A stretch of DNA of 64,000 nucleotides from Hysterangium stoloniferum (Eukaryota; Basidiomycota; Agaricomycetes; Hysterangiales; Hysterangiaceae). Numbering within the stretch: the stretch's first letter is position 1; every line of letters starts with the position of its first letter. Of the stretch, positions 1 to 64,000 are shown in pieces. Made by a program: the position numbers and the translations under genes. The DNA lies in assembly GCA_015178975.1 (NCBI GenBank), contig WHVD01000068.1:186001-250000 (forward strand), in the 5' to 3' direction. The notes beneath the pieces are model-generated. The model saw nothing but the letters and a program-made list of their open reading frames with translations. It made no database searches and was not told the origin of the DNA.

Positions 1-324
1 TGTTGTAGAGTTCTGAGCTTTCGTATATGTAGCTCCATATCAGCACCTTCTTCGGCAAACGTCTTGAAGAATTCTCGGCGCTTGTTAATTATACCAATGG
101 GGCCTTTTGCCTCGAATATGTTTGATAGTGTTCGCCAAACATCAAGCGCGGTAATTAATCCTCCTGTATATACCAAATAATTATCGCTTATGCGTAAGCA
201 AATTGCCGCATAAGCCTGTTGATCTTTCCGTTTCCAATCCATAATTGCCTGCCGTTCTTCTTCTGTTATATTCTTAGAGTCTGCCGGCATCGGCTCTCCA
301 GTTGATCCGTCCACATATGCCCAT

Positions 325-999
325 GGAGGGTGTTTATAATTACTATAATCTCAAATATTTACTAATAAAAGTCTTATTTTTACAAAACTCCATCTTTAAA
401 GAGTGATATCTATTCTGAAACAATTATATTATCAAAAAACAACCATCAGGAATAGTTCTCCATATTACATCTTATACAACCCATAGTTATTTAACAAATT
501 CCATTGTATATAATTTCCTTCCTTTTACAGATGCCTACTAATACTTTTATTAGTACTTTGTTTTTTAAAAGTTGTAATGTAGTTATTTCCCTGTAAAATA
601 TGTAAAATATTATTGGAAATTTTTCATACCACAGCTGTCTTTATTAAGTAAAACCCCCTATATATTCTGGGTATGTTGAATCAAGTAGAAATCTGTTTAG
701 ATTAACAGATCCATTCCGAAGTAATACATATGTATTTAGAGGTGCCAATGATATACATATGCATGGAATGGACTATCTAAAGGTATCTATTTTTTAAAAG
801 TATTAGTGTTTCAAACTACTAATTTTTTTTATTGTCTACTTGTGTCCGGAAAGATTCTTTAGTTTGTAATGTACGAGAGAGTTTAAAACTTTTTGAAAGT
901 TTTAAAAACCAAATTATGTTTTAATCACATCCCAGATGTTTCAATGACCTTTAGAGTATATTAGAATTTGGTATACTTAATAGTTTTCAGATATCCTCC
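325..999. mobile_element. 675-bp non-autonomous DNA element, copy 1 (3-bp TSD CAT)
   Basis: An AT-rich 675-bp sequence begins GGAGGGTGTTTATAATTAC and ends GATATCCTCC, flanked by CAT on both sides (322-324 and 1000-1002). Removing it and one CAT rejoins the copia gag frame exactly (...EQGLW|AYVDGS...). A second 675-bp copy lies at 57630-58304 and differs at only about a dozen sites. No coding frame is visible. The only terminal inverted match is GGAGG/CCTCC. A 3-bp duplication fits PIF/Harbinger or CACTA-type transposition, but the ends match neither clearly, so the superfamily is open. Confidence 0.88.
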
Positions 1000-1218
1000 C
1001 ATAGACCTTGTTCTATTAAGATCCATTTGAGTTTCTGTTTCCACGCAAAATAATTGTCCCCATTTAAGGGGTCAATCCTATATAATGAGTTTGATTGGTT
1101 AAGCGACATTGTAGGTAATTATTATTTGATTAGAATTTCCAGTGTAAAGATATGAGCATCGAGTTCTAGATTTGAGGTATGTATATACTTGTTCTAGTTT
1201 CAGCCGGGGCCCATAACC

Positions 1219-1340
1219 TGTAGTCAAAAGATGATAATATTATTTATTCGAGATGTTATCGCGTCTTTTTATACTAAATAAATATTAACTAATTACTAAT
1301 ATTTCCGGATACGGGATATCGAGTTGCCGGCCCCACAACA
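1219..1340 (-). repeat. 122-bp copia 5' LTR
   Basis: Read on the minus strand the LTR starts TGTTGTGGGG and ends GACTACA (TG...CA). It contains a TATAAAAAG motif near the middle and directly precedes the tRNA-iMet-type primer-binding site. It is unusually short for an autonomous copia element. The partner LTR is outside the window, so the borders rest on the TG...CA ends and the primer-binding site. Confidence 0.75.
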
Positions 1341-1585
1341 TAGCATTGGTGAGCCGCTGACTCGTTACACTGGAATGTGATGGAGTCGTCGGGAACCGCT
1401 ACTAATATATATTATATTATATTACCAACAGTTACTATGAATACTGACACGCGCATCCTAAAACAGAGCATCACATGTGACACGGCTGCAGACCGAGACG
1501 CTTAGATTGCTGCAACTGGGGCAACCCATCCCGACCAAGTTGCACCAGCGCCGGCTCCTGCCATGGCCCCCCGCCCGCTGACAAC
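1341..1585. other. no gene seen; flank of the copia LTR
   Basis: This stretch follows the copia LTR and precedes the CBM19-like relic. Bases around 1510-1570 may be an eroded Pro/Ala-rich linker of that relic in shifting frames. Nothing else is recognisable. Confidence 0.4.
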
Positions 1586-1971
1586 AAGGTTTCATCTGGC
1601 GACAAGAAGTCTTTCACACTCTCGAACGGAAAGGCCGCTCAGGCATTGAAGTGTGTTGCTGCCAGACGCTTCGTAGAGCTATGTATGGCTGTAGCAAACA
1701 ATTCACATCGCTCACCACCTCGTCATCCTGCACCGCGGGCCAAAATGCCTGTGTGAACAATCAGTTTGTGCAGGGTGTTGACGGTAAATTCGTCCTCACC
1801 AGATGTGCTGGTGGCTTGCAGTGTGCTGTCTTGCTCCTAGTCAACTCCCCCGGAACTGTAAGTGTGAATCTTCTTGTTTGTACATCACTTGACCTACATC
1901 TCATATATTCTCAGTCGGTCACCTGTGTTGACAATGCTCAAGCCGTTGCACGTATTGCAGCAACTGGTTGG
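1586..1971 (+). pseudogene. relic of a CBM19-like secreted carbohydrate-binding protein
   Basis: Two exon pieces read KVSSGDKKSFTLSNGKAAQ (from 1586) and SCTAGQNACVNNQFVQ...KFVLTRCAGGLQC...LVNSPGT (about 1725-1857), followed after a clean GTAAG...CAG intron (1858-1914, 57 nt) by SVTCVDNAQAVARIAATG. This is the pattern of the CBM19-like module of secreted, often chitin-active, proteins in Agaricomycetes. The copy is degraded. The frame changes between the two pieces near 1650. One of the usual disulfide cysteines is Gly (FVQG), and no signal peptide or intact N-terminus is visible. The family call comes from remembered motif patterns, not from a search. Confidence 0.6.
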
Positions 1972-2189
1972 CTCATCCCTCACAGGCAACTGAATTTGTC
2001 AATTCTTTTCCAACGAGATTACGGTATGAAGAGTATTGTTTTATTGTTTTATTGGATGATATGGCTGGATCTTCACTGCCGATATGCAGTCATGCCACAT
2101 AGAATACCATTGAGTCCGAAATGTCAGAATGTTTAATAGAATACATGTACTCACGACTTACTGGTAACGAGCTTGCCAAAAAAATAAAG

Positions 2190-2592
2190 GAACGTTCAGA
2201 GAGGAGCTGCCAAGAATTTAAAGGGGCATTCAGAGAGGAGCGGCAGGTGTGAGCTTTCTGAAAAGAGCGGTGGACCTGTCAAGAATCTAGGGGGCCATTC
2301 AGACGGGAAGGACGGCGTTGCCAAAAATTTAAAACACCATTCAAAGAGAAGCGTCGAGCTTGCCCAGATATTACGGAGGCATTCAGAAAGAAGTATCAAG
2401 CTTGTCCAAAATTTGAGGGAGTATTCAGAGAAGAACACCGACTTTGCAAAGAATTTAGATGAGCACTCAGGAAGGAACGAGCTTACGAAGTATTTAGAGC
2501 AGCAGTCAAAGAGGAACGCACGGCTCGCCAATGATCTAGAGAAGCATTTAGGGAACGACAAGCTTACCAAGATTTTCGATGGGAGTTCGGGG
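2190..2592. repeat. degenerate 42-bp coding-type minisatellite, about 10 units
   Basis: Units resemble AGAGAGGAACACGAGCTTGC then CAAGAATTTAGAGGAGCATTC with a 42-bp period, a multiple of three. Plus-strand units around 2413-2590 read like EHSGRNELTKYLEQ / QSKRNARLANDLEK, a charged helical 14-residue repeat. The minus strand is also open through the array (2708-2196, 170 codons), so the coding strand, if any, cannot be settled from the sequence. The earliest units carry length changes that break the plus frame. It may be the relic of a repeat-bearing protein gene. Confidence 0.7.
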
Positions 2593-2599
2593 TGGCTGC

Positions 2600-3020
2600 A
2601 GCGGCTATTTGCGCAAGAGCTTTCCATCACGTGATACGAGGGGTTATTTTTCTTAAAATTATATTTATATACCGCATCGCAACGCGCTTTGACTCCAGCT
2701 GAATCCAAATCTGAAATTAGTTTCTTGCCAAAAGTTCTATAACAAATATACTATGACATGTTCTTGTTAAGCTATTGTGACTATAATCACGAAGATAATA
2801 ACATACCTCAGTCGACACGTAAGGGTGATTTGACTGAGGTATGGGTGTGTAACTGTCGTAGTTAAATACTCTTCGCTTAACGTGCGGCTGAGATGGTAAT
2901 ACGTGTGTTCTGAGGTACGGTATGGCTGGGTACTGTCATATACGCTTGATACAGGATGGGACGTGCTCTGGATTGTGACGCCGACGATGAAAAGATCCTA
3001 TTGGCACTAATAGAGCCTCG
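2600..3020. other. no gene seen
   Basis: AT-rich flank after the minisatellite. The motif ATATTTATATACCGCATCGC near 2663-2682 recurs in similar form near 50530-50550, suggesting a dispersed repeat. No other structure was recognised. Confidence 0.4.
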
Positions 3021-3029
3021 CCATGCCAT

Positions 3030-3470
3030 GCAGACCCCGACCCAGATGCCAATGTGTTCTTGGATGATGGCATGGACGTAGACACATAATTCACACCTCG
3101 TTCCGCGATCCAGCAGCAAGGAAGTACAGCTCCATCATCTTCAAACGACAAAGTCTCATCAAAACCTCTGGAAATCCTCCCCAGTAAACTCGATAATGAT
3201 TCAAGTGCCGTATCCGACGAGACAAATCCCATCTAAAGCGCGTGCAATTAGTATCATGCCTCGTATCAAGGCTAACGCCGAGATTCAGGCTGCAACGCAG
3301 GCGCAGCAGGAACGAAATCTATCACCGTTAGGTTTAACGAATGATGGTAGTGACCTTTTTGACGTGCCGAAGATGGATCGTCCTGAATCATATGAGTCGG
3401 GTTCGGAACTTGAGTTGGATACCATTGTGCAAGTGTTAGACGCTAGGTGGGTTTTCCTGTTCATCTTTAA
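3030..3470 (+). pseudogene. possible decayed gene encoding an acidic, disordered protein
   Basis: Two overlapping plus frames carry protein-like composition. One (about 3025-3230) reads DPDPDANVFLDDGMDVDT and later SSSNDKVSSKPLEILPSKL. The other (3196-3480) reads MPRIKANAEIQAATQAQQER and RPESYESGSELELDTIVQVL. The composition suggests an acidic, Ser-rich, probably disordered protein whose frame is now broken. An intron could begin near 3449 (GGTGGG), but no convincing acceptor follows. No family is recognised, and chance open frames remain possible. Confidence 0.25.
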
Positions 3471-3479
3471 AGCGTGCTG

Positions 3480-4890
3480 ATCTAATGAACATGTCCTACA
3501 CATGAAGCCAGAAACCTGATGAGAGGAGAGGACTTTCTTGACTGCCAAACAACTTCCATCTGATAGCGAATTGCCATGACTTCATGCTTACGCTGCCATG
3601 TTCTATGTTCTATCACCAAGTGCCGTCTACTATCTTCCACCTGTGGCAAATCAGTGTATCCATACAGGAATCATTACACATGCTGATGCCACATGTTATT
3701 GCTGGACCGAGTTGGTACATATTTGTGGAGTAGAGTTGTAACCATGGTAAAGCGCCTGTACTACAGTTGCGGACTAGTAAGAGTGCCGCACGATCCCTGG
3801 CATGCAGGGGAGAAGCTCGGCACTCAACGTCCAGCCGGGCGTACGAAGGATTCTCACGTCTTTTGTTTTCTGCGACGACTCTGTCGCTCTAGTCTTTAAA
3901 ATTTTACGCTCAATTGATGCATTATCATTTTTTTTAAAACATTTCTAATTATTTTACCCACCCACCCTCGCCCTTTAAGCTGAGGTCAGTAGTGTTAAAT
4001 CAGTTATCATTCCCAGAATTATTATATTGGATAATAGTAATGGATTAATAATGCGAGAGTTGTAACGCATGAGGAGACCCGCCCTCCCGAGCGGCGAGTC
4101 TTCCCATGCATACGCGGAGAGCTAACGCTCTCCCCCTACCCAACCGTACGACTTCTCGTACAGTATACATTACGTAGTAGAAGCTGGAGATCAAAGTCGG
4201 CAAGTTTGATATCTCACCATCGAGAACTTGTTGAAATAGACTCGTGCGCCCAAGCTTAAGTTAAACTCACACAACGACACTAAACAACACTAAGCCGCAC
4301 ATTTTGCCTCTGCAGGACGAAGTTGGGCGCGTCTAGGTGGTGAAGGGCCGTGATGCTTAGTACTGTAACTGTGAAGATGGTTCTGACGGTGTTGGAACGA
4401 CCACACCAATTTTTGATTGGGTTGACTTATGTGAGAACGAGTGTGATACGGACAATTCAAATTGTTCGCTTCTTCTAAAAGGTGAGACGTGAGTGTTTGG
4501 AAATGGTACAACGTCGTCATCGGATTCCCCAGAATATATGATGGTGTCGAGCTGCTGTTGCGTTATTTATTGACCCTTGTGAAGAGAGGTGGATGTCATC
4601 ATTGGGCATATTAGTTGGGTTGAACACATTCCCTTCGGTACAAGATTTTAGGCCACGGTACTTAGGTCGGTCAGTGTCAAGTGAATCTGACTACATGACC
4701 TATTATGTCAAATGAGATGCGTTTTGACTCCTGTAATCATAAAACATATGATCTGCAAGTAATGTGATTATCCCACCTTGACGTTACCTGATAACAGCAA
4801 GCGCTCCCACTCCAAATCTTCTGGGAAATCTTGACTTCTAATAGAGGACCAACGAACGGCCTTTCTTTACAGCAGCGCAAAACAATCTGA
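3480..4890. other. no gene seen; contains a weak inverted-repeat arm
   Basis: Only short frames are present. About 3708-3755 (GTGGAGTAGAGTTGTAACC) reads as an inverted copy of 5455-5510. A small hairpin (GGAGAGC...GCTCTCC) lies near 4117. No recognisable domains. Confidence 0.35.
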
Positions 4891-5005
4891 ACCTAGTCAG
4901 ACCTGAGGAGAATACAGTAGATGGTTCAGAGGGTGCAAATCAGTCGCATGTAGTACCATTGCATCCCATTTGAATCACAGTAATTATAGAGGGCAAAGTA
5001 ATAGT
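4891..5005 (+). repeat. dispersed direct repeat, copy 1
   Basis: About 115 bp (AACCTAGTCAGACCTGAGGA ... AGTTGTATCA) recurs in the same orientation at 7681-7795 with moderate divergence and small gaps. A partial third echo (CAGGAATACAGTAGATGGTC) lies near 5121. There are no coding features. Confidence 0.6.
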
Positions 5006-7680
5006 TGTATCAAACCGCCAGTCTTAATATGAATATTTATGTTTAATTATTTGTCAAATACGTGGTCAATTAAAAACGCATAAAATCATACAAATAAATT
5101 ATTCTCCAAGTCAAACCTCACAGGAATACAGTAGATGGTCCAGAGAATTTTTAATTCGCACACATGAGACGTGTTGCAAGAGGTGTGCCCGAGAGAAGAT
5201 TATAAGAGTGGCGAAAAAGGTGGCACATTAAAAATGTTAAGAAAGATTTGTTGTTCCCAGGTTCTGGAACGACTTTTGATGGTGAGTAGATGAGAACAGT
5301 GACGAGGAGGACCAAGAAGACGAAAAAGATGTGGGTGGAAAGCCGGGTGTGACGCTTCTGCAGACTGCCTATTCTAATGACGCGTATGAGCGACAAACAT
5401 CTGACGGCTCTCTCCGTGGGAGTTGGGCTGATGCAGAGTGGTATACGGGTACATACTTAGCACAAGAGGGGTTTACCACGGTTACAACTCTATTCCACAA
5501 CAATGTGCCCAATACATGCACATGGCAAATCATCATACTGATTTTCCATGCATGGAACACAGTAAATGGAAGATGGAAGATGGAAGATGGCTGCAAACGT
5601 GTGCTTCGAATTCATAATTGCGAAAGTTATTATGATCTAAAGCCGCAAGGGGGCTAGAGTTGCTTCTCATTGAGCGCCTGAAATCATACTACATATACTG
5701 CAACGAGAATGCTAATAATCTAATTTCTTGAACAGCTAAGAGCGACCCAGCACTGGTACTTACAAAATCTCACATGCAATCCGTGGCAGATATTCGAGCA
5801 GCAACTGCAAAGTAACTACCTTATGCCATTTCATATCACACAACACTGATGTGGGTTTCCAGTAAGCTCCAGACTTACACCGATTTCGCAGGACTAGGTC
5901 TGTCTACACAAAGTCGCAGCTGTTTACCACACTATATAGACGGGCATCTCAGTTTTGCTTAGTTATGATACATTGTTGACTCTTCCGGTGGAAATCCAGT
6001 TCGTATGGAAGAGTAGGATCAGACTACCATCTGTGCTGTACATCATGGCCCGATATTCGCACCTACTTGTGTTTATATTTGGTGTCGTTATTGATCTTGC
6101 AGATGGACCGTTAGAGGTGCGTGATGGGATGGGCCTGAAAATGTCCCTTTACTTACAGCATTTGATAGTGTGTGATTCCATTTGAGCCTCAGGTTAGTTG
6201 TTTACTGATTAGCCATAGAGCATGTAATGCACTATTACACACCTTTTATGTTCTGGACACTATTTCGGCGCTTAGTTTACACGGTGAGTAATCTATTTAT
6301 TATTTACTTTCTCAAATAACTCAACCAACAAGGATGTCAGGGGTGTTACTTGCAAGGATTTACGCTATAAGCAGGGCTAACAAATATCTCTTAACTCCAA
6401 TCTTGTTCACATATCTTGGAGAAGTCTCCTGCCTTGTGGTGTGTTTACTTACTGGCAATGTGTGGATCGGTATACCCATCGGTGTGATAGCTTCTCATAG
6501 TCCATGAAGACTGTCGTTCTGGGCCCAATATCAAACTGCGCGTTTCAGTTAGCTAAAACTACGCAACTGTGTATTAACGTCATTAAACAGGGGTACAGAA
6601 GTCGATCACATATGCCTGGAGACCTCGAGTTAACATGATCGTTATAGGCTCAGCAACAGCCGCTCTTACAATTACGTTGGATGGGCTCATATTATTCACC
6701 ACATTGTTCCACACCATCGGCACGATTAGGCTGCAAAGAGGTATTAAAGAATTGAGGAAACAATCTATAACCTATCTACTTGTGCAGCAAGGTAATTTAT
6801 CTCGGCGTTTGAGTCTACGTGTTCTTATATGACCATATCAATCGCAGGTGTTCTCCGATTTGCGTCAGTGCTAAATTAACCTGACTTCAGTTGATAATAT
6901 TTTTATTTTTATTTTTATTTCTCAGCGTAATTTTCATCTGGAATTTACAGAACTTAATTACAGACAAGGTTTGGGATTGCCGCTCCTTTCTCCCTTTTAG
7001 CTGATACCACTACATCTCTTCTAAGTTTGTTTCCGTGAATATCTTTTATCCTCTGTGAATTCCATAACACCTACTCATTCCAAATCGAATACAGGCCTTA
7101 TTTGCCAACTTGGCGACAAGCTTGGAGGTCTGGCAAGTATTTATCTCATGCATTTCACCTGACGTCTTAATGGCAACTGCAGCATATCCGCCATTCTCGT
7201 TTGCCGCTTCTTTCTCGATCTGCGAGAATTCAACTCGTCATGTAACGTGATCAATACGACGAATAATCTCGGGCTCACTACCTTCCGAGGGGCCGTACGC
7301 AGTATTGGACATTCTTTCATTGAGGACGTCGGAGATAATTATATAGGAGATTTCATTTCGAGGGAACATTATGATGGAGGAATCCCCGTCCATTCCGCAG
7401 GGGGGCGTGAAGAAACGTCTGGTGGGAGGCTTGAAGGCCTTGCTTCACAGTAATGTAAGGGGGTTATCTGCTGATTATTATCAGTGACCACGCAATTCAA
7501 AATATTTATGACACTTGATGAAGTAAAATAAAAGCCCCCAAAAATCGTTGGATACAGTTCACATCTCAACTCATTTTTCTATAGATGTATTCAGGATATT
7601 AGTAGAGCCGCAAGAATATTTATTTATTTATAAAGCACCCGCTCACTCAAAACTGTGTGGAATCATACACATAAATCAAC
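5006..7680. other. no gene recognised; short open frames only
   Basis: The longest plus frame here (5331-5657, 108 codons) has no recognisable motif and overlaps frames on the other strand. Around 5455-5510 it contains the inverted partner of the 3.7-kb repeat. I see no splice-consistent gene, RNA gene or element ends. Confidence 0.4.
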
Positions 7681-7795
7681 TTGAACCTAGCCATACTTGA
7701 GAAGAATACAGTGGGCTATCCAAAGGGTGTAACCATTACATCCCATTCGCATCACATTAATTATAGAGGGCAAATATAATAGTTGTATCAGACTG
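7681..7795 (+). repeat. dispersed direct repeat, copy 2
   Basis: Same-orientation partner of 4891-5005. It shares AATTATAGAGGGCAAA and the ATAGTTGTATCA end. Confidence 0.6.
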
Positions 7796-8101
7796 ACAGG
7801 AAACTTCGGCCTCGACAGCTATTCACTGCATATGATCTGTACTCTCAGAATGGATGACTAGACTCCTTCCTTAGGCGCGAGTATTCGCGTCTCTACGAAT
7901 ATTGGACGTCTCAACGTAAATATTCGAGGTTCTTGAGGTTGAGCTCTGCCGGGATAATGTTCACAGCACACCACCCGAGGAAATGACTGAAGGTTATGTG
8001 ATTTCAATAGTAATTCTTTAACCGATAATGTTAGTCGATTGATAACTGTAGTACTACTAGGCTAAATTGATGCTATGTATTCTTGAAATCCGCTAATATA
8101 T

Positions 8102-8260
8102 TTGGTACCGGCGCCGCTACTGGGCGAAGTCAAATACCACTGTATTCAACATTTGATTGAAAACGGCACCATACAACTCCATTTTCGCTCGACAGAAGAA
8201 ATGAACGTCGACATGCTTACAAAACCATTATCACCATGGACACATTTATTATACACATCG
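8102..8260 (+). mobile_element. scrap of a Ty1/copia RNase H C-terminus
   Basis: The plus frame reads EVKYHCIQHLIENGTIQLHF then TEEMNVDMLTKPLS. This is the well-conserved copia RNase H tail (K-Y-H-x-I-R-x3-E-N-G-x-I-x-L ... D-x-x-T-K-P-L). No LTR or upstream domains are visible around it. It is an old, isolated fragment, unrelated in position to the two copia elements at the window ends. Confidence 0.75.
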
Positions 8261-8940
8261 TCTTGGTCTATTTCCTTCTGCCCATCTGTGGGCCTATTGC
8301 CATAGGGGATAGGAATACAGTTGATACATGGGCAGAAGGATAGAAAGAAAAGGTTCTCTCACTGATGTTTGCATAAACACGAAGTACAAAGTCCCTTGTC
8401 AATATGCACGTAAATCTTCGAGATAAAGTGACCAAACCAGTTTTGTACATACATCACAGCTTTTTTCTTTTTCAGTTTATTTATGAGAATTAATCTATTA
8501 TTTTCCGTATTTACAGTCATAACGTTATCATCTAATATTTATGGCACTTGGCGTTTAAAGGCCATCTTTGGAGGCGGGGGCTTTTCTAGCGACTTCATAG
8601 ACCAGTGTTAATTGGCAATTTGAACTAGATTCAAAGCGGTGTCTCAAACATAGAAAGTGCCTGATGAACCTTGTCAACGGTTTTCTTTCCATTCTCGTGA
8701 CACGCCTCTTGTCTATACCTCACGCTCTCCATGTCCGACCACGAGATAGTACTGAGTCACCCTGACCAGGTCGAAGTGCTACCCCATTGATCTCGCCTGC
8801 TACCCTGGAAGCTCAACAGATCGCAGTCCTCGAAAGTCATTTTCAGGATATACTTCAGAGACTATGGGCGTGTAATAGAGAGGGTCTGTTACCGCAGACC
8901 AGGTCATAAGCATGTATCGATCACCAAGGACACATTTGAT
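8261..8940. other. no gene seen
   Basis: A T-rich stretch with short frames only. The frame near 8820-8950 (YGRVIERVCYRRPGHKHVSI) may be an upstream exon of the 8943-9446 frame, but this is not secure. Confidence 0.3.
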
Positions 8941-8942
8941 TC

Positions 8943-9446
8943 ATGGGTTCAGCAACTGGTATGTTAAGCTTTGTTTCAAGAATCGACTACAATGTGTCAG
9001 ACTGTTTTTTCGTTGAGTGCCGTGGTTTTGCAACTTGCCTGGAGCCACCACAAGGCTTGCTGGATTCATCAGGAATTGGGCAAGGCATGTCCGGCATTGA
9101 GAGAGAAGCCATGACTAGGTGCTTCGCACCTGTCATTCGTAATCCAACGGATGTCAAAGTTGGCCCCCGCTACTTTTGTGATCTGGCAATGGAGCGGATC
9201 GGGACAAAGCTACTATACGGCACCAAGATATCCATTTTGGTTGGGAAGTGCTTCTTCAACACACGACATGTGGAGGAGCACCAAAGGAGAATTGTAAGGC
9301 TCATAGACACAGGCGAGGGGGAAAAGACAAGGAATAAACTGCTTAAAAAACAGCTAACAGTGGGGCAATTGACCCTAATTGTTAAAGAGGGGGTGGATCT
9401 CTTGAGGCATGTTCTTGTCTGGGAAAAGCCATCCATTGGATACTAA
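8943..9446 (+). CDS. hypothetical protein fragment related to the block-P family
   Basis: An ATG frame of 167 codons. Residues about 75-100 read RYFCDLAMERIGTKLLYGTK. This resembles GYFCGLALERVGRRMLYYSK in the three block-P copies (19.7, 27.2 and 56.1 kb): the F-C-x-L-A-x-E-R-[IV]-G-x4-LY-x2-K pattern is shared. The rest (VRLIDTGEGEKTRNKL, QLTVGQLTLIVKEGVDLLRH) also recurs in shifted frames in the duplicated segment at 14800-15050. No known domain is recognised. A possible upstream exon with an intron at 8959-9000 (GTATGT...CAG) would give a different N-terminus, so the start is uncertain. It is probably one exon of a decayed multicopy gene. Confidence 0.45.
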   Translation: MGSATGMLSFVSRIDYNVSDCFFVECRGFATCLEPPQGLLDSSGIGQGMSGIEREAMTRCFAPVIRNPTDVKVGPRYFCDLAMERIGTKLLYGTKISILVGKCFFNTRHVEEHQRRIVRLIDTGEGEKTRNKLLKKQLTVGQLTLIVKEGVDLLRHVLVWEKPSIGY

Positions 9447-12184
9447 AATCATTTTAAAGGAGGCCGTCTTACCCGCATAAAATTCGATATCGGGGGAAAT
9501 GTCTTCTCATAAATACGTATACTGCCTTTATATCCGGGCTTGGCACTAGCGAAGAAGCGAAGATCAGCAGAGCCATAGTAGTGCTGGCGCATGTAATCGA
9601 TCTCATGGTGTTTATCCAGGATTCACCAGCTAAAATGGTTCCCCGCAACTTCCTGGTGACTGCTATGCTGTCGCCTCGATATTCCTATCACACCTTCGCA
9701 GATATCTCTAAGCACCCTTAGACAATCGACCATTCCGTTGGGGAATAAACTCTTCAAATTCATAAAGGATTATAAGGCTCTATCACTTGAGGGTCAATCC
9801 ATACTCATAATGTCTGCATGGGGAGAAATTGGAGGCACGGTTTGGTAAAAATATCGGAAGAAACCGAATATCATTATCAGCCCTGTCGGCCTGAATAGGT
9901 GCCAGCTTTGCCGATCCCCGCTGCCTAAGTCCTGAGCCAGTCGACTGATCGTTTCTGAGACATCCAGGCATCAGGCTGACGGTTTTGCATAGAATTCCAC
10001 AGCAAGGGTCACACAGCCTGCCACCAGGGTCACGCAGCATGGGCAAGTCTCCTTTCACGTTGCCTTCGATAAGGTATGTTGACGAGTTCGAGGCCATTCC
10101 CAACTCTAAGCCTTGCCAAACACTGCACTATCACGGCCGAACAAGAAAACTCCCAACAGTCCCGTTGCAGTTACAGCCCCTGCTCATAGTTGACAAAGTC
10201 CCAGGAGCTCTTTTGTTTGCCCACTGTGTCTTGTCGAAACCCACGCAAGGTCTAGAGAAGGAGACTGAGAATGAGATGTAACAGATGCAACAAGACAAGA
10301 GGGTACGGGCATGCCATTTACTTTGAATATTTAGAGGAAGCATCACAGTTGCCGCAACTGTCCATGGATGTCGACAACCAGAAGCTCTCTCGCTCGTCAC
10401 TTCCACTGAAGAGGATCACAAGCATCGTCAACTGGATCCTGCACCCTGTCCTCAAATGCCAAAGCAATCAGTCTCAAGTGGAAGGAGGCCGAGCTTGATT
10501 TGGGGGCTCCCAAGTTGGTCCGTCAGGTCGATGGATGTTTTGCCTTCATGGTTTGGCTTTGATTGGGTTGGCGAATGCTTCACTTCTCCTCCTCGTTTTA
10601 TTTACAGGACAATGAAAGACAGCACAACTGACAAAATTGGACTGAGCTAGAATAGAAGAGGGGCAGTGGATGCCCAAGACTCAGCCGCTGCCCAGCGGGG
10701 GTGTAGGGAAACGACTGAGCTTGCACTTCATATCATCGCATACATATATACACGTGTGGGTGAAAAATGCGCTCGTACGATGCAAGGCAAAATATAAGTG
10801 GGTGGTCTAGTCCGATATATGATCTGGCAGTGTTCCCACATTTGGGGTATGAGCATTGCCGGTTTTTGTCACAACAACATTGTTTGCCCCATCACACACA
10901 GTATTTGTACCTTGTACGCTAAGACCCACATGAGCTAGTTTCAATTGTGGATAAAAGGCGGGACGCAGTGCGTCTGGTACCGTAGAAAATAGTGGTGCGA
11001 TAGCTGTCAAGAAGATGAATTCTATGTGAAATACATTGAGATTACCTGTAAGCAGGTGCGAAGAATCGATCGATGGGTTTTCCTTCATTGTGAGCTTTCA
11101 TTGGGTTTATTAATGCGTCCCTTTGCTTCGTTTCCTTAATAGGACAATCAAAGAGCGCATGAACAGTCTCTTGTTTAGAGCCGAGGTCAAGATAAACGCA
11201 AAAAAAAAAAAACAATACGAAAGGTCTGTACAAGAACGTAAAAATAACCCGTTATCCACCATTTCCAATTCCCGCTGTGCTTACCACTGTAACCTTTCGG
11301 CGGCCTAATGCCACCCCTGTGCCATTGCCCTCCGTCCTATCATCTCTGCTGGGAGCCGAAAACATGTACCGTGTATGCCCATATGACGGCTCTTAGTGGG
11401 TAGGAACGCGTATGGTCAGGAGACTAGGTGGAACTGCGAGTCATGTTCCCCATTTAGGCTGCTGGAAAATGAACCACGCTCTACTTAGATCATACAAAGC
11501 ATGATGAATTAAGTTTTATAGCTCACATGGATTGGTCGTCTCGATATCGATGGATCACACTTGTGATGAATAATCCACCACCCAATTCATATGCAAAGTG
11601 CATATATTCAACAAATCCGCAGATGGATTGAAGCTACCCAATAATAATCGAGCGCATGTTTGACTAGGAATATAAATTTTTAATGTATCAGTTAATATAT
11701 CGAAGGGCTTCCGCCGGGATCGCCCCCACCATGCCATTTGATTGCATGCAACGTCTGCCAATCTTTAGCCCACTTGATGTCGTGTCACAGGTGTAATGTA
11801 TACCAAGTCAATGCACTACCGATGCCATAGACCCTACGACTACACCAATCAAGAACGAAGGAAGGTAGGTAGTCAACGAATTTACTCGGCCTCCCAGATA
11901 TAAACACCAATACATGTTTCTCGTCATTATACTTGGGCCATGTATTTCGGCTGTTTCAGCCCTCCTGGTGATCCTCCACCATTTTATGGGTGCTCCAAGC
12001 CTCGTGTGATTGTGACCAGTGTGGCCACTGGTTGTGGAAAAAGGAGTTTCCATATTAAAACCACAATTCAAACAGCAGGGGTAAATACAGAATTTGATCC
12101 CCGAGACGTCCGAAAATCGGCTCAAATATCATACACGAGTCACATACCACAGCCCACGGCCTCCCATGACCGACACTGAGCATT
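9190..12184 (+). repeat. segmental duplication, unit A (~3.0 kb)
   Basis: Matches unit B (14801-17812) in direct orientation from GAGCGGATCGGGAC (left) to CCGACACTGAGCATT (right). The centres differ: 10883-11564 is unique to A, and 16802-17199 is unique to B. Both units hold the same broken frames, including minus-strand pieces (9783-10103; RLCDPCCGILCK) and plus-strand pieces near 10330-10460 (SMDVDNQKLSRSSLPL). The spacing between units is about 5.6-5.9 kb. Confidence 0.85.
10260..10660 (+). repeat. module T, copy 1 (inside unit A)
   Basis: One of four copies of a gene-like module whose plus frame carries LPQLSMDVDNQKLSRSSLPL and HPVLKCQSNQSQ. Its 3' part ends in GTTGGCGAATGCTTCACTTC. Other copies lie at 14500-14760, 15850-16560 and 28320-28970. 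Frames are broken in every copy, and no domain is recognised. Confidence 0.6.
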
Positions 12185-13440
12185 AGCGACTTGCCTATCA
12201 TGGGTACCCAGGCACACATGTCAGATTAAGCACCATTAAGAAGCATCCTTCCAATGCTTAAAACAGGCGATACCGATGATTCGTTTCTCAACCGTCTGGT
12301 CTTTCTGTGTCTTTGGCCAAATAGAGGTTGTGTAGGGTATCGGCTGATATGGTTTTATTACATCTAAAACAATGAAGATAAATACTATTATTTTTGTCCG
12401 TAAATAATTCAGAATTATCGTCATTCCGCTAATGTAAAATCAAAAAATGAATTTACCGATTTGTAGGCTGATGCCTGACTCAACCCATGTACACCCAACC
12501 TATCATGTCCGAAGGTGATTCACTGACTGACACATTGATTGGTAGAAGTACTTCATTACAAGCTTATTGAGCCATTGTAGTTTGTGCAGTGACATTAAGC
12601 CAACCCATACTATTTTTTAATAGAAAGGAAATAGAATTTTATAGCTAGATCTATCTTAAGAAACGCGTCAGGCCGTGCGGGACACTCGACAATCACTATT
12701 CATCGCCTGAATGAATATCTTTACAAACTGCTCAGCATTTCTTGATCTTCCAAGTTCGGATGCATGGTTGCTAATTGCAATCAATGATATTTTTGGTGCT
12801 ATGATATCGCCCATTGGTATAACCTCATTCCTTACCACCCCAGGTTTATTCTGCACTACCACCGAATCCAAGCACTTGAATAAAATCATCACTTCTACAA
12901 CAACGATGAAGCCCCTCGGTTTCACCAGACCCATTGTAGTCCTAAGCAGGATCACTCTGATGGCCTTAATACTCCCATTGGTGTTCCTGTGTCTGTTGAT
13001 GACACAGTTGAACTTCATGCTATCCATGGTTCTGCCATTATTTCCATTTCCACTTGGATTTTCACAGGCAACATCTCAAACGCTCAGTACATGTATCTGC
13101 CCTTGTTTCTCGCATTGCTACCTCCTCCCCCATACTCACATTACTGCCACAGCACCTATGTCAACACTGCCTCACAAAGATTCTTATCAGTCATCCTTCA
13201 CCACTACATCTTGGAATACCCAGTTCAAGGTGTTGGATATACAGACTGATATGTCTATATCACTTGGCTACCAGCTCCCGGGTTTCAACAGGGGTTTTAG
13301 TCCCTTCTTCACTGCGATGACAGGATTCAAGGTATTTGCAAACCTCGAGTTGAACCTGGAGCAGACTGTGGGATTATTTGGTTGGCTTCCCATGAGTGAC
13401 ATGAAACACTCCTTGAATTCAGTTTGTTACAGTGATGTGT
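12185..13440. other. no gene recognised; one 243-codon open frame
   Basis: 12711-13442 is open on the plus strand (243 codons from ATG) and hydrophobic in places, but overlapping frames on both strands look equally plausible. One alternative plus frame reads DGLNTPIGVPVSVDDTVELH, which looks more protein-like. I cannot assign a function or decide which frame, if any, is real. Confidence 0.25.
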
Positions 13441-13713
13441 GAGTGGCCGTGGCTCTTATTTGTTGCCTGCTATGCTGTCACTTACCGGTTGCACTGCTGT
13501 TAGACTGCATCCATTCTCAAAAGACAGCCTTGCGACAGTGTTGATGAGCAAGCCATTCGGAAACAGACCCAACTGCATCGCGCACTTCCCACATGCGCTG
13601 CATGTACACATCAAGGAGACTATCTGTCATGAGCTCAAGCAATGGTGAGTGTTATGTGCAGTGATGAATAGTTATATACTTGACAATGATTTTCTAGACA
13701 TGCGTGTATTGCT

Positions 13714-14217
13714 TTGATACACATCGCTCTGGTATTCACGCTGCTCGGCGCGATCGTTTATTTGGCACACTCTCGTCTTCAAAACGCGCACGTCAAGGTC
13801 GCCGACGCGGCTGATCACGCACCCGCTGCGGATCACGGTAACCTCAAGGGCCCCGACGCGGCTGATCACACACCCGCTGTGGATCACGGTAACATCGAGG
13901 GCATCGACGCCGCTGATCATGCACCCGCTGTGGATGGTGGTCATGTCGTGGGCACCGATGCGGCTGATCACGCACCCGCTGTGGATGACTGTAACATCAA
14001 GGGCACCAATGCGGCTGATCGCCCACCCGCTGTGGATGACGGTAGCCTTGGGAGCACTGACACAGATCCCGACTCTACCCCACGTATCTCATGGGAAGAC
14101 AAGGGAAAGGGAGTCGAACTTAGAGAGTATGGCCCCCTCATGCCGGATGGTTCACTGTTCACGGGCTCATTCGCCCAGCGCATTGGACAAGGCCGTCGTT
14201 TAATTAATGCCATCTGA
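13714..14217 (+). CDS. hypothetical membrane-anchored protein with 17-residue Asp/Ala/His repeats (partial N-terminus)
   Basis: The frame opens with a hydrophobic segment IALVFTLLGAIVYLAHS, a likely single membrane span or signal anchor. Five 17-residue repeats follow (consensus DAADHAPAVDDGNIKGT, encoded by the 51-bp repeat at 13804-14058). A C-terminal part contains TPRISWEDKGKGVELREYGP and GSLFTGSFAQRIGQGRRLI. No in-frame ATG precedes the membrane segment, so the start probably lies in an upstream exon. 13439-13648 followed by a GTGAGT...CTAG intron is a candidate, but it does not join in a clean frame. The PRISWEDK motif recurs at 14370-14400. No family is recognised. Confidence 0.5.
   Translation: MIHIALVFTLLGAIVYLAHSRLQNAHVKVADAADHAPAADHGNLKGPDAADHTPAVDHGNIEGIDAADHAPAVDGGHVVGTDAADHAPAVDDCNIKGTNAADRPPAVDDGSLGSTDTDPDSTPRISWEDKGKGVELREYGPLMPDGSLFTGSFAQRIGQGRRLINAI
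13804..14058 (+). repeat. 51-bp coding minisatellite, five units
   Basis: Five tandem 51-bp units start GACGCGGCTGATCACGCACC or close variants and keep the reading frame. Differences concentrate in the last third of each unit. The length is a multiple of three, so copy-number change would preserve the frame. Confidence 0.85.
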
Positions 14218-14320
14218 CCTCATTTGAGCAGGACCCAATGCTGAGACGCTCCATCCCCACATCATTCCCAAGGCGAATACCACCTTCCGCCCCAAGTCAC
14301 AAACTGCCGGTCATCACATT

Positions 14321-14475
14321 GTGCATGTGGATGATGGGAACGTCAAAAGCGCCGATGAACATCCGGACTATACCCCACGCATCTCGTGGGAAGACAAGGT
14401 GAAGGGGGTCGAAGAGCGCCGACCGAGTCATACCCAAAAACTCATGAGATACGTTGGTTTTCCTAATCTTCCTAG
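14321..14475 (+). pseudogene. second copy of the PRISWEDK exon
   Basis: The plus frame reads VDDGNVKSADEHPDYTPRIS then WEDKVKGVEERR. It repeats the 3' end of the repeat-bearing gene just upstream (one repeat remnant plus the PRISWEDK segment). This looks like a partial tandem duplication of the gene. The frame closes soon after and runs into module T. Confidence 0.5.
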
Positions 14476-14499
14476 CATTTCCACAGGAACAGCATCAGC

Positions 14500-14760
14500 C
14501 AGTCACTACCATAGCGGCAGACATCCGCGAAAAGCCCAGAGAAGGAGAAAAAGGAAGCAGAAAGGGAAAAGGATCACTGTTGCCGCAACTGCCCATGAAT
14601 GTTGACCACACGTTCTCTCGCTCGCCACTTCCACTCAACGGGATCATAAGCCTCCGAAACAGGATCTTCCATCCTGTCCTCAAACGCCAAAGAAATCAGC
14701 CCCGTCAACATTTGAGGCGTTGTTCACGCCGCCACCACTTATGCCGTTGCAACCGATGGT
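14500..14760 (+). repeat. module T, copy 2
   Basis: Carries the Lys/Arg-rich piece RHPRKAQRRRKRKQKGK, then LPQLPMNVDHTFSRSPLPL and HPVLKRQRNQ in broken plus frames. It is shared with 28320-28640 (RHPRKAQGRRKRKRR) and with the copies at 10.3 and 15.9 kb. Confidence 0.6.
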
Positions 14761-14800
14761 AAGCGATTGCTCGACGAGATTCGTGGAAATAGACATCGGA

Positions 14801-17800
14801 GCGGATCGGGACGAAGCTACTGTACGGCACCAAGATCTCCATGTTGGTTGGGAAGTGCTTCTTCAGCACACGACGTGTGGAGGAGCACCAAAGGGGGGTT
14901 GTAAGGCTCATAGACACAGGCGAGGGGGAAAAGACAAGGAATAGGCTGCTGCTTGAAAAACAGCTAACAGTGGGACAATTGAGCACAATTGTTAAAGAGG
15001 GGGTGGATCTCTTGAGGCATGTTTGTTCTGGTAAACACCATCCATTGCATGTAAAATCATTTTAAAGGAGGCCATCTTACCCGCGTAAAATACGATATCC
15101 GGGGAAATGGCTTCTCATAAATACCACTAGCGAAGAAGCGAATATCGGCAGGGTCATAGTAGTGCTGGCGTATGTAATCGATCTCATGGTGTTTATTGAG
15201 GATTCGCCAGCTAAAATGGTTCCCCGCAACTTCTTGGTGACTGCTATGCTGTCGCCTCGATATTCCTATCACACCTTGGCGGATACCTCTAAGCACCCTT
15301 AGACAATCGACCGTTCCGTTGGGGAATAAACTCTTCAAATTCATAAAGGAGTATAAGGCTCTATCACTTGAGGGTCAATCCATACTCATAATGTTTGCAT
15401 GGGGAGCCGTGCTAGTATGGGGAGAAATTGGAGGCACGGTTTGGTAAAAAGTATCGGAAGAAACCGAATATCATTATCAGCCGTGTCGGCCTGAATAGGT
15501 GCCAGCTTTCCTGATCCCCACTTTCTAAGTCCTGAGCCAGTCGACTGATCGTGTCTGAGGCATCCAGGCATCAGGCTGATGGCTTTGCATAGAATTCCAC
15601 AGAAAGGGTAACACAGCCTGCCACCACGGTCACGCAGCATGGGCAAATATTCTTCTGCGTCGCCTTAGATAAGGTATGCTGACGAGTTCGAGGCCATTGC
15701 CAAAGTCTAAGCCTTGCCAAACACTGCACAATGACGGCCTAACAAGAAAATTCCCAACAGTCCCGTCGCAGTTACAGCACCTGCTCATAGTTGTCAAAGT
15801 CCCAGAAGCTCGTTCGTTTACCCACTGTGTCTTGTCGAGACCCACGCAAGGTCGAGAGAAGGTGACTAAGAAAGAGATGCAACAAATGCAACAAGACAAG
15901 AGGGTACGGTACGTCCATGCCATTTACTTTGAATATTTAGAGGAAGCATCACAGTTGCCGCAACTGTCCATGGATGTTGACAACCAGAAGCTCTCTCGTT
16001 CGTCACTTCCACTGACGGGGATCATAAGCCTCGTCAACAGGATTTTGCACCCTGTCCTAAAACGCCAAAGCAATCAGTCCCAGCGATAATCGAGGCGTTG
16101 TTGACGCCCCACCAAGTACGCCGTTACCACCGATGCAGTCTTTTGTAATGCCTCGACGTACAAGTTAACTCGCAAGCAAAACCGGGTCAGTGATTTCTCG
16201 ACGAGGTTCGTGGAAATAGACATCGTCGCAGACTTTGAAGGGACAGGTTTGGGTTTCGGTTTGCGGAGGTTGGGAGAGTAGGAGGACGTTGTCCGAGATG
16301 GAGCCTATCTACAATGCGACGAGCGTGATAAGAGAGAGTGCATTGAATGTGGATGGAAAGGAAATGAAATAAAGGTGGAAGAGGCCGAGCTTGATTTGGG
16401 AGCTCCCAAGTTGTTGCGTTAGGTTGATGGATGCTTCATGGTTTGGCTTTGATTGGGTTGGCTAATGCTTCACTTCTTTTCCTCGTTTTATTTACCGTAC
16501 CATGAAAGACGGCACAACTGACAAAATTGGACCGAGATAGAATAGAAGAGGGGCAGCGGATGCCCAAGACTCATCCACTGCGCAGCGGGGCTGTAGGGAA
16601 ACGACTAAGGTTTCACTTCATACCATCGCATACATATATACGCGTGCGGGTGAAAAATGCACTCGTACGATGAAAGGGAAAATATAAGCGGGTAGTCTAG
16701 TCCGATATACGATCTGGCAGTGTGCCCGCGTTTTGGGGTATGAGCATGAGAGTATTTGCAACTAATAGAGATTGCCGGTTTTTGTCACAACAACATTGTT
16801 CCTGTCGCTAATACGGGGGTTATCGTCGTTAATTTCACAATCTCCAGAACCTGAAATTGCGTGCACAGCAGTGCGAGCGAATAGCCCAATCCCTGCTCTC
16901 CACGACTTCCTGGACTTTGCTGCGATGCATGGAGAGGAGAGTTGGACGACGACCTTGAGTATTTTGATGCACGACGTACATTCGCTCTTCTGTCTGCTTG
17001 CGACTCTATTTGTAGGGGCGAGAGAATGGTGACAAGTGACGAATCAGCATCTATTTCGGAGTCGCTTAAAATTGAACTATACAAACGTAGGCAGCGTTAC
17101 TACAGAAACAGCGCCCGTCGCTACCCGCCTACCTTTCCCTTTCGCAATCGATAAATAACGCTGGTAAAACCTCCCAAGGCCGTTTCTTTAACCACCTTGT
17201 TATGAATAATTCACGCAATTAATATACAAAGCGCATATACCCACCAAATCCGCTGATGGATTGAAGGTACCCAATAATCATCGAGCGCATGTTTGACTAG
17301 GAATATAATTTTTTAATGTATGAGTTAATATATCTCCTAACGAAGGGCTTCCGCCGGGATCGCCCTCCCACCATACCATTTGATCGCATGCAACGTCCGC
17401 CAATCTTTAGCCCCACCTGATGTCATCTCACAGGTTTAATGTATACCAAGTCAATGCACGACCGATGCCATAGACCCTACGAAGGAATTTACTCGGTTTC
17501 CCAGATATAAACACCAATACATGTTTCTCGCCATTATACAGTCTCCACACTTGAGCCATGTATTTCGGCTGTTTCAGCCCTCCTGGCGATCCTCCACCAT
17601 TTGATGGGTTCTCCAAGCCTCGTATAATTGCGACCAGTGTGACCACTGGTTGTGGAGAAAGAAGCGACGCTAAAAGTAGAGACGATGTCTCCATATTAAA
17701 ACCACAATTCAAAAAGCAGGGGTAAATACACGTCCGAAAATCGGCTCAAATGCCATACACGAGTCACGAACCACAGCCCACGGCCTCCCATGACCGACAC

Positions 17801-17812
17801 TGAGCATTCATA
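14801..17812 (+). repeat. segmental duplication, unit B (~3.0 kb)
   Basis: Direct-orientation partner of 9190-12184, sharing both ends. Inside, 15057-15646 (minus) and 15850-16560 (plus, module T copy 3) correspond to parts of unit A. 16802-17199 replaces unit A's 10883-11564 and holds a small open frame (LDDDLEYFDARRTFALLSAC, to 17154) not present in unit A. Confidence 0.85.
15850..16560 (+). repeat. module T, copy 3 (inside unit B)
   Basis: Corresponds to 10260-10660 in unit A but includes an extra ~290 bp between 16085 and 16375 that unit A lacks. It carries LPQLSMDVDNQKLSRSSLPL and HPVLKRQSNQSQ on the plus strand. Confidence 0.6.
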
Positions 17813-18290
17813 ATGTAGAGCTCTGTATACGAACGTACCTCATGGCTGCAACACGTATATCCAACCCACATTACTATGCCACCTCTTCCCAGCTCTTGAT
17901 CACGCCCTGCTGTCCCTGCTGTTCCTGCTTGAACCCGCTGCACTGTCTATGGGATTCTGTATTTCGAGGTACAGTGGAGTGGGCACCAGGCGACGTAAAG
18001 TTACGTCCTAATTGTTGGCGGCGGGATTCGCGCGTACGCCTCTACGGACCACATCCACGAGCGCGAGACAGGGTACCCATAGTTTTGAGCTGGACGAAGC
18101 GTGTCATTTGCTGTCTCAATTAGCCATAGTAACATTGGAGTCACATAAAACTTATAAGTTGTCCTGTCTTCACGCCCTCACCTTCACCTTCAACTTATCC
18201 TCATCGCCGCCCTCATCGTCATTGTATGTCCTTCCCTTTCGACTCCATTTCCACACTCTATCAAGGTAGTTATATTTTGTTCGTATATTT
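17813..18290 (+). repeat. block Q, copy 1
   Basis: About 480 bp beginning CATAATGTAGAGCTCTGTAT, with the motif CATGGCTGCAACACGTATAT and the later AAACTTATAAGTTGTCCTGT. It recurs at 22840-23130 and 23160-23730 (same orientation) and inverted at 63020-63610. All copies carry broken frames of similar sequence (PPMVFCVSRYSGV; FARTPLRTT). It directly precedes block P copy 1, as in the third copy. Confidence 0.7.
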
Positions 18291-18489
18291 ATTTTATATC
18301 TTGGGTCGAACCTGATGTGATGAAAGAACCAGCATTGTTGTTGTGTCTTTTGTCACCGGGTAACATATCCATATGTGGTAATGCGAGAACGATGAGCATT
18401 CCGGATTGTCAATTATACGTGATAGTTTCGTTGCTTATAGTGTGAACGTCATTACATATTTTTATATCCTTGCTGGTCAAAGGGTCAGG

Positions 18490-21079
18490 ATGGATGGGAT
18501 GGGGATGGAACGGATGGTCGATAGTGTCGGCCAGATGGAGGACTTTGTTTTCAAGAAGTTCAGTGGCTGTGGTGTGGTAAGTGACACCGCAGCACTGTCG
18601 GGGTGTAAGGGTGAGGTTATATATAATATTAGTAATGTGCTGGTTACTTTATATATTATTGTTTAATTGCAATATGGCTCGTAAATATAAAAAATAAATT
18701 ATTAAATAGAACTATTCACAATGTGATATAGCGGTCCTAGAGCATCTAGAACAAGGCCAGGCTAAGTAGCAGACACCTGAGATAGCTAGTCTACACCAAC
18801 TCATTGTAAAAGAAAATTCCACTTAGTAATAGCTGTGCTTTGCCCGTTATACTACCTAGCCAGGGTATGTACATTTCGCGATTTCCTGGTGCGCATGCTT
18901 TGTTTGAAGTGCTTATCCTCAGTCTCACCTTCAGAAATTTGCTTGTTCTTGGAGGAGGACCACCCCGAGTCCGCACGGTGGATATAGGATAAGACATGGC
19001 AGAATCCTTCTGGTTCACACAATATGTGCAAATGAGAAGTGCTTCGGATTATTTCTGGCTTGCCTAGCATGTGTGGGAAAGTATGCTGTGAGATGCCCAA
19101 AGCCTTACACAGCAACCCAGCCGGAATAGGTTTCATGGCAATGCGATGCACACGTTGCCCAATTGCTTATAACAGAGGCATATCGCATTTCGTTTATCGA
19201 TAACCAAGCACTAATGCCCATCACTACCGATTCCCTGCCAAATACCTACGGGATAGACACGATAACTCATATGGCCGACGCTGCAGGGTTACCCCCTACG
19301 TCCCCTTCAGCAGCAGTGACAATTGCCGACTCTCAGCTGGGCAATCAAAATATCATAAGAGTACTGAATGCTAACAAAATGCTCCATGAGCAATGGGGTT
19401 GCGACGAACCAGGCCATGATTTATGCCTACAGGGGGGTCATTATATTGGTCATATCCAGCTGTCTCAAGAGCAGATTTCCATTTGGATAGACGAAATTGT
19501 GGGTCATCTGTTCATTGAAATTCATCATAATTATTATTCACTCATCCAATACCTGATTTCCAAAGTGCCGAGGCCAGGCGACATGCCACTATCCGCCAGA
19601 GGTACTTATTATCCCAGACGGCTCTGGAGCCAATAGGAAGCTAGATTTTGATTGGGGTGCTAGCGAAACGAATATTGACCCAGAACCTGAGATTGGACCG
19701 GGGTATTTTTGTGGACTGGCTCTGGAACGAGTCGGCAGGAGAATGCTTTATTACTCAAAGGTTTCGTTGTTGTTAGCCAAGCTATTGCGTTATAGGCAAA
19801 TTGTGGATCGTTGGCCGCGTCCGTCCGCGCAAAGCCTTGGAATAATATTGCAAGAGACAGTTGATTTAATGCGGTATGAGTTGCAATGTCTTACACGAAT
19901 TTATCGACAACCCTTTGAACATTGAACATCTTCGCAGGCCATCCTACCCACCTTATATTCGAGAACAAGCATCCAACGTTTTTGTCAGTGCCGAATATGA
20001 CATTGATGCACACCGAAGGGATGATTGCCCCCGACTTGTTTTAGAATGGTTAGGTTGGGTATTCCGTTTTTCCGGGTGCGAAGGGTCACCTGAAATTATG
20101 TCAGCACTATATCGAAATCTGACGAGTGCACCCTTGCATATTCATTATGACGAGGTTCTATCCAATTTCGTTGTAATTCTCGCTCGATATCACACTGGCT
20201 CGTGGGAACGGGACAGTGGCGGTCCTTCTGACCTTGCGCATCTCATGCAATATCTCTGTCGTTTACGTAAGCTATCATTCAATGAGCTGAATGCTATTCA
20301 TGATCACTTGGAATCCTGGCTGCAACCAGAGTATGATATGTTGTCAGCATTCTTCACCGAGCTGACTCAAGCCATGCCAGATCCCACCACCCAAGATGGT
20401 CCTACAGCAGAGAGCCTCACTGTATATACTCCCACATGGATGTTTCCATACTATGTTCTCGACAGGATGCACGGTTTCGTATCCTCTTTGAGGCGTTATT
20501 GGATATTGCCCTAGATACCACGATTGGCGCTATATCGCGAGATATTGGGAATGTCTCGTTCCTCTGGCCCCAAGCATGTGCTGTGAATAGATTCTTCAAG
20601 GACAGGGTATTGCTGATAGAGCATGCCAAGAAGATTAATCGAATTGCCTCGTTCATTGCTTTCTATCTACGGCACGTTGCACATGCGCTCTTGTCAACTG
20701 ATATCTTAACTTACCTTCCCCTTCTAGTCATATTTCGATTCAACCCCTCCAATGGGACGCGCTCTATTGGCTTGCAAGCACAATCAAAACCATCATCTCC
20801 CTCATATCAGCTTCTCCCGATCCAGAATTTTCCTGTAGGGAAATACAAGCAGAAAATGTAGTAAACGCTTTCGTCGATTTTTTCTTACATTTCGATTCAT
20901 TTGATTTTCGCCATGGCTACGATCTCAGTGACTATTTACGTTTGAAAAGTGACTCGTACTCCCTCTTACTCCTCATCGCCAATCCATTCACCGGTCCTTC
21001 GGTCCTATCTAGCTCGCATTGCATGTCGATACTGGAGGACAATGGATGGGTCGGAAACGCTCTTTCTCCGTCCAATTAG
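18490..21079 (+). pseudogene. block P gene, copy 1: multicopy hypothetical gene, broken
   Basis: A candidate first exon starts MDGMGMERMVDSVGQMEDF and reaches a GTAAGT donor at 18577. Later pieces are 19163-19636 (GCDEPGHDLCLQGGHYIGHI), 19583-19925 (GPGYFCGLALERVGRRMLYY), 19926-20420 (GSPEIMSALYRNLTSAPLHI) and, after a likely intron 20425-20468, 20469-21079 ending ILEDNGWVGNALSPSN-stop. Breaks include a 7-bp duplication GAACATTGAACAT at 19917-19929 and a frame change near 20715. No domain is recognised. Composition suggests a soluble helical protein. Copies 2 (25868-27563) and 3 (54140-57520) are inverted relative to it. Copies 1 and 3 share the 7-bp duplication and copy 2 does not. Confidence 0.7.
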
Positions 21080-22352
21080 GCGGACATTTCCTTCCCTCAT
21101 TTACCTTGAGAATTAGCATGCATATTATAGTATAGATGCCAACAATTTTATGGAAAATTGGCATTCCAATCTCAATCGCAATTTATTTCATATATTAGTG
21201 CTTACTAGATCCTCGAGAAAACACAAGAATACGAACCTTTGATTATCTAATCTTATATTGAAGGGATCAGCAGTTTGGTGAATTTCATTGTAGCGGCAAT
21301 CCTGAAATTGATCGGCTATGCATTTGTCTGGGACCCGGAGTCGAGTCGAGAATAAATAAAATGACAGTAAATGACAGTGAAACATCCCACAGATCATAAT
21401 ACAGAATAAATATTGACTGATAGGGTACCTCCCAGCGTTCCCGCTGGTGATGAGGCCTAACGTGAGTAGACCTCCGCCTTGCCTCCTTATTGAGATTATC
21501 AAGAACATTGAGGAAAGTCTGGATACCGTGCTGAAGCCTGAGGTAGGCCGTTTTACTTTTAATACGTGGTTGTCTATCTCACCCTAAACCCTATCTATCG
21601 AAGTACTTCAGCATTGATGGCACCTTCTAGGCGCAGATATTTTTATTTATAGTCGAGCTCGAAGGCACCACCGCTAGCTGGCCCTACAGATGCTAACTAG
21701 CACTAAGAAATTTTATTCAGCTTACCTTGGCTATTGCAATATCCTACCTCAACGACATTATCCACGATCGCGTTACTAGACATCCTAGCTATACTCGCTA
21801 ACTATTTTCCATTTCTGACACTTCCCAACGGAGCCTCTCTTATCTCCAGCTAATATAACGGGTGTTAGTAGCCACGGACACTTGGGGATTGCGGTTTTCG
21901 AGAGTACAAAGGGCTGGCTGCTGCATCACGTGACGGATCACCTAGTCCTCTCGTCCTTTGTCCTGGTGTGTTATTTCGTCAGAGTGCTCACTCTGCCCTG
22001 CCCTTCTCCTTGGGTATTACAGCCCTCTTATCGAATGGGAGCTATTCACACTCATCACTTGGTGGTTCATTAGTCAGCATGTTGCATTATCTCTCCCCAT
22101 CACTCATAAGAGCACACTCAACCTGCAAGAAATCCGAGATCGCCGCGGGCTGACCAAACATCCTTCATAATCACCTCGTTGTTCGTGACGCCTTCATCTT
22201 CGCTGCTTTCTCTCTGCGTTTGGACGACTGCTCATTGCAACAAGCATGCGTGGAAGTTTGAGGTGTGTCTTGATGCATCGATAACCATCTCTCATACGTA
22301 AACATCATCCATACCCCACGCAGTCCGTACCTTTACGCAACATATCGCTGCC
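21080..22352. other. no gene seen
   Basis: Only short frames on both strands (for example 21882-22170). No recognisable motif, element end or RNA gene. Confidence 0.4.
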
Positions 22353-22803
22353 ATGGAACCGAATCCCAGCCAGCCGCACTGTTGCTTTAGCACTTATGGT
22401 CAAGAACTACACCGATTCTCTTTCAAGTATCACGACAGTGCCAAGACTACTACCAGCATCATGGAGCGTCTCCTACACATATCTATTGCCTTTCATCCCG
22501 CCGCCCACCCTGCCACGCTTTAGTCTTGGCGTAATGCTGCTGCCCGGCTGGCCACCGTAAAACGTTCTACAATTGCACAGCCATCAGCTCCAGTTGCTTT
22601 TGCTCACGCACTTGCCGATTTTTCGCGATTTGTAGAAACATTGCCGCTAAAAGAACAGGGAGGCCGATGCTGGATATTCGCGGTTCTGAACGGAGTCGTG
22701 GATTCGATTGACCGTGGCGGAAAGAGAAATGACAAGGGAGGCATGGAGGTAGATTTAAATAAGGATTTAGGTTCAAAGAGAGAGGCTGGGTGGATGTATT
22801 GAC
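22353..22803 (+). pseudogene. block R hypothetical gene, copy 1
   Basis: From ATG at 22353 (MEPNPSQPHCCFSTYGQELH) the plus frame runs to TGA near 22803 with one internal TAG at about 22521. It includes FAHALADFSRFVETLPL and SIDRGGKRNDKGG. The same protein, without that stop but with its start outside the window, is encoded on the minus strand of 63640-64000 (FAHTLADFSRFVETLPV, DAIDRGGKRND). Conservation of this frame in both copies supports it as the true coding frame. No family is recognised. Confidence 0.5.
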
Positions 22804-22839
22804 TTCCTGGTGAGTCTCCCTCAGCCATGTAACATTATA

Positions 22840-23730
22840 CCACAAATTGAGCGTACCTTTTATGTTCTTGGAATATCATGCAAATCGTAGAGCCATATGG
22901 AGGAACGCACCTCATGGCTGCAACACCCATATCCAACCCACACTCCTAGGCCACCTCTTCCCCCTGCTCTCCCTGCTCGATCCCGCTTTACCGCCAATGG
23001 TACTTTGCGTGTCAAGGTACAGCGGAGTGGGCGCCTGACGATTGTCGACAAAGTTATGTCCGAATTGTTTGGCGGCGGCATTCGCGCGTACGCCTTTACG
23101 GACCACATTCAGAGACCGGCTGGGTAGATGTATTGGGTTCCTGGTGAGTCTCGCTCAGCCATATATACCATCATACCACAAATTGAACGTATCTTTTTTG
23201 TCCTTGGAATATCATCCATAATGTAGACGAATGCACCTCATGGCTGCAACACGTATATCCAATCCACACTACTATGCCACCTCTTCCCAGCTCTTGGTCA
23301 CGGCCCTGCTATTCCTCCTCTCCCTGCTTAAACCCGCTGCACCGCCTATGGTATTCTGCGTGTCCAGGTACAGTGGAGTGGACACTCGACAACGTCGCCA
23401 AAGTTCCGTCCGAATTGTTTGGCGGCAGCATTCGCGCGTACGCCTTTACAGGCTACATTGGACGAGGCGTGACATTTGCTATCTCGATTAGCCATAGTAA
23501 CGTTGGAGTCACGTAAAACTTATAAGTTGTCCTATCTTCACGGCCTCACCTTCGTCTCACCTTCAACTTCAACTTCACTTTTGAGTCACCCTCATACTTC
23601 GACTACCTTTTCTCTGTCTCTGCCTTTACTTTCACTTTCACTTTTGACTGACCCTCGTCTTCACCTTCAACTTATCCTCATCGCCGTTCTCATCGTCATA
23701 TTATCTCTACCCTCCCCTTCGAGGGTGTAG
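22840..23730 (+). repeat. block Q, copies 2 and 3 in tandem
   Basis: Two same-orientation copies (about 22840-23130 and 23160-23730) of the Q block, each with CTCATGGCTGCAACAC and a later GCGTACGCCTTTACGG-type motif. Only the second continues into the pyrimidine-rich CTTCACCTTCAACTTATCC tract. Block R lies upstream, as in the inverted copy at the right end of the window. Confidence 0.65.
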
Positions 23731-24245
23731 AATTAGATTCAAGTCCGCCGGGAGGTACGTAGGCATGCAGCAAAATTGCAGACGGAGTGTATTTCTTTGC
23801 GAACCCTGTTGGACTCTGATCAACCGGCCGCTCCGTTGGCGTCCAGTCAAGTCCAGGGGCGTTGATGAAAATCTTGAACTGAGCCAAAGATCCAATGACA
23901 ATCACACTTGTGATGGTCCAGCAAGGTGTAGACATAGATAGTGTGAGCAATAGAAGAAATCAAAAGAGACCAGCATAGGTGTGCTCTGAGCTGCTCCTCG
24001 GCATCAGCATGCATCTACACTGTTCTTTATCACTTTCCTTGTTACTTCATTGCAACCTTCTTGAGCTCTGTGATGGTCCAGTCAAATGGATAGGGTAGGG
24101 AGCGAGGCAAGAGTGCCCCATGCCGGCTCAGGTCTGGTCAGGAGCAGCTGAAGAACCGAAGAATCAAGACAGTGCTTTAGAAGAAAATGCGCAGTTGGCT
24201 GCTTAGCATCGGTGCACATTGGCGCTGATACGCCTGTTTGTTCTT
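23731..24245 (+). repeat. block S, copy 1
   Basis: About 515 bp (AAGTCCGCCGGGAGGTACGT ... GATACGCCTGTTTGTTCTTC) that recurs inverted at 27565-28320. It contains the empty site GGGGCACTCTTGC / GAGTGCCCC (around 24110-24120) for the 285-bp insertion found in the other copy. Confidence 0.8.
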
Positions 24246-25867
24246 CTGTTGCTCCATTGCAACCTTCTCAAGCTCCAGGGGTTCGATGGACTGATAACAC
24301 GCAGGTCGCAAGGCACCACAGAAGAGCCATAATCTCATGCAGACTCGGTTGTCGTTTTGGGTCTTGTAAAAGGATCCAGAGGAGGCTGCAGGCCTCAGGA
24401 GGGACTGTTAAAAAGTGTGTTGACAAATATATTGGCAGAGCAGGCCAATGTTGTTGTTATTACCGTCAACATTCGCTAGGTTATCATCAAGGGGCAGGTA
24501 CGTTGATTTCACTTGTCTGTGCTATTCTCAGGACCCGTCCATTTCACTTTCAACCTTCTACAAACCAAATTGATCGCCAACATTTCGTCGTCTAATGAGT
24601 TTGACTACAACGGCATGTGGACAACAATGGATATGGATTGCAGTGTAGGGAGCACGCATGGTCATTTATTTATGTATCTTTAACCATCGCTCAACTTTTG
24701 TTACTCACCTTCCTTGCCTGTGCCATAGGTCGCAGACTTCAACATTTTACTCTAACTTTAATGTTCAGGGCTCCCAGAACGTGATGCATTTTACAGCAGT
24801 CCATTTCCAATAGTTAGCCGGTTATGCTTATTTCTAGAGCTATAGATCGTATATATTATCCACTCATAGGGACACTCAGAAAAGTGCGGACAGTGTAAAA
24901 AGCCGACATCGCAACAAATCCATAGATGAGGGAACGCTAGTGGTCGCGTTGGCTGGTTCCAAATTTAACATCCCGTTTCAAAGAGGACAAACTGGAGCCC
25001 CAAATGAAGCATGAGTCGATTTTGTTGTTTTCTTCACCGCTTGAGTGATATTACTCGAGTATTGTCCATCAACTCCCTGCATGGGGATTGTTTCTCGAGA
25101 GCCAGACTATGCGCTGTGATTCCATGCCCAATATCCCATTCTAACTTGGCATCGTTGTTTGGGAAGTGTCGCATGCCATGTGCCAACTTTCCAAATAGCT
25201 TGACCATGAGTACAGTCTTTGATTTCCTTCTTAACTCGTCTTTGAGACGGAAGTGTAAACATATCTGGAGAGGCATGAGTGTGATTAAAGACCTATAAAA
25301 TCAAGGATATATTCCAATGCCATGCACCTTCAACCGTATCTGATTGATACTTGATATCACCTATGACTGAATCTTACAATCGCTGAAGCCTTTGGCTGGG
25401 TCGTTGTTCCTGGGAGCCGCATTGGATATGGGTGTCATTGCGGTGAAGGGGGTTAAGAACGGTAAAAGGGTTTAGATTCTGGAAGACGCTTCAGCGACTC
25501 AAACTAGCACAATCACTCTTGGGGGAAGCTGAATATTATGGATGAGCAGGGTGAATGAATGACCTGAGGGGAGAGATTGGTTTAATAGAAGGACTGAATT
25601 ACAGGAAGCGTAGGGTAAACGTCCGTTGCTGGGATGCCACGTCAAGCGGTGTTTTCGATCAGTAGTGCCTGATCTACACCACTCACTTTTCGCAGGACAA
25701 TCACCACATTCCATCACCATATATCCCCAGTGAGTACACTCTGTTACTGGCGTCTAGAAAATATCCCAGAACCCTTCAGAAATACTCCTAAATCTTGATG
25801 CTTGGGATCCAATACGGGGGAGGGGGGGCATCACAGTTCTAATGGTAAATGAGGGGGGGATGTTCGC
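24246..25867. other. no gene recognised
   Basis: Short frames only. A 127-codon plus frame (24212-24595) begins inside block S and has no recognisable motif. A weakly gene-like GC-richer stretch lies at 25390-25470 without a supported frame. Confidence 0.35.
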
Positions 25868-27563
25868 TTAATCGGTCGAAGAAGGAGCGTTTCCGACCCA
25901 TCCATTGTCTTCCAGTATCGATATACAATGCGAGTTAGATAGGGCCGAAAGACCAACGAATGGATTGGCGATGAGGAGTAAGAGGGAGTGCGAGTCACTT
26001 TTCAAACGTGAATAGTCTCCGAAATCGTCGGGGTGACCGCGAAAATCAAGTAGATCGAAATTTGAGAAAAAATCGACGAAGGCGTTCACTACATTTTCTG
26101 CCTGTATTTCCCTACAGGAGAATGCTGGATCGGGGGAAGCTGCTATGAGGGACGTGATGGTTTTGATTGTGCTAGCAAGACAACTGAACGTGAGCCCTCG
26201 GCGGGGTTGAATCGGGATATGACTAGAAGGAGTTAAAATATCAGTTGACAAAAGGGCATGTACAACGTGCCGTAGATAGAAAGCAATGAACGAGGCAATT
26301 CGTTTTATCTTCTCGGTGTGGTCTATCAGCAATACATTGTCCTTGAAAAATCTATTCACAGCCGCTCCTTTGCCCTTGAGGAACCAATCAAGCCCCCTAT
26401 GTCGCGATGTAGCCCCAATCGTGGTATCTAGGGCGATATCCAATAGCGCCTCACAGAGGATGTGAAACCGTGCATCCTGTCGAGAACATAGTATGGAGGC
26501 TTCCATTTGCAAGGCTATAAAGTAAGCATCTCTGTTATAGGACCATCTTGAGTTGGATCTGGCATGGCTTGAGTCAGTTGTGAAGAATGCTGACAACATA
26601 TCTTACTGTTGTTGCAGCCAGGATTCCAAGTAATCGTGAATAGCATTGAGCTCCTTGAATGATAGCTGACGTAAATGGCAGAGATCTCGCACGATATATG
26701 TACGTGCGTAGGGAAGGGAATGATAGTCCCGTGCCCACGAGCTGAGATATCGAGCGAGAATTACAATGAAATTGGATAGAACCTCATCATAATGAAGATG
26801 CAAGGGTGCACTCAGTAGATTTCGATATAGTGCCGACATAATTCCGGGCGACACATCTTCCTCCCCCGATTCACCTAACCATCCTAAAATAATTTGGATG
26901 CAATCCTCGGCCCTGGATCCATCAGGAATCCTAGTGGTCGTGTCAAAAACTTTGAATGCTCGTTTTCGAATATAAAGTGGGTAGGATGGTCTACGAAGAT
27001 GTTCAAAAGGTTGGCAATAAATTCGTGTAATAGATGGCAACTCATACCGCATTAAATCAGCTGTCTCTTGCAAGATTATTCCAAGGCTTCGGGCGGACGG
27101 AGGTTTGTAAAGTCGTCTGTATCCATAAGGCGGCCAACCATTCACAGTTTGCCTATAAAACGATAGCTTGACTAATAACAATGAAACCTTTGAGTGATAA
27201 AGGATTGTCCTGCCGACTCGTTCCAGAGCGAATCCACAAAAATACCCTGGTCCACACTCAACTTCTGTATCAGTATTCGTTCCGCTGCCACCCCAGTCAA
27301 AATTTGGGGTCTTGTTGGACCTAGAGCCGTCTGGAACAATAAATACTTCTGGCGAATAGTGCCATGTCGCCTGACCTCGGCACTGTGGAAATTAGGCATT
27401 GGATGAGTGAATAATGACAATGATGAATTTCATTGAATAGATGTCCCACAATTTCGCCTATCCAAATGAAAATATGTTCTTCAGACAGTTGGATATGACC
27501 AATGTAATCAGCCCCCTGTAGGCATAAGTCATGGTCTGGTTCGTCGCAACCCCATTGTTCACG
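25868..27563 (-). pseudogene. block P gene, copy 2: 5'-truncated, broken
   Basis: Minus-strand pieces match copy 1: GCDEPDHDLCLQGADYIGHI (about 27555-27400), then GYFCGFALERVGRTILYHSK (about 27250), LRRPSYPLYIRKRAFKVF to ESWLQQQ (27181-26603), and 26599-25868 ending ILEDNGWVGNAPSSTD-stop. The N-terminal part of the other copies is missing: the match stops at about 27563, where block S begins. It lacks the 7-bp duplication of copies 1 and 3 and keeps LRRPSYP in frame after PFEH. A stop separates its middle and C-terminal pieces near 26600. Function unknown. Confidence 0.7.
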
Positions 27564-27564
27564 A

Positions 27565-28320
27565 CAGAAGAACAAACAGGCGTATCAGCGCCAATGCGCA
27601 CCGATGCTAAGCAGCCCACTTTCGTCTAAAGCCTGGATTCTTCAGTTCTTCAGCTGCTCCTGGCCAGACCTGAGCCGGCATGGGGCACTCTATTAGGATA
27701 AACTGCAAGCCGGGGAACCACAGTATGAGACTCTCTATCTAGGTACTAAGTAACTTAGATAGAGCGGTGTAGAATATAAACCGGTGATATAGCTGGGCTT
27801 CCAGTTGAGGTTTCTACCCCTCTACTGTACTAAGTGGTCTGTTCACTGGTCTGTAGGACTATCTGCTCAGGAACTATCTAATAATAACTATCACATGATG
27901 TGAACCAGTTGAATCTATACAGACACAAAACGAGATATGAGGTCATAGCTAATTGTATATACTCATATTCTAATACACTCTTGCTTCGCTCCCTACCCTA
28001 TCCATTTGACTGGACCGTCACCGAGTTCAAGAAGGTTGCGATGAAGTAACAAGGAAAGTGATAAAGAACAGTGTAGATGCACGCTGATGCCGAGGAGCAG
28101 TTCAGAGCGCACCTATGCTGGTCTCTTTCCATTTCTTCTATTGCTCACACTACCTGTGTCTACACCTCACTGGACCATCGCAAGTGTGATTGTCATTGGA
28201 TCTTCGACTCAGTTCAAGATTTTCATCGACGCCCCTGGACTTGACTCGACGCCAACGAAGCGGCCGGTCGATCAGAGTCAACAGGGTTCGCAAAGCAAGG
28301 ACCCCCGCCCGGAAGATTGA
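27565..28320 (-). repeat. block S, copy 2 (inverted), with a 285-bp insertion
   Basis: Inverted partner of 23731-24245, interrupted by the element at 27691-27975. It abuts block P copy 2 on its left and module T on its right. Confidence 0.8.
27691..27975. mobile_element. 285-bp solo-LTR-like insertion (TSD CACTC)
   Basis: Starts TATTAGGATAAAC and ends ATTCTAATA, giving perfect 6-bp inverted ends, and is flanked by CACTC on both sides (27686-27690 and 27976-27980). Block S copy 1 shows the uninterrupted target with one CACTC. The 5-bp duplication and size fit a solo LTR with TATTAG...CTAATA ends in place of the usual TGTTAG...CTAACA. A DNA transposon derivative is possible. No open frame. Confidence 0.8.
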
Positions 28321-28970
28321 AGAGATCCGCAAAAATTCCACAAGCAGCTCGCCCGAAGACACTCACTCAAAGCCCAGAAAAGGAGAAAGAGACAAACCGA
28401 AGACACCCACGCAAAGCCCAGGGAAGGAGAAAGAGAAAGAGACGGGGGCAGACGCAACAAGACAATAGGGTACAGGCATATCAGAGGACGCGTCGCAGTA
28501 GCCCCCCAATGGGTATCAGCGAACCAGGAGCTCTCTCACCATCACTCCCTGCTTTTAATGTGTCCCTGGAAGGTCGGGACGTTATTCACGCCCCCTACCC
28601 CTCACGCCGTTACAATTCACCGAGCCTATTGCAACATCCAGACTGGCTCAGTCAGTGCTCAAAGGGGTCAGTGGGGGCTGGTTTTGTCACCAATTTTGTG
28701 ATGGACACTGGCTTGGAGAAGATGGTAGGAAGTGGGACGACCTGATCTCGTCCGATAGGGAGCCTATCAATAATGTGACGAGTTACGGGGGAAGATGGTG
28801 GCTGTTGGGGAGAAGTGAGACTGGAGAAGGTGGCTTCATTGATGGGAAGAAAACGCGAGGGAAGGTGCTGAGCTGGATTTTGGAGCCTATAACCAGGTGT
28901 GATGAGTCGATTGATGGTTTGTGGACACTGTTTGGTTAAGATTGAGTTGACTAATGCTTGGTCTCCCGAA
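28320..28970 (+). repeat. module T, copy 4 (cut by the gypsy element)
   Basis: Carries RHPRKAQGRRKRKRRGQ and, further on, GTTGACTAATGCTTGGTCTC, matching the 3' part of the other T copies. The match stops where gypsy LTR sequence begins (about 28971). The longest frame, 28317-28745, has no recognised domain. Confidence 0.55.
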
Positions 28971-29205
28971 ACTTATTCCTTCTTCCATCTTTCTGTACAC
29001 TCGATATTCGGAACTCTTCAGAACTCTGAATATCTGTATCTTCCATTGTAAGTCTTGCCTTTGAAATTAAGGACTTTTGACGGTTTGCGTAGAGGCACAG
29101 CACATATGTAAGCTGAAGCCAATGTCCTGACCCTATTCAATAGTTCCTGACTTCCCGGTGACTTTCCAATAGTTCCAGAATATGTTTCTGACACAGTCCT
29201 TAACA
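28971..29205 (+). repeat. gypsy 5' LTR, truncated
   Basis: Matches the last ~235 bp of the 3' LTR (36298-36530), sharing TACACTCGATATTCGGAACT and the CCTTAACA end. The upstream part of the LTR is absent. Confidence 0.85.
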
Positions 29206-32200
29206 GTATATCAGATCTCAACTCTGCGACTCGCTCATCATGGGTCCCAAACACAAAGCTGCCAAAGGACCATCTCAACTTCAATCCCCATTGCAACTTT
29301 ATACCACCCAACCCAAAACCCCAATTCAGCCGACAGCAGCTTCCATTGAAGAAGTTACTGAGGAAGTTACCGAGAACGAAGGATCCCAATGCTCCCAACA
29401 CTTCCGACAATGAAGTAGAAGAACAACTGATGACATCAAAAAAGAAATCTTCTGATGAACTGACCAAACTGTTGTTTGTCAACTCCATTGTGAAATTCAC
29501 TGACTATTTGAAATCTGCTGAGGAAAGCAAAGAATCATCCCACACTGGAGTCAAAGAACCTGAACCATTTACCAGTAAGGATCTGAAAAAATTGAAGAAT
29601 TTCCTTCTCCAATGCCATTTCAGTTTCCATGATCGACCCACTGCATTTATATCTGACAGTCGAAAAGTCAATTTCGCACTCTCTTATCTCAAGGATACCA
29701 CTCAGGATTGGTTCAAACCCAGACTATCTGGAATATCCGATGAGACACCCATATGGCTTGATGACTGGGACACATTTGTGGAAGAACTGGAAACTAATTT
29801 TGGACCTTACGATCAATCCAGCAAAGTGGAAAATGAATTAATGACGCTTAAGATGAACAATGAATGAGTCTCCGATTATCTCATCAAGTTCAATACCCTC
29901 GCCGCATGATATGGATGGGACAATTCCACCCTCAGGCACCATTTCTATATAGGACTTCCATCATGCCTTAAAGACGAGATCTGCAAAGATGGAAAGCCAA
30001 AAACTCTCCAACTCATGCGGATTAAAGTTCAGACATCTGATGCCCATTATTGGGAATGAAAAGCTGAGGTCTCTTGAGAGAATCTGATGGAACCTTCTCA
30101 GAACAACAAGGCATTGTCTAGCAAGTCTTCTGGCAACAACTCTGGCACTAATACTGACAAATCAAACTCAGATTGGAAAAAAGACAAGAAATCCAACAAG
30201 GAAAAACAGTCAACTTCTGACAAACCCGATATTTCCCATTTGTTGGGCACTGATGGTAAACTCACCCCAAAGGAGAAACAACGATGCATGGATAATGACC
30301 TCTGCCTTTTCTGTGGGAAAGGTGGACACAAGGTTTCCCACTGTACTGTTAAGTCTAACTCTTCCAAGGCCTGCATGGCAACTTCCACTACAACTACCAC
30401 ATCCAAGGAAAAACCTGCCACAGAGTCGAAAAAAGAGTAAGCAACCCTCCAGAATCTGCACAGACAGAGGGTTGCATTGACTCTCTCTGTGTTTCCGAGA
30501 TTATCCATCTCAACACATCTGCTCTCTCTAATCCTGACTCATTATTTGTAAAACTCATCTCTGACCTTCTTGGAAATTTAGTGTTCCGAGCTCTGATAGA
30601 TTCCGGCTCCACACACTGTTTTGTAGATACCACCTTTGCCATGAAACATAATCTGAAACTCCATTCTGTTCCCACAATTTCTTTGCATCTGTTTGATGGC
30701 ACTAGCAATATGGCAATTACCCAAGCCTGCAACATGTCTATCTGGTTCCTGTGTGGAACATCCCAGATGGTTACTTTTTTCGTAAACAATTGGACTCTAG
30801 CTGTTTGGTAGTTCTTGGATACAACTGGCTCACCTGATATAATCCGTTGATTGACTGGGTATTGAGCAGTATTAATTTCCATATTCCTGACACTTCCATT
30901 CCTCCTGCAGCATCTATTCTGGCCAGAGGCTTTTTGGCCTCAACAGCACCTCCGGCTTCTACTGAAACCTCTGAGCCTCCAAAAATCTCTCTCATCAATG
31001 CTTTGGCATTTGTTAGGGCAAGTAAACTGGATGGATTGCAGTGTTTTTCGATCAGCCTAACAGTTGATGAAGTATCTGGACATTTTGCAACTCCAGAATT
31101 ATCCGAGCTAAAAGCTGACCTGGAAGGAGTTCCTGAAAGATACCATGATTTTGCAGATATTTTCAGTAAGCAAAAAGCTGACCGGCTTGCACCAGATAGG
31201 CCATACAACTTAAAAACCAATATTGAGCCTGGTTCAAACCCTCTGTTAGGACCTATTTACCCATTATCCCAATTGGAACTTTCCTCTATTCAGGAGTTCT
31301 TGGATGAACATCTATTGATAGGTTTTATCTGTCCCTCAAAGTCTCCGTATAGAGCGCCCATCCTTTTCATCAAGAAGAAGGATGGTTCCCTTCGACATGG
31401 AAAGATAAGTACCCACTTCCACTCGTTACCGACTTACTTGATGCCCCACAGAAAGCATGGATCTACACCAAAATAGACCTCAAACATGCCTATCATTTGG
31501 TCTGAATTGCTGAGGGTGACAAATGGAAAACTGCATTTCGAACTCACTATGGATCCTTTGAATGGTTGGTTATGCCATTCAGTCTTACCAATGCCCCTTC
31601 CGCTTTCAACATTTTGTTAATGATATATTTTCCAACATGCTTGATATATGTGTTATAGTCTATTTGGATGACATTCTGGTATTTTCTGAGGATCCCACTC
31701 TTCATGACGAACAAGTCTGTGAAGTCTTCTGAAGACTCCGTAAACATAGTCTTTTCGTCAATGGTAAAAAATGCTACTTTGACATGGATTCTATTGAGTA
31801 CTTAGGTTTCATTATCGGAACTGATGGTCTCCATATGGATGAAACCAAGGTTCAAGTTGTCCATGATTGGCCCGAACCACAGAAAGTCAAAGACATTCAG
31901 TCATTTTTAGGTTTCACAAACTTTTTTACCATCATTTCATTCAGAATTACTCAGATATTACAATACCGCTCACTCATCTTACCCCCTAAATCTCAACCAT
32001 GGGTCTTTGACGACAATGCCGCTCTGCTTTCCAGACTTTGAAAAATGCTTTCACTTCCACCCCGATTCTTTCTCATTGGAAACCTGATGTTCTGATTATT
32101 GTGGAAACCAATGCTTCCGATTATGCAATTGCCACAATTCTTTCCATTCAAGATTCTGATGGAGAAATTCATCCAGTTGCATTCCTTTCTCAGACACTGA

Positions 32201-32521
32201 AAGTGTCCGAACTCAACTACAACGTTCATGACAAGGAACTTTTGGCAATTTTTGAAGCTTTCAAACATTGGTGTCATTACCTCAGAGGTTCTGCCACTCC
32301 CATTGACATCATTACCGATCACAAAAATCTCGAATATTTTTCTACCACTAAACTTTTGACCCACCAGCAAGCCCGCTGGTCCGAATTCCTTTCTGCTTTC
32401 AACATGATTATCCATTTCCAACCTGGACATCTTGGTGGAAAATTAGATGCCATGACTCAACGATGGGATGTCTATCCTAAAGAGGGGGAAAGTAACTACG
32501 CTGTTGTTAATCCGCATAACT

Positions 32522-32750
32522 TGAAACTTGTAATCCCGTCGTCAATTGGGATTACTGGCGGTCACACAAGTTGACAGGACCACGATGTATTGTCCAGAGC
32601 AGAACAAGATACAGGCAAGTGCAGCATACGGTAAGATCTAAGGTCCTGAAAACTTCCCAGTTACTTATACCATAAAATGCTGTGATTATGTAATCACGTA
32701 AAACTAAAGGGTCCGTGCGTAAGACTGGGGGCACCAGGATTACAAAACTG
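32522..32750. mobile_element. probable ~220-bp MITE inside the gypsy element
   Basis: Non-coding sequence sits between the RNase H and integrase regions, where gypsy coding sequence would be expected to continue. Its ends show an imperfect inverted match (GAAACTTGTAATCC on the left, GGATTACAAAACTGG on the right). It also holds the palindrome TGATTATGTAATCA near 32682. Target duplication is unclear, so borders are approximate. Confidence 0.45.
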
Positions 32751-34415
32751 GTTTTTACAACACAGCAACTTTCCACATCTATTTGAGCAACTCCCCTCTA
32801 CTATCCAATTATGCGTAGCATCATGATTATGGACATTGAGCAATTACATCAAGATATCCTCTCCGCACTCACTTCTGACCCAGCTCTCAAGCCACACCTA
32901 GAAGTTCCCAATAATCCTGACCAACCCCAATGGTCACAAGACTCTCAAGGTTTTATTTGTCTCAATGGATGTACCTACATTCCAGATTCCAACAATCTCC
33001 GACTCCGTGTACTACAGTACAAACACAATCATCCAATCTCCAGACATTACGGCATTAACAATACTCTTGGTCTAATCCGTAGAGAATATACTTGGCCCAA
33101 CCTCCAAGATTTCATAACCCAGTTCTGTAAGTCATGCACCACCTGCTTACACTCTAAAACCCAGCGACATAAGCCATACAGCCTTCTCAAGCAACTTCCA
33201 ATACTGTAAAAACCCTGGAACTCAATTTCCATGGATTTTATTGAACAACTTCTGACTTCTGAAGGCTTTACATCCATACTAGTTGTTGTAGATCAATTCT
33301 CAAAACAAGGCATTTTCATACCCACTCACAATACAATCACATCCTTACAGTTAGTGGAACTTTTCATTATTCACATATTTTCCAAACATGGTGTGCCATC
33401 TCACATAACTTCCAATTGAGGCTCCAAGTTCATCTCCCATTTCTTTCAGGCCCTCAGAAAAGCCCTTGACATGAAATTACACTTCACCTCAGGATATCAT
33501 CCAGAAGGTGACAGACAAACGGAATGCGTTAATCAAACACTGGAACAATATCTCCACATCTATTGCAACTATCAACAGGACAACTGGAAATCCCTTCTTC
33601 CAATCGCGGAATTCACCTACAATAACTCTCTGAATGCAACTACTGGCATCTCTCCCTTTTTCGCCAACAAAGGCTATAATCCAAATCTCACAGTACATTC
33701 CAAACAAGATTTGGCTTCTATCCGCACTCGAGAATTTATTACTGACCTTGACGAGTTACATCAAGAACTTCGGAAAGCTATTTCTTCCGCCCAGGAATAT
33801 TATCAATGTTCCACAGACAAAAACAGGATCCCACCTCCTAATTCTAAAATTGGTGATCAGGTTTTTGTAAAAGCTCAATTCTTCCGAACTACACAACCTT
33901 CCAAAAAACTTGCTGAGAAATTCTTAGGCCCTTTTGAAATTATAGCACAAGCCAGTTCACTTTCATGGACTCTCCGACTTCCTGATAGTATGCGAGCAGT
34001 CCACCCTGTTTTCCACGTTTCCATGTTAGAACCTTGCATTCCTAACAATATCCTGGAATGTATTCAACCTCCACCCCATCTTTGACAGAGAACCTGAATT
34101 TGAAGTTTCCGAGATCTTGGATTCAAAAATCGACAATCACCGACATACTTGTAAATTGCTCTATCTAGTCAAATGGGCAGGTTATGAAGGTACCGACAAG
34201 GAAACTTCATGGATATTGGCTACAGAACTTGGACACACTATGCAAAATTGTTAACGACTTCCACACAGCTTATCCGAGTAAACCTGGACCTTTATACTCA
34301 CTCTAACCTTTTTTCTGTTTTCTTTCTGTTCAGTCTCCAACACTTCCAACACTTCTGATACTTCCAATATCACATTCATTTTTAGGTTTTGCAAGTCAAA
34401 AAAGTATTATTGGCA

Positions 34416-35480
34416 CTATTTTAGAGTCTCTAACACCCCAAATCCACCTTCTATCTCAACTCCCATCTCATCCACAATCTCCCCACTTTCCACCATATCC
34501 TGCACCTCTTCATCCTCACTTTCTGGCCCCTTTACTGACTCCCACCTTTTCTCAACACATTCCACCAATGGATCATTTGGCTGTTCCCTTGCCTTATTGG
34601 AAAATTGTTCGGAAACTGTGATGATGCCGATGCTAACCATTACCTTCTCCAGGAATTCATTTTGCCTCTGGAAATTCCGGGTTAATGAATGGAAACCTTT
34701 TTCATGGATATCATTATGGCACTCCAGTGCATCCCGCATTTTCATGAGTTCCATCCTGATAAAAACCAACATGTTGACAGTGTCTTTAAGGAGCTTGATG
34801 CCAGTACTATCTGTATCCAGCACCCCAGTTTCTGCAATCTTGGCTGTTCCCAAAATTTCCCCATTGTCAGCTTTCTGAGCCTTCTCACCTTTTGGAACCC
34901 TCTTCACGGTGAGAGTGCACGGAAGTTTGAGAACCGTGCAGGGATAGCAAGTTCCACCCCATTTTACCTTCTATTTTCAGCATGTCATCTTCTGAATCTC
35001 ACAGCAGTAACACGGAATATCATGGACAATTTCCATCCATTCCGGAGCTTTGACCTTTTGTTTCTGTTTCAGAAGTTAACCAACTTCTGGCCTTTTACAG
35101 ATGTCACTTACTTTGGGACTCAAAGGCCCAGCCTCTCCCTCTACCTCTACCTCCACAGCTTTTCGCTGTATCCAATGGTTATCGGATGAAAACACTGAAA
35201 CTTATGGGTTCATATTACTTTTCCCTCCCTTATCTCCTTCCTCTGTTCCACCACCTCAGACTCCTGCTGGTTTCTTTCCGCCTCTTCCTTCTTCCTCTGA
35301 ATCTCCACCGTCTTCCATATCCACACCTCTTTTTCCACCTTTGCCTGCTCCAAGTCCTGTTTTTCTGCCTCTTCAGCCTCCTTCAACTCCCGCATCAACG
35401 CCTTTTCCTCCTCCTCTTGTTGTCACTTCATCTCCATCTTCTGTCATTTTTGTTTAAGTTCTTCGACTTTTGACATTCTT
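34416..35480 (-). other. antisense coiled-coil frames in the gypsy 3' region
   Basis: Between the chromodomain and the polypurine tract the minus strand encodes charged, coiled-coil-like protein: 34907-34416 (163 codons, with LLKDTVNMLVFIRMELMKMR and an acidic end SEDEEVQDMVESGEIVDE) and 35398-35210 (RELKEAEEAEKQDLEQAKV, heptad-like). The plus strand here is Pro/Ser/Phe-rich with no domain. Antisense extra ORFs are known in some large plant gypsy elements. Whether this is an element-borne antisense gene or captured host sequence cannot be told. It belongs to a fossil element. Confidence 0.5.
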
Positions 35481-35732
35481 TGAAGTATGGCAATTTCGGC
35501 ATCTGAATCTTCCAGGGTAGTGGTGAACAATGGTCGACATATCAACATACAAGTTGTGGATAAAGAAACAAAATCATTAATTTGAATATTTAGAGGTTTT
35601 TATACTCAGAGCAGCAGCCAAAACTCTCACCTCCAGAATTGCATAAAATCCACGACACATAATGATCAGCCATCACTTCAATCACTCAGTACCTAATCAC
35701 CTCTCTGGGACTTCAGCCTAACAGGGGGGTAC

Positions 35733-35976
35733 TGTTAGATTATATAATACCAACTATTGTTCCAACTGGGTCCATATGGTGTACAGCTCTGAGTTCAGTG
35801 TGTAAATGATCTAATAGGAATGGCACTTAGGGTTATATCCCTAAGTACAGTGTAAGACCAAACCTACCCAAGGTCAGATGGTGTAGTGGTTAACACCTTC
35901 ATTATGTAATTGAGAGATCCTGGGTTCAATCCCCAGTCTGGCTATTCATTTTCTACATTACTTATGTTTTCTAACA
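35733..35976 (+). mobile_element. 244-bp solo LTR carrying a tRNA-like sequence (TSD GGTAC)
   Basis: Begins TGTTAGATTATATAATACC and ends GTTTTCTAACA (perfect TGTTAG/CTAACA ends). It is flanked by GGTAC on both sides (35728-35732 and 35977-35981) and inserted exactly at the junction of the gypsy polypurine tract and 3' LTR. It contains a 72-nt tRNA-like sequence at 35872-35943. Both ends match the 66-bp LTRs of the miniature array at 55143-55880 (read on the minus strand): TGTTAGATT-T-TAATAC at the start, and CCCAGTCTGGC-ATTCATTTTCTACA near the end. It therefore looks like a longer LTR of the same family. Confidence 0.85.
35872..35943 (+). tRNA. tRNA-like sequence inside an LTR (Thr-UGU-like, probably not a working tRNA)
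   Basis: 72 nt fold as a cloverleaf. The acceptor is GGTCAGA/TCTGGCT with two G-T pairs. The D arm is GTGT/ACAC, the T arm CTGGG-TTCAATC-CCCAG, and the variable loop 5 nt. The A-box match is TGGTGTAGTGG and the B-box match GGGTTCAATCC. A TTTT run follows 6 nt after the end. The anticodon arm is weak: 4 of 5 pairs, anticodon TGT in loop TATGTAA, so position 33 is A rather than the near-universal T. Pol III transcription is plausible, decoding is doubtful. Confidence 0.6.
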
Positions 35977-35981
35977 GGTAC

Positions 35982-36530
35982 TGTTACGACCCATTCCCAG
36001 ATGTTTCAATATCCGACTTCCAACTTCCAACCTCCAACTATGGAACATCATAGTTACCGTATCTTCTGCCCTCTTCCCTTGTTCCACATTTGGTAATTTG
36101 TCTGTTGACAAGCATTCACTCATTTGTTATTATATTCCGATCTTGGAATATTGTCTCCCCAATTCGTCTTGTTGTATTTCCATTTCAGAATACTCCAATT
36201 TCTGTCTTATTGTGGCATTAGTTTGTAGTACAATAACGAGAAGATTTATATTAGTTTCCACAAATTTGTACTTTACTTTAGATCTGATATCAACTTAGTT
36301 CTTATTCCTTCTTCTGTCTTTCTGTACACTCGATATTCGGAACTCTTCAGAACTCTGAATATTCATATCTTCCATCGTAAGTCTTGCCTTTGAAATTAAG
36401 GACTTTTGAGCATTTGCGTAGAGGCGCAGCACATAAGCTGAAGCCAATGTCCTGACCCTATTTGATAGTTCCTGACTTCCTGGTGACTTTCTGATAGTTC
36501 TGGAATAAGTTTCCGACATGGTCCTTAACA
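35982..36530 (+). repeat. gypsy 3' LTR
   Basis: 549 bp from TGTTACGACCCATTCC to GTCCTTAACA (TG...CA). Its last 235 bp match the truncated 5' LTR. The true start is here and not at 35733, because the intervening 244 bp are a separate insertion with its own GGTAC duplication. Confidence 0.85.
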
Positions 36531-36759
36531 TCCTAGCTTGAATTTGATGATGGGAATACCCCTCATTGAGGAGAGAACAACAGAAGAATGCTTCTCAACA
36601 GAGATGGATTTGATAGTGGTGGTAAGGAGTCAAGGAGATGAATGAACAAAGTTCAACATACCAAATTGATACAAATAATGTCACATGACATGTTGATGAT
36701 TCACATGACCCACTCCTACCTTATACTGGTGTGTAACATTGAAAATCAGAGAAAATAAT
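36531..36759. other. no gene seen; gap between gypsy LTRs
   Basis: About 230 bp of AT-rich sequence between the 3' LTR and the next MITE. Nothing recognised. Confidence 0.4.
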
Positions 36760-36972
36760 AGAGTCAAAAAACTGCCCCAATGTGTGATTATTTTGCTTGA
36801 TTTATTGAGCACTGTGTTCTGATTGGAATCACATGATTTCTTAAGTTGATAGATAGCCAATAAGTTCTAGTATATCATGTGAATTTTTCAGAATCTTTGC
36901 TGATGTCATTCCTTCACACAATATCAATCTTTCTAAAATGCACAAACATTGGGGCAGTTTTTTGACCCACTG
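36760..36972. mobile_element. ~212-bp MITE with TA-type ends, left end imperfect
   Basis: Left end GAGTCAAAAAACTGCCCC and right end GGGGCAGTTTTTTGACCC-ACTG are inverted repeats. TA follows the right end (36973-36974) and precedes the left. The right end CAGTGGGTCAAAA and the TA context are typical of Tc1/mariner derivatives. The left end lacks the first bases. LTR sequence resumes immediately to its right. Confidence 0.6.
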
Positions 36973-38089
36973 TATAGTTCCCATACTTCCATATCTTCCC
37001 CTTGTTCTGCATTTGGTAACTTGTCTGTGGACAAGTATTCACTCATTTGTTTATTGTATTCCTGTTTCGGAATAATCTTTCCTTAGTCCATCTTATTGTA
37101 TTCCCATTTCAGAATACTCCTGTTTCCATCTTATTGTGGTCTTAGTTTGTAGTACAATAATGAGAAAACTTATATTAGTTTCCACAATTTGTACTTTACC
37201 TTAGATCTGATATCAACTTAGTTTCTTATTCCTACTTTCTTTCTACAGTGACCTCAAAAACCCTTTCCATGTTGACCCCAAATGCAGCGTTTGAAGAGCA
37301 CCACCTTACAGCATGGGAATTATGCTTAGCTTTGGTGGAGTCATACATAGTACAGCCTCTTGGCTACAATATTGCTCCCTGGGTCACATGATTCCGATCA
37401 CAGGGTATAGAGATATGATTAATTAAAACAGCAATACCATGGAAAGGGTTTTTGCACTTTTGAACTGAACAGGGTATTTACATATTATCAGTACTTGGTA
37501 TAACCACCTTTTGCTTTAAGCACTGCCTGGAATCAAGAAGTGTGGAAGTGTGAGAACTTCTTTTAAACTCAGACATACTATTTACATGTATATATCTATT
37601 TGTACCAACAAATAATAGCCATTATTCTATGATTTGACTGAGATCCTAGTCATCAGTTCAAAAGTGCAAAAACCCTTTCCATGGTATTGCTGTTTTAAAT
37701 TAATCATATCTCTACACCCTGTGATCGGAATCACGTGACCCAGGGAGCAATATTGTAGCCAAGAGGATGTACTATGTATGACTCCACCAAAGCTAAGTGT
37801 AATTCCCATGCTGTAAGGCGGTGGTCTTCAAACACTGCATTTGGGGTCAACATGGAAAGGGGTTTTGAGGTCACTGTATATGCTTGATATTCAGAATTCT
37901 TTGGAACTCTGAATATACATACTCTTCTGGCGTAACTTCCATCTCTGAAATGAAGGACATCCCGAGTGTTTGTGTAGAGGTGCAGCACATAAGCTGAAGC
38001 CAACATCCTGAACCTATCTTGAGGTTTCCAAGTTCCTGGACATTTCCCAATAGTTCCAGAATAAGTTCCCAACATGGCACTTAACAGTT
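36973..38089 (+). repeat. second, partial gypsy LTR, split by a foldback element
   Basis: 36973-37245 plus 37877-38089 together match the 3' LTR of the main gypsy element from ATAGTT... to ...CACTTAACA, more diverged than the main element's own LTR pair. The first part of the LTR is missing on the left. No internal gypsy sequence was recognised to its right. It is an old LTR remnant. Confidence 0.75.
37246..37876. mobile_element. 631-bp foldback element with ~223-bp inverted arms (TA duplication)
   Basis: Left arm 37246-37468 starts CAGTGACCTCAAAAACCC. Right arm 37654-37876 is its inverted copy with roughly 5% differences. The 185-bp loop is non-coding. TA flanks both ends (37244-37245, 37877-37878), and the intact gypsy LTR at 36330 shows the empty TTTCTGTACACTC target. 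CAGTG ends and the TA duplication indicate a Tc1/mariner-type non-autonomous element. Arms this long can form a stable hairpin in RNA or single-stranded DNA. Confidence 0.88.
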
Positions 38090-39596
38090 TGGTGCTAGTT
38101 ATAGTTGTACACTGGTACAATCATGCATTAACCTTGAAAAGCATGGTCCACAATTTAGATTTTCATATGAAAAGTTGAAGAAATAGGTGAGCCACCCTAG
38201 GAAAAGGGTGTTTCATCATCATTTCTAAAAGGTGATGTGGTATCAAGTGATTGTATTCTAGTGCAACTTACTGTCATCAAATTGCTTTTTGCCATAATCT
38301 TTACAAATAGATAGTAAATTCCAAGATGAAATCCACAAGGACAGTTAAAACTAATCTGATTGTGGATGGAAAGGAAATTGAACATACATTTAGAGGCATA
38401 GAAGGAAAAACCAATGCCAAGTCATGGGATTTTGAACAGAACACAGGTTAGGATAAGAAAGAGAGACACAGACAAAAAAGGCCTCCAATGGCAATGGGAT
38501 TAATAATAATAAGCATGATGGTGGAAGAGGATCTGCACTAGCCTCTGTAATGAGATGCAAATCTGGGAATCAATGTCCAAAACTTACAGGCACCCCATCC
38601 AAGCTCATCCTATTGTCTGCCAAGAAAACCTTTGTGTTGAAAACATTTTTCCCTCCCCTAAATGCAAATGAACTTGTAAATGGAAGATGAAGTCAGTTCA
38701 GGTTCAGTGAGCTTGCAAACTTGGTGTGCCTCTGAGCTCCAGTGAGGACATCACTATTTTGAATGATTACTCTCACTCCATCACTGACAGAAATAATGCA
38801 GATTCTCTATATGTACATACTCTATCTGTGAAGATACAGAATAGATGAATAGACATTATTACAAAGCTCATTGTATTTCCCCTTGGCACAGGTTCTCAGA
38901 AACCTTTTAAGCAAATTTGAAAGAATTGAGCAGGTAAAAAATGTTGAACAGATAAAGTAAGCTGATCAGGCAGATTGAATGGATTTGGATTAAATATCTG
39001 TGAAACATGACATAATAAAAAACATGTTGAATTGGGAGCTATTCATATCACATGAGAAAAAGTTAGTAAAGAAAATACAAAACTGCATATCCCTAGCCAC
39101 TTGAAAAATGTGTAGATCTTTGTGACATCCTGCTGTAAGATATTCCTGTTGAATGCAAAGGTAAAGTAACCTACTGACTCAAATTGGTAAAACCTTGCTT
39201 TAACATATCTGATACTACTTCCAGTTGGGGTTTGGACATGATGTTTGGGATATGATGTAGTCTCTTTTATATGTGTGAAATTGGAAAGATAGTTGCTATA
39301 ATGTACAGTTATTTGGTTTAAAAAAGCCAAAACTATCTGACCTACCAAACAACGTTGTGTGCCTGATCCCAAAAGGACAATCTACCAATGATTTTGGGAC
39401 TAACTTTTATCTGTTGCAGGATATATCCTGTATTAAGATTTCACATTGTCCGGAGTATGTATGTATCATCTGATGGACTTCACCTGAATGAAGTATTAGT
39501 TTTTATCTCAAACAATGTATATGTATATATATGTATGTATTAGTAAATTTTTTGATTGTCCTCGGCTCTCCCTGAGCATGGAAGTAAGCACCAGCC
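38090..39596. other. no gene seen; AT-rich sequence downstream of the NLR
   Basis: Short frames only (the longest about 109 codons on the minus strand, 39372-39043). It lies between the gypsy LTR remnant and the 3' end of the NLR gene, so it includes that gene's 3' untranslated region and terminator. No clear polyadenylation motif stands out. A short TATATGTATATATATGTATG repeat lies near 39517-39540. Confidence 0.4.
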
Positions 39597-42500
39597 TCAA
39601 GGGGAAGTTTCTCCACTTCCATTAGGGGATGCTGTTAGTAGAGGATTACAAAAGTGCCCTCCCTGAGCATTTAAGTCAGGACCAGCATCAAGGAAGAGTT
39701 TCACAACCTCTACACTACCAGTAGAGGATGCTGCTAGTAGAGCATTGCCAAAGTACGATGCATGGGCTTCAAAGTCAGTGGCAGCAAGGAGGACTTTCAC
39801 AACCTCTACCCTGCCAGTAGAGGATGCTGCTAGCAAAGCATTGCAAAAGTAGTGTCGATCAACATCAATGTCAGCACCAGCCTCAAGGAGGAGTTTCACA
39901 ACCTCTGCATTTCCCATACAGGCTGCTGCTGTTAGGGCATTGCCAAACAACCCTTGATAGGCATGCAGGTCAGCACCACCCTCCAGGAGAAGCTTCACAA
40001 CCTCCACCTCTCCACTAGAGGATGCTGCAATTAAGGCATTGTCAAAGTCCCCTCCCTGGGCATGCAGGTCAGCACCAGCCTCAAGGAGGAGTTTCACAAC
40101 CTTCACACTTCCAGAGTAGGATGCTGCTATTAGGGCATTGCCAGAGTGGCCAGCTTGGGTATGCAAGTCAGCACCAGCCTGAAGGAGGAGTTTCACAACC
40201 TCCACATTTCCATGGGAGGATGCTGCTATTAAGGCATTGCCAGAGTCCCCTTCCTGGGCATGCAAGTTAGCACCTGCTTCAAGGAGGAGTTTCACAATGT
40301 GCACATTTCCAGCAGAGGATGCTGCTATTAGAGCATTGCCAGAGTCCCCTCCCTGGGCATGCAAGTCAGCACCAGCCTCAAGGAGTAGTTTCACAACCTC
40401 CACACTGCCATTGGAGGATGCAGCTATTAGAGCATTGCCACAAAACCACCCCTGGGCATGCAAGTCAGCACCAGCCTCAAGGAGGAGCTTCACAACCTCC
40501 ACATTTCCCCTAGAGCATGCTGCTATTAGGGCAGTACCTGAGTTCCAGAAATAGGAGTGCAAGTCAGCACCAGCCTCAAGGAGGAGTTTCACAACCTCCA
40601 CACTTCCATGAGAGGATGCTGTTATGAGAGCATTGCCAGAGTCCCCTCCCTGGACATGCACATCAGCACCAACCTCAAGGAGGAGTTTCACAACCTCCAC
40701 ACTTCCTATAGAGGATGCTGCAATCAGGGCATTGGGAAAGTACCCTCTATGAACATGCAAGTCAGTACTACCCTGTAGGAGGAGCTTTACAACCTGCACA
40801 TTTCCAGTAGAAGATGCTGCTATGAGAGCATTACCATAGTCAGCACCAGCATGCAGGAGAAGCTTCATGACATCCACATGTCCAGCAGAGGATGCTGCTA
40901 TTAGAGCATTGCCATAGTCCACACCAGCCTGCAGGAGGAGCTTCACACCTTCCACATTTCCTGTAGTGGATGATGATATTAGGCCATTGCCAAAGTCACC
41001 TCCCTGGGCATGCATGCCAGCACCAGCCTCAAGGAGGAGTTTCACAACCTCTATGCTTCCATTAGAGGAGGCTACAATTAGAGCATTGCCACAAAACCAC
41101 CCCTGGGAAAACAAGTCATTACCAGCCTCAAGGAGAAGCTTTACAACCTCCACATTTCCCTTAGAGCAGGCTGCTATTAGGGCATTTCCTGAGTCCCAGA
41201 TATACACATGCAAGTCAGCACCTGCCTCAAGGAGGATTTTCACAACTTCCACACTTCCATTAGAGGATGCTGCTATTAGAGCATTGCCACAGAATGGCCC
41301 CTGGGCATGCAAGTCAGCACCCACATCAAGGAGGAATTTGACAACCTCCACACTTCCAGCAGAGGATGCAGCTATTAGAGCATTGCCAGAGTACCCTACC
41401 TGGGTGTGCAAGTCAGCACCAGCCTCAAGGAAGAGTTTCACAACTTCCACACTTCCATTAGAGGATGCTGCTATTAGAGCATTGCTACAAAACCATGCCT
41501 GCGCATGCAAGTCGGCACCAGCCTCAAGTAAGAGCTTTGCAACCTCCATATTTCCCCTAGAGCATGCTGCTATTAGTGCATTACCTGAGTCCCAAAAAGA
41601 GGCATGCAAGTCAGTGCCAGCTTCAAGGAGGAGTTTCACAACCTCCACACTTCCATGAGAGGATGCTGCTATCAGAGCATAGCCAAAGGGTCCTTCATGC
41701 AAGTCCACATCTGTCTCAAGGAGGAGCCTCACAATGTCAATCCTTTCATTCAAGGATGCTGCTATTAGTGCCTTTCCAATGTGCCCTCCTTGTGTAGGCA
41801 AGTCAGCACCAGCCTCAAGGAGGAGTTTCACAACCCCCACCCTTCCATTACAGGATGCTGCTATGAGAGAATTGTCATAGTGCCCTTCATACAAGTCAAC
41901 ATCTACCTCAAGGAGGAGCTGCACAACCTCAACACACCCCTGTGAGGATGCTTCTATTAGTGCCTTGCCAAAGTGCCCTCCTTGTGTCTGCAAGTCCACA
42001 CCAGCCTGAAGGAGGAGTTTCACAATGTCCACAGTTCCATTAGAGGATGCTGGTATTATGGCATTGCCATAGTCAGCACCAGCTTCCAGGAGGAGCTGTA
42101 CAGCCTCAACATTTCCAGCAGAGGATGCTGCTATTAGAGCATTGCCAAAATGGCCTCCCTGGGCATCCAAGTCAGCACCAGCCTCAATAAGAAGCTTCAC
42201 AACTGCCACCTTTCCTGTAAAGGATGCTGCTATTAAGGCATTGCCACAGTGCCCTCCCTGGACATTCAAGTCAGCACCAGTCTCCAGGAGGAGCTTCACA
42301 GTCTCTACACTTCCAGCAGAGCATGCTGCTATTAGCCCATTTCCCAAGCCCCCTCCCTGGGCATTCATGTCAGAACCAGCTGCAAGGAGGAGCCTTACAA
42401 CCTCCACATTTCCAGTAGACGATGCTGCTATCAGAGCATTGCCAAAGTGGCCTCCCTGTGCATGCAAGTCAGCACCAGCCTCAATAAGAAGCTTCACAAT

Positions 42501-45500
42501 CTCCACCTTTCCCATAGAGGATGCTGCTATTAGGGCATTGCCAAAGTACCCTCCCTGGGCATGCACATCAGCACCTGTTTCAAGGAGGAGGTTCACAACC
42601 TCTACACTTCCAATAGAGGAAGCTGCTATGAGGGCGTTGCCAAAGTACCCTCCCAGGGCATGTAAGTCAGCACCAGCATCAAGGAGGAGTTTCACAACTT
42701 TCACACTTCCAGTAGAGGATGCTGCTATTAGAGCATTGCCAGAGTGCCCTACCTGTCCATCCAAGTCCGCCCCAGCCTGAAGGAGGAGTTTAACAACCTC
42801 CACACTTCCAGCAGAGCATGCTGCCATTAGAGCATTGCCAGAGTGCCCAACCTGAGCATGCAAGTCAGCACCAGCCTCAAGGAGGAGCTTTACTACCTCC
42901 ATGTGTTCCATAGATGATGTAGCTAAGACCATTCCTGCAGAGGATGCTGCTACTAGGGCATTCCCAAAGTACCCTCCCTGGGCATGCAAGTCAGCACCCA
43001 TCTCAAGAAGGAATTTCACAACCTCCACACTTCCTATAGAGCAAGCTGCTATTAGGGCATTGCCAAAGTACCCCCCATGGGCATGCAAGTCAGCACCAGC
43101 TTCCAGGAGGAGTTTCACAACCTCCACAGTTCCAGTAGAGGATGCTGCTATTAGAGCATTGCCATAGTCAGCACCAGCATCCAGGAGGAGCTTCACAACC
43201 TCCACATTTCTAGCTGAGGATGCTGCTATTAGAGCTTTGCCAAAGTGCCCTCCTTGGGTATGCAAGTCACCACCAGCATCCAGGAGGAACTTCACAACCT
43301 CCACATGGCCAGCAGAGGATGCTGCTATTAAAGCATTGCCAAAGTGCCCTGCCTGGCCATGCAAGTCAGCACCAGGTTCAATGAGGAGCTTCACAACCTG
43401 CACCTTTCCCTTCCAGGATGCTGCTATTAGAGCCTTGCCAAAGTATCCTCCTTGTGTATGCAAGTAACCACCAGCCTCAAGGAGAAGTTTCACAACCTCA
43501 ACACTTCCATTACAGGATGCTACTATTAGAGCATTCCCATAGTTAGCACCAGCCTCCAGGAGGGCCTTCACAACCTCCACATTTCCAGTAAAGGATGCTG
43601 CTATTAGGCTATTACCAAAGTCCACTCCCTTGGCATGTATGTCAGCATCAGCATCAAGGAGAAGATTCATAATCTCAACACTTCCAAAGCAAGATGCTAG
43701 TAGTGCATTGCCAAAGTGTCCTGCCTGGGCATGCATGTCAGCACCAGCCTCAACAAGAAGTTTCACAACCTCCAGCTTTTCTGCAGAGGATGCTGCTATT
43801 AGGGGATTTCCAGACACTGCTACTTGGGTATGCAAGTCAGGACAAGCCTCAAGGAGGAATTTCACAAGCTCCACATGTCCATTAGCAGATGCTTCTATTA
43901 GAGCATTACCCAAGTGCCCTGCCTGGGTATGCAAGTCAGCACCAGCTTCAAGGAGGAGCTTCACAACCTCCACCTTTCTGCTAGAGGATGCTGCTATTAA
44001 GGCATTTCCAGGGACACATATCTGGCTATCCAAGTTAGCACCAGCTGCAAGGAGGAGTTTCACAACCTCCACACTACCACCACTGGATGCTGCTATCAGA
44101 GCATTACCACAGAACCACCCCTGGGCATGCACATCAGCCCCAGCTTCAAGGAGGAGCTTCACAACCTCCACATATCCCCTAGAGGATGCTGCTACCAGGG
44201 CATTGCCTGAGTCCTGTATCTGGGTATGCAAGTCTACACCTGCCTCCAGGAGGAGTTTCACAAGCTCCACACTTCCATTCCATGATGCTGCTATTAGAGC
44301 ATTGCCACAGTCCCCTCCCTGGGCGTCCACATCAGCACCAGCCTCCAGAAGGAGCCTTGCAACCTCCACACTTCCATGTGAGGATGCTGCTATTAGAGCA
44401 TTGCCACAGTCCCCTCCCTGTGCATGCAAGTCAGCACCACCATGAAGGAGAAGCTTCACAACCTCCACTTTTCCACTTGAGGATGCTGCTACTAGTGCAT
44501 TGCCAAAGTACCCTCCCTGGGCATGCAAGTCAGCACCAGTCTCAAGGAGGAGCTTCACAACCTCCACACTTCCAATGGAGGATGCTGCTATTAGAGCATT
44601 GCCAAAGTACCCTCCCTGTGCATGCAAGTCAGCACCAGCATCAAGGAGAAGTGTCACAACCTCTACACTCCCATTAGAGCATGCTGCTATTAGTGCATTA
44701 CAAGAGTGCCCTACCTGGGCATGGAAGTCAGCACCAGCCTCAAGGAGGACCTTCACAATCTCTACACTGCCATTAGAGCATGCTGCAATTAGAACATTGC
44801 CAGAGTCCTCTACCTGGGTATTCATGTCAGCACCAACCTCAAGGAGGAGCTTCACAACCTTTACACTTCCATGAGATGATGCTGCTATTAGAGCCTCACC
44901 AAAGCCCCTCCTTTGGATATCCAAGGCAGTCCCAGCCTCAACAAGGAGCTTCACAACCTCCACCTTTCCTCCAGAGGATGCTGCTATTAGTGCATTACCC
45001 AAGTGCCCTCCTTGTGTATGCAAGTGAGCACTAGCCTCCAGGAGGAACTTCACAACCTTTACACTTCCAGCAGAGGATGCTGCTAGTAGTGCCTCACCAA
45101 GATCTCTAACCTGGGCATGCAAATCAGTATCAGTCCCCAGAAGGGGCTTCACTCCCTTAACCTTTTCTCTAGAGGATGTTGCTATTAGGGCATCACCAAA
45201 GTGCCCTCCTTGTGCATGCAAGTGACCACCAGCCTCCAAGAGGAACTTCACAACCTCTACACTTCCAGCAGAGGATGCTGCTAATAGTGCCTTGCTAAGA
45301 TCTCCAACCTGGGCATGAAATGCAGTATCAGCCCCAAGGAGGAGCTTCAAAATCTCCACCATGTCTCCAGGTGATGCTGCTATCTGGCCATTGCCATAAT
45401 GCCCTCCCTGGGCATGCAAGTTAGCACTGCCTTCAAGGAGGACCTTCACAGCCTCTACACTTCCCTCAGAGCATGCTGCTATTAGAGCATTGTCAAAGTG

Positions 45501-45878
45501 TCCTCCCTTGGCATGCACATCACCACTGGCCTCAACCAAAAGCTTCTCAATCTCAATCTTTCCTCTAGAAGATGCTGTTATTTGGGCATTGCCAGAGTCC
45601 TCTACCCGGGTTTGCATGTCAGCAACAGCCTTAAGGAGGAGCTTTACAACCTGAACACTTCCATGAGAGGATGCTGCTATTAGTGCATTGTCAAAGTGCC
45701 CTCTCTGGGCATGCACATCAGCACCAGTCTCAAGGAGGAGTTCCACAACCTCCACACTTCCAACAGAGGATGCTGCTATGAGAGCACTGCCAAAGTACCC
45801 TCCCTGGGAATGCAAGTCAACACCAGCTTCCAGGAGGAGCTTCACAATCTGCACACTTCCATTAGAGCATGCTGCCAT
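39597..45878 (-). CDS. NLR-like receptor, C-terminal part: giant ankyrin-repeat array
   Basis: 2,093 codons, all ankyrin repeat: 64-65 units of mostly 33 residues, consensus GNALIAASSxGSVEVVKLLLEAGADLHAQGGxF. With the 2-3 units just upstream the receptor has about 67. Five units (for example ...EAGADY|GNALIAASS) are only 26 residues. The frame is uninterrupted over 6.28 kb and ends NGSGETSP-stop. It is continuous in sequence with the upstream NB-ARC/TPR frame, separated only by the 16-bp duplication, and is almost certainly the same gene. Ankyrin arrays are ligand-sensing ends of many fungal NLRs. The near-identity between units suggests recent expansion or homogenisation. A start codon inside a repeat (45878) is unlikely to be a real independent start. 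Open plus-strand frames over this region are shadows of the repeat. Confidence 0.92.
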   Translation of the reverse strand: MAACSNGSVQIVKLLLEAGVDLHSQGGYFGSALIAASSVGSVEVVELLLETGADVHAQRGHFDNALIAASSHGSVQVVKLLLKAVADMQTRVEDSGNAQITASSRGKIEIEKLLVEASGDVHAKGGHFDNALIAACSEGSVEAVKVLLEGSANLHAQGGHYGNGQIAASPGDMVEILKLLLGADTAFHAQVGDLSKALLAASSAGSVEVVKFLLEAGGHLHAQGGHFGDALIATSSREKVKGVKPLLGTDTDLHAQVRDLGEALLAASSAGSVKVVKFLLEASAHLHTQGGHLGNALIAASSGGKVEVVKLLVEAGTALDIQRRGFGEALIAASSHGSVKVVKLLLEVGADMNTQVEDSGNVLIAACSNGSVEIVKVLLEAGADFHAQVGHSCNALIAACSNGSVEVVTLLLDAGADLHAQGGYFGNALIAASSIGSVEVVKLLLETGADLHAQGGYFGNALVAASSSGKVEVVKLLLHGGADLHAQGGDCGNALIAASSHGSVEVARLLLEAGADVDAQGGDCGNALIAASWNGSVELVKLLLEAGVDLHTQIQDSGNALVAASSRGYVEVVKLLLEAGADVHAQGWFCGNALIAASSGGSVEVVKLLLAAGANLDSQICVPGNALIAASSSRKVEVVKLLLEAGADLHTQAGHLGNALIEASANGHVELVKFLLEACPDLHTQVAVSGNPLIAASSAEKLEVVKLLVEAGADMHAQAGHFGNALLASCFGSVEIMNLLLDADADIHAKGVDFGNSLIAASFTGNVEVVKALLEAGANYGNALIVASCNGSVEVVKLLLEAGGYLHTQGGYFGKALIAASWKGKVQVVKLLIEPGADLHGQAGHFGNALIAASSAGHVEVVKFLLDAGGDLHTQGGHFGKALIAASSARNVEVVKLLLDAGADYGNALIAASSTGTVEVVKLLLEAGADLHAHGGYFGNALIAACSIGSVEVVKFLLEMGADLHAQGGYFGNALVAASSAGMVLATSSMEHMEVVKLLLEAGADLHAQVGHSGNALMAACSAGSVEVVKLLLQAGADLDGQVGHSGNALIAASSTGSVKVVKLLLDAGADLHALGGYFGNALIAASSIGSVEVVNLLLETGADVHAQGGYFGNALIAASSMGKVEIVKLLIEAGADLHAQGGHFGNALIAASSTGNVEVVRLLLAAGSDMNAQGGGLGNGLIAACSAGSVETVKLLLETGADLNVQGGHCGNALIAASFTGKVAVVKLLIEAGADLDAQGGHFGNALIAASSAGNVEAVQLLLEAGADYGNAIIPASSNGTVDIVKLLLQAGVDLQTQGGHFGKALIEASSQGCVEVVQLLLEVDVDLYEGHYDNSLIAASCNGRVGVVKLLLEAGADLPTQGGHIGKALIAASLNERIDIVRLLLETDVDLHEGPFGYALIAASSHGSVEVVKLLLEAGTDLHASFWDSGNALIAACSRGNMEVAKLLLEAGADLHAQAWFCSNALIAASSNGSVEVVKLFLEAGADLHTQVGYSGNALIAASSAGSVEVVKFLLDVGADLHAQGPFCGNALIAASSNGSVEVVKILLEAGADLHVYIWDSGNALIAACSKGNVEVVKLLLEAGNDLFSQGWFCGNALIVASSNGSIEVVKLLLEAGAGMHAQGGDFGNGLISSSTTGNVEGVKLLLQAGVDYGNALIAASSAGHVDVMKLLLHAGADYGNALIAASSTGNVQVVKLLLQGSTDLHVHRGYFPNALIAASSIGSVEVVKLLLEVGADVHVQGGDSGNALITASSHGSVEVVKLLLEAGADLHSYFWNSGTALIAACSRGNVEVVKLLLEAGADLHAQGWFCGNALIAASSNGSVEVVKLLLEAGADLHAQGGDSGNALIAASSAGNVHIVKLLLEAGANLHAQEGDSGNALIAASSHGNVEVVKLLLQAGADLHTQAGHSGNALIAASYSGSVKVVKLLLEAGADLHAQGGDFDNALIAASSSGEVEVVKLLLEGGADLHAYQGLFGNALTAAACMGNAEVVKLLLEAGADIDVDRHYFCNALLAASSTGRVEVVKVLLAATDFEAHASYFGNALLAASSTGSVEVVKLFLDAGPDLNAQGGHFCNPLLTASPNGSGETSP

Positions 45879-46104
45879 TAGAGCATGCTGCCATTAGAGC
45901 ATTGCCAAAGTCCCCTCCATGGGCATCTATGTTAGCACCAGTGTCAAGGAGGAGCTTCACAACCTTTATACTTCCAACTGAAGATGCTGCTATTAGGGCC
46001 TTGCCATAATAGTCTCCATTCTGGGTATGTGTCTCAGTACTGACCCCAAGCATCCATTTCACAGTATGTAAGTTTCCCTGGTAACATGCTGCTATTAGGG
46101 CCTC
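39612..46104 (-). repeat. ~99-bp tandem repeat array encoding ankyrin units
   Basis: About 67 tandem units of 99 bp (five short ones of 78 bp). Larger repeats are visible. The three-unit set with WDS/WNS...WFC boundaries appears at array units 44-46, 48-50 and 55-57. Another paired set (VGDL/VRDL ... GGHF/GGHL) occurs at units 6-10. Variation clusters at the residue after AASS or AACS, the one before VE, and the last four residues of each unit. Confidence 0.9.
45861..45892. repeat. 16-bp tandem duplication that breaks the NLR frame
   Basis: ATTAGAGCATGCTGCC occurs twice head to tail (45861-45876, 45877-45892), followed by ATTAGAGC again. With one copy the upstream frame ...GNALMAACSNGS would run directly into VQIVKLLLEAG of the array. 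With two, the upstream frame ends at a stop. It may be a slippage event, a real inactivating allele, or an assembly error in a repeat. Confidence 0.85.
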
Positions 46105-49100
46105 AGCATACCCCTTTTCCTGGCCATACATATCATCCCCAGTCTCAAGGAGATTCACATCACTTGCATCTTCATCCCAGGAAGTTCCCACATCCATTGC
46201 TTTACCAGTAGCAGCCTCATGAATGTATAGGGCTTTGGTATTCTGGTTTCCCTTTATTGGAACCTTTTCCTGATATTTAAATTTCAAGCCAATGTTTCCT
46301 ATTCTCCACAATCGCATATGATGTGTCTGATGATTAGTCCAATATTTTGCCATCTGTGTATACTCTTGGAATTGGTGTAGATCATTATAATGACCTTGCC
46401 ATATAAAGGTCACAACTTCATCATTTATAGTGGACAATTTGGTAGTGTCTTCTTGACCAGCCAAACTTTCTATATCTTGCCATAATTGCTTCTCTTTGTT
46501 TTCATTAACATCTCTTATTTGGCTTCTCAAAATTCCTAGTAAATTTTCTTTGGCCCACAGAGTATCAGGATGCCCACAACCCCAAATCCTTTTCCTTATC
46601 TCCAGTACTTCTTTTTGTAATATCTCAGCTTTCGAGTACTCCATTTTCCACATATAGGTCAAAGCTAAGTTTCCCATGCTTTGTAGTGTGTCTGGATCTT
46701 CTGGACCAAGAGTTGTCTTTTTTGCTTCCAGTACCTTGGTTTGTAATACCTCTGCCTCAGCATACAGTCCCTGATAATGATATGTCAATGCTAAATTCTG
46801 CATTGTCTCCAATGTGAGTGGATGGTTTGTACCACGTGTATTCTCTTTGGTACCCAGAACCTGAAGTTGAAACTCTTCTGCTTTCTTATACTCTCCTCTC
46901 TGAATGAAACTCAATGCCAGGTTGCTCATTGTCTCCAATGTATCAGGATCCTCTTTGCCAAGAAACCTCATCCGAGTTTCCAAGACCTGTAGCTGAAGTT
47001 CATGTGCCTTGACATAATTACCAGAGTCCCAAACTATACATGCTAACAATGCCTTTGCATTCAATGTCTCACGATGATCTAGACCAAGTATCCATTCACG
47101 CATAAGTGATACCTTTTTCTGAAGGGTCTCTGTTTCTTTCCAGTATCCATTTGTATGGAAAACCATGGAAAATTGTGCATATTCATCATCATGGTAGATT
47201 TCCTTTCCATTGATTTCCATATTTGAATGTCTATATGCAATAACATGTGGTAAAATCATTCGATGAAAAGGAGGATCTGATATCAGAGGCACAGATCTCA
47301 CAAGCAGCACCCTGGCTGATGCCACCAATGTAGAATGGTTTGAAGTAACTCCTTTATTTCTTGCCCATAAATGTACCACAGGGTGAATGGTCCAGGAAGG
47401 AATACCTGTACTTGAGTCCCTTGTCAGGAGTGAATAATCACATAGGAGTTGCATGGCTCTCCTAAACCTCAAATTACACCAGTGACGATCCTCATCACAT
47501 TCAAGGAAGTGAGTTGGGAGGTGATGCAAGTCTCTTTTTGTAGTTCGGAGTCGATCATCCTGTATTGGCCATTCAGGTGCTTCCGCAGCCTGCTGAAAGA
47601 TTGTTTCAGTGATATTTTGATGATGAAAAAATCCTAGCATCTTCAAGATAAACAGTGCCTCTTTTGTAGCCTCATAGCTTTTGCACTCTATCCAATCATA
47701 CGAGATGTTTAATGCCCCAAAAACAGTTTGATTGTATTGTGATGCACCTCGATATGATGGATGAAGTCCATCTAGAATGGCTAGTTGGTGTTTGACATAG
47801 ATAACACTATAATCTGCAACTGTGCACAATCCTGTGCGTATTGCAGCACCAGCTACATCCAGGGCCAGTGGCAGAAAACCAAGAATCTTTGCAATGCCTT
47901 GTAATAATCTATAGGTTAAACTGGTAATATCTTCTGCCTGTTCTGCAGCTCTTTTGAGGAGCATAAGTGCATCCTCTTCCGTCATCACTTGAACATCAAT
48001 GGCACTAGTCACAGACTGTCGTAGCTCAGGATTTCTGCTAGTAATCAAAAGATCCACTTCATGTGCCATAGGCAGATAATGAGTAACCTCATCAGCCATG
48101 CCATCGGCATTGTCAAATATCAATAGACAACGACTGCCTTGTTCTGAAATCCAGGCTAAAACATCATCACCTGTCCTTTCAATACCCAACAGCTTATTAG
48201 CAAAATTAGTTTTAGCAATGTTACTGAAACTTGTCTCCAGTGTCTCCTTCGTTGTGGCATCAAGCCAAAATATCCTCCAATAGCTGAGCAGCACAGCATG
48301 TCAGTATTCGTTGAGAATAACATTAGATTTACACACATATTGTTTTTTGCACACTGCTCTGCAAACCTTAGACATATCTGTGTCTTTCCAACACCGCCCA
48401 TGCCATACAAAAGTAAATGCTTCGGACTGATTGTTACCTCATTATATGTGAAGAATTTAGACAACTGGTCCAAGTAGTTGTCTTGACCGGTGAACCTTGG
48501 GCTAGATATTAGTTTGGGTTTGTATGAAACCCCTTCATTCTTGGCATCTACCATTGAGCTGTAAGATGAGTGGTTTTAACGAGGAATAGAGACATACTTT
48601 GTGTGTGGCTACCCTCACCAGCATCTTGGATCTGTATTGGCCCGGGTAACTGGCAAGACATGACATATAACATTGTAGCTACTGTAGTGAAGTCCTCATC
48701 TGCATGGGAGGCAAACCTGACCATTTCATTGTGGCTCTTATTCAACCCTATAGATTCGGCGTTGGTGGTGCCTGGTACCACGGCGGATGACTTGGGCACA
48801 ATCTAAATGCGTATTAGCTAAAAGCATCGGAAGATGGAATTTGCGGAACTCACTATCTCTGAAGTTCCATCGTGCAAAGAAGTTGGATACATTTCATAAA
48901 GAAATTTAGTGAATAAACCGGTGCTAATACCATTGGACAGAGATAACTGGATAGACAGCATCTCAGAGTTGGATGCCAAATGTTTCAACAAAGGGTGAGC
49001 GGTATTTTCATCAAGCGGTAGGATTTTGAGGAGTTGAGAGGCAGAGAGTGTAATATCAGCGCCTTGTCCCCATGAATAATATGCCATATGTTGATTGTAA

Positions 49101-49696
49101 TATTTGCCTGTGATGAGAGAGATGTGTCGCATGGCATTGATTGGCATGAATCAATGCCTATGGCAATGTTTCGGTAATCAATTTTGCGGTAGGAATTTCA
49201 ATCTGTTTCAACCGCTTACACATTTGAGAATTATTCCACCTAAACTATGCGCAATGAAAATTATTGGACGAGTCTAACTGCATTTTCAGCCATAATTGTA
49301 TACAAATGAATTCAGACGCACCGTAGTACTCGTGTCAGCTCTCCGCAGGGCGAGGCGCGCGATGAAATTTTCGCCGTGATCGAACAATGTCTGCCGCATA
49401 CCAAGGGGTCCAACTTCGGTGCATGCGTCGTACCCGTATACGATAATTCTAGCATGAGGGAGTTTGTGGGGCAGAAGATCACGGAGCCAGAGGGTGCCAT
49501 TTCCGGCTGTCCAAGTCCGCTCACGATGTCCATCCAAGCCGTGGATTGCAACAACACTGAGGGAAATGTAATCAATGTATAGATACGAAATATTGGGTCG
49601 AGACACATACTCGACTGTCGGGGTAGTTCCTTCAACAAGTACTTTGATACCGAGGCCACGATCTTCGTGACCAACTATGTGATTGGTTGCCTGCAT
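45862..49696 (-). CDS. NLR-like receptor, N-terminal part: SesB-like hydrolase, NB-ARC, TPR
   Basis: Predicted intracellular immune or incompatibility receptor. The model from ATG 49696 has seven exons: 49696-49611, 49556-49322, 49273-49220, 49157-48854, 48802-48598, 48547-48337 and 48283 onward, with introns of 48-62 nt. SesB-like alpha/beta hydrolase: VDVVAIHGLDGHRERTW (joined over intron 1), nucleophile motif FIAHSLGG, then STYGILFMGT, VPKSSAVVPG and NEMVRFAS. NB-ARC: P-loop GMGGVGKT (about 48410), Walker B CLLIFDNAD, LLITSRNPE, and GLPL-type FLPLALD. About five TPRs of ~42 residues follow (47190-46520; ALTYHYQGLYAEAEVLQ), then a linker and the first ankyrin units. Odd points: an ~8-nt loss after MGT in exon 4 shifts the frame, and a 16-bp tandem duplication ends this frame at 45862, so the ankyrin array continues in another frame. 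These suggest a pseudogene allele or assembly errors. Domain calls follow known fungal NLR architecture. Confidence 0.88.
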
Positions 49697-50276
49697 CTGA
49701 GAAGCAATATGTCACAAGACACTCCCTCGCGCGACACATGGATGTGGGATTATCTACTGCTCACGTATTTTTCAGATGGAGTGCGTTCAAAGATGGGCTG
49801 TAGGGCAAAGACGATAGAGTGTTGAGATGCTGGCTCAGCTCGTGACCTGTCAAACTGTCATCAACTCTCAATCTCCGCAACCTTAAATATTTCAACATTT
49901 CAATCTACGCAAGTACATGACCTTAATTAAATTTCCCGTAGATATTAAAGAACCAGAAAGCGGACCCACAACCCTTCTTGTGGGATCGCCGACAGGGGTC
50001 CAGGACTTGGCTTCTTCAGTTCTTTTCTCTCCACGGGAATATACCCCCCTCATCCTCGCGCCAGCGATGATCCTCACAATTTCTTTATTCTATTTGTTAT
50101 AGAGTACAGGCTTACTTAAAGGAGCTTTTAGACCATATAAGTTGCTGATTCTCACTGAAGTAAGTTCTTTCTCAGGCGGCGCTTTAACTTATACAAGCTT
50201 GCATTCACTGCTGATGGGCATCAAACTGAACATCGGCAGCTTGGTGCGGTTTCTATGACAAGTGGGGTTTCTCAGT
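49697..50276. other. 5' flank of the NLR; no gene seen
   Basis: The presumed promoter region of the minus-strand NLR. There is no clear TATA box or other element, and short frames only (49917-50102 plus, with overlapping minus frames). Confidence 0.35.
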
Positions 50277-50503
50277 CGAGACGAAGTGGGAAAATGAGTG
50301 AGGATAACATATGATTTAGCAAGTAGGGACTTTGATGATGAAAGAAGAGTGGATGAAAAATGGGAAGAATGGAAAATGAAAATGACTGTCAGACATTGCG
50401 AAGTAAATGTTACATCAGGTAATAAAGTGAGGATTAGAAAACTCGGGAGATATCGCACGTGTTAGTGCTGATCGATAACAGTTTCGGTGTACTTGATATT
50501 CAG
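50277..50503 (-). repeat. inverted-repeat arm left of the LINE
   Basis: About 227 bp that recurs inverted at 53946-54138 (shared CTCGGGAGATATCGCAC and TGACTGTCAGACATTGCGAA, read left to right here). Both copies translate in one frame to MRYLPSFL...TFTSQCLTVIFIFHSS, but this is probably incidental. The right copy lacks about 35-40 bp. Confidence 0.75.
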
Positions 50504-51144
50504 TACTATATTCGGTATTTTCTTATAAATACATTTATATACCGCGTCGCACAACTAGAGGTGGATGAAGTAAAAACACTTACGAAACACAAACAGAACT
50601 TTCCACCTGCGCTATAAATGTTAATAGATGTCATATGAATCATGAGAGTAGATAGCTACATGGGAGAGTAAAGTGTAGTAAGCATAGCGATCAATGATGA
50701 GGAAAAGAGGATACCAGAACAGTATCAGTCAAGAAGGGTTGGAGATAGTGGTCATGGAAAATAGATGCCTGGTTGTCTGACACAGATTTTAGTGCCCAGA
50801 GACCTTGGATGGCTACGATTAGCCAATTTTAAACTGAAAACTTAGCGAAGGAGTATTGGGCATGAACTTTGCCATGATATTCTCATCAAGGAGAAATATA
50901 TATACTCTCTGATTTACCTTACAGAGCGAAATCTTCACTATTCCACGTTCACTAAGGAGTCCAGGAAGACCGCAATATGTATTGTATTGCATTAGTGTGC
51001 ACCATGGCCGGAGGGTTCCTCACCCCTCTGCGGAATAATGAGGGAGTTCTCCTTCAGGTGGACCCAGAATAAAATATCATGTATAGTATGCATCTCCGAC
51101 GTCCTCAACCAAAGAATTTCCAGTACCGCGGACGAAATTGTTCG
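50504..51144. other. no gene seen between repeat arm and LINE
   Basis: AT-rich sequence with short frames. The LINE frame is formally open from 51038, but LINE-like protein is recognisable only from about 51145. Confidence 0.35.
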
Positions 51145-53916
51145 TTGGATTGATAACCTCCGCTCTTATCGTCCTATCTCCCTCCTTGAATGTCTCAGCA
51201 AGCTCCTCGAAAAGCTTGTTGCCCAACGTGTCACCTTTGAGGTTGGGAAACTCAACCTGGTTCCATCCAACCAGTTTGGTGGCCGAGATAAATCCTCGGT
51301 TATTGATGCGTGTCTCACACTAACACATGACATTCAAGCCGCCTGGAGTACCAGACGGGTGGCCACAGCGGTTACACTCGACATTAAAGGATTCTTTGAT
51401 TTTGTCAATCATCCCCGTCTCATTCGCACCATGGAATTACTAGGCTTTGCCCCCCACCTCATTGGGTGGGTCAAGTCTTTCCTCTCGCATCGGAGCGTCA
51501 AAGTCCGGGTAGATGGATCCACTGGTCCCATCGTCCCCCTCGCTGAGGTTGGCATACCCCAGGGGTCCCCCCTCTCTCCGATTCTTTCCACGATCTACGC
51601 GTCACCCATCCTCCGTCTCTCTACAGCAGTCCCTGGGACAAATGTGAAGTCTTATGTCGATGATGTGCTCATGCTGGCCTATTCACACACCCTGGAATCC
51701 AATGTCCACCTACTAGGTGAGGCTCTCAAACCCGTGCGCTCCACAATCAGTGCACTTGGGCTCTCCACAGATGTTGACAAGACTGAGCTTATTCATTTCT
51801 TTCGTCCCAAAACAATGCCCTCATCAGACATGCCACTCACCATCCACCCACCCCATTCTCAACCTTTCAACATCAACCCCCAGCCCGTTATCAGGTGGTT
51901 AGGGGTGTGGTTCGATAGCCATCTCACATTCAGGCGACACGTCTCTGAGGTCTCGAACAAGGCCCTCTCTGCTGTAGCTGGCCTTCGAATCCTTGCCAAT
52001 TGTGTGCGAGGCCTCTCTGTTACTAATGCCTGCCTTCTCTACATCACTGTAATCCTCCCAATTCTCACCTTTGGTTCTGCTGTGTCGTACACAGGAGTCT
52101 GTCAAAAAGGGCTCATCAAGCCCCTGGAGCATGCCCAATCTGTTGGGCTTCGCTGGCTCCTGGGGGCCTTTCACACTACCCCAATCCCAGAAATGCACCA
52201 TCTGGCCTCCATTATCCCCATCCCATTTCTCCTTAAGTGCCTGTCCTCGAATACTGCAATGCGGTTCCGGGCCCTCCCGGTCACATCCCAGGTTCTAGCC
52301 CGTCTCCCTCCTGACTGGGATGAGCACGATCCCACCTTTCCTCTATACCCCCAGGCCGTGCGCCGATCAAACAAGAGGGGGGGAAAGACTCCACCTCCTA
52401 CCATCATACACCATTTGGCTGCCCTCACCAGTGCCAAGTTGGAAAGAATTTCCCCATACGCCCCAACACCCTGGGAGAGAGAGAACCCCTGGGGTGACCG
52501 CCTCCAAACCATCCTCCCAGCTGCATGCTCTTCTGACGAAGAAAGCCAAAGGTTCATCAACCAGCTCAAGAGCCACATCAAAGTAATATCTACTGACCCG
52601 TCTCACCTGGCCGTATTCACTGATGGATCAAGATGACGATCAAATGCCTTTAAACGGACAGGATGCGGCTTCTCGGCAGTACATCTTGGTACAGAGGTAG
52701 CCTCTGGCCAATGGGGCCTGGGATGCAGGGCAAGCGTCTTCGATGCTGAGATGCTTGCTCTTGCTGGTGCTGCCGTCCGCCCACCAGGAATCATTGACCA
52801 GTTCCCCTCCATAATGTGTGCAACATTCTTTGCTGACAACCAGGCAGCAATATTGTCTATTCTCGATCCATCACCACACCCAGCACAACTGTGCTCAGCC
52901 CTATTCCGCAAACATGTTGATTCCCTGCTTACCTCCTCCCGGTGCACCTCCTTGGAAATATCGTGGGTCCCAGGCCACTCAGGCTTTCAAGGCAATGAAC
53001 GCGCCGACACACTGGCAAAGCAGGCCACCTCTGCCAGGCCAGTACTGCACTCGACTATCACTTGGGCCCGGGAAAGGGCCAAAGTCCGCTCAGTTAGAGA
53101 ATGGGGCAGGGATTGGGCCGCCAAACCGCACTCGAATGCCTCAGCTCTGGTCCTCACTAGCCCGCCATCGCTCAAACTCTCTCCCATCCACAAGGACTTC
53201 CCCGGCTCCCGAGCGCAACACACCCGCCTCATCCAAGCAATCACCGGGCATGGCTTCCTTGGGGAGTACTTCTCTCACTTTCTTCCCAACCTCTCCACTG
53301 CCTGCCCATGTGGCTCCGCACCTCTCCAGATGCACGAACACATCCTCATCAGCTGCTCCCTCTTTGAAGGACACCGCTCCCTCCTGCGCAAGGTCTCGCG
53401 TGGACTCGACCTAGCCTTCCTCTTGGGCATGAAGTCGGGGCTCAGGGCAGTTTCTAAGTTCATTTGCCAAACTGCTGCCTTTGCAAAACAGCCTAACAGA
53501 CCTCAGAACCCCATTTCGACCCAACCTGGCACGCCTGAAACCACACAGACTCACAACCCACCCTAGAGGCCCCCTACCTTGCCACGGACCTCCCGCTTGA
53601 CCTACACCTCCCATCTCCTGGACACAGAAAAGTCTCCTTCTAGCTATTTGTATTTCCTTCACGTACTTATATCCCCTTTGCATGCTTGTATTATCCTCTT
53701 GTGTCTCTTTCTTTTTGTGTCTACAACCCCCACTTCCCACCTCACACTGAAAACCCAGACTGCTTCCCTCCCACCAAAATCCCTCATACCCATGTAGCTC
53801 ACTCGGCACTTCGTAATTCCGTAGCATATTTTAGTGGGGACACCATGCCCCTGGCCGCAGTTAGTCCTTGTTACTTGAAGCGGGATACAATACAAATAGA
53901 TCAAAAAAAAAAAAAA
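51145..53916 (+). mobile_element. 5'-truncated LINE with RT and RNase H
   Basis: Reverse transcriptase from about 51145: RSYRPISLLECLSKLLEK, GIPQGSPLSPILS (about 51555) and the catalytic KSYVDDVLML (about 51650). The frame ends at TGA 52634-52636, inside the RNase H start FTDGSR. RNase H continues in the same frame (52637-53566, with AEMLALAGA and WVPGHSGFQGNERAD), followed by a C-terminal CPCG...H...C zinc-type motif (about 53305-53355). A 3' untranslated part and an A14 tail (53903-53916) follow. The endonuclease and ORF1 are missing, as expected for a 5'-truncated insertion. The RT plus C-terminal RNase H layout fits the fungal Tad1/I-like group. One in-frame stop and the truncation make it non-autonomous. 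Confidence 0.9.
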
Positions 53917-53945
53917 GATCCGTCACGTGATGCAGTGTCCATGTA

Positions 53946-54138
53946 AGAATATCAAGTACACTGAAACTGTTATATCGATTAGCACTAAGAAGTGCGATAT
54001 CTCCCGAGTTTTCTAACCTCCACTTTATTATCTTTCATAACATTTACTTCGCAATGTCTGACAGTCATTTTCATTTTCCATTCTTCCTATTCTTCCCTAC
54101 TCGCTAAATCATATGTTGTCCTCAGTCCATTTTCCCAA
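53946..54138 (+). repeat. inverted-repeat arm right of the LINE
   Basis: Inverted partner of 50277-50503. It ends where the 3' end of block P copy 3 begins (about 54140, AGATATCAGTTGACAAGAGC). Confidence 0.75.
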
Positions 54139-54244
54139 GTTAAGATATCAGTTGACAAGAGCGCATGTGCAACGTGCCATAGATAGAAAGCAATGAACGA
54201 GGCAATTCGATTAATCTTCTATGCGTGCTCTATCAGCAATACCC

Positions 54245-54480
54245 TGTTGAAATAAAATCTGGAAGCTCACAACAATCAGAAGCAAAGACAAGTGTGATTT
54301 CCGTTTGACCCTCTGTGTCTCGTATGAGGCAAACGGATAGCGTAAATACAAAAATCTATACTAGTTATATACACCTTGAGAACAATAGACGTATGGCAAC
54401 AAAAGGTTACGCTGAACAATGGGGTGGCAAATTGCCGGTGTGGCACCTTGTGCATGCTCGCACAGCCCTATATTCTAACA
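54245..54480. mobile_element. 236-bp solo LTR (TSD TACCC)
   Basis: TGTTGAAATAAAATCTGG ... CCTATATTCTAACA with TG...CA ends. TACCC lies on both sides (54240-54244 and 54481-54485). Block P copies 1 and 2 show the empty site (CAGGGTATTGCTGAT in copy 1). No internal coding sequence. Probably a copia-type solo LTR. Confidence 0.85.
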
Positions 54481-55142
54481 TACCCTGTCCTCGAAGAATC
54501 TATTCACAGCATATACTTGGAGCTGGAGGAAGCAGTCAAACTCCCTATGTCGCAATGTAGCGCGAATCGTGGTACCTAGGGCAATATCCAATAACGCCTC
54601 AGAGAGGACATGAAACCGTGCATCCTGTCGAGAGCATAGTATGGAAAGATCCATGTGGTAGTATATACAGCGAGGCTCTCTGGTGTAGGACCGTCTTGGG
54701 TGGTGGGATCTGGCATGGCTTGAGTCAGCTCGGTGAAGAATGCTGACAACATATCATACTCGGGTTGCAGCCAGGATTCTAAGTAATCATGAATAGCATT
54801 CAGCCTCATTGAATGATAGTTTACGTAAACAACAGAGATATCGCATGAGATGCGTAAGCTCAGAAGGAAAGCCACGATGGTCCCGTTCCCACGAGCCCGT
54901 GTGATATCGAGCGAGAATTACAACGAAATTGGATAGAACCTCGTCATAATGAATATGCAAAGGTGCACTCGTCAGATTTCGATAGAGTGCTGACATAATT
55001 TCAGGCGACCCTTCATACCCGGAATGATGGAATACCCAACCTAACCATTCTAAAACAAGCTGGGTGCAATCATCCCTTTGGCGTGCATCATCGATAGCGT
55101 CGAAGTCGCTAAAAACGAGGGATGCTCGTTGTCGAATATAAA

Positions 55143-55880
55143 TGTTAAAAGTGTAGAAAATGAATGGCCAGACTGGGAAAAGTAGTGCTAGTATTACACA
55201 ATCTAACACACTCCCTTAATACTAGCACTCAACTATATTGTAATATATGCAAATATAGGTCCTCTCTGGCTCTTTTTTGTCCAGACTTGTCCACTATACT
55301 ATACATACACAAATATAGCTGTTCACTCTACACACAGGAACCATGCCCTATAGCATACAGCGGGGCCCATAACCTGTTAAAAGTGTAGAAAATGAATGGC
55401 CAGACTGGGAAAACTGTGCTAGCATTACTCAATCTAACACACTCCCTTAATACTAGCACTCAACTATATTATAAGCAGATATAGGTCCTCTCTGGCTCTT
55501 TTGTCCAGACTTGTCCACTATACCACACAGAAATATAGCTGTTCACTCTACACACAGGAACCATGCCCTATAGCACACAGCGGGGCCCATAACCTGTTAA
55601 AAGTGTAGAAAATGAATGGCCAGACTGGGAAAACTGTGCTAGCATTACTCAATCTAACACACTCCCTTAATACTAGCACTCAACTATATTATAAGCAGAT
55701 ATAGGTCCTCTCTGGCTCTTTTGTCCAGACTTGTCCACTATACCACACAGAAATATAGCTGTTCACTCTACACACAGGAACCATGCCCTATAGCATACAG
55801 CGGGGCCCATAACCTGTTAAAAGTGTAGAAAATGAATGGCCAGACTGGGAAAAGTAGTGCTAGTATTACACAATCTAACA
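55143..55880 (-). mobile_element. tandem array of miniature LTR retroelements (TRIM): four LTRs, three internal segments
   Basis: LTRs at 55143-55208, 55375-55439, 55595-55659 and 55815-55880 (65-66 bp, read on the minus strand TGTTAGATTGTGTAATAC...TTTTAACA in the outer pair) alternate with internal segments of 166, 155 and 155 bp. Each internal segment starts with primer-binding site GGTTATGGGCCCCGCTG (half initiator-Met tRNA type) and ends with a purine tract TTAAGGGAGTG. One target duplication ATAAA (55138-55142, 55881-55885) brackets the entire array. Block P copy 1 shows the empty site. The outer LTRs are alike, while the two inner LTRs form a second type, as expected if a multi-unit RNA was copied and inserted as one. 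It is non-coding and non-autonomous. Confidence 0.92.
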
Positions 55881-57526
55881 ATAAAATGGGTAGGATGGTC
55901 TGTGAAGATGTTCAATGTTCAATGGGTTGGCGATAAATTCGTGTAAGACATTGCAACTCATACCGCATTGGGTCAACTGTTTCTTGCAATATTATTCCAA
56001 GGCGTTGCGCAGATGGAGGTTTGTAAGGTCGTCTAGTACTTCTAAAAGGCCCCCGACCATTCACAACTTGTTTATAAAACGATAACTTGGCTAAGATCAA
56101 CGAAATCTTTGAGTGATAAAGGATTGTCCTGCCGACTCGTTCCAGAGCGAGTCCACAAAAATACCCCGGTCCAATCTCAGGTTCTGGGTCAATATTCGTT
56201 TCGCTAGCACCCCAGTCAAAGTTTGGGTTCCCATTGGATCTAGAGCCGTCTGGGATAATAAATACCTCTGGCGGATAGTCGCATGTCGCCTGGCCTCGGC
56301 ACTATTGGATGAGTGAATAATGATAATGATGACTTTCAATAAATATATGTCCCACAACTTCGCCTATCCAAATGGATATCTGTTCTTCCGACAGCTGGAT
56401 ATGACCAATATATTCAGCCCCCTGTAGGCATAAGTCGTGGCCTGGTTCGTCACAACCCCATAGTTCATGGAGCATCTTGTAAGCCTTCGCTCCTCTCATG
56501 AAGTTTTCATTGCTCAGTTGAGATTCGGCAATTGTTACTGCTGCTGAAGGGGTAACCGTAGGGGGTAACCCTGCAGCGTCGGCCATACGAGTCATCGTGT
56601 CCACCCCGTAGGTATTTGACAGGGAATCGGCAATGATGGGCATCAGTGCTTGGTTATCGATAAACGAAAAGTGATATGCCTCTGTTATAAGCAATTGGGC
56701 AACGTGTGCATCGCATTGCCATGAAACCTGTTCCGGCTGTGTTGCTGTGCCAGGCTTTTGGCATATCACAGAATACTTTCCCATAAATGCTAGGCAAGCC
56801 AGAAATAATCCGAAGCACTTCTCATTTACATATTGTCTGAACCAGAAGGATTCTGTCATGTCTTATCCTATATCCACCGTGTGGACTCGGGTGGTCCTCC
56901 TCCGTATTCCCGGTCAGAAGAACAAGCAAATTTCTGATAGTGAGACTGAGGATAAGCACTTCAAACAAAGCATCCGCACCAGGAAATCGCGAAATGTGTA
57001 CATACCCTGACTAGGTAGTATAACAGGCAAAGCCCAGCTATTACTAAGTGGAATTTTTTTTTACAATGAGTTGGTGTAGACTAGCTATCTCAGGTGTCTG
57101 CTACTTAGCCTGGCCTTGTTCTAGATGGTTTAGGACCTATCACATTCTGAATAGTTTTATATTTAATAATTTGTTTTTTATATTTACGAGCCATATTGCA
57201 ATTAAAAAATAATATATAAAGTAACCAGCACATTATTGGTATTATATATAACCTCACCCTTACACCCCGACAGTGCTGCGGTGTCACAACACCACAGCCA
57301 CTGAACTTCTTGAAAACAAAGTTCTCCATCTGGCCGACACTATCCACTATCCATTCCATCCCATCCATCCCCTGACCCTGTGACCAGCAAGGATATAAAA
57401 ATATGTAATGACGTTCACACTATAAGCAACGAAACTACCATGTATAATTGGCAATCCGGAATACTCATAGTTCTCGCATTACCACATATGGATATGATAG
57501 CAGTGACAAAAGTCACAGCAACAATG

Positions 57527-58567
57527 TGTTGAAATATATAGTCCCTAAGAAGAGCTCAGTCTCGTATAAGTATAATGGACTCTATATAATGTGTACCTAA
57601 GAAGAGCTATTGTATACAGTAAGCACATAGGAGGGTGTTTATAATTACTATAATCTCAAATATTTACTAATAAAAGTCTTATTTTTACAAAACTCCATCT
57701 TTAAATAGTGATATCTATTCTGAAACAATTATATCATCAAAAAACAACCATCAGAAATAGTTCTCCATATTACATCTTATACAACCCATAGTTATTTAAC
57801 AAATTCCATTGTATATAATTTCCTTCCTTTTACAGATGCCTACTAATACTTTTATTAGTACTTTGTTTTTTAAAAGTTGTAATGTAGTTATTTCCATGTA
57901 AAATATGTAAAATATTATTGGAAATTTTTCATACCACAGCTGTCTTTATTAAGTAAAACCCCCTATATATTCTGAGTATGTTGAACCAAGTAGAAATCTG
58001 TTTAGATTAACAGATCCATTCCGAAGTAATACATATGTATTTAGAGGTGCCAATGATATACATATGCATGGAATGGACTATCTAAAGGTATCTATTTTTT
58101 AAAAGTATCAGTGTTTCAAACTACTAATTTTTTTTATTGTCTACTTGTGTCCAGAAAGATTCTTTAGTTTGTAATGTATGAGAGAGTTTAAAACTCTTTG
58201 AAAGTTTTAAAAACCAAATTATGTTTGAATCACATCCCAGATGTTTAAATGACCTTTAGAGTATATTAGAATTTGGTATACTTAATAGTTTTCAGATATC
58301 CTCCATATACTATGAGAAAAAAGGATTGTTCTGTGCTCACCTCAGTCTCGTATAAGTATAACGGACTGAGGTTAAGCTATGTTGGTTATCCCTTTATATA
58401 TTCTACATGAACAAAGGTACCATGTGCTCATATGTGAGACGTGTGGATGAGTGGAGCCTGATCGTGATGACCGGTCATGTTGTCACCACACCGGTATCAC
58501 CGTTATTCAGACAGTCCCCAAATATGTTGACCCTGCCACATATATGTGGTGCCTTTTGTCTTCAACA
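57527..58567 (-). repeat. copia 3' LTR (left end), split by the 675-bp element
   Basis: 103 bp (57527-57629) and 260 bp (58308-58567) join to a 363-bp LTR, the same length as the right LTR. The right LTR shows the empty site GCATATACTATGAG. Confidence 0.92.
57630..58304. mobile_element. 675-bp non-autonomous DNA element, copy 2 (3-bp TSD ATA)
   Basis: Same length and orientation as the copy at 325-999, and very similar to it. ATA flanks both sides (57627-57629, 58305-58307). It inserted after the copia element, since the other LTR is uninterrupted. Ends GGAGG...CCTCC. No open frame. Confidence 0.92.
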
Positions 58568-61500
58568 CTCCTCCTCACCGCAGTACTCCTCCTGTATTCT
58601 ATACCTATTGTAGGCCTAGGAGTCCTCAAAGTCGCACAAATTGTGGGCTCTCTAGTGCCTTAGTGAATATGTCAGCCAGGTTGTTCTTAGTGTTTATGTA
58701 CTTGAGTTTTAGTGCTTCGGACTCTACGCATTCTCGAATAAAGTGGAATTTTATGTCAATGTGCTTGACTCAATTGTGTAGCAGTGGATCCTCTGAGAGG
58801 CAAATGGCGGTGTTATTGTCGCAATGGATTACTGTAGGGTCCCTAAAAGGGAGGTTAATACCAGAAAAGACTGACCGCAACCATGCATTTTCTTTTGCAG
58901 CAGCGAAGGCTGCAATGTACTCAGCTTCGCATGAAGACGCAGCAACTGTTTTTTGTTTTCGGGCATTCCAAGACACGACGCCAGAGCCCAAGGAGAATGC
59001 AAACCCCCCCACACTCCTACGCGTGTCGAGGCAGTTGGCCCAATCCGAATCACTGTGGCCCACCAGCTGTACGGGGGAAGGGCCCCCAAGGTGGAGTTGC
59101 ATGGTCCGAGTGTCTTTGAGGTAGCGTACAACCCAAACGGCAGCATTCCAGTGTTCGTATGAGTAGCAGTCAAGGTACTGGGAGAGTTGCTGGACAGCAT
59201 AACAGATGTCGGGCTGGGTGGAAATAGCTAAGTAGAGGAGGGACCCAACGAGGGAGCGATATGGGAGTTTAGAGAGGTGCTCCTGATCATCTGGGGGAAG
59301 GGCAGAACGAAGGACGTGCCGCAATTTCAGGCCAGGGACCATGGGGATGGAGAGAGGAGAAGAGTCAGACTGGCCAAACTGGGAAATAATCCTATCAATA
59401 AGTGCAGTCTGGGAGAGTTTAACAGTGTGATTTGACCGGTCCCATTCAACCGCAATACCAATGACGAAACTGACTTCCCCGAGGTCAGAAATGGTCCAAG
59501 CTTCTCGCATCTGTGCTTTGAACCGTTCATTCTCGGCCTGGGAGGATGCAATGGACAGAAAGTCTTCCACATGGACAGCCGCAATTATTGTGCCCTGCGA
59601 GGTGTGGCAGTAATATATACATGACTCACTGGACAATTGTGTGAACCCCCATTCCACCATCTTGTCATGAATGGTCCAATTCCAGATGCGGCCAGCTTGT
59701 TTCATGCCATACAAATAAGATGCCAAACCCAAGACTCCTTCCCTGCTTCTTCAAAGCCCGCCGGTTGATACATGTATTGAGTCTCATTGCCAGGGAGTAG
59801 GCCATATAGGAAAGTGGTCTTGACATCGATCTGTTGTGCGTCTCAACCAAAATGTGCTGTGATATGCAGGAGAAGTCGCCACGACTCCATCCGAGCTGTA
59901 GGGGAGGTCGTTTTAGTGTAATCCCGACCATGAACCTGCTCATACCCCCGAAACACCAGCCTAGTCTTGCGCCGGGTCACCTCACCTAGGGCATTTTGTT
60001 TGACATGAAAAACGGGCTTGCCCTTGTGGATCTTGGTGCCTGAGGGGACATCAGATGGTGGAACTAACTGGTATACTCCTATACTTTTCAGAGACGCAAG
60101 TTCCTCCTGGTAGCTGAGACGCCAAGCATCACCATGAGGTGAATCCCTGGCCTCCTCCCAGGTAAGTGGGTCCATCTCATAGGGCACTGAACCACTAGAG
60201 ATCGCAGCCAATACGTCCTCATGGGACTTGGCCAACCCCCCCAGCTCCTCTGTGTCATCGGGAATGTCAGCAACGTCTGCATGCAATTGCTGAAGAGCAA
60301 GGCGACGCTGTTCTTTCTGTGCATGCACATGGGCTGCACTGTCAATGGAAGCCTGGACAGCAGTAGCTACCCGGGAGGGGCGATCTGCAATGCGCATGGC
60401 TATCCGATTGGACCGACGGACGTCAATATCAGTGGGCACAGGGAGTGCTGGGGCAGGAGGGACAGGGGGTATCGAATCGGTACCTGGGATAGGGGGAGCT
60501 GGTGGCACATTGGAGGTACTAGCTGTAGGAATGATCGGCTCAGAGTCATCCAATGGCGGTGGTGAGGGGTTTGTAACATGAGTTAATGGGATGTGTGTCG
60601 GTGGTACTGTACCGTTAGAGCCCAGGCTTGGCCTAATGTGGCCATCGTGACTTTCAAGGAATCGCACGTGGTAAGAGACATAAATCAAATTTGCCTTTGG
60701 GTCATAGCATCGATACGCCTTCATGTTGGGTTTGTATCCTAGAAGAATACATTTGATTGATCGCTTGTATACTTTGGGGTTATGTTTGCTGAGGATGAGG
60801 ACGAATGCCCAACACCCCACCTCCCGTAACTAAGTGACATCCGGTGACTGGCCATGCCAAAGTTCCCAGGGCGATTGTTTCTGAAGTTGAACTGTAGTAG
60901 TTTTTGCATGTACATGAGTCGCAGTAAGGTAAAATTCCTCCCAAAATTGGGCAGGTAAGCCAGCATATATACGCATAATACGTGCCTTCCCCATTAAAGT
61001 ACGGTGTATGCGCTTGACACGGCCTATATGCGCAGATGTATAAGGTGCTGTGTATTCGTGCCGGGTTCCACGAGACTCGAGCCATTATTGCATTCAATTA
61101 CCTTTTAATTCCCCATTGTCTGTCCTATACACTCCGACTTTCAGGCCAGTCTCTGCCTCCCGTGCATGTTCCCAGGTCTGGAGTGCCGGAAAAGCATCAT
61201 GTTTATGGGTTAGCGGGATTGACCAGGGGTAATGTGAATAATCGTCAATAATATTCATAATATATAATGATCCTGTGCGGGATGCAACATCATTAGGACC
61301 TGCCAAATCCACCCAGACCTTTTCCAAGCGCCTTGTAGCCTTATGCCCATCCCCCTGTGCCCTCACCTTGGGTACAGAATTTTTGGTCTGCTTTCCGAGG
61401 ATGCAAAAATCACACTTGGGTGGATGCTGGTGAGTGGAGAGTGGCACACCTTTGATGAGACCATTTTCGACCATATCCAGGATGGATTGGTAATTCGTGT

Positions 61501-62652
61501 GACCCAAGCAGCGGTGCCATGTGGCAAGATCAGGACGACCATGGGAGAAGAACACCTGGTCAGGGGCAGTAGACTGTAATGTTAAGGAATATAAGTTCCT
61601 GTGGGGAAGTAGTGAGCCTTGCGCAATGGTTGCACCAGAAGAACTCGTGAGCCAGCATGAGGAATGACTGAAATGAGCAGTCACGTTGGAATCTCTAGTG
61701 ATACACCTGACAGAGATAAGTCGAACGGATGCAGTAGGGATGTAAAGAACATCACGGAGAATAATGTGGGTCCCGTTCTCAATGCGAAGGTGAACATCGC
61801 CCAACCCGATAGCCATGACCGATGACCCCCCCAGGCCTGTGACAGGGCATGGGGATATGGTGCGTAAGGAGATAAAGTTGGTATGGTCTGGTGATACATG
61901 TATACTGGTGCCTGTATCAAGCCAGTTGAAAGGGCAATGGCGTCTGCAGGTGCAGTATGCTGGGTATCGGAGGCAAGAAGGCGCTGCTCATTCTCGAGCA
62001 AGAGGATAATGCGAGTGGAAGTGTAAGGGGTAGATGCAGAGGACTCAGAGAGATCTCGTGTGATCAAGGAGCATAAATGGGGAAAATCCCCAAGGGAGTT
62101 CAATAAGGCGATGCACTTAAAAAGGTCCTCAGTGAGCTGGCCCATCTCGAACGCACGGGAGATGGCATGGCATATTTGGGAGGCGGTAGTAGAGAGAGAG
62201 ATCGATTTGGAACACTGGAGAGTGAGGGCCTCCTGGATCAGTTGCACCTGGTGAATGGGCTCCTCGTTCCGATGGCGAAGCAGAAGGGCGTCCCAACAGG
62301 CCTTCGCACCCTGAATGGGCTCGGCGAAGTCCCACTCAGCCCTGGAGAGGGTCGAGAGGATCAAGGCATGGGCGAGGCCATCATTCGCAGCCCAGTTCTG
62401 CATAGCAAGAGGATTGGAAGATACCGGGGAGGGGGCGGTGCCAAGGGCATAGGAAATGAGGCCAGTGACCGTGAGGTAGTGCCGAGCACTGCGGTACCAT
62501 TCAGAGTAGTTTCCCAAATCCTTATCGAGCTTAGCATCTGCATAAACAACAGATGTGCACAAGAGAGGGATGGACGGGGTAGAGGCCGGCATAGACATGG
62601 CGGCGGAAAAAAAATTGGGTAAGTGTCTCAGTAGGGACAAAGGCCCATAAAC

Positions 62653-63015
62653 TGTTGTAATATATAGTCCCTAAGAAGAGCTCAGTCTCGTATAAGTATA
62701 ACGGACTCTATATAATGTGTACCTAAGAAGAGCTATTGTATACAGTAAGCGCATATACTATGAGAAAAAAGGATTGTTCTGTGCTCACCTCAGTCTCGTA
62801 TAAGTATAACGGACTGAGGTTAAGCTATGTTGGTTATCCCTTTATATATTCTACACGAACAAAGGTACCATGTGCTCATATGTGAGACGTATGGATGAGT
62901 GGAGCCTGATCGTGACGACCGGTCATGTTGTCACCACACCGGTATCACCGTTATTCAGACAGTCCCCAAATATGTTGACCCTGCCACATATATGCGGTGC
63001 CTTTTGTCTTCAACA
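62653..63015 (-). repeat. copia 5' LTR (right end), 363 bp
   Basis: TGTTGTAATATATAG ... TCTTCAACA on the plus strand. It contains a near-duplicated internal motif (CTCAGTCTCGTATAAGTATA appears twice, about 62682 and 62788). It is intact relative to its partner. Confidence 0.92.
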
Positions 63016-63020
63016 CAATG

Positions 63021-63610
63021 CTGGCTCTTTGATCACATCAGGTTCGGCCCAAGATATAAAATAAATATACGAACAAATATAACTACATTATAGAGTGTGG
63101 AAATGGAGCCGAGAAGGTGAAGAGGAGGGTCAGTGAAAATTGAAAGTGAAGGTAAAGGTAAGGGGCAGGGGCAAAGACAAGGTAGTCGAAGTACGAGGGT
63201 GACTCAAATGCAAAGTTGAAGGTGAAGGTGAGGGCGTGAAGACAGGACAACTTATAAGTTTTATGTGACTCCAATGTTACTTTGGCTAATTGAGACAGCA
63301 AATGTCACGCTTCGTCCAGCTCAAAACTATGGGTATCCTGTCTCGCGCTCGTGGATGTGGTCCGTAAAGGCGTACGCGTGAATGCCGCCGCCAACAATTA
63401 AGACGTAACTTTGGCCACGTTGCCGGGTGCCCACTCCACCGTTCCTCGAAACGCAGAATCCCATAGACAGTGCAGCGGGTTCAAGCAAGGACAGCAGGGA
63501 CAGCAGGGCGTGATCAAGAGCTGGGAAGAGGTGGCCTAGGAGTGTGGGTTGGATATGCGTGTTGCAGCCATGAGCGACGTTCGTCTATAGAGCTCTACAT
63601 TATGCATGAT
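63021..63610 (-). repeat. block Q, copy 4 (inverted)
   Basis: Inverted partner of 17813-18330: AAACTTATAAGTTGTCCTGT (read on minus) and the CATGGCTGCAACACGCATAT motif. Before the copia insertion it was continuous with the upstream part of block P copy 3. Confidence 0.7.
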
Positions 63611-64000
63611 ATTCCAAGGACAAAAAAGATACGTTCAATTTGTGGGATGATGGTATATATGGCTGAGCGAGACTCACCAGGGACCCAATACATCCACCCA
63701 GCCGGTCTCTCGAACCTAGATCCAGACTTAAATCTAGTTCCACGCCCCTCTGTCATTTCTCTTTCCGCCACGGTCAATCGCATCCACGAAGACGCCGTTC
63801 GAAACCGCGATTATCCGGCGTCGGCCTCTCCGTTCTATTACCGGCAATGTTTCAACAAATCGCGAAAAATCAGCAAGTGTGTGAGCAAAAGTAGCCGGAA
63901 CTGATGGATGTGCAGTCGCAGAAGATCCTACGGCAGCCAGCGGGGCCGCAGCATTGCGTCGAGACTTAATGGTGGCAGGGTGGGGGGCGGGATGAAAGGC
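63611..64000 (-). pseudogene. block R hypothetical gene, copy 2 (cut by the right edge)
   Basis: The minus strand reads FHPAPHPATIKSRRNAAAPL then FAHTLADFSRFVETLPV and DAIDRGGKRND. It is the same frame as 22353-22803 but without that copy's internal stop in the visible part. The start lies beyond the window. After GGKRND the frame shifts relative to copy 1. It lies upstream of block Q as in copy 1. No family is recognised. Confidence 0.45.

Follow-up and report, generated by a model that had tools for sequence, protein, structure and literature searches.

The 64-kb stretch of DNA that we analyzed (the window) holds a 244-bp solo LTR, a Ty3/gypsy element, a tandem TRIM array with related LTRs, Copia sequences and a gene region for an NLR-like protein (Table 1). 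The 244-bp LTR is of the TG...CA type, reading TGTTAG from 35733 and CTAACA up to 35976, and is flanked by the 5-bp TSD GGTAC; identical 5-mers at this spacing are rare in the window, with 111 instances among 63746 positions (0.17%). No second full copy of the LTR was found by blastn across the 64-kb window, no PBS or PPT adjoins either end, and no window paralog crosses the insertion junction as an empty site. The original prediction, which described a 244-bp solo LTR with these ends and a GGTAC duplication, can be read directly in the sequence, and the solo state is presumably the product of LTR-LTR recombination.

Table 1. Coordinates of the elements and their parts within the window
Feature	Position	Strand	Basis
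244-bp solo LTR, Helenus-type TRIM	35733-35976	+	TGTTAG...CTAACA ends, 5-bp TSD, end homology to array LTRs
Left TSD GGTAC	35728-35732	n/a	sequence
Right TSD GGTAC	35977-35981	n/a	sequence
tRNA-derived sequence, Thr, anticodon TGT, position 33 = A	35872-35944	+	ARAGORN, Rfam RF00005, fold
A-box match TGGTGTAGTGG	35879-35889	+	regular-expression scan
B-box match GGTTCAATCCC	35923-35933	+	regular-expression scan
First T4 run 3′ of tRNA, possible weak Pol III terminator	35949-35952	+	scan
Second T4 run 3′ of tRNA	35967-35970	+	scan
Ty3/gypsy 3′ LTR (start inferred)	35982-36530	+	36301-36530 vs 28972-29205, 89% match
Tandem TRIM, LTR-int-LTR-int-LTR-int-LTR (L4I3), related to 244-bp LTR	55143-55880	-	TRF, dissection, empty sites
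Array LTR1, 66 bp	55815-55880	-	dissection
Array LTR2, 65 bp	55595-55659	-	dissection
Array LTR3, 65 bp	55375-55439	-	dissection
Array LTR4, 66 bp	55143-55208	-	dissection
12-nt tRNA 3′-end remnant CCCAGTCTGGCC	55838-55849 (LTR1), also in LTR2-4	-	alignment, blastn
PBS GGTTATGGGCCCC, directly 3′ of LTR1	55802-55814; also from 55594, 55374	-	dissection
PPT-like internal end AAGGGAGTG, purine-rich, one T in tract, 5′ of LTR2	55660-55668	-	by eye
Array TSD TTTAT	55881-55885 and partner 55138-55142	n/a	sequence, empty sites
Copia PBS, 13 nt identical to array PBS	1206-1218	-	sequence comparison

The solo LTR sits inside older repeat sequence. Since 36301-36530 matches 28972-29205 at 89%, a Ty3/gypsy element spans the region of the 244-bp LTR, and ORFs lying between 29151 and 34085 encode gypsy domains by Pfam, including an RT_RNaseH domain in ORF 32011-32574 and a Tf2-1-like SH3 domain in ORF 33420-34085, with a gag-like ORF (29151-29867) scoring slightly below the Pfam cut-offs. 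A purine-rich gypsy internal end lies to the left of the 244-bp LTR, and to its right TGTTACGACC opens the gypsy 3′ LTR, the start of which we could only infer because the corresponding 5′ LTR is truncated. Given this position at the junction of the gypsy internal region and 3′ LTR, the 244-bp LTR is a nested, younger insertion. Two small inverted-repeat structures lie nearby. One, at 36763-36966, has 32-nt arms (87.5%) and stands between two copies of gypsy LTR sequence, and the other, at 37244-37878, is a foldback element within a gypsy-like repeat, with two arms of ∼226 nt that are 95.6% complementary and apparently TA on both flanks (by eye), possibly a Tc1/mariner-type miniature element.

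Within the 244-bp LTR, and oriented as the LTR is, lies a tRNA-derived unit of 73 nt. ARAGORN calls it as tRNA-Thr (anticodon TGT) and calls no second gene in the window, and RF00005 scores it at 47 bits (gathering 29, E 6.7e-7), which is the sole Rfam match at gathering in the window. Its A-box and B-box matches, TGGTGTAGTGG and GGTTCAATCCC, are the single A-B pair spaced ≤100 nt in a regular-expression scan of both window strands. A tRNA-like unit in the LTR sense, with A- and B-box matches and a TTTT run just downstream, had been predicted; all of this stands apart from the length, which had been given as 72 nt. The predicted fold is not exceptional (z -1.15, with 23 of 200 shuffles equal or better), and the anticodon arm has decayed, with an A rather than a T at position 33 and a T-T in place of one stem pair. 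Because of these two departures, the unit probably does not function as a tRNA, and it calls for caution in tRNA annotation, as it scores as a tRNA yet is transposon-borne. That a true host tRNA-Thr gene happens to lie next to an unrelated repeat, making the LTR reading accidental, is hardly credible: the ARAGORN and Rfam scores would suit such a gene, but A33, the mismatched anticodon-stem pair, the TG...CA ends within a TSD and the homology of both ends to an element with its own TSD and empty sites all speak against it.

The element to which both ends are homologous is the tandem TRIM array. Its outer LTRs, LTR1 and LTR4, are identical at 66/66 positions, and its inner LTRs, LTR2 and LTR3, are identical to each other and differ from the outer pair. 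The three internal regions (155, 155 and 166 bp) each run from GGTTATGGGCCCC to AAGGGAGTG, which together with the LTRs gives a summed unit of 285-298 bp; no stand-alone unit was seen in the window. When the array flanks were fused with one TTTAT removed and used as the empty-site query, two paralogs were found to be uninterrupted, 19687-20248 (83%) and 27260-26722 (79%), the site reading CTTAT in the former and TTTAT in the latter, and therefore the whole array sits in a single insertion site. These empty sites, the TTTAT TSD and the identical outer LTRs indicate that the array apparently moved by retrotransposition. The pattern of outer and inner LTRs is the one predicted for reverse transcription of a multimer RNA, which would copy both outer LTRs from one template, but recombination with another copy at a later date could also have produced it.

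None of the array LTRs contains an A box or a B box by regular expressions, or a tRNA match by ARAGORN or Rfam. The internal regions do carry an A-box-like TGGTATAGTGG, with TAGTATAGTGG in the third region, and regular expressions find no B box accompanying it. A second tRNA in the internal regions was considered and rejected: a permissive Rfam search returned no tRNA there, its two matches being to other families and both below gathering, and local alignment between internal region and tRNA was no better than chance, with shuffles as good in 338 of 2000 cases for the first region and 981 of 2000 for the third. A weak resemblance of the first internal region to the U3 of the 244-bp LTR, matched by 53 of 2000 shuffles, was discounted in view of the several tests made. 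We also observed, at 55184-55228 (-), that GTGCTAGTATTA, close to where the internal region ends, is exactly reverse-complementary to TAATACTAGCAC of the outer LTR type, a 13-nt match through which the junction of the PPT and 3′ LTR at LTR4 could form a hairpin.

We compared the 244-bp LTR with the array to understand how the tRNA came to be in one and absent from the other. In a blastn search of the window, the 244-bp LTR matches each of the four array LTRs at 25/26 positions (E 1.9e-6 each), and these are its sole other significant places. A 22-nt LTR-start pattern, derived from the sequences of the 244-bp LTR and array LTRs themselves, occurs with at most three mismatches at five places, the 244-bp LTR and the four array LTRs, against 0.01 expected. 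In a global alignment of LTR1 with the 244-bp LTR both ends match, 56 of 64 aligned bases are identical and there is a single 170-nt gap; the score of 69 compares with 37 for the best among 1000 shuffles. Importantly, the array LTRs retain a 12-nt piece, CCCAGTCTGGCC, that corresponds to the 3′ strands of the T and acceptor stems in the tRNA and is identical to the 244-bp LTR at 11/12 positions. Counted by hand, all 12 positions pair with the 5′ strands of the 244-bp LTR, one of them as G-U, and the last base yields G1-C72 where the 244-bp LTR itself has G1-T72. Had these 12 nt predated the tRNA, the chance of 12/12 pairing would be ∼8e-6, by a hand estimate of (6/16)^12. Because the array LTRs keep these pairing-competent 3′ strands, the tRNA most likely belonged to the LTR of this family from early on and was deleted in the array branch, not inserted later in the other.

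The opposite history, in which a tRNA gene or SINE landed by chance in an ordinary solo LTR at a later date, is very improbable. It draws on the fact that a single LTR in the window, itself solo, bears the tRNA, while the four related LTRs (4/4) lack the tRNA body, and the original prediction had held that copies without the tRNA-like part would point to just such an insertion. Taken literally that is what the array LTRs are, but the pairing of their 12-nt remnant with the 5′ strands of the 244-bp LTR indicates deletion rather than insertion. A duplication of the tRNA unit's own, which had been named as the other mark of a later arrival, is not clearly present either: between the 60 nt upstream and the 32 nt downstream of the unit the longest exact direct repeat is 5 nt, the modal value in 2000 shuffles. 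We thus read the 244-bp LTR, as had been proposed, as the LTR of a small non-autonomous family with a tRNA built in, whose 3′ end persists in the array LTRs.

Both the array and the Copia sequences of the window carry information on priming. The array PBS, GGTTATGGGCCCC, matches 11 of 13 bases of what we take to be the complement of the tRNA-iMet anticodon arm, using the yeast rather than the host sequence, and includes ATG, which is complementary to a CAT anticodon. At the left edge of the window, a Copia element with an LTR at 1219-1430 (start placed by eye) and gag (PF14223) in ORF 3-350 shares 14 bases of the PBS region with the array. A blind search of the window gives this match an E of 0.091; it carries weight because it lies directly after the LTR end in both elements. 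Against a link, the left-edge Copia LTR matches nothing else in the window and shows no similarity to the TRIM LTRs; LTRs are likewise dissimilar in the best Copia-Helenus pair of Kojima 2024 (PMC10886601). We regard the left-edge Copia as a candidate for the type of autonomous partner that the TRIM might use. A second Copia has repeats at 62653-63016 that correspond to pieces of 57527-58568, and a near-match to the PBS, GTTTATGGGCC. These long repeats (-) are 97-98% identical, and the 3′ LTR is split by ∼0.67 kb.

The original prediction knew of no fungal family of this kind, but one has been described: Helenus, the name given by Kojima 2024 (PMC10886601) to TRIMs with tRNA-like LTRs, with 113 families in Pucciniales (rust fungi) and others in Agaricomycetes, animals and one plant. 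According to its main text, Helenus families are 311-1263 bp long and consist of two LTRs enclosing a short internal part that carries a PBS and a PPT; fungal members have 5-bp TSDs, solo LTRs are reported, and the PBS is mostly directed at the tRNA-iMet anticodon loop (half-tRNA-iMet), similar to that of Copia. Among the fungal families only 15 have a predicted tRNA, of the His or Thr type; most families have an A box of TRGCY, and a role of the captured Pol III promoter in mobility is left without experimental validation (PMC10886601). The defining feature, a tRNA-derived sequence with A and B boxes inside the LTR, is found in the 244-bp LTR, with GGTTC in its B box and YGG in its A box. With the 5-bp TSD GGTAC, the tRNA-Thr type and the solo state also in agreement, the 244-bp LTR is very likely a further member of a kind already described. 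It differs from most families in an A box that starts TGGTG instead of TRGCY (PMC10886601).

The array relative resembles fungal Helenus in its 5-bp TSD, TTTAT. It has LTRs, a PBS and a PPT-like tract, and its PBS may be of the Copia-like tRNA-iMet type; the tRNA-bearing copy, as a solo LTR, has no PBS. Tandem arrays are also mentioned for one zebrafish Helenus family (PMC10886601). Unlike Helenus, the array no longer has the tRNA, and at 285-298 bp its unit falls below the lower limit of 311 bp (PMC10886601). Judged by the tRNA that sets Helenus apart, it lies outside the group, and we class it as a tRNA-less TRIM that probably derives from the lineage of the 244-bp LTR.

Other known systems share parts of this anatomy. 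The comparison with plant Cassandra elements, made in the original prediction, is apt: these also carry the sequence of a Pol III small RNA within the LTR and form tandem LTR/internal arrays (PMC7215508). The Cassandra sequence is 5S rRNA, whereas that of the 244-bp LTR is tRNA-derived, and the likeness drawn here is one of anatomy; no Cassandra-type 5S rRNA in an LTR was found among the Rfam matches of the window at gathering. The TRIM Ajax of nemerteans likewise has an LTR with a Pol III-type sequence, but the sequence is a partial 5S rRNA and the host an animal (PMC10886601). SMART/FRetro129 of grasses is similar to the array in its tiny LTRs, 5′TGT...ACA3′ ends and 5-bp TSD, and differs as a plant element of 292 bp with 85-bp repeats, against the 65-66-bp array LTRs (PMC3281118). 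The TA-TRIMs of plants include L3I2 and L5I4 forms with TSDs, comparable to the L4I3 of the array (PMC4717578). The descriptions of SMART/FRetro129 and the TA-TRIMs drawn on here contain no mention of a tRNA remnant (PMC3281118, PMC4717578).

We consider it very likely that these observations have a joint explanation, in which the 244-bp element is the solo LTR of a Helenus-kind TRIM with an old tRNA in its LTR, a proposed Pol III/Copia route of movement and a tRNA-less relative. Pol III would start at ∼35872 in the tRNA-derived unit, and the transcript would extend past the weak T4 runs in the 5′ LTR to end at those in the 3′ LTR, resulting in an RNA with an R repeat of roughly 80-100 nt made up of the tRNA and a few bases. 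Cassandra, with multi-unit RNAs that read through LTRs, offers a precedent (PMC7215508). Half-tRNA-iMet could then prime at the PBS just 3′ of the LTR, with reverse transcriptase supplied in trans by a Copia element, whose integrase would insert the copy and give the 5-bp duplication. In the array lineage, the tRNA body would have been lost by a deletion of ∼170 nt with retrotransposition retained.

The promoter step of this route has a competitor that shares all of the anatomy, namely that the tRNA is an inert passenger in a Helenus-like element and that Pol II or read-through drives the family, which we think unlikely though worth weighing. The T4 runs just 3′ of the tRNA could halt Pol III before it reaches the internal region, and the sole relative in the window moved without A or B boxes, and therefore it must use another promoter or depend on read-through or outside transcription. 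Against an inert passenger, the A and B boxes of the 244-bp LTR match the consensus despite the decay of the anticodon arm, a retention that agrees with A/B-box conservation across Helenus families (PMC10886601), although one copy cannot show selection. The tRNA-bearing and tRNA-less elements offer a natural comparison for asking whether a captured Pol III promoter drives mobility.

For the array itself, the balance tips slightly towards a history in which an internal LTR deletion removed the tRNA promoter from a Helenus lineage, leaving a SMART-sized tRNA-less element that moved once as a mixed trimer of two subtypes. If true, the array would serve as a naturally occurring deletion experiment, indicating that mobility does not require the captured tRNA, and could provide a path from TRIMp3, TRIMs with a functional Pol III promoter, back to ordinary TRIMs. 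In the open-licence PMC literature, the main text of Kojima 2024 included (PMC10886601), we found no tRNA-deleted Helenus derivative that is still mobile.

A single 64-kb window supports a Helenus-type element, with a tRNA that is old in the LTR, in a probable fungal genome. Element patterns gave no exact match to viral contigs or to bacterial and archaeal genomes, collections that hold no fungi, as expected for a eukaryotic element. Apart from the repeats, the window has at 39597-48300 (-) a gene region for an NLR-like protein, in which TPR repeats precede a long ankyrin run, the ankyrin repeats lying in a 2098-aa open frame within a 99-bp tandem repeat array. Its NB-ARC-like motif was read from the sequence and has no Pfam match. 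The NLR-like gene, together with the Ty3 and Copia content, would fit a filamentous fungus and perhaps an agaricomycete.
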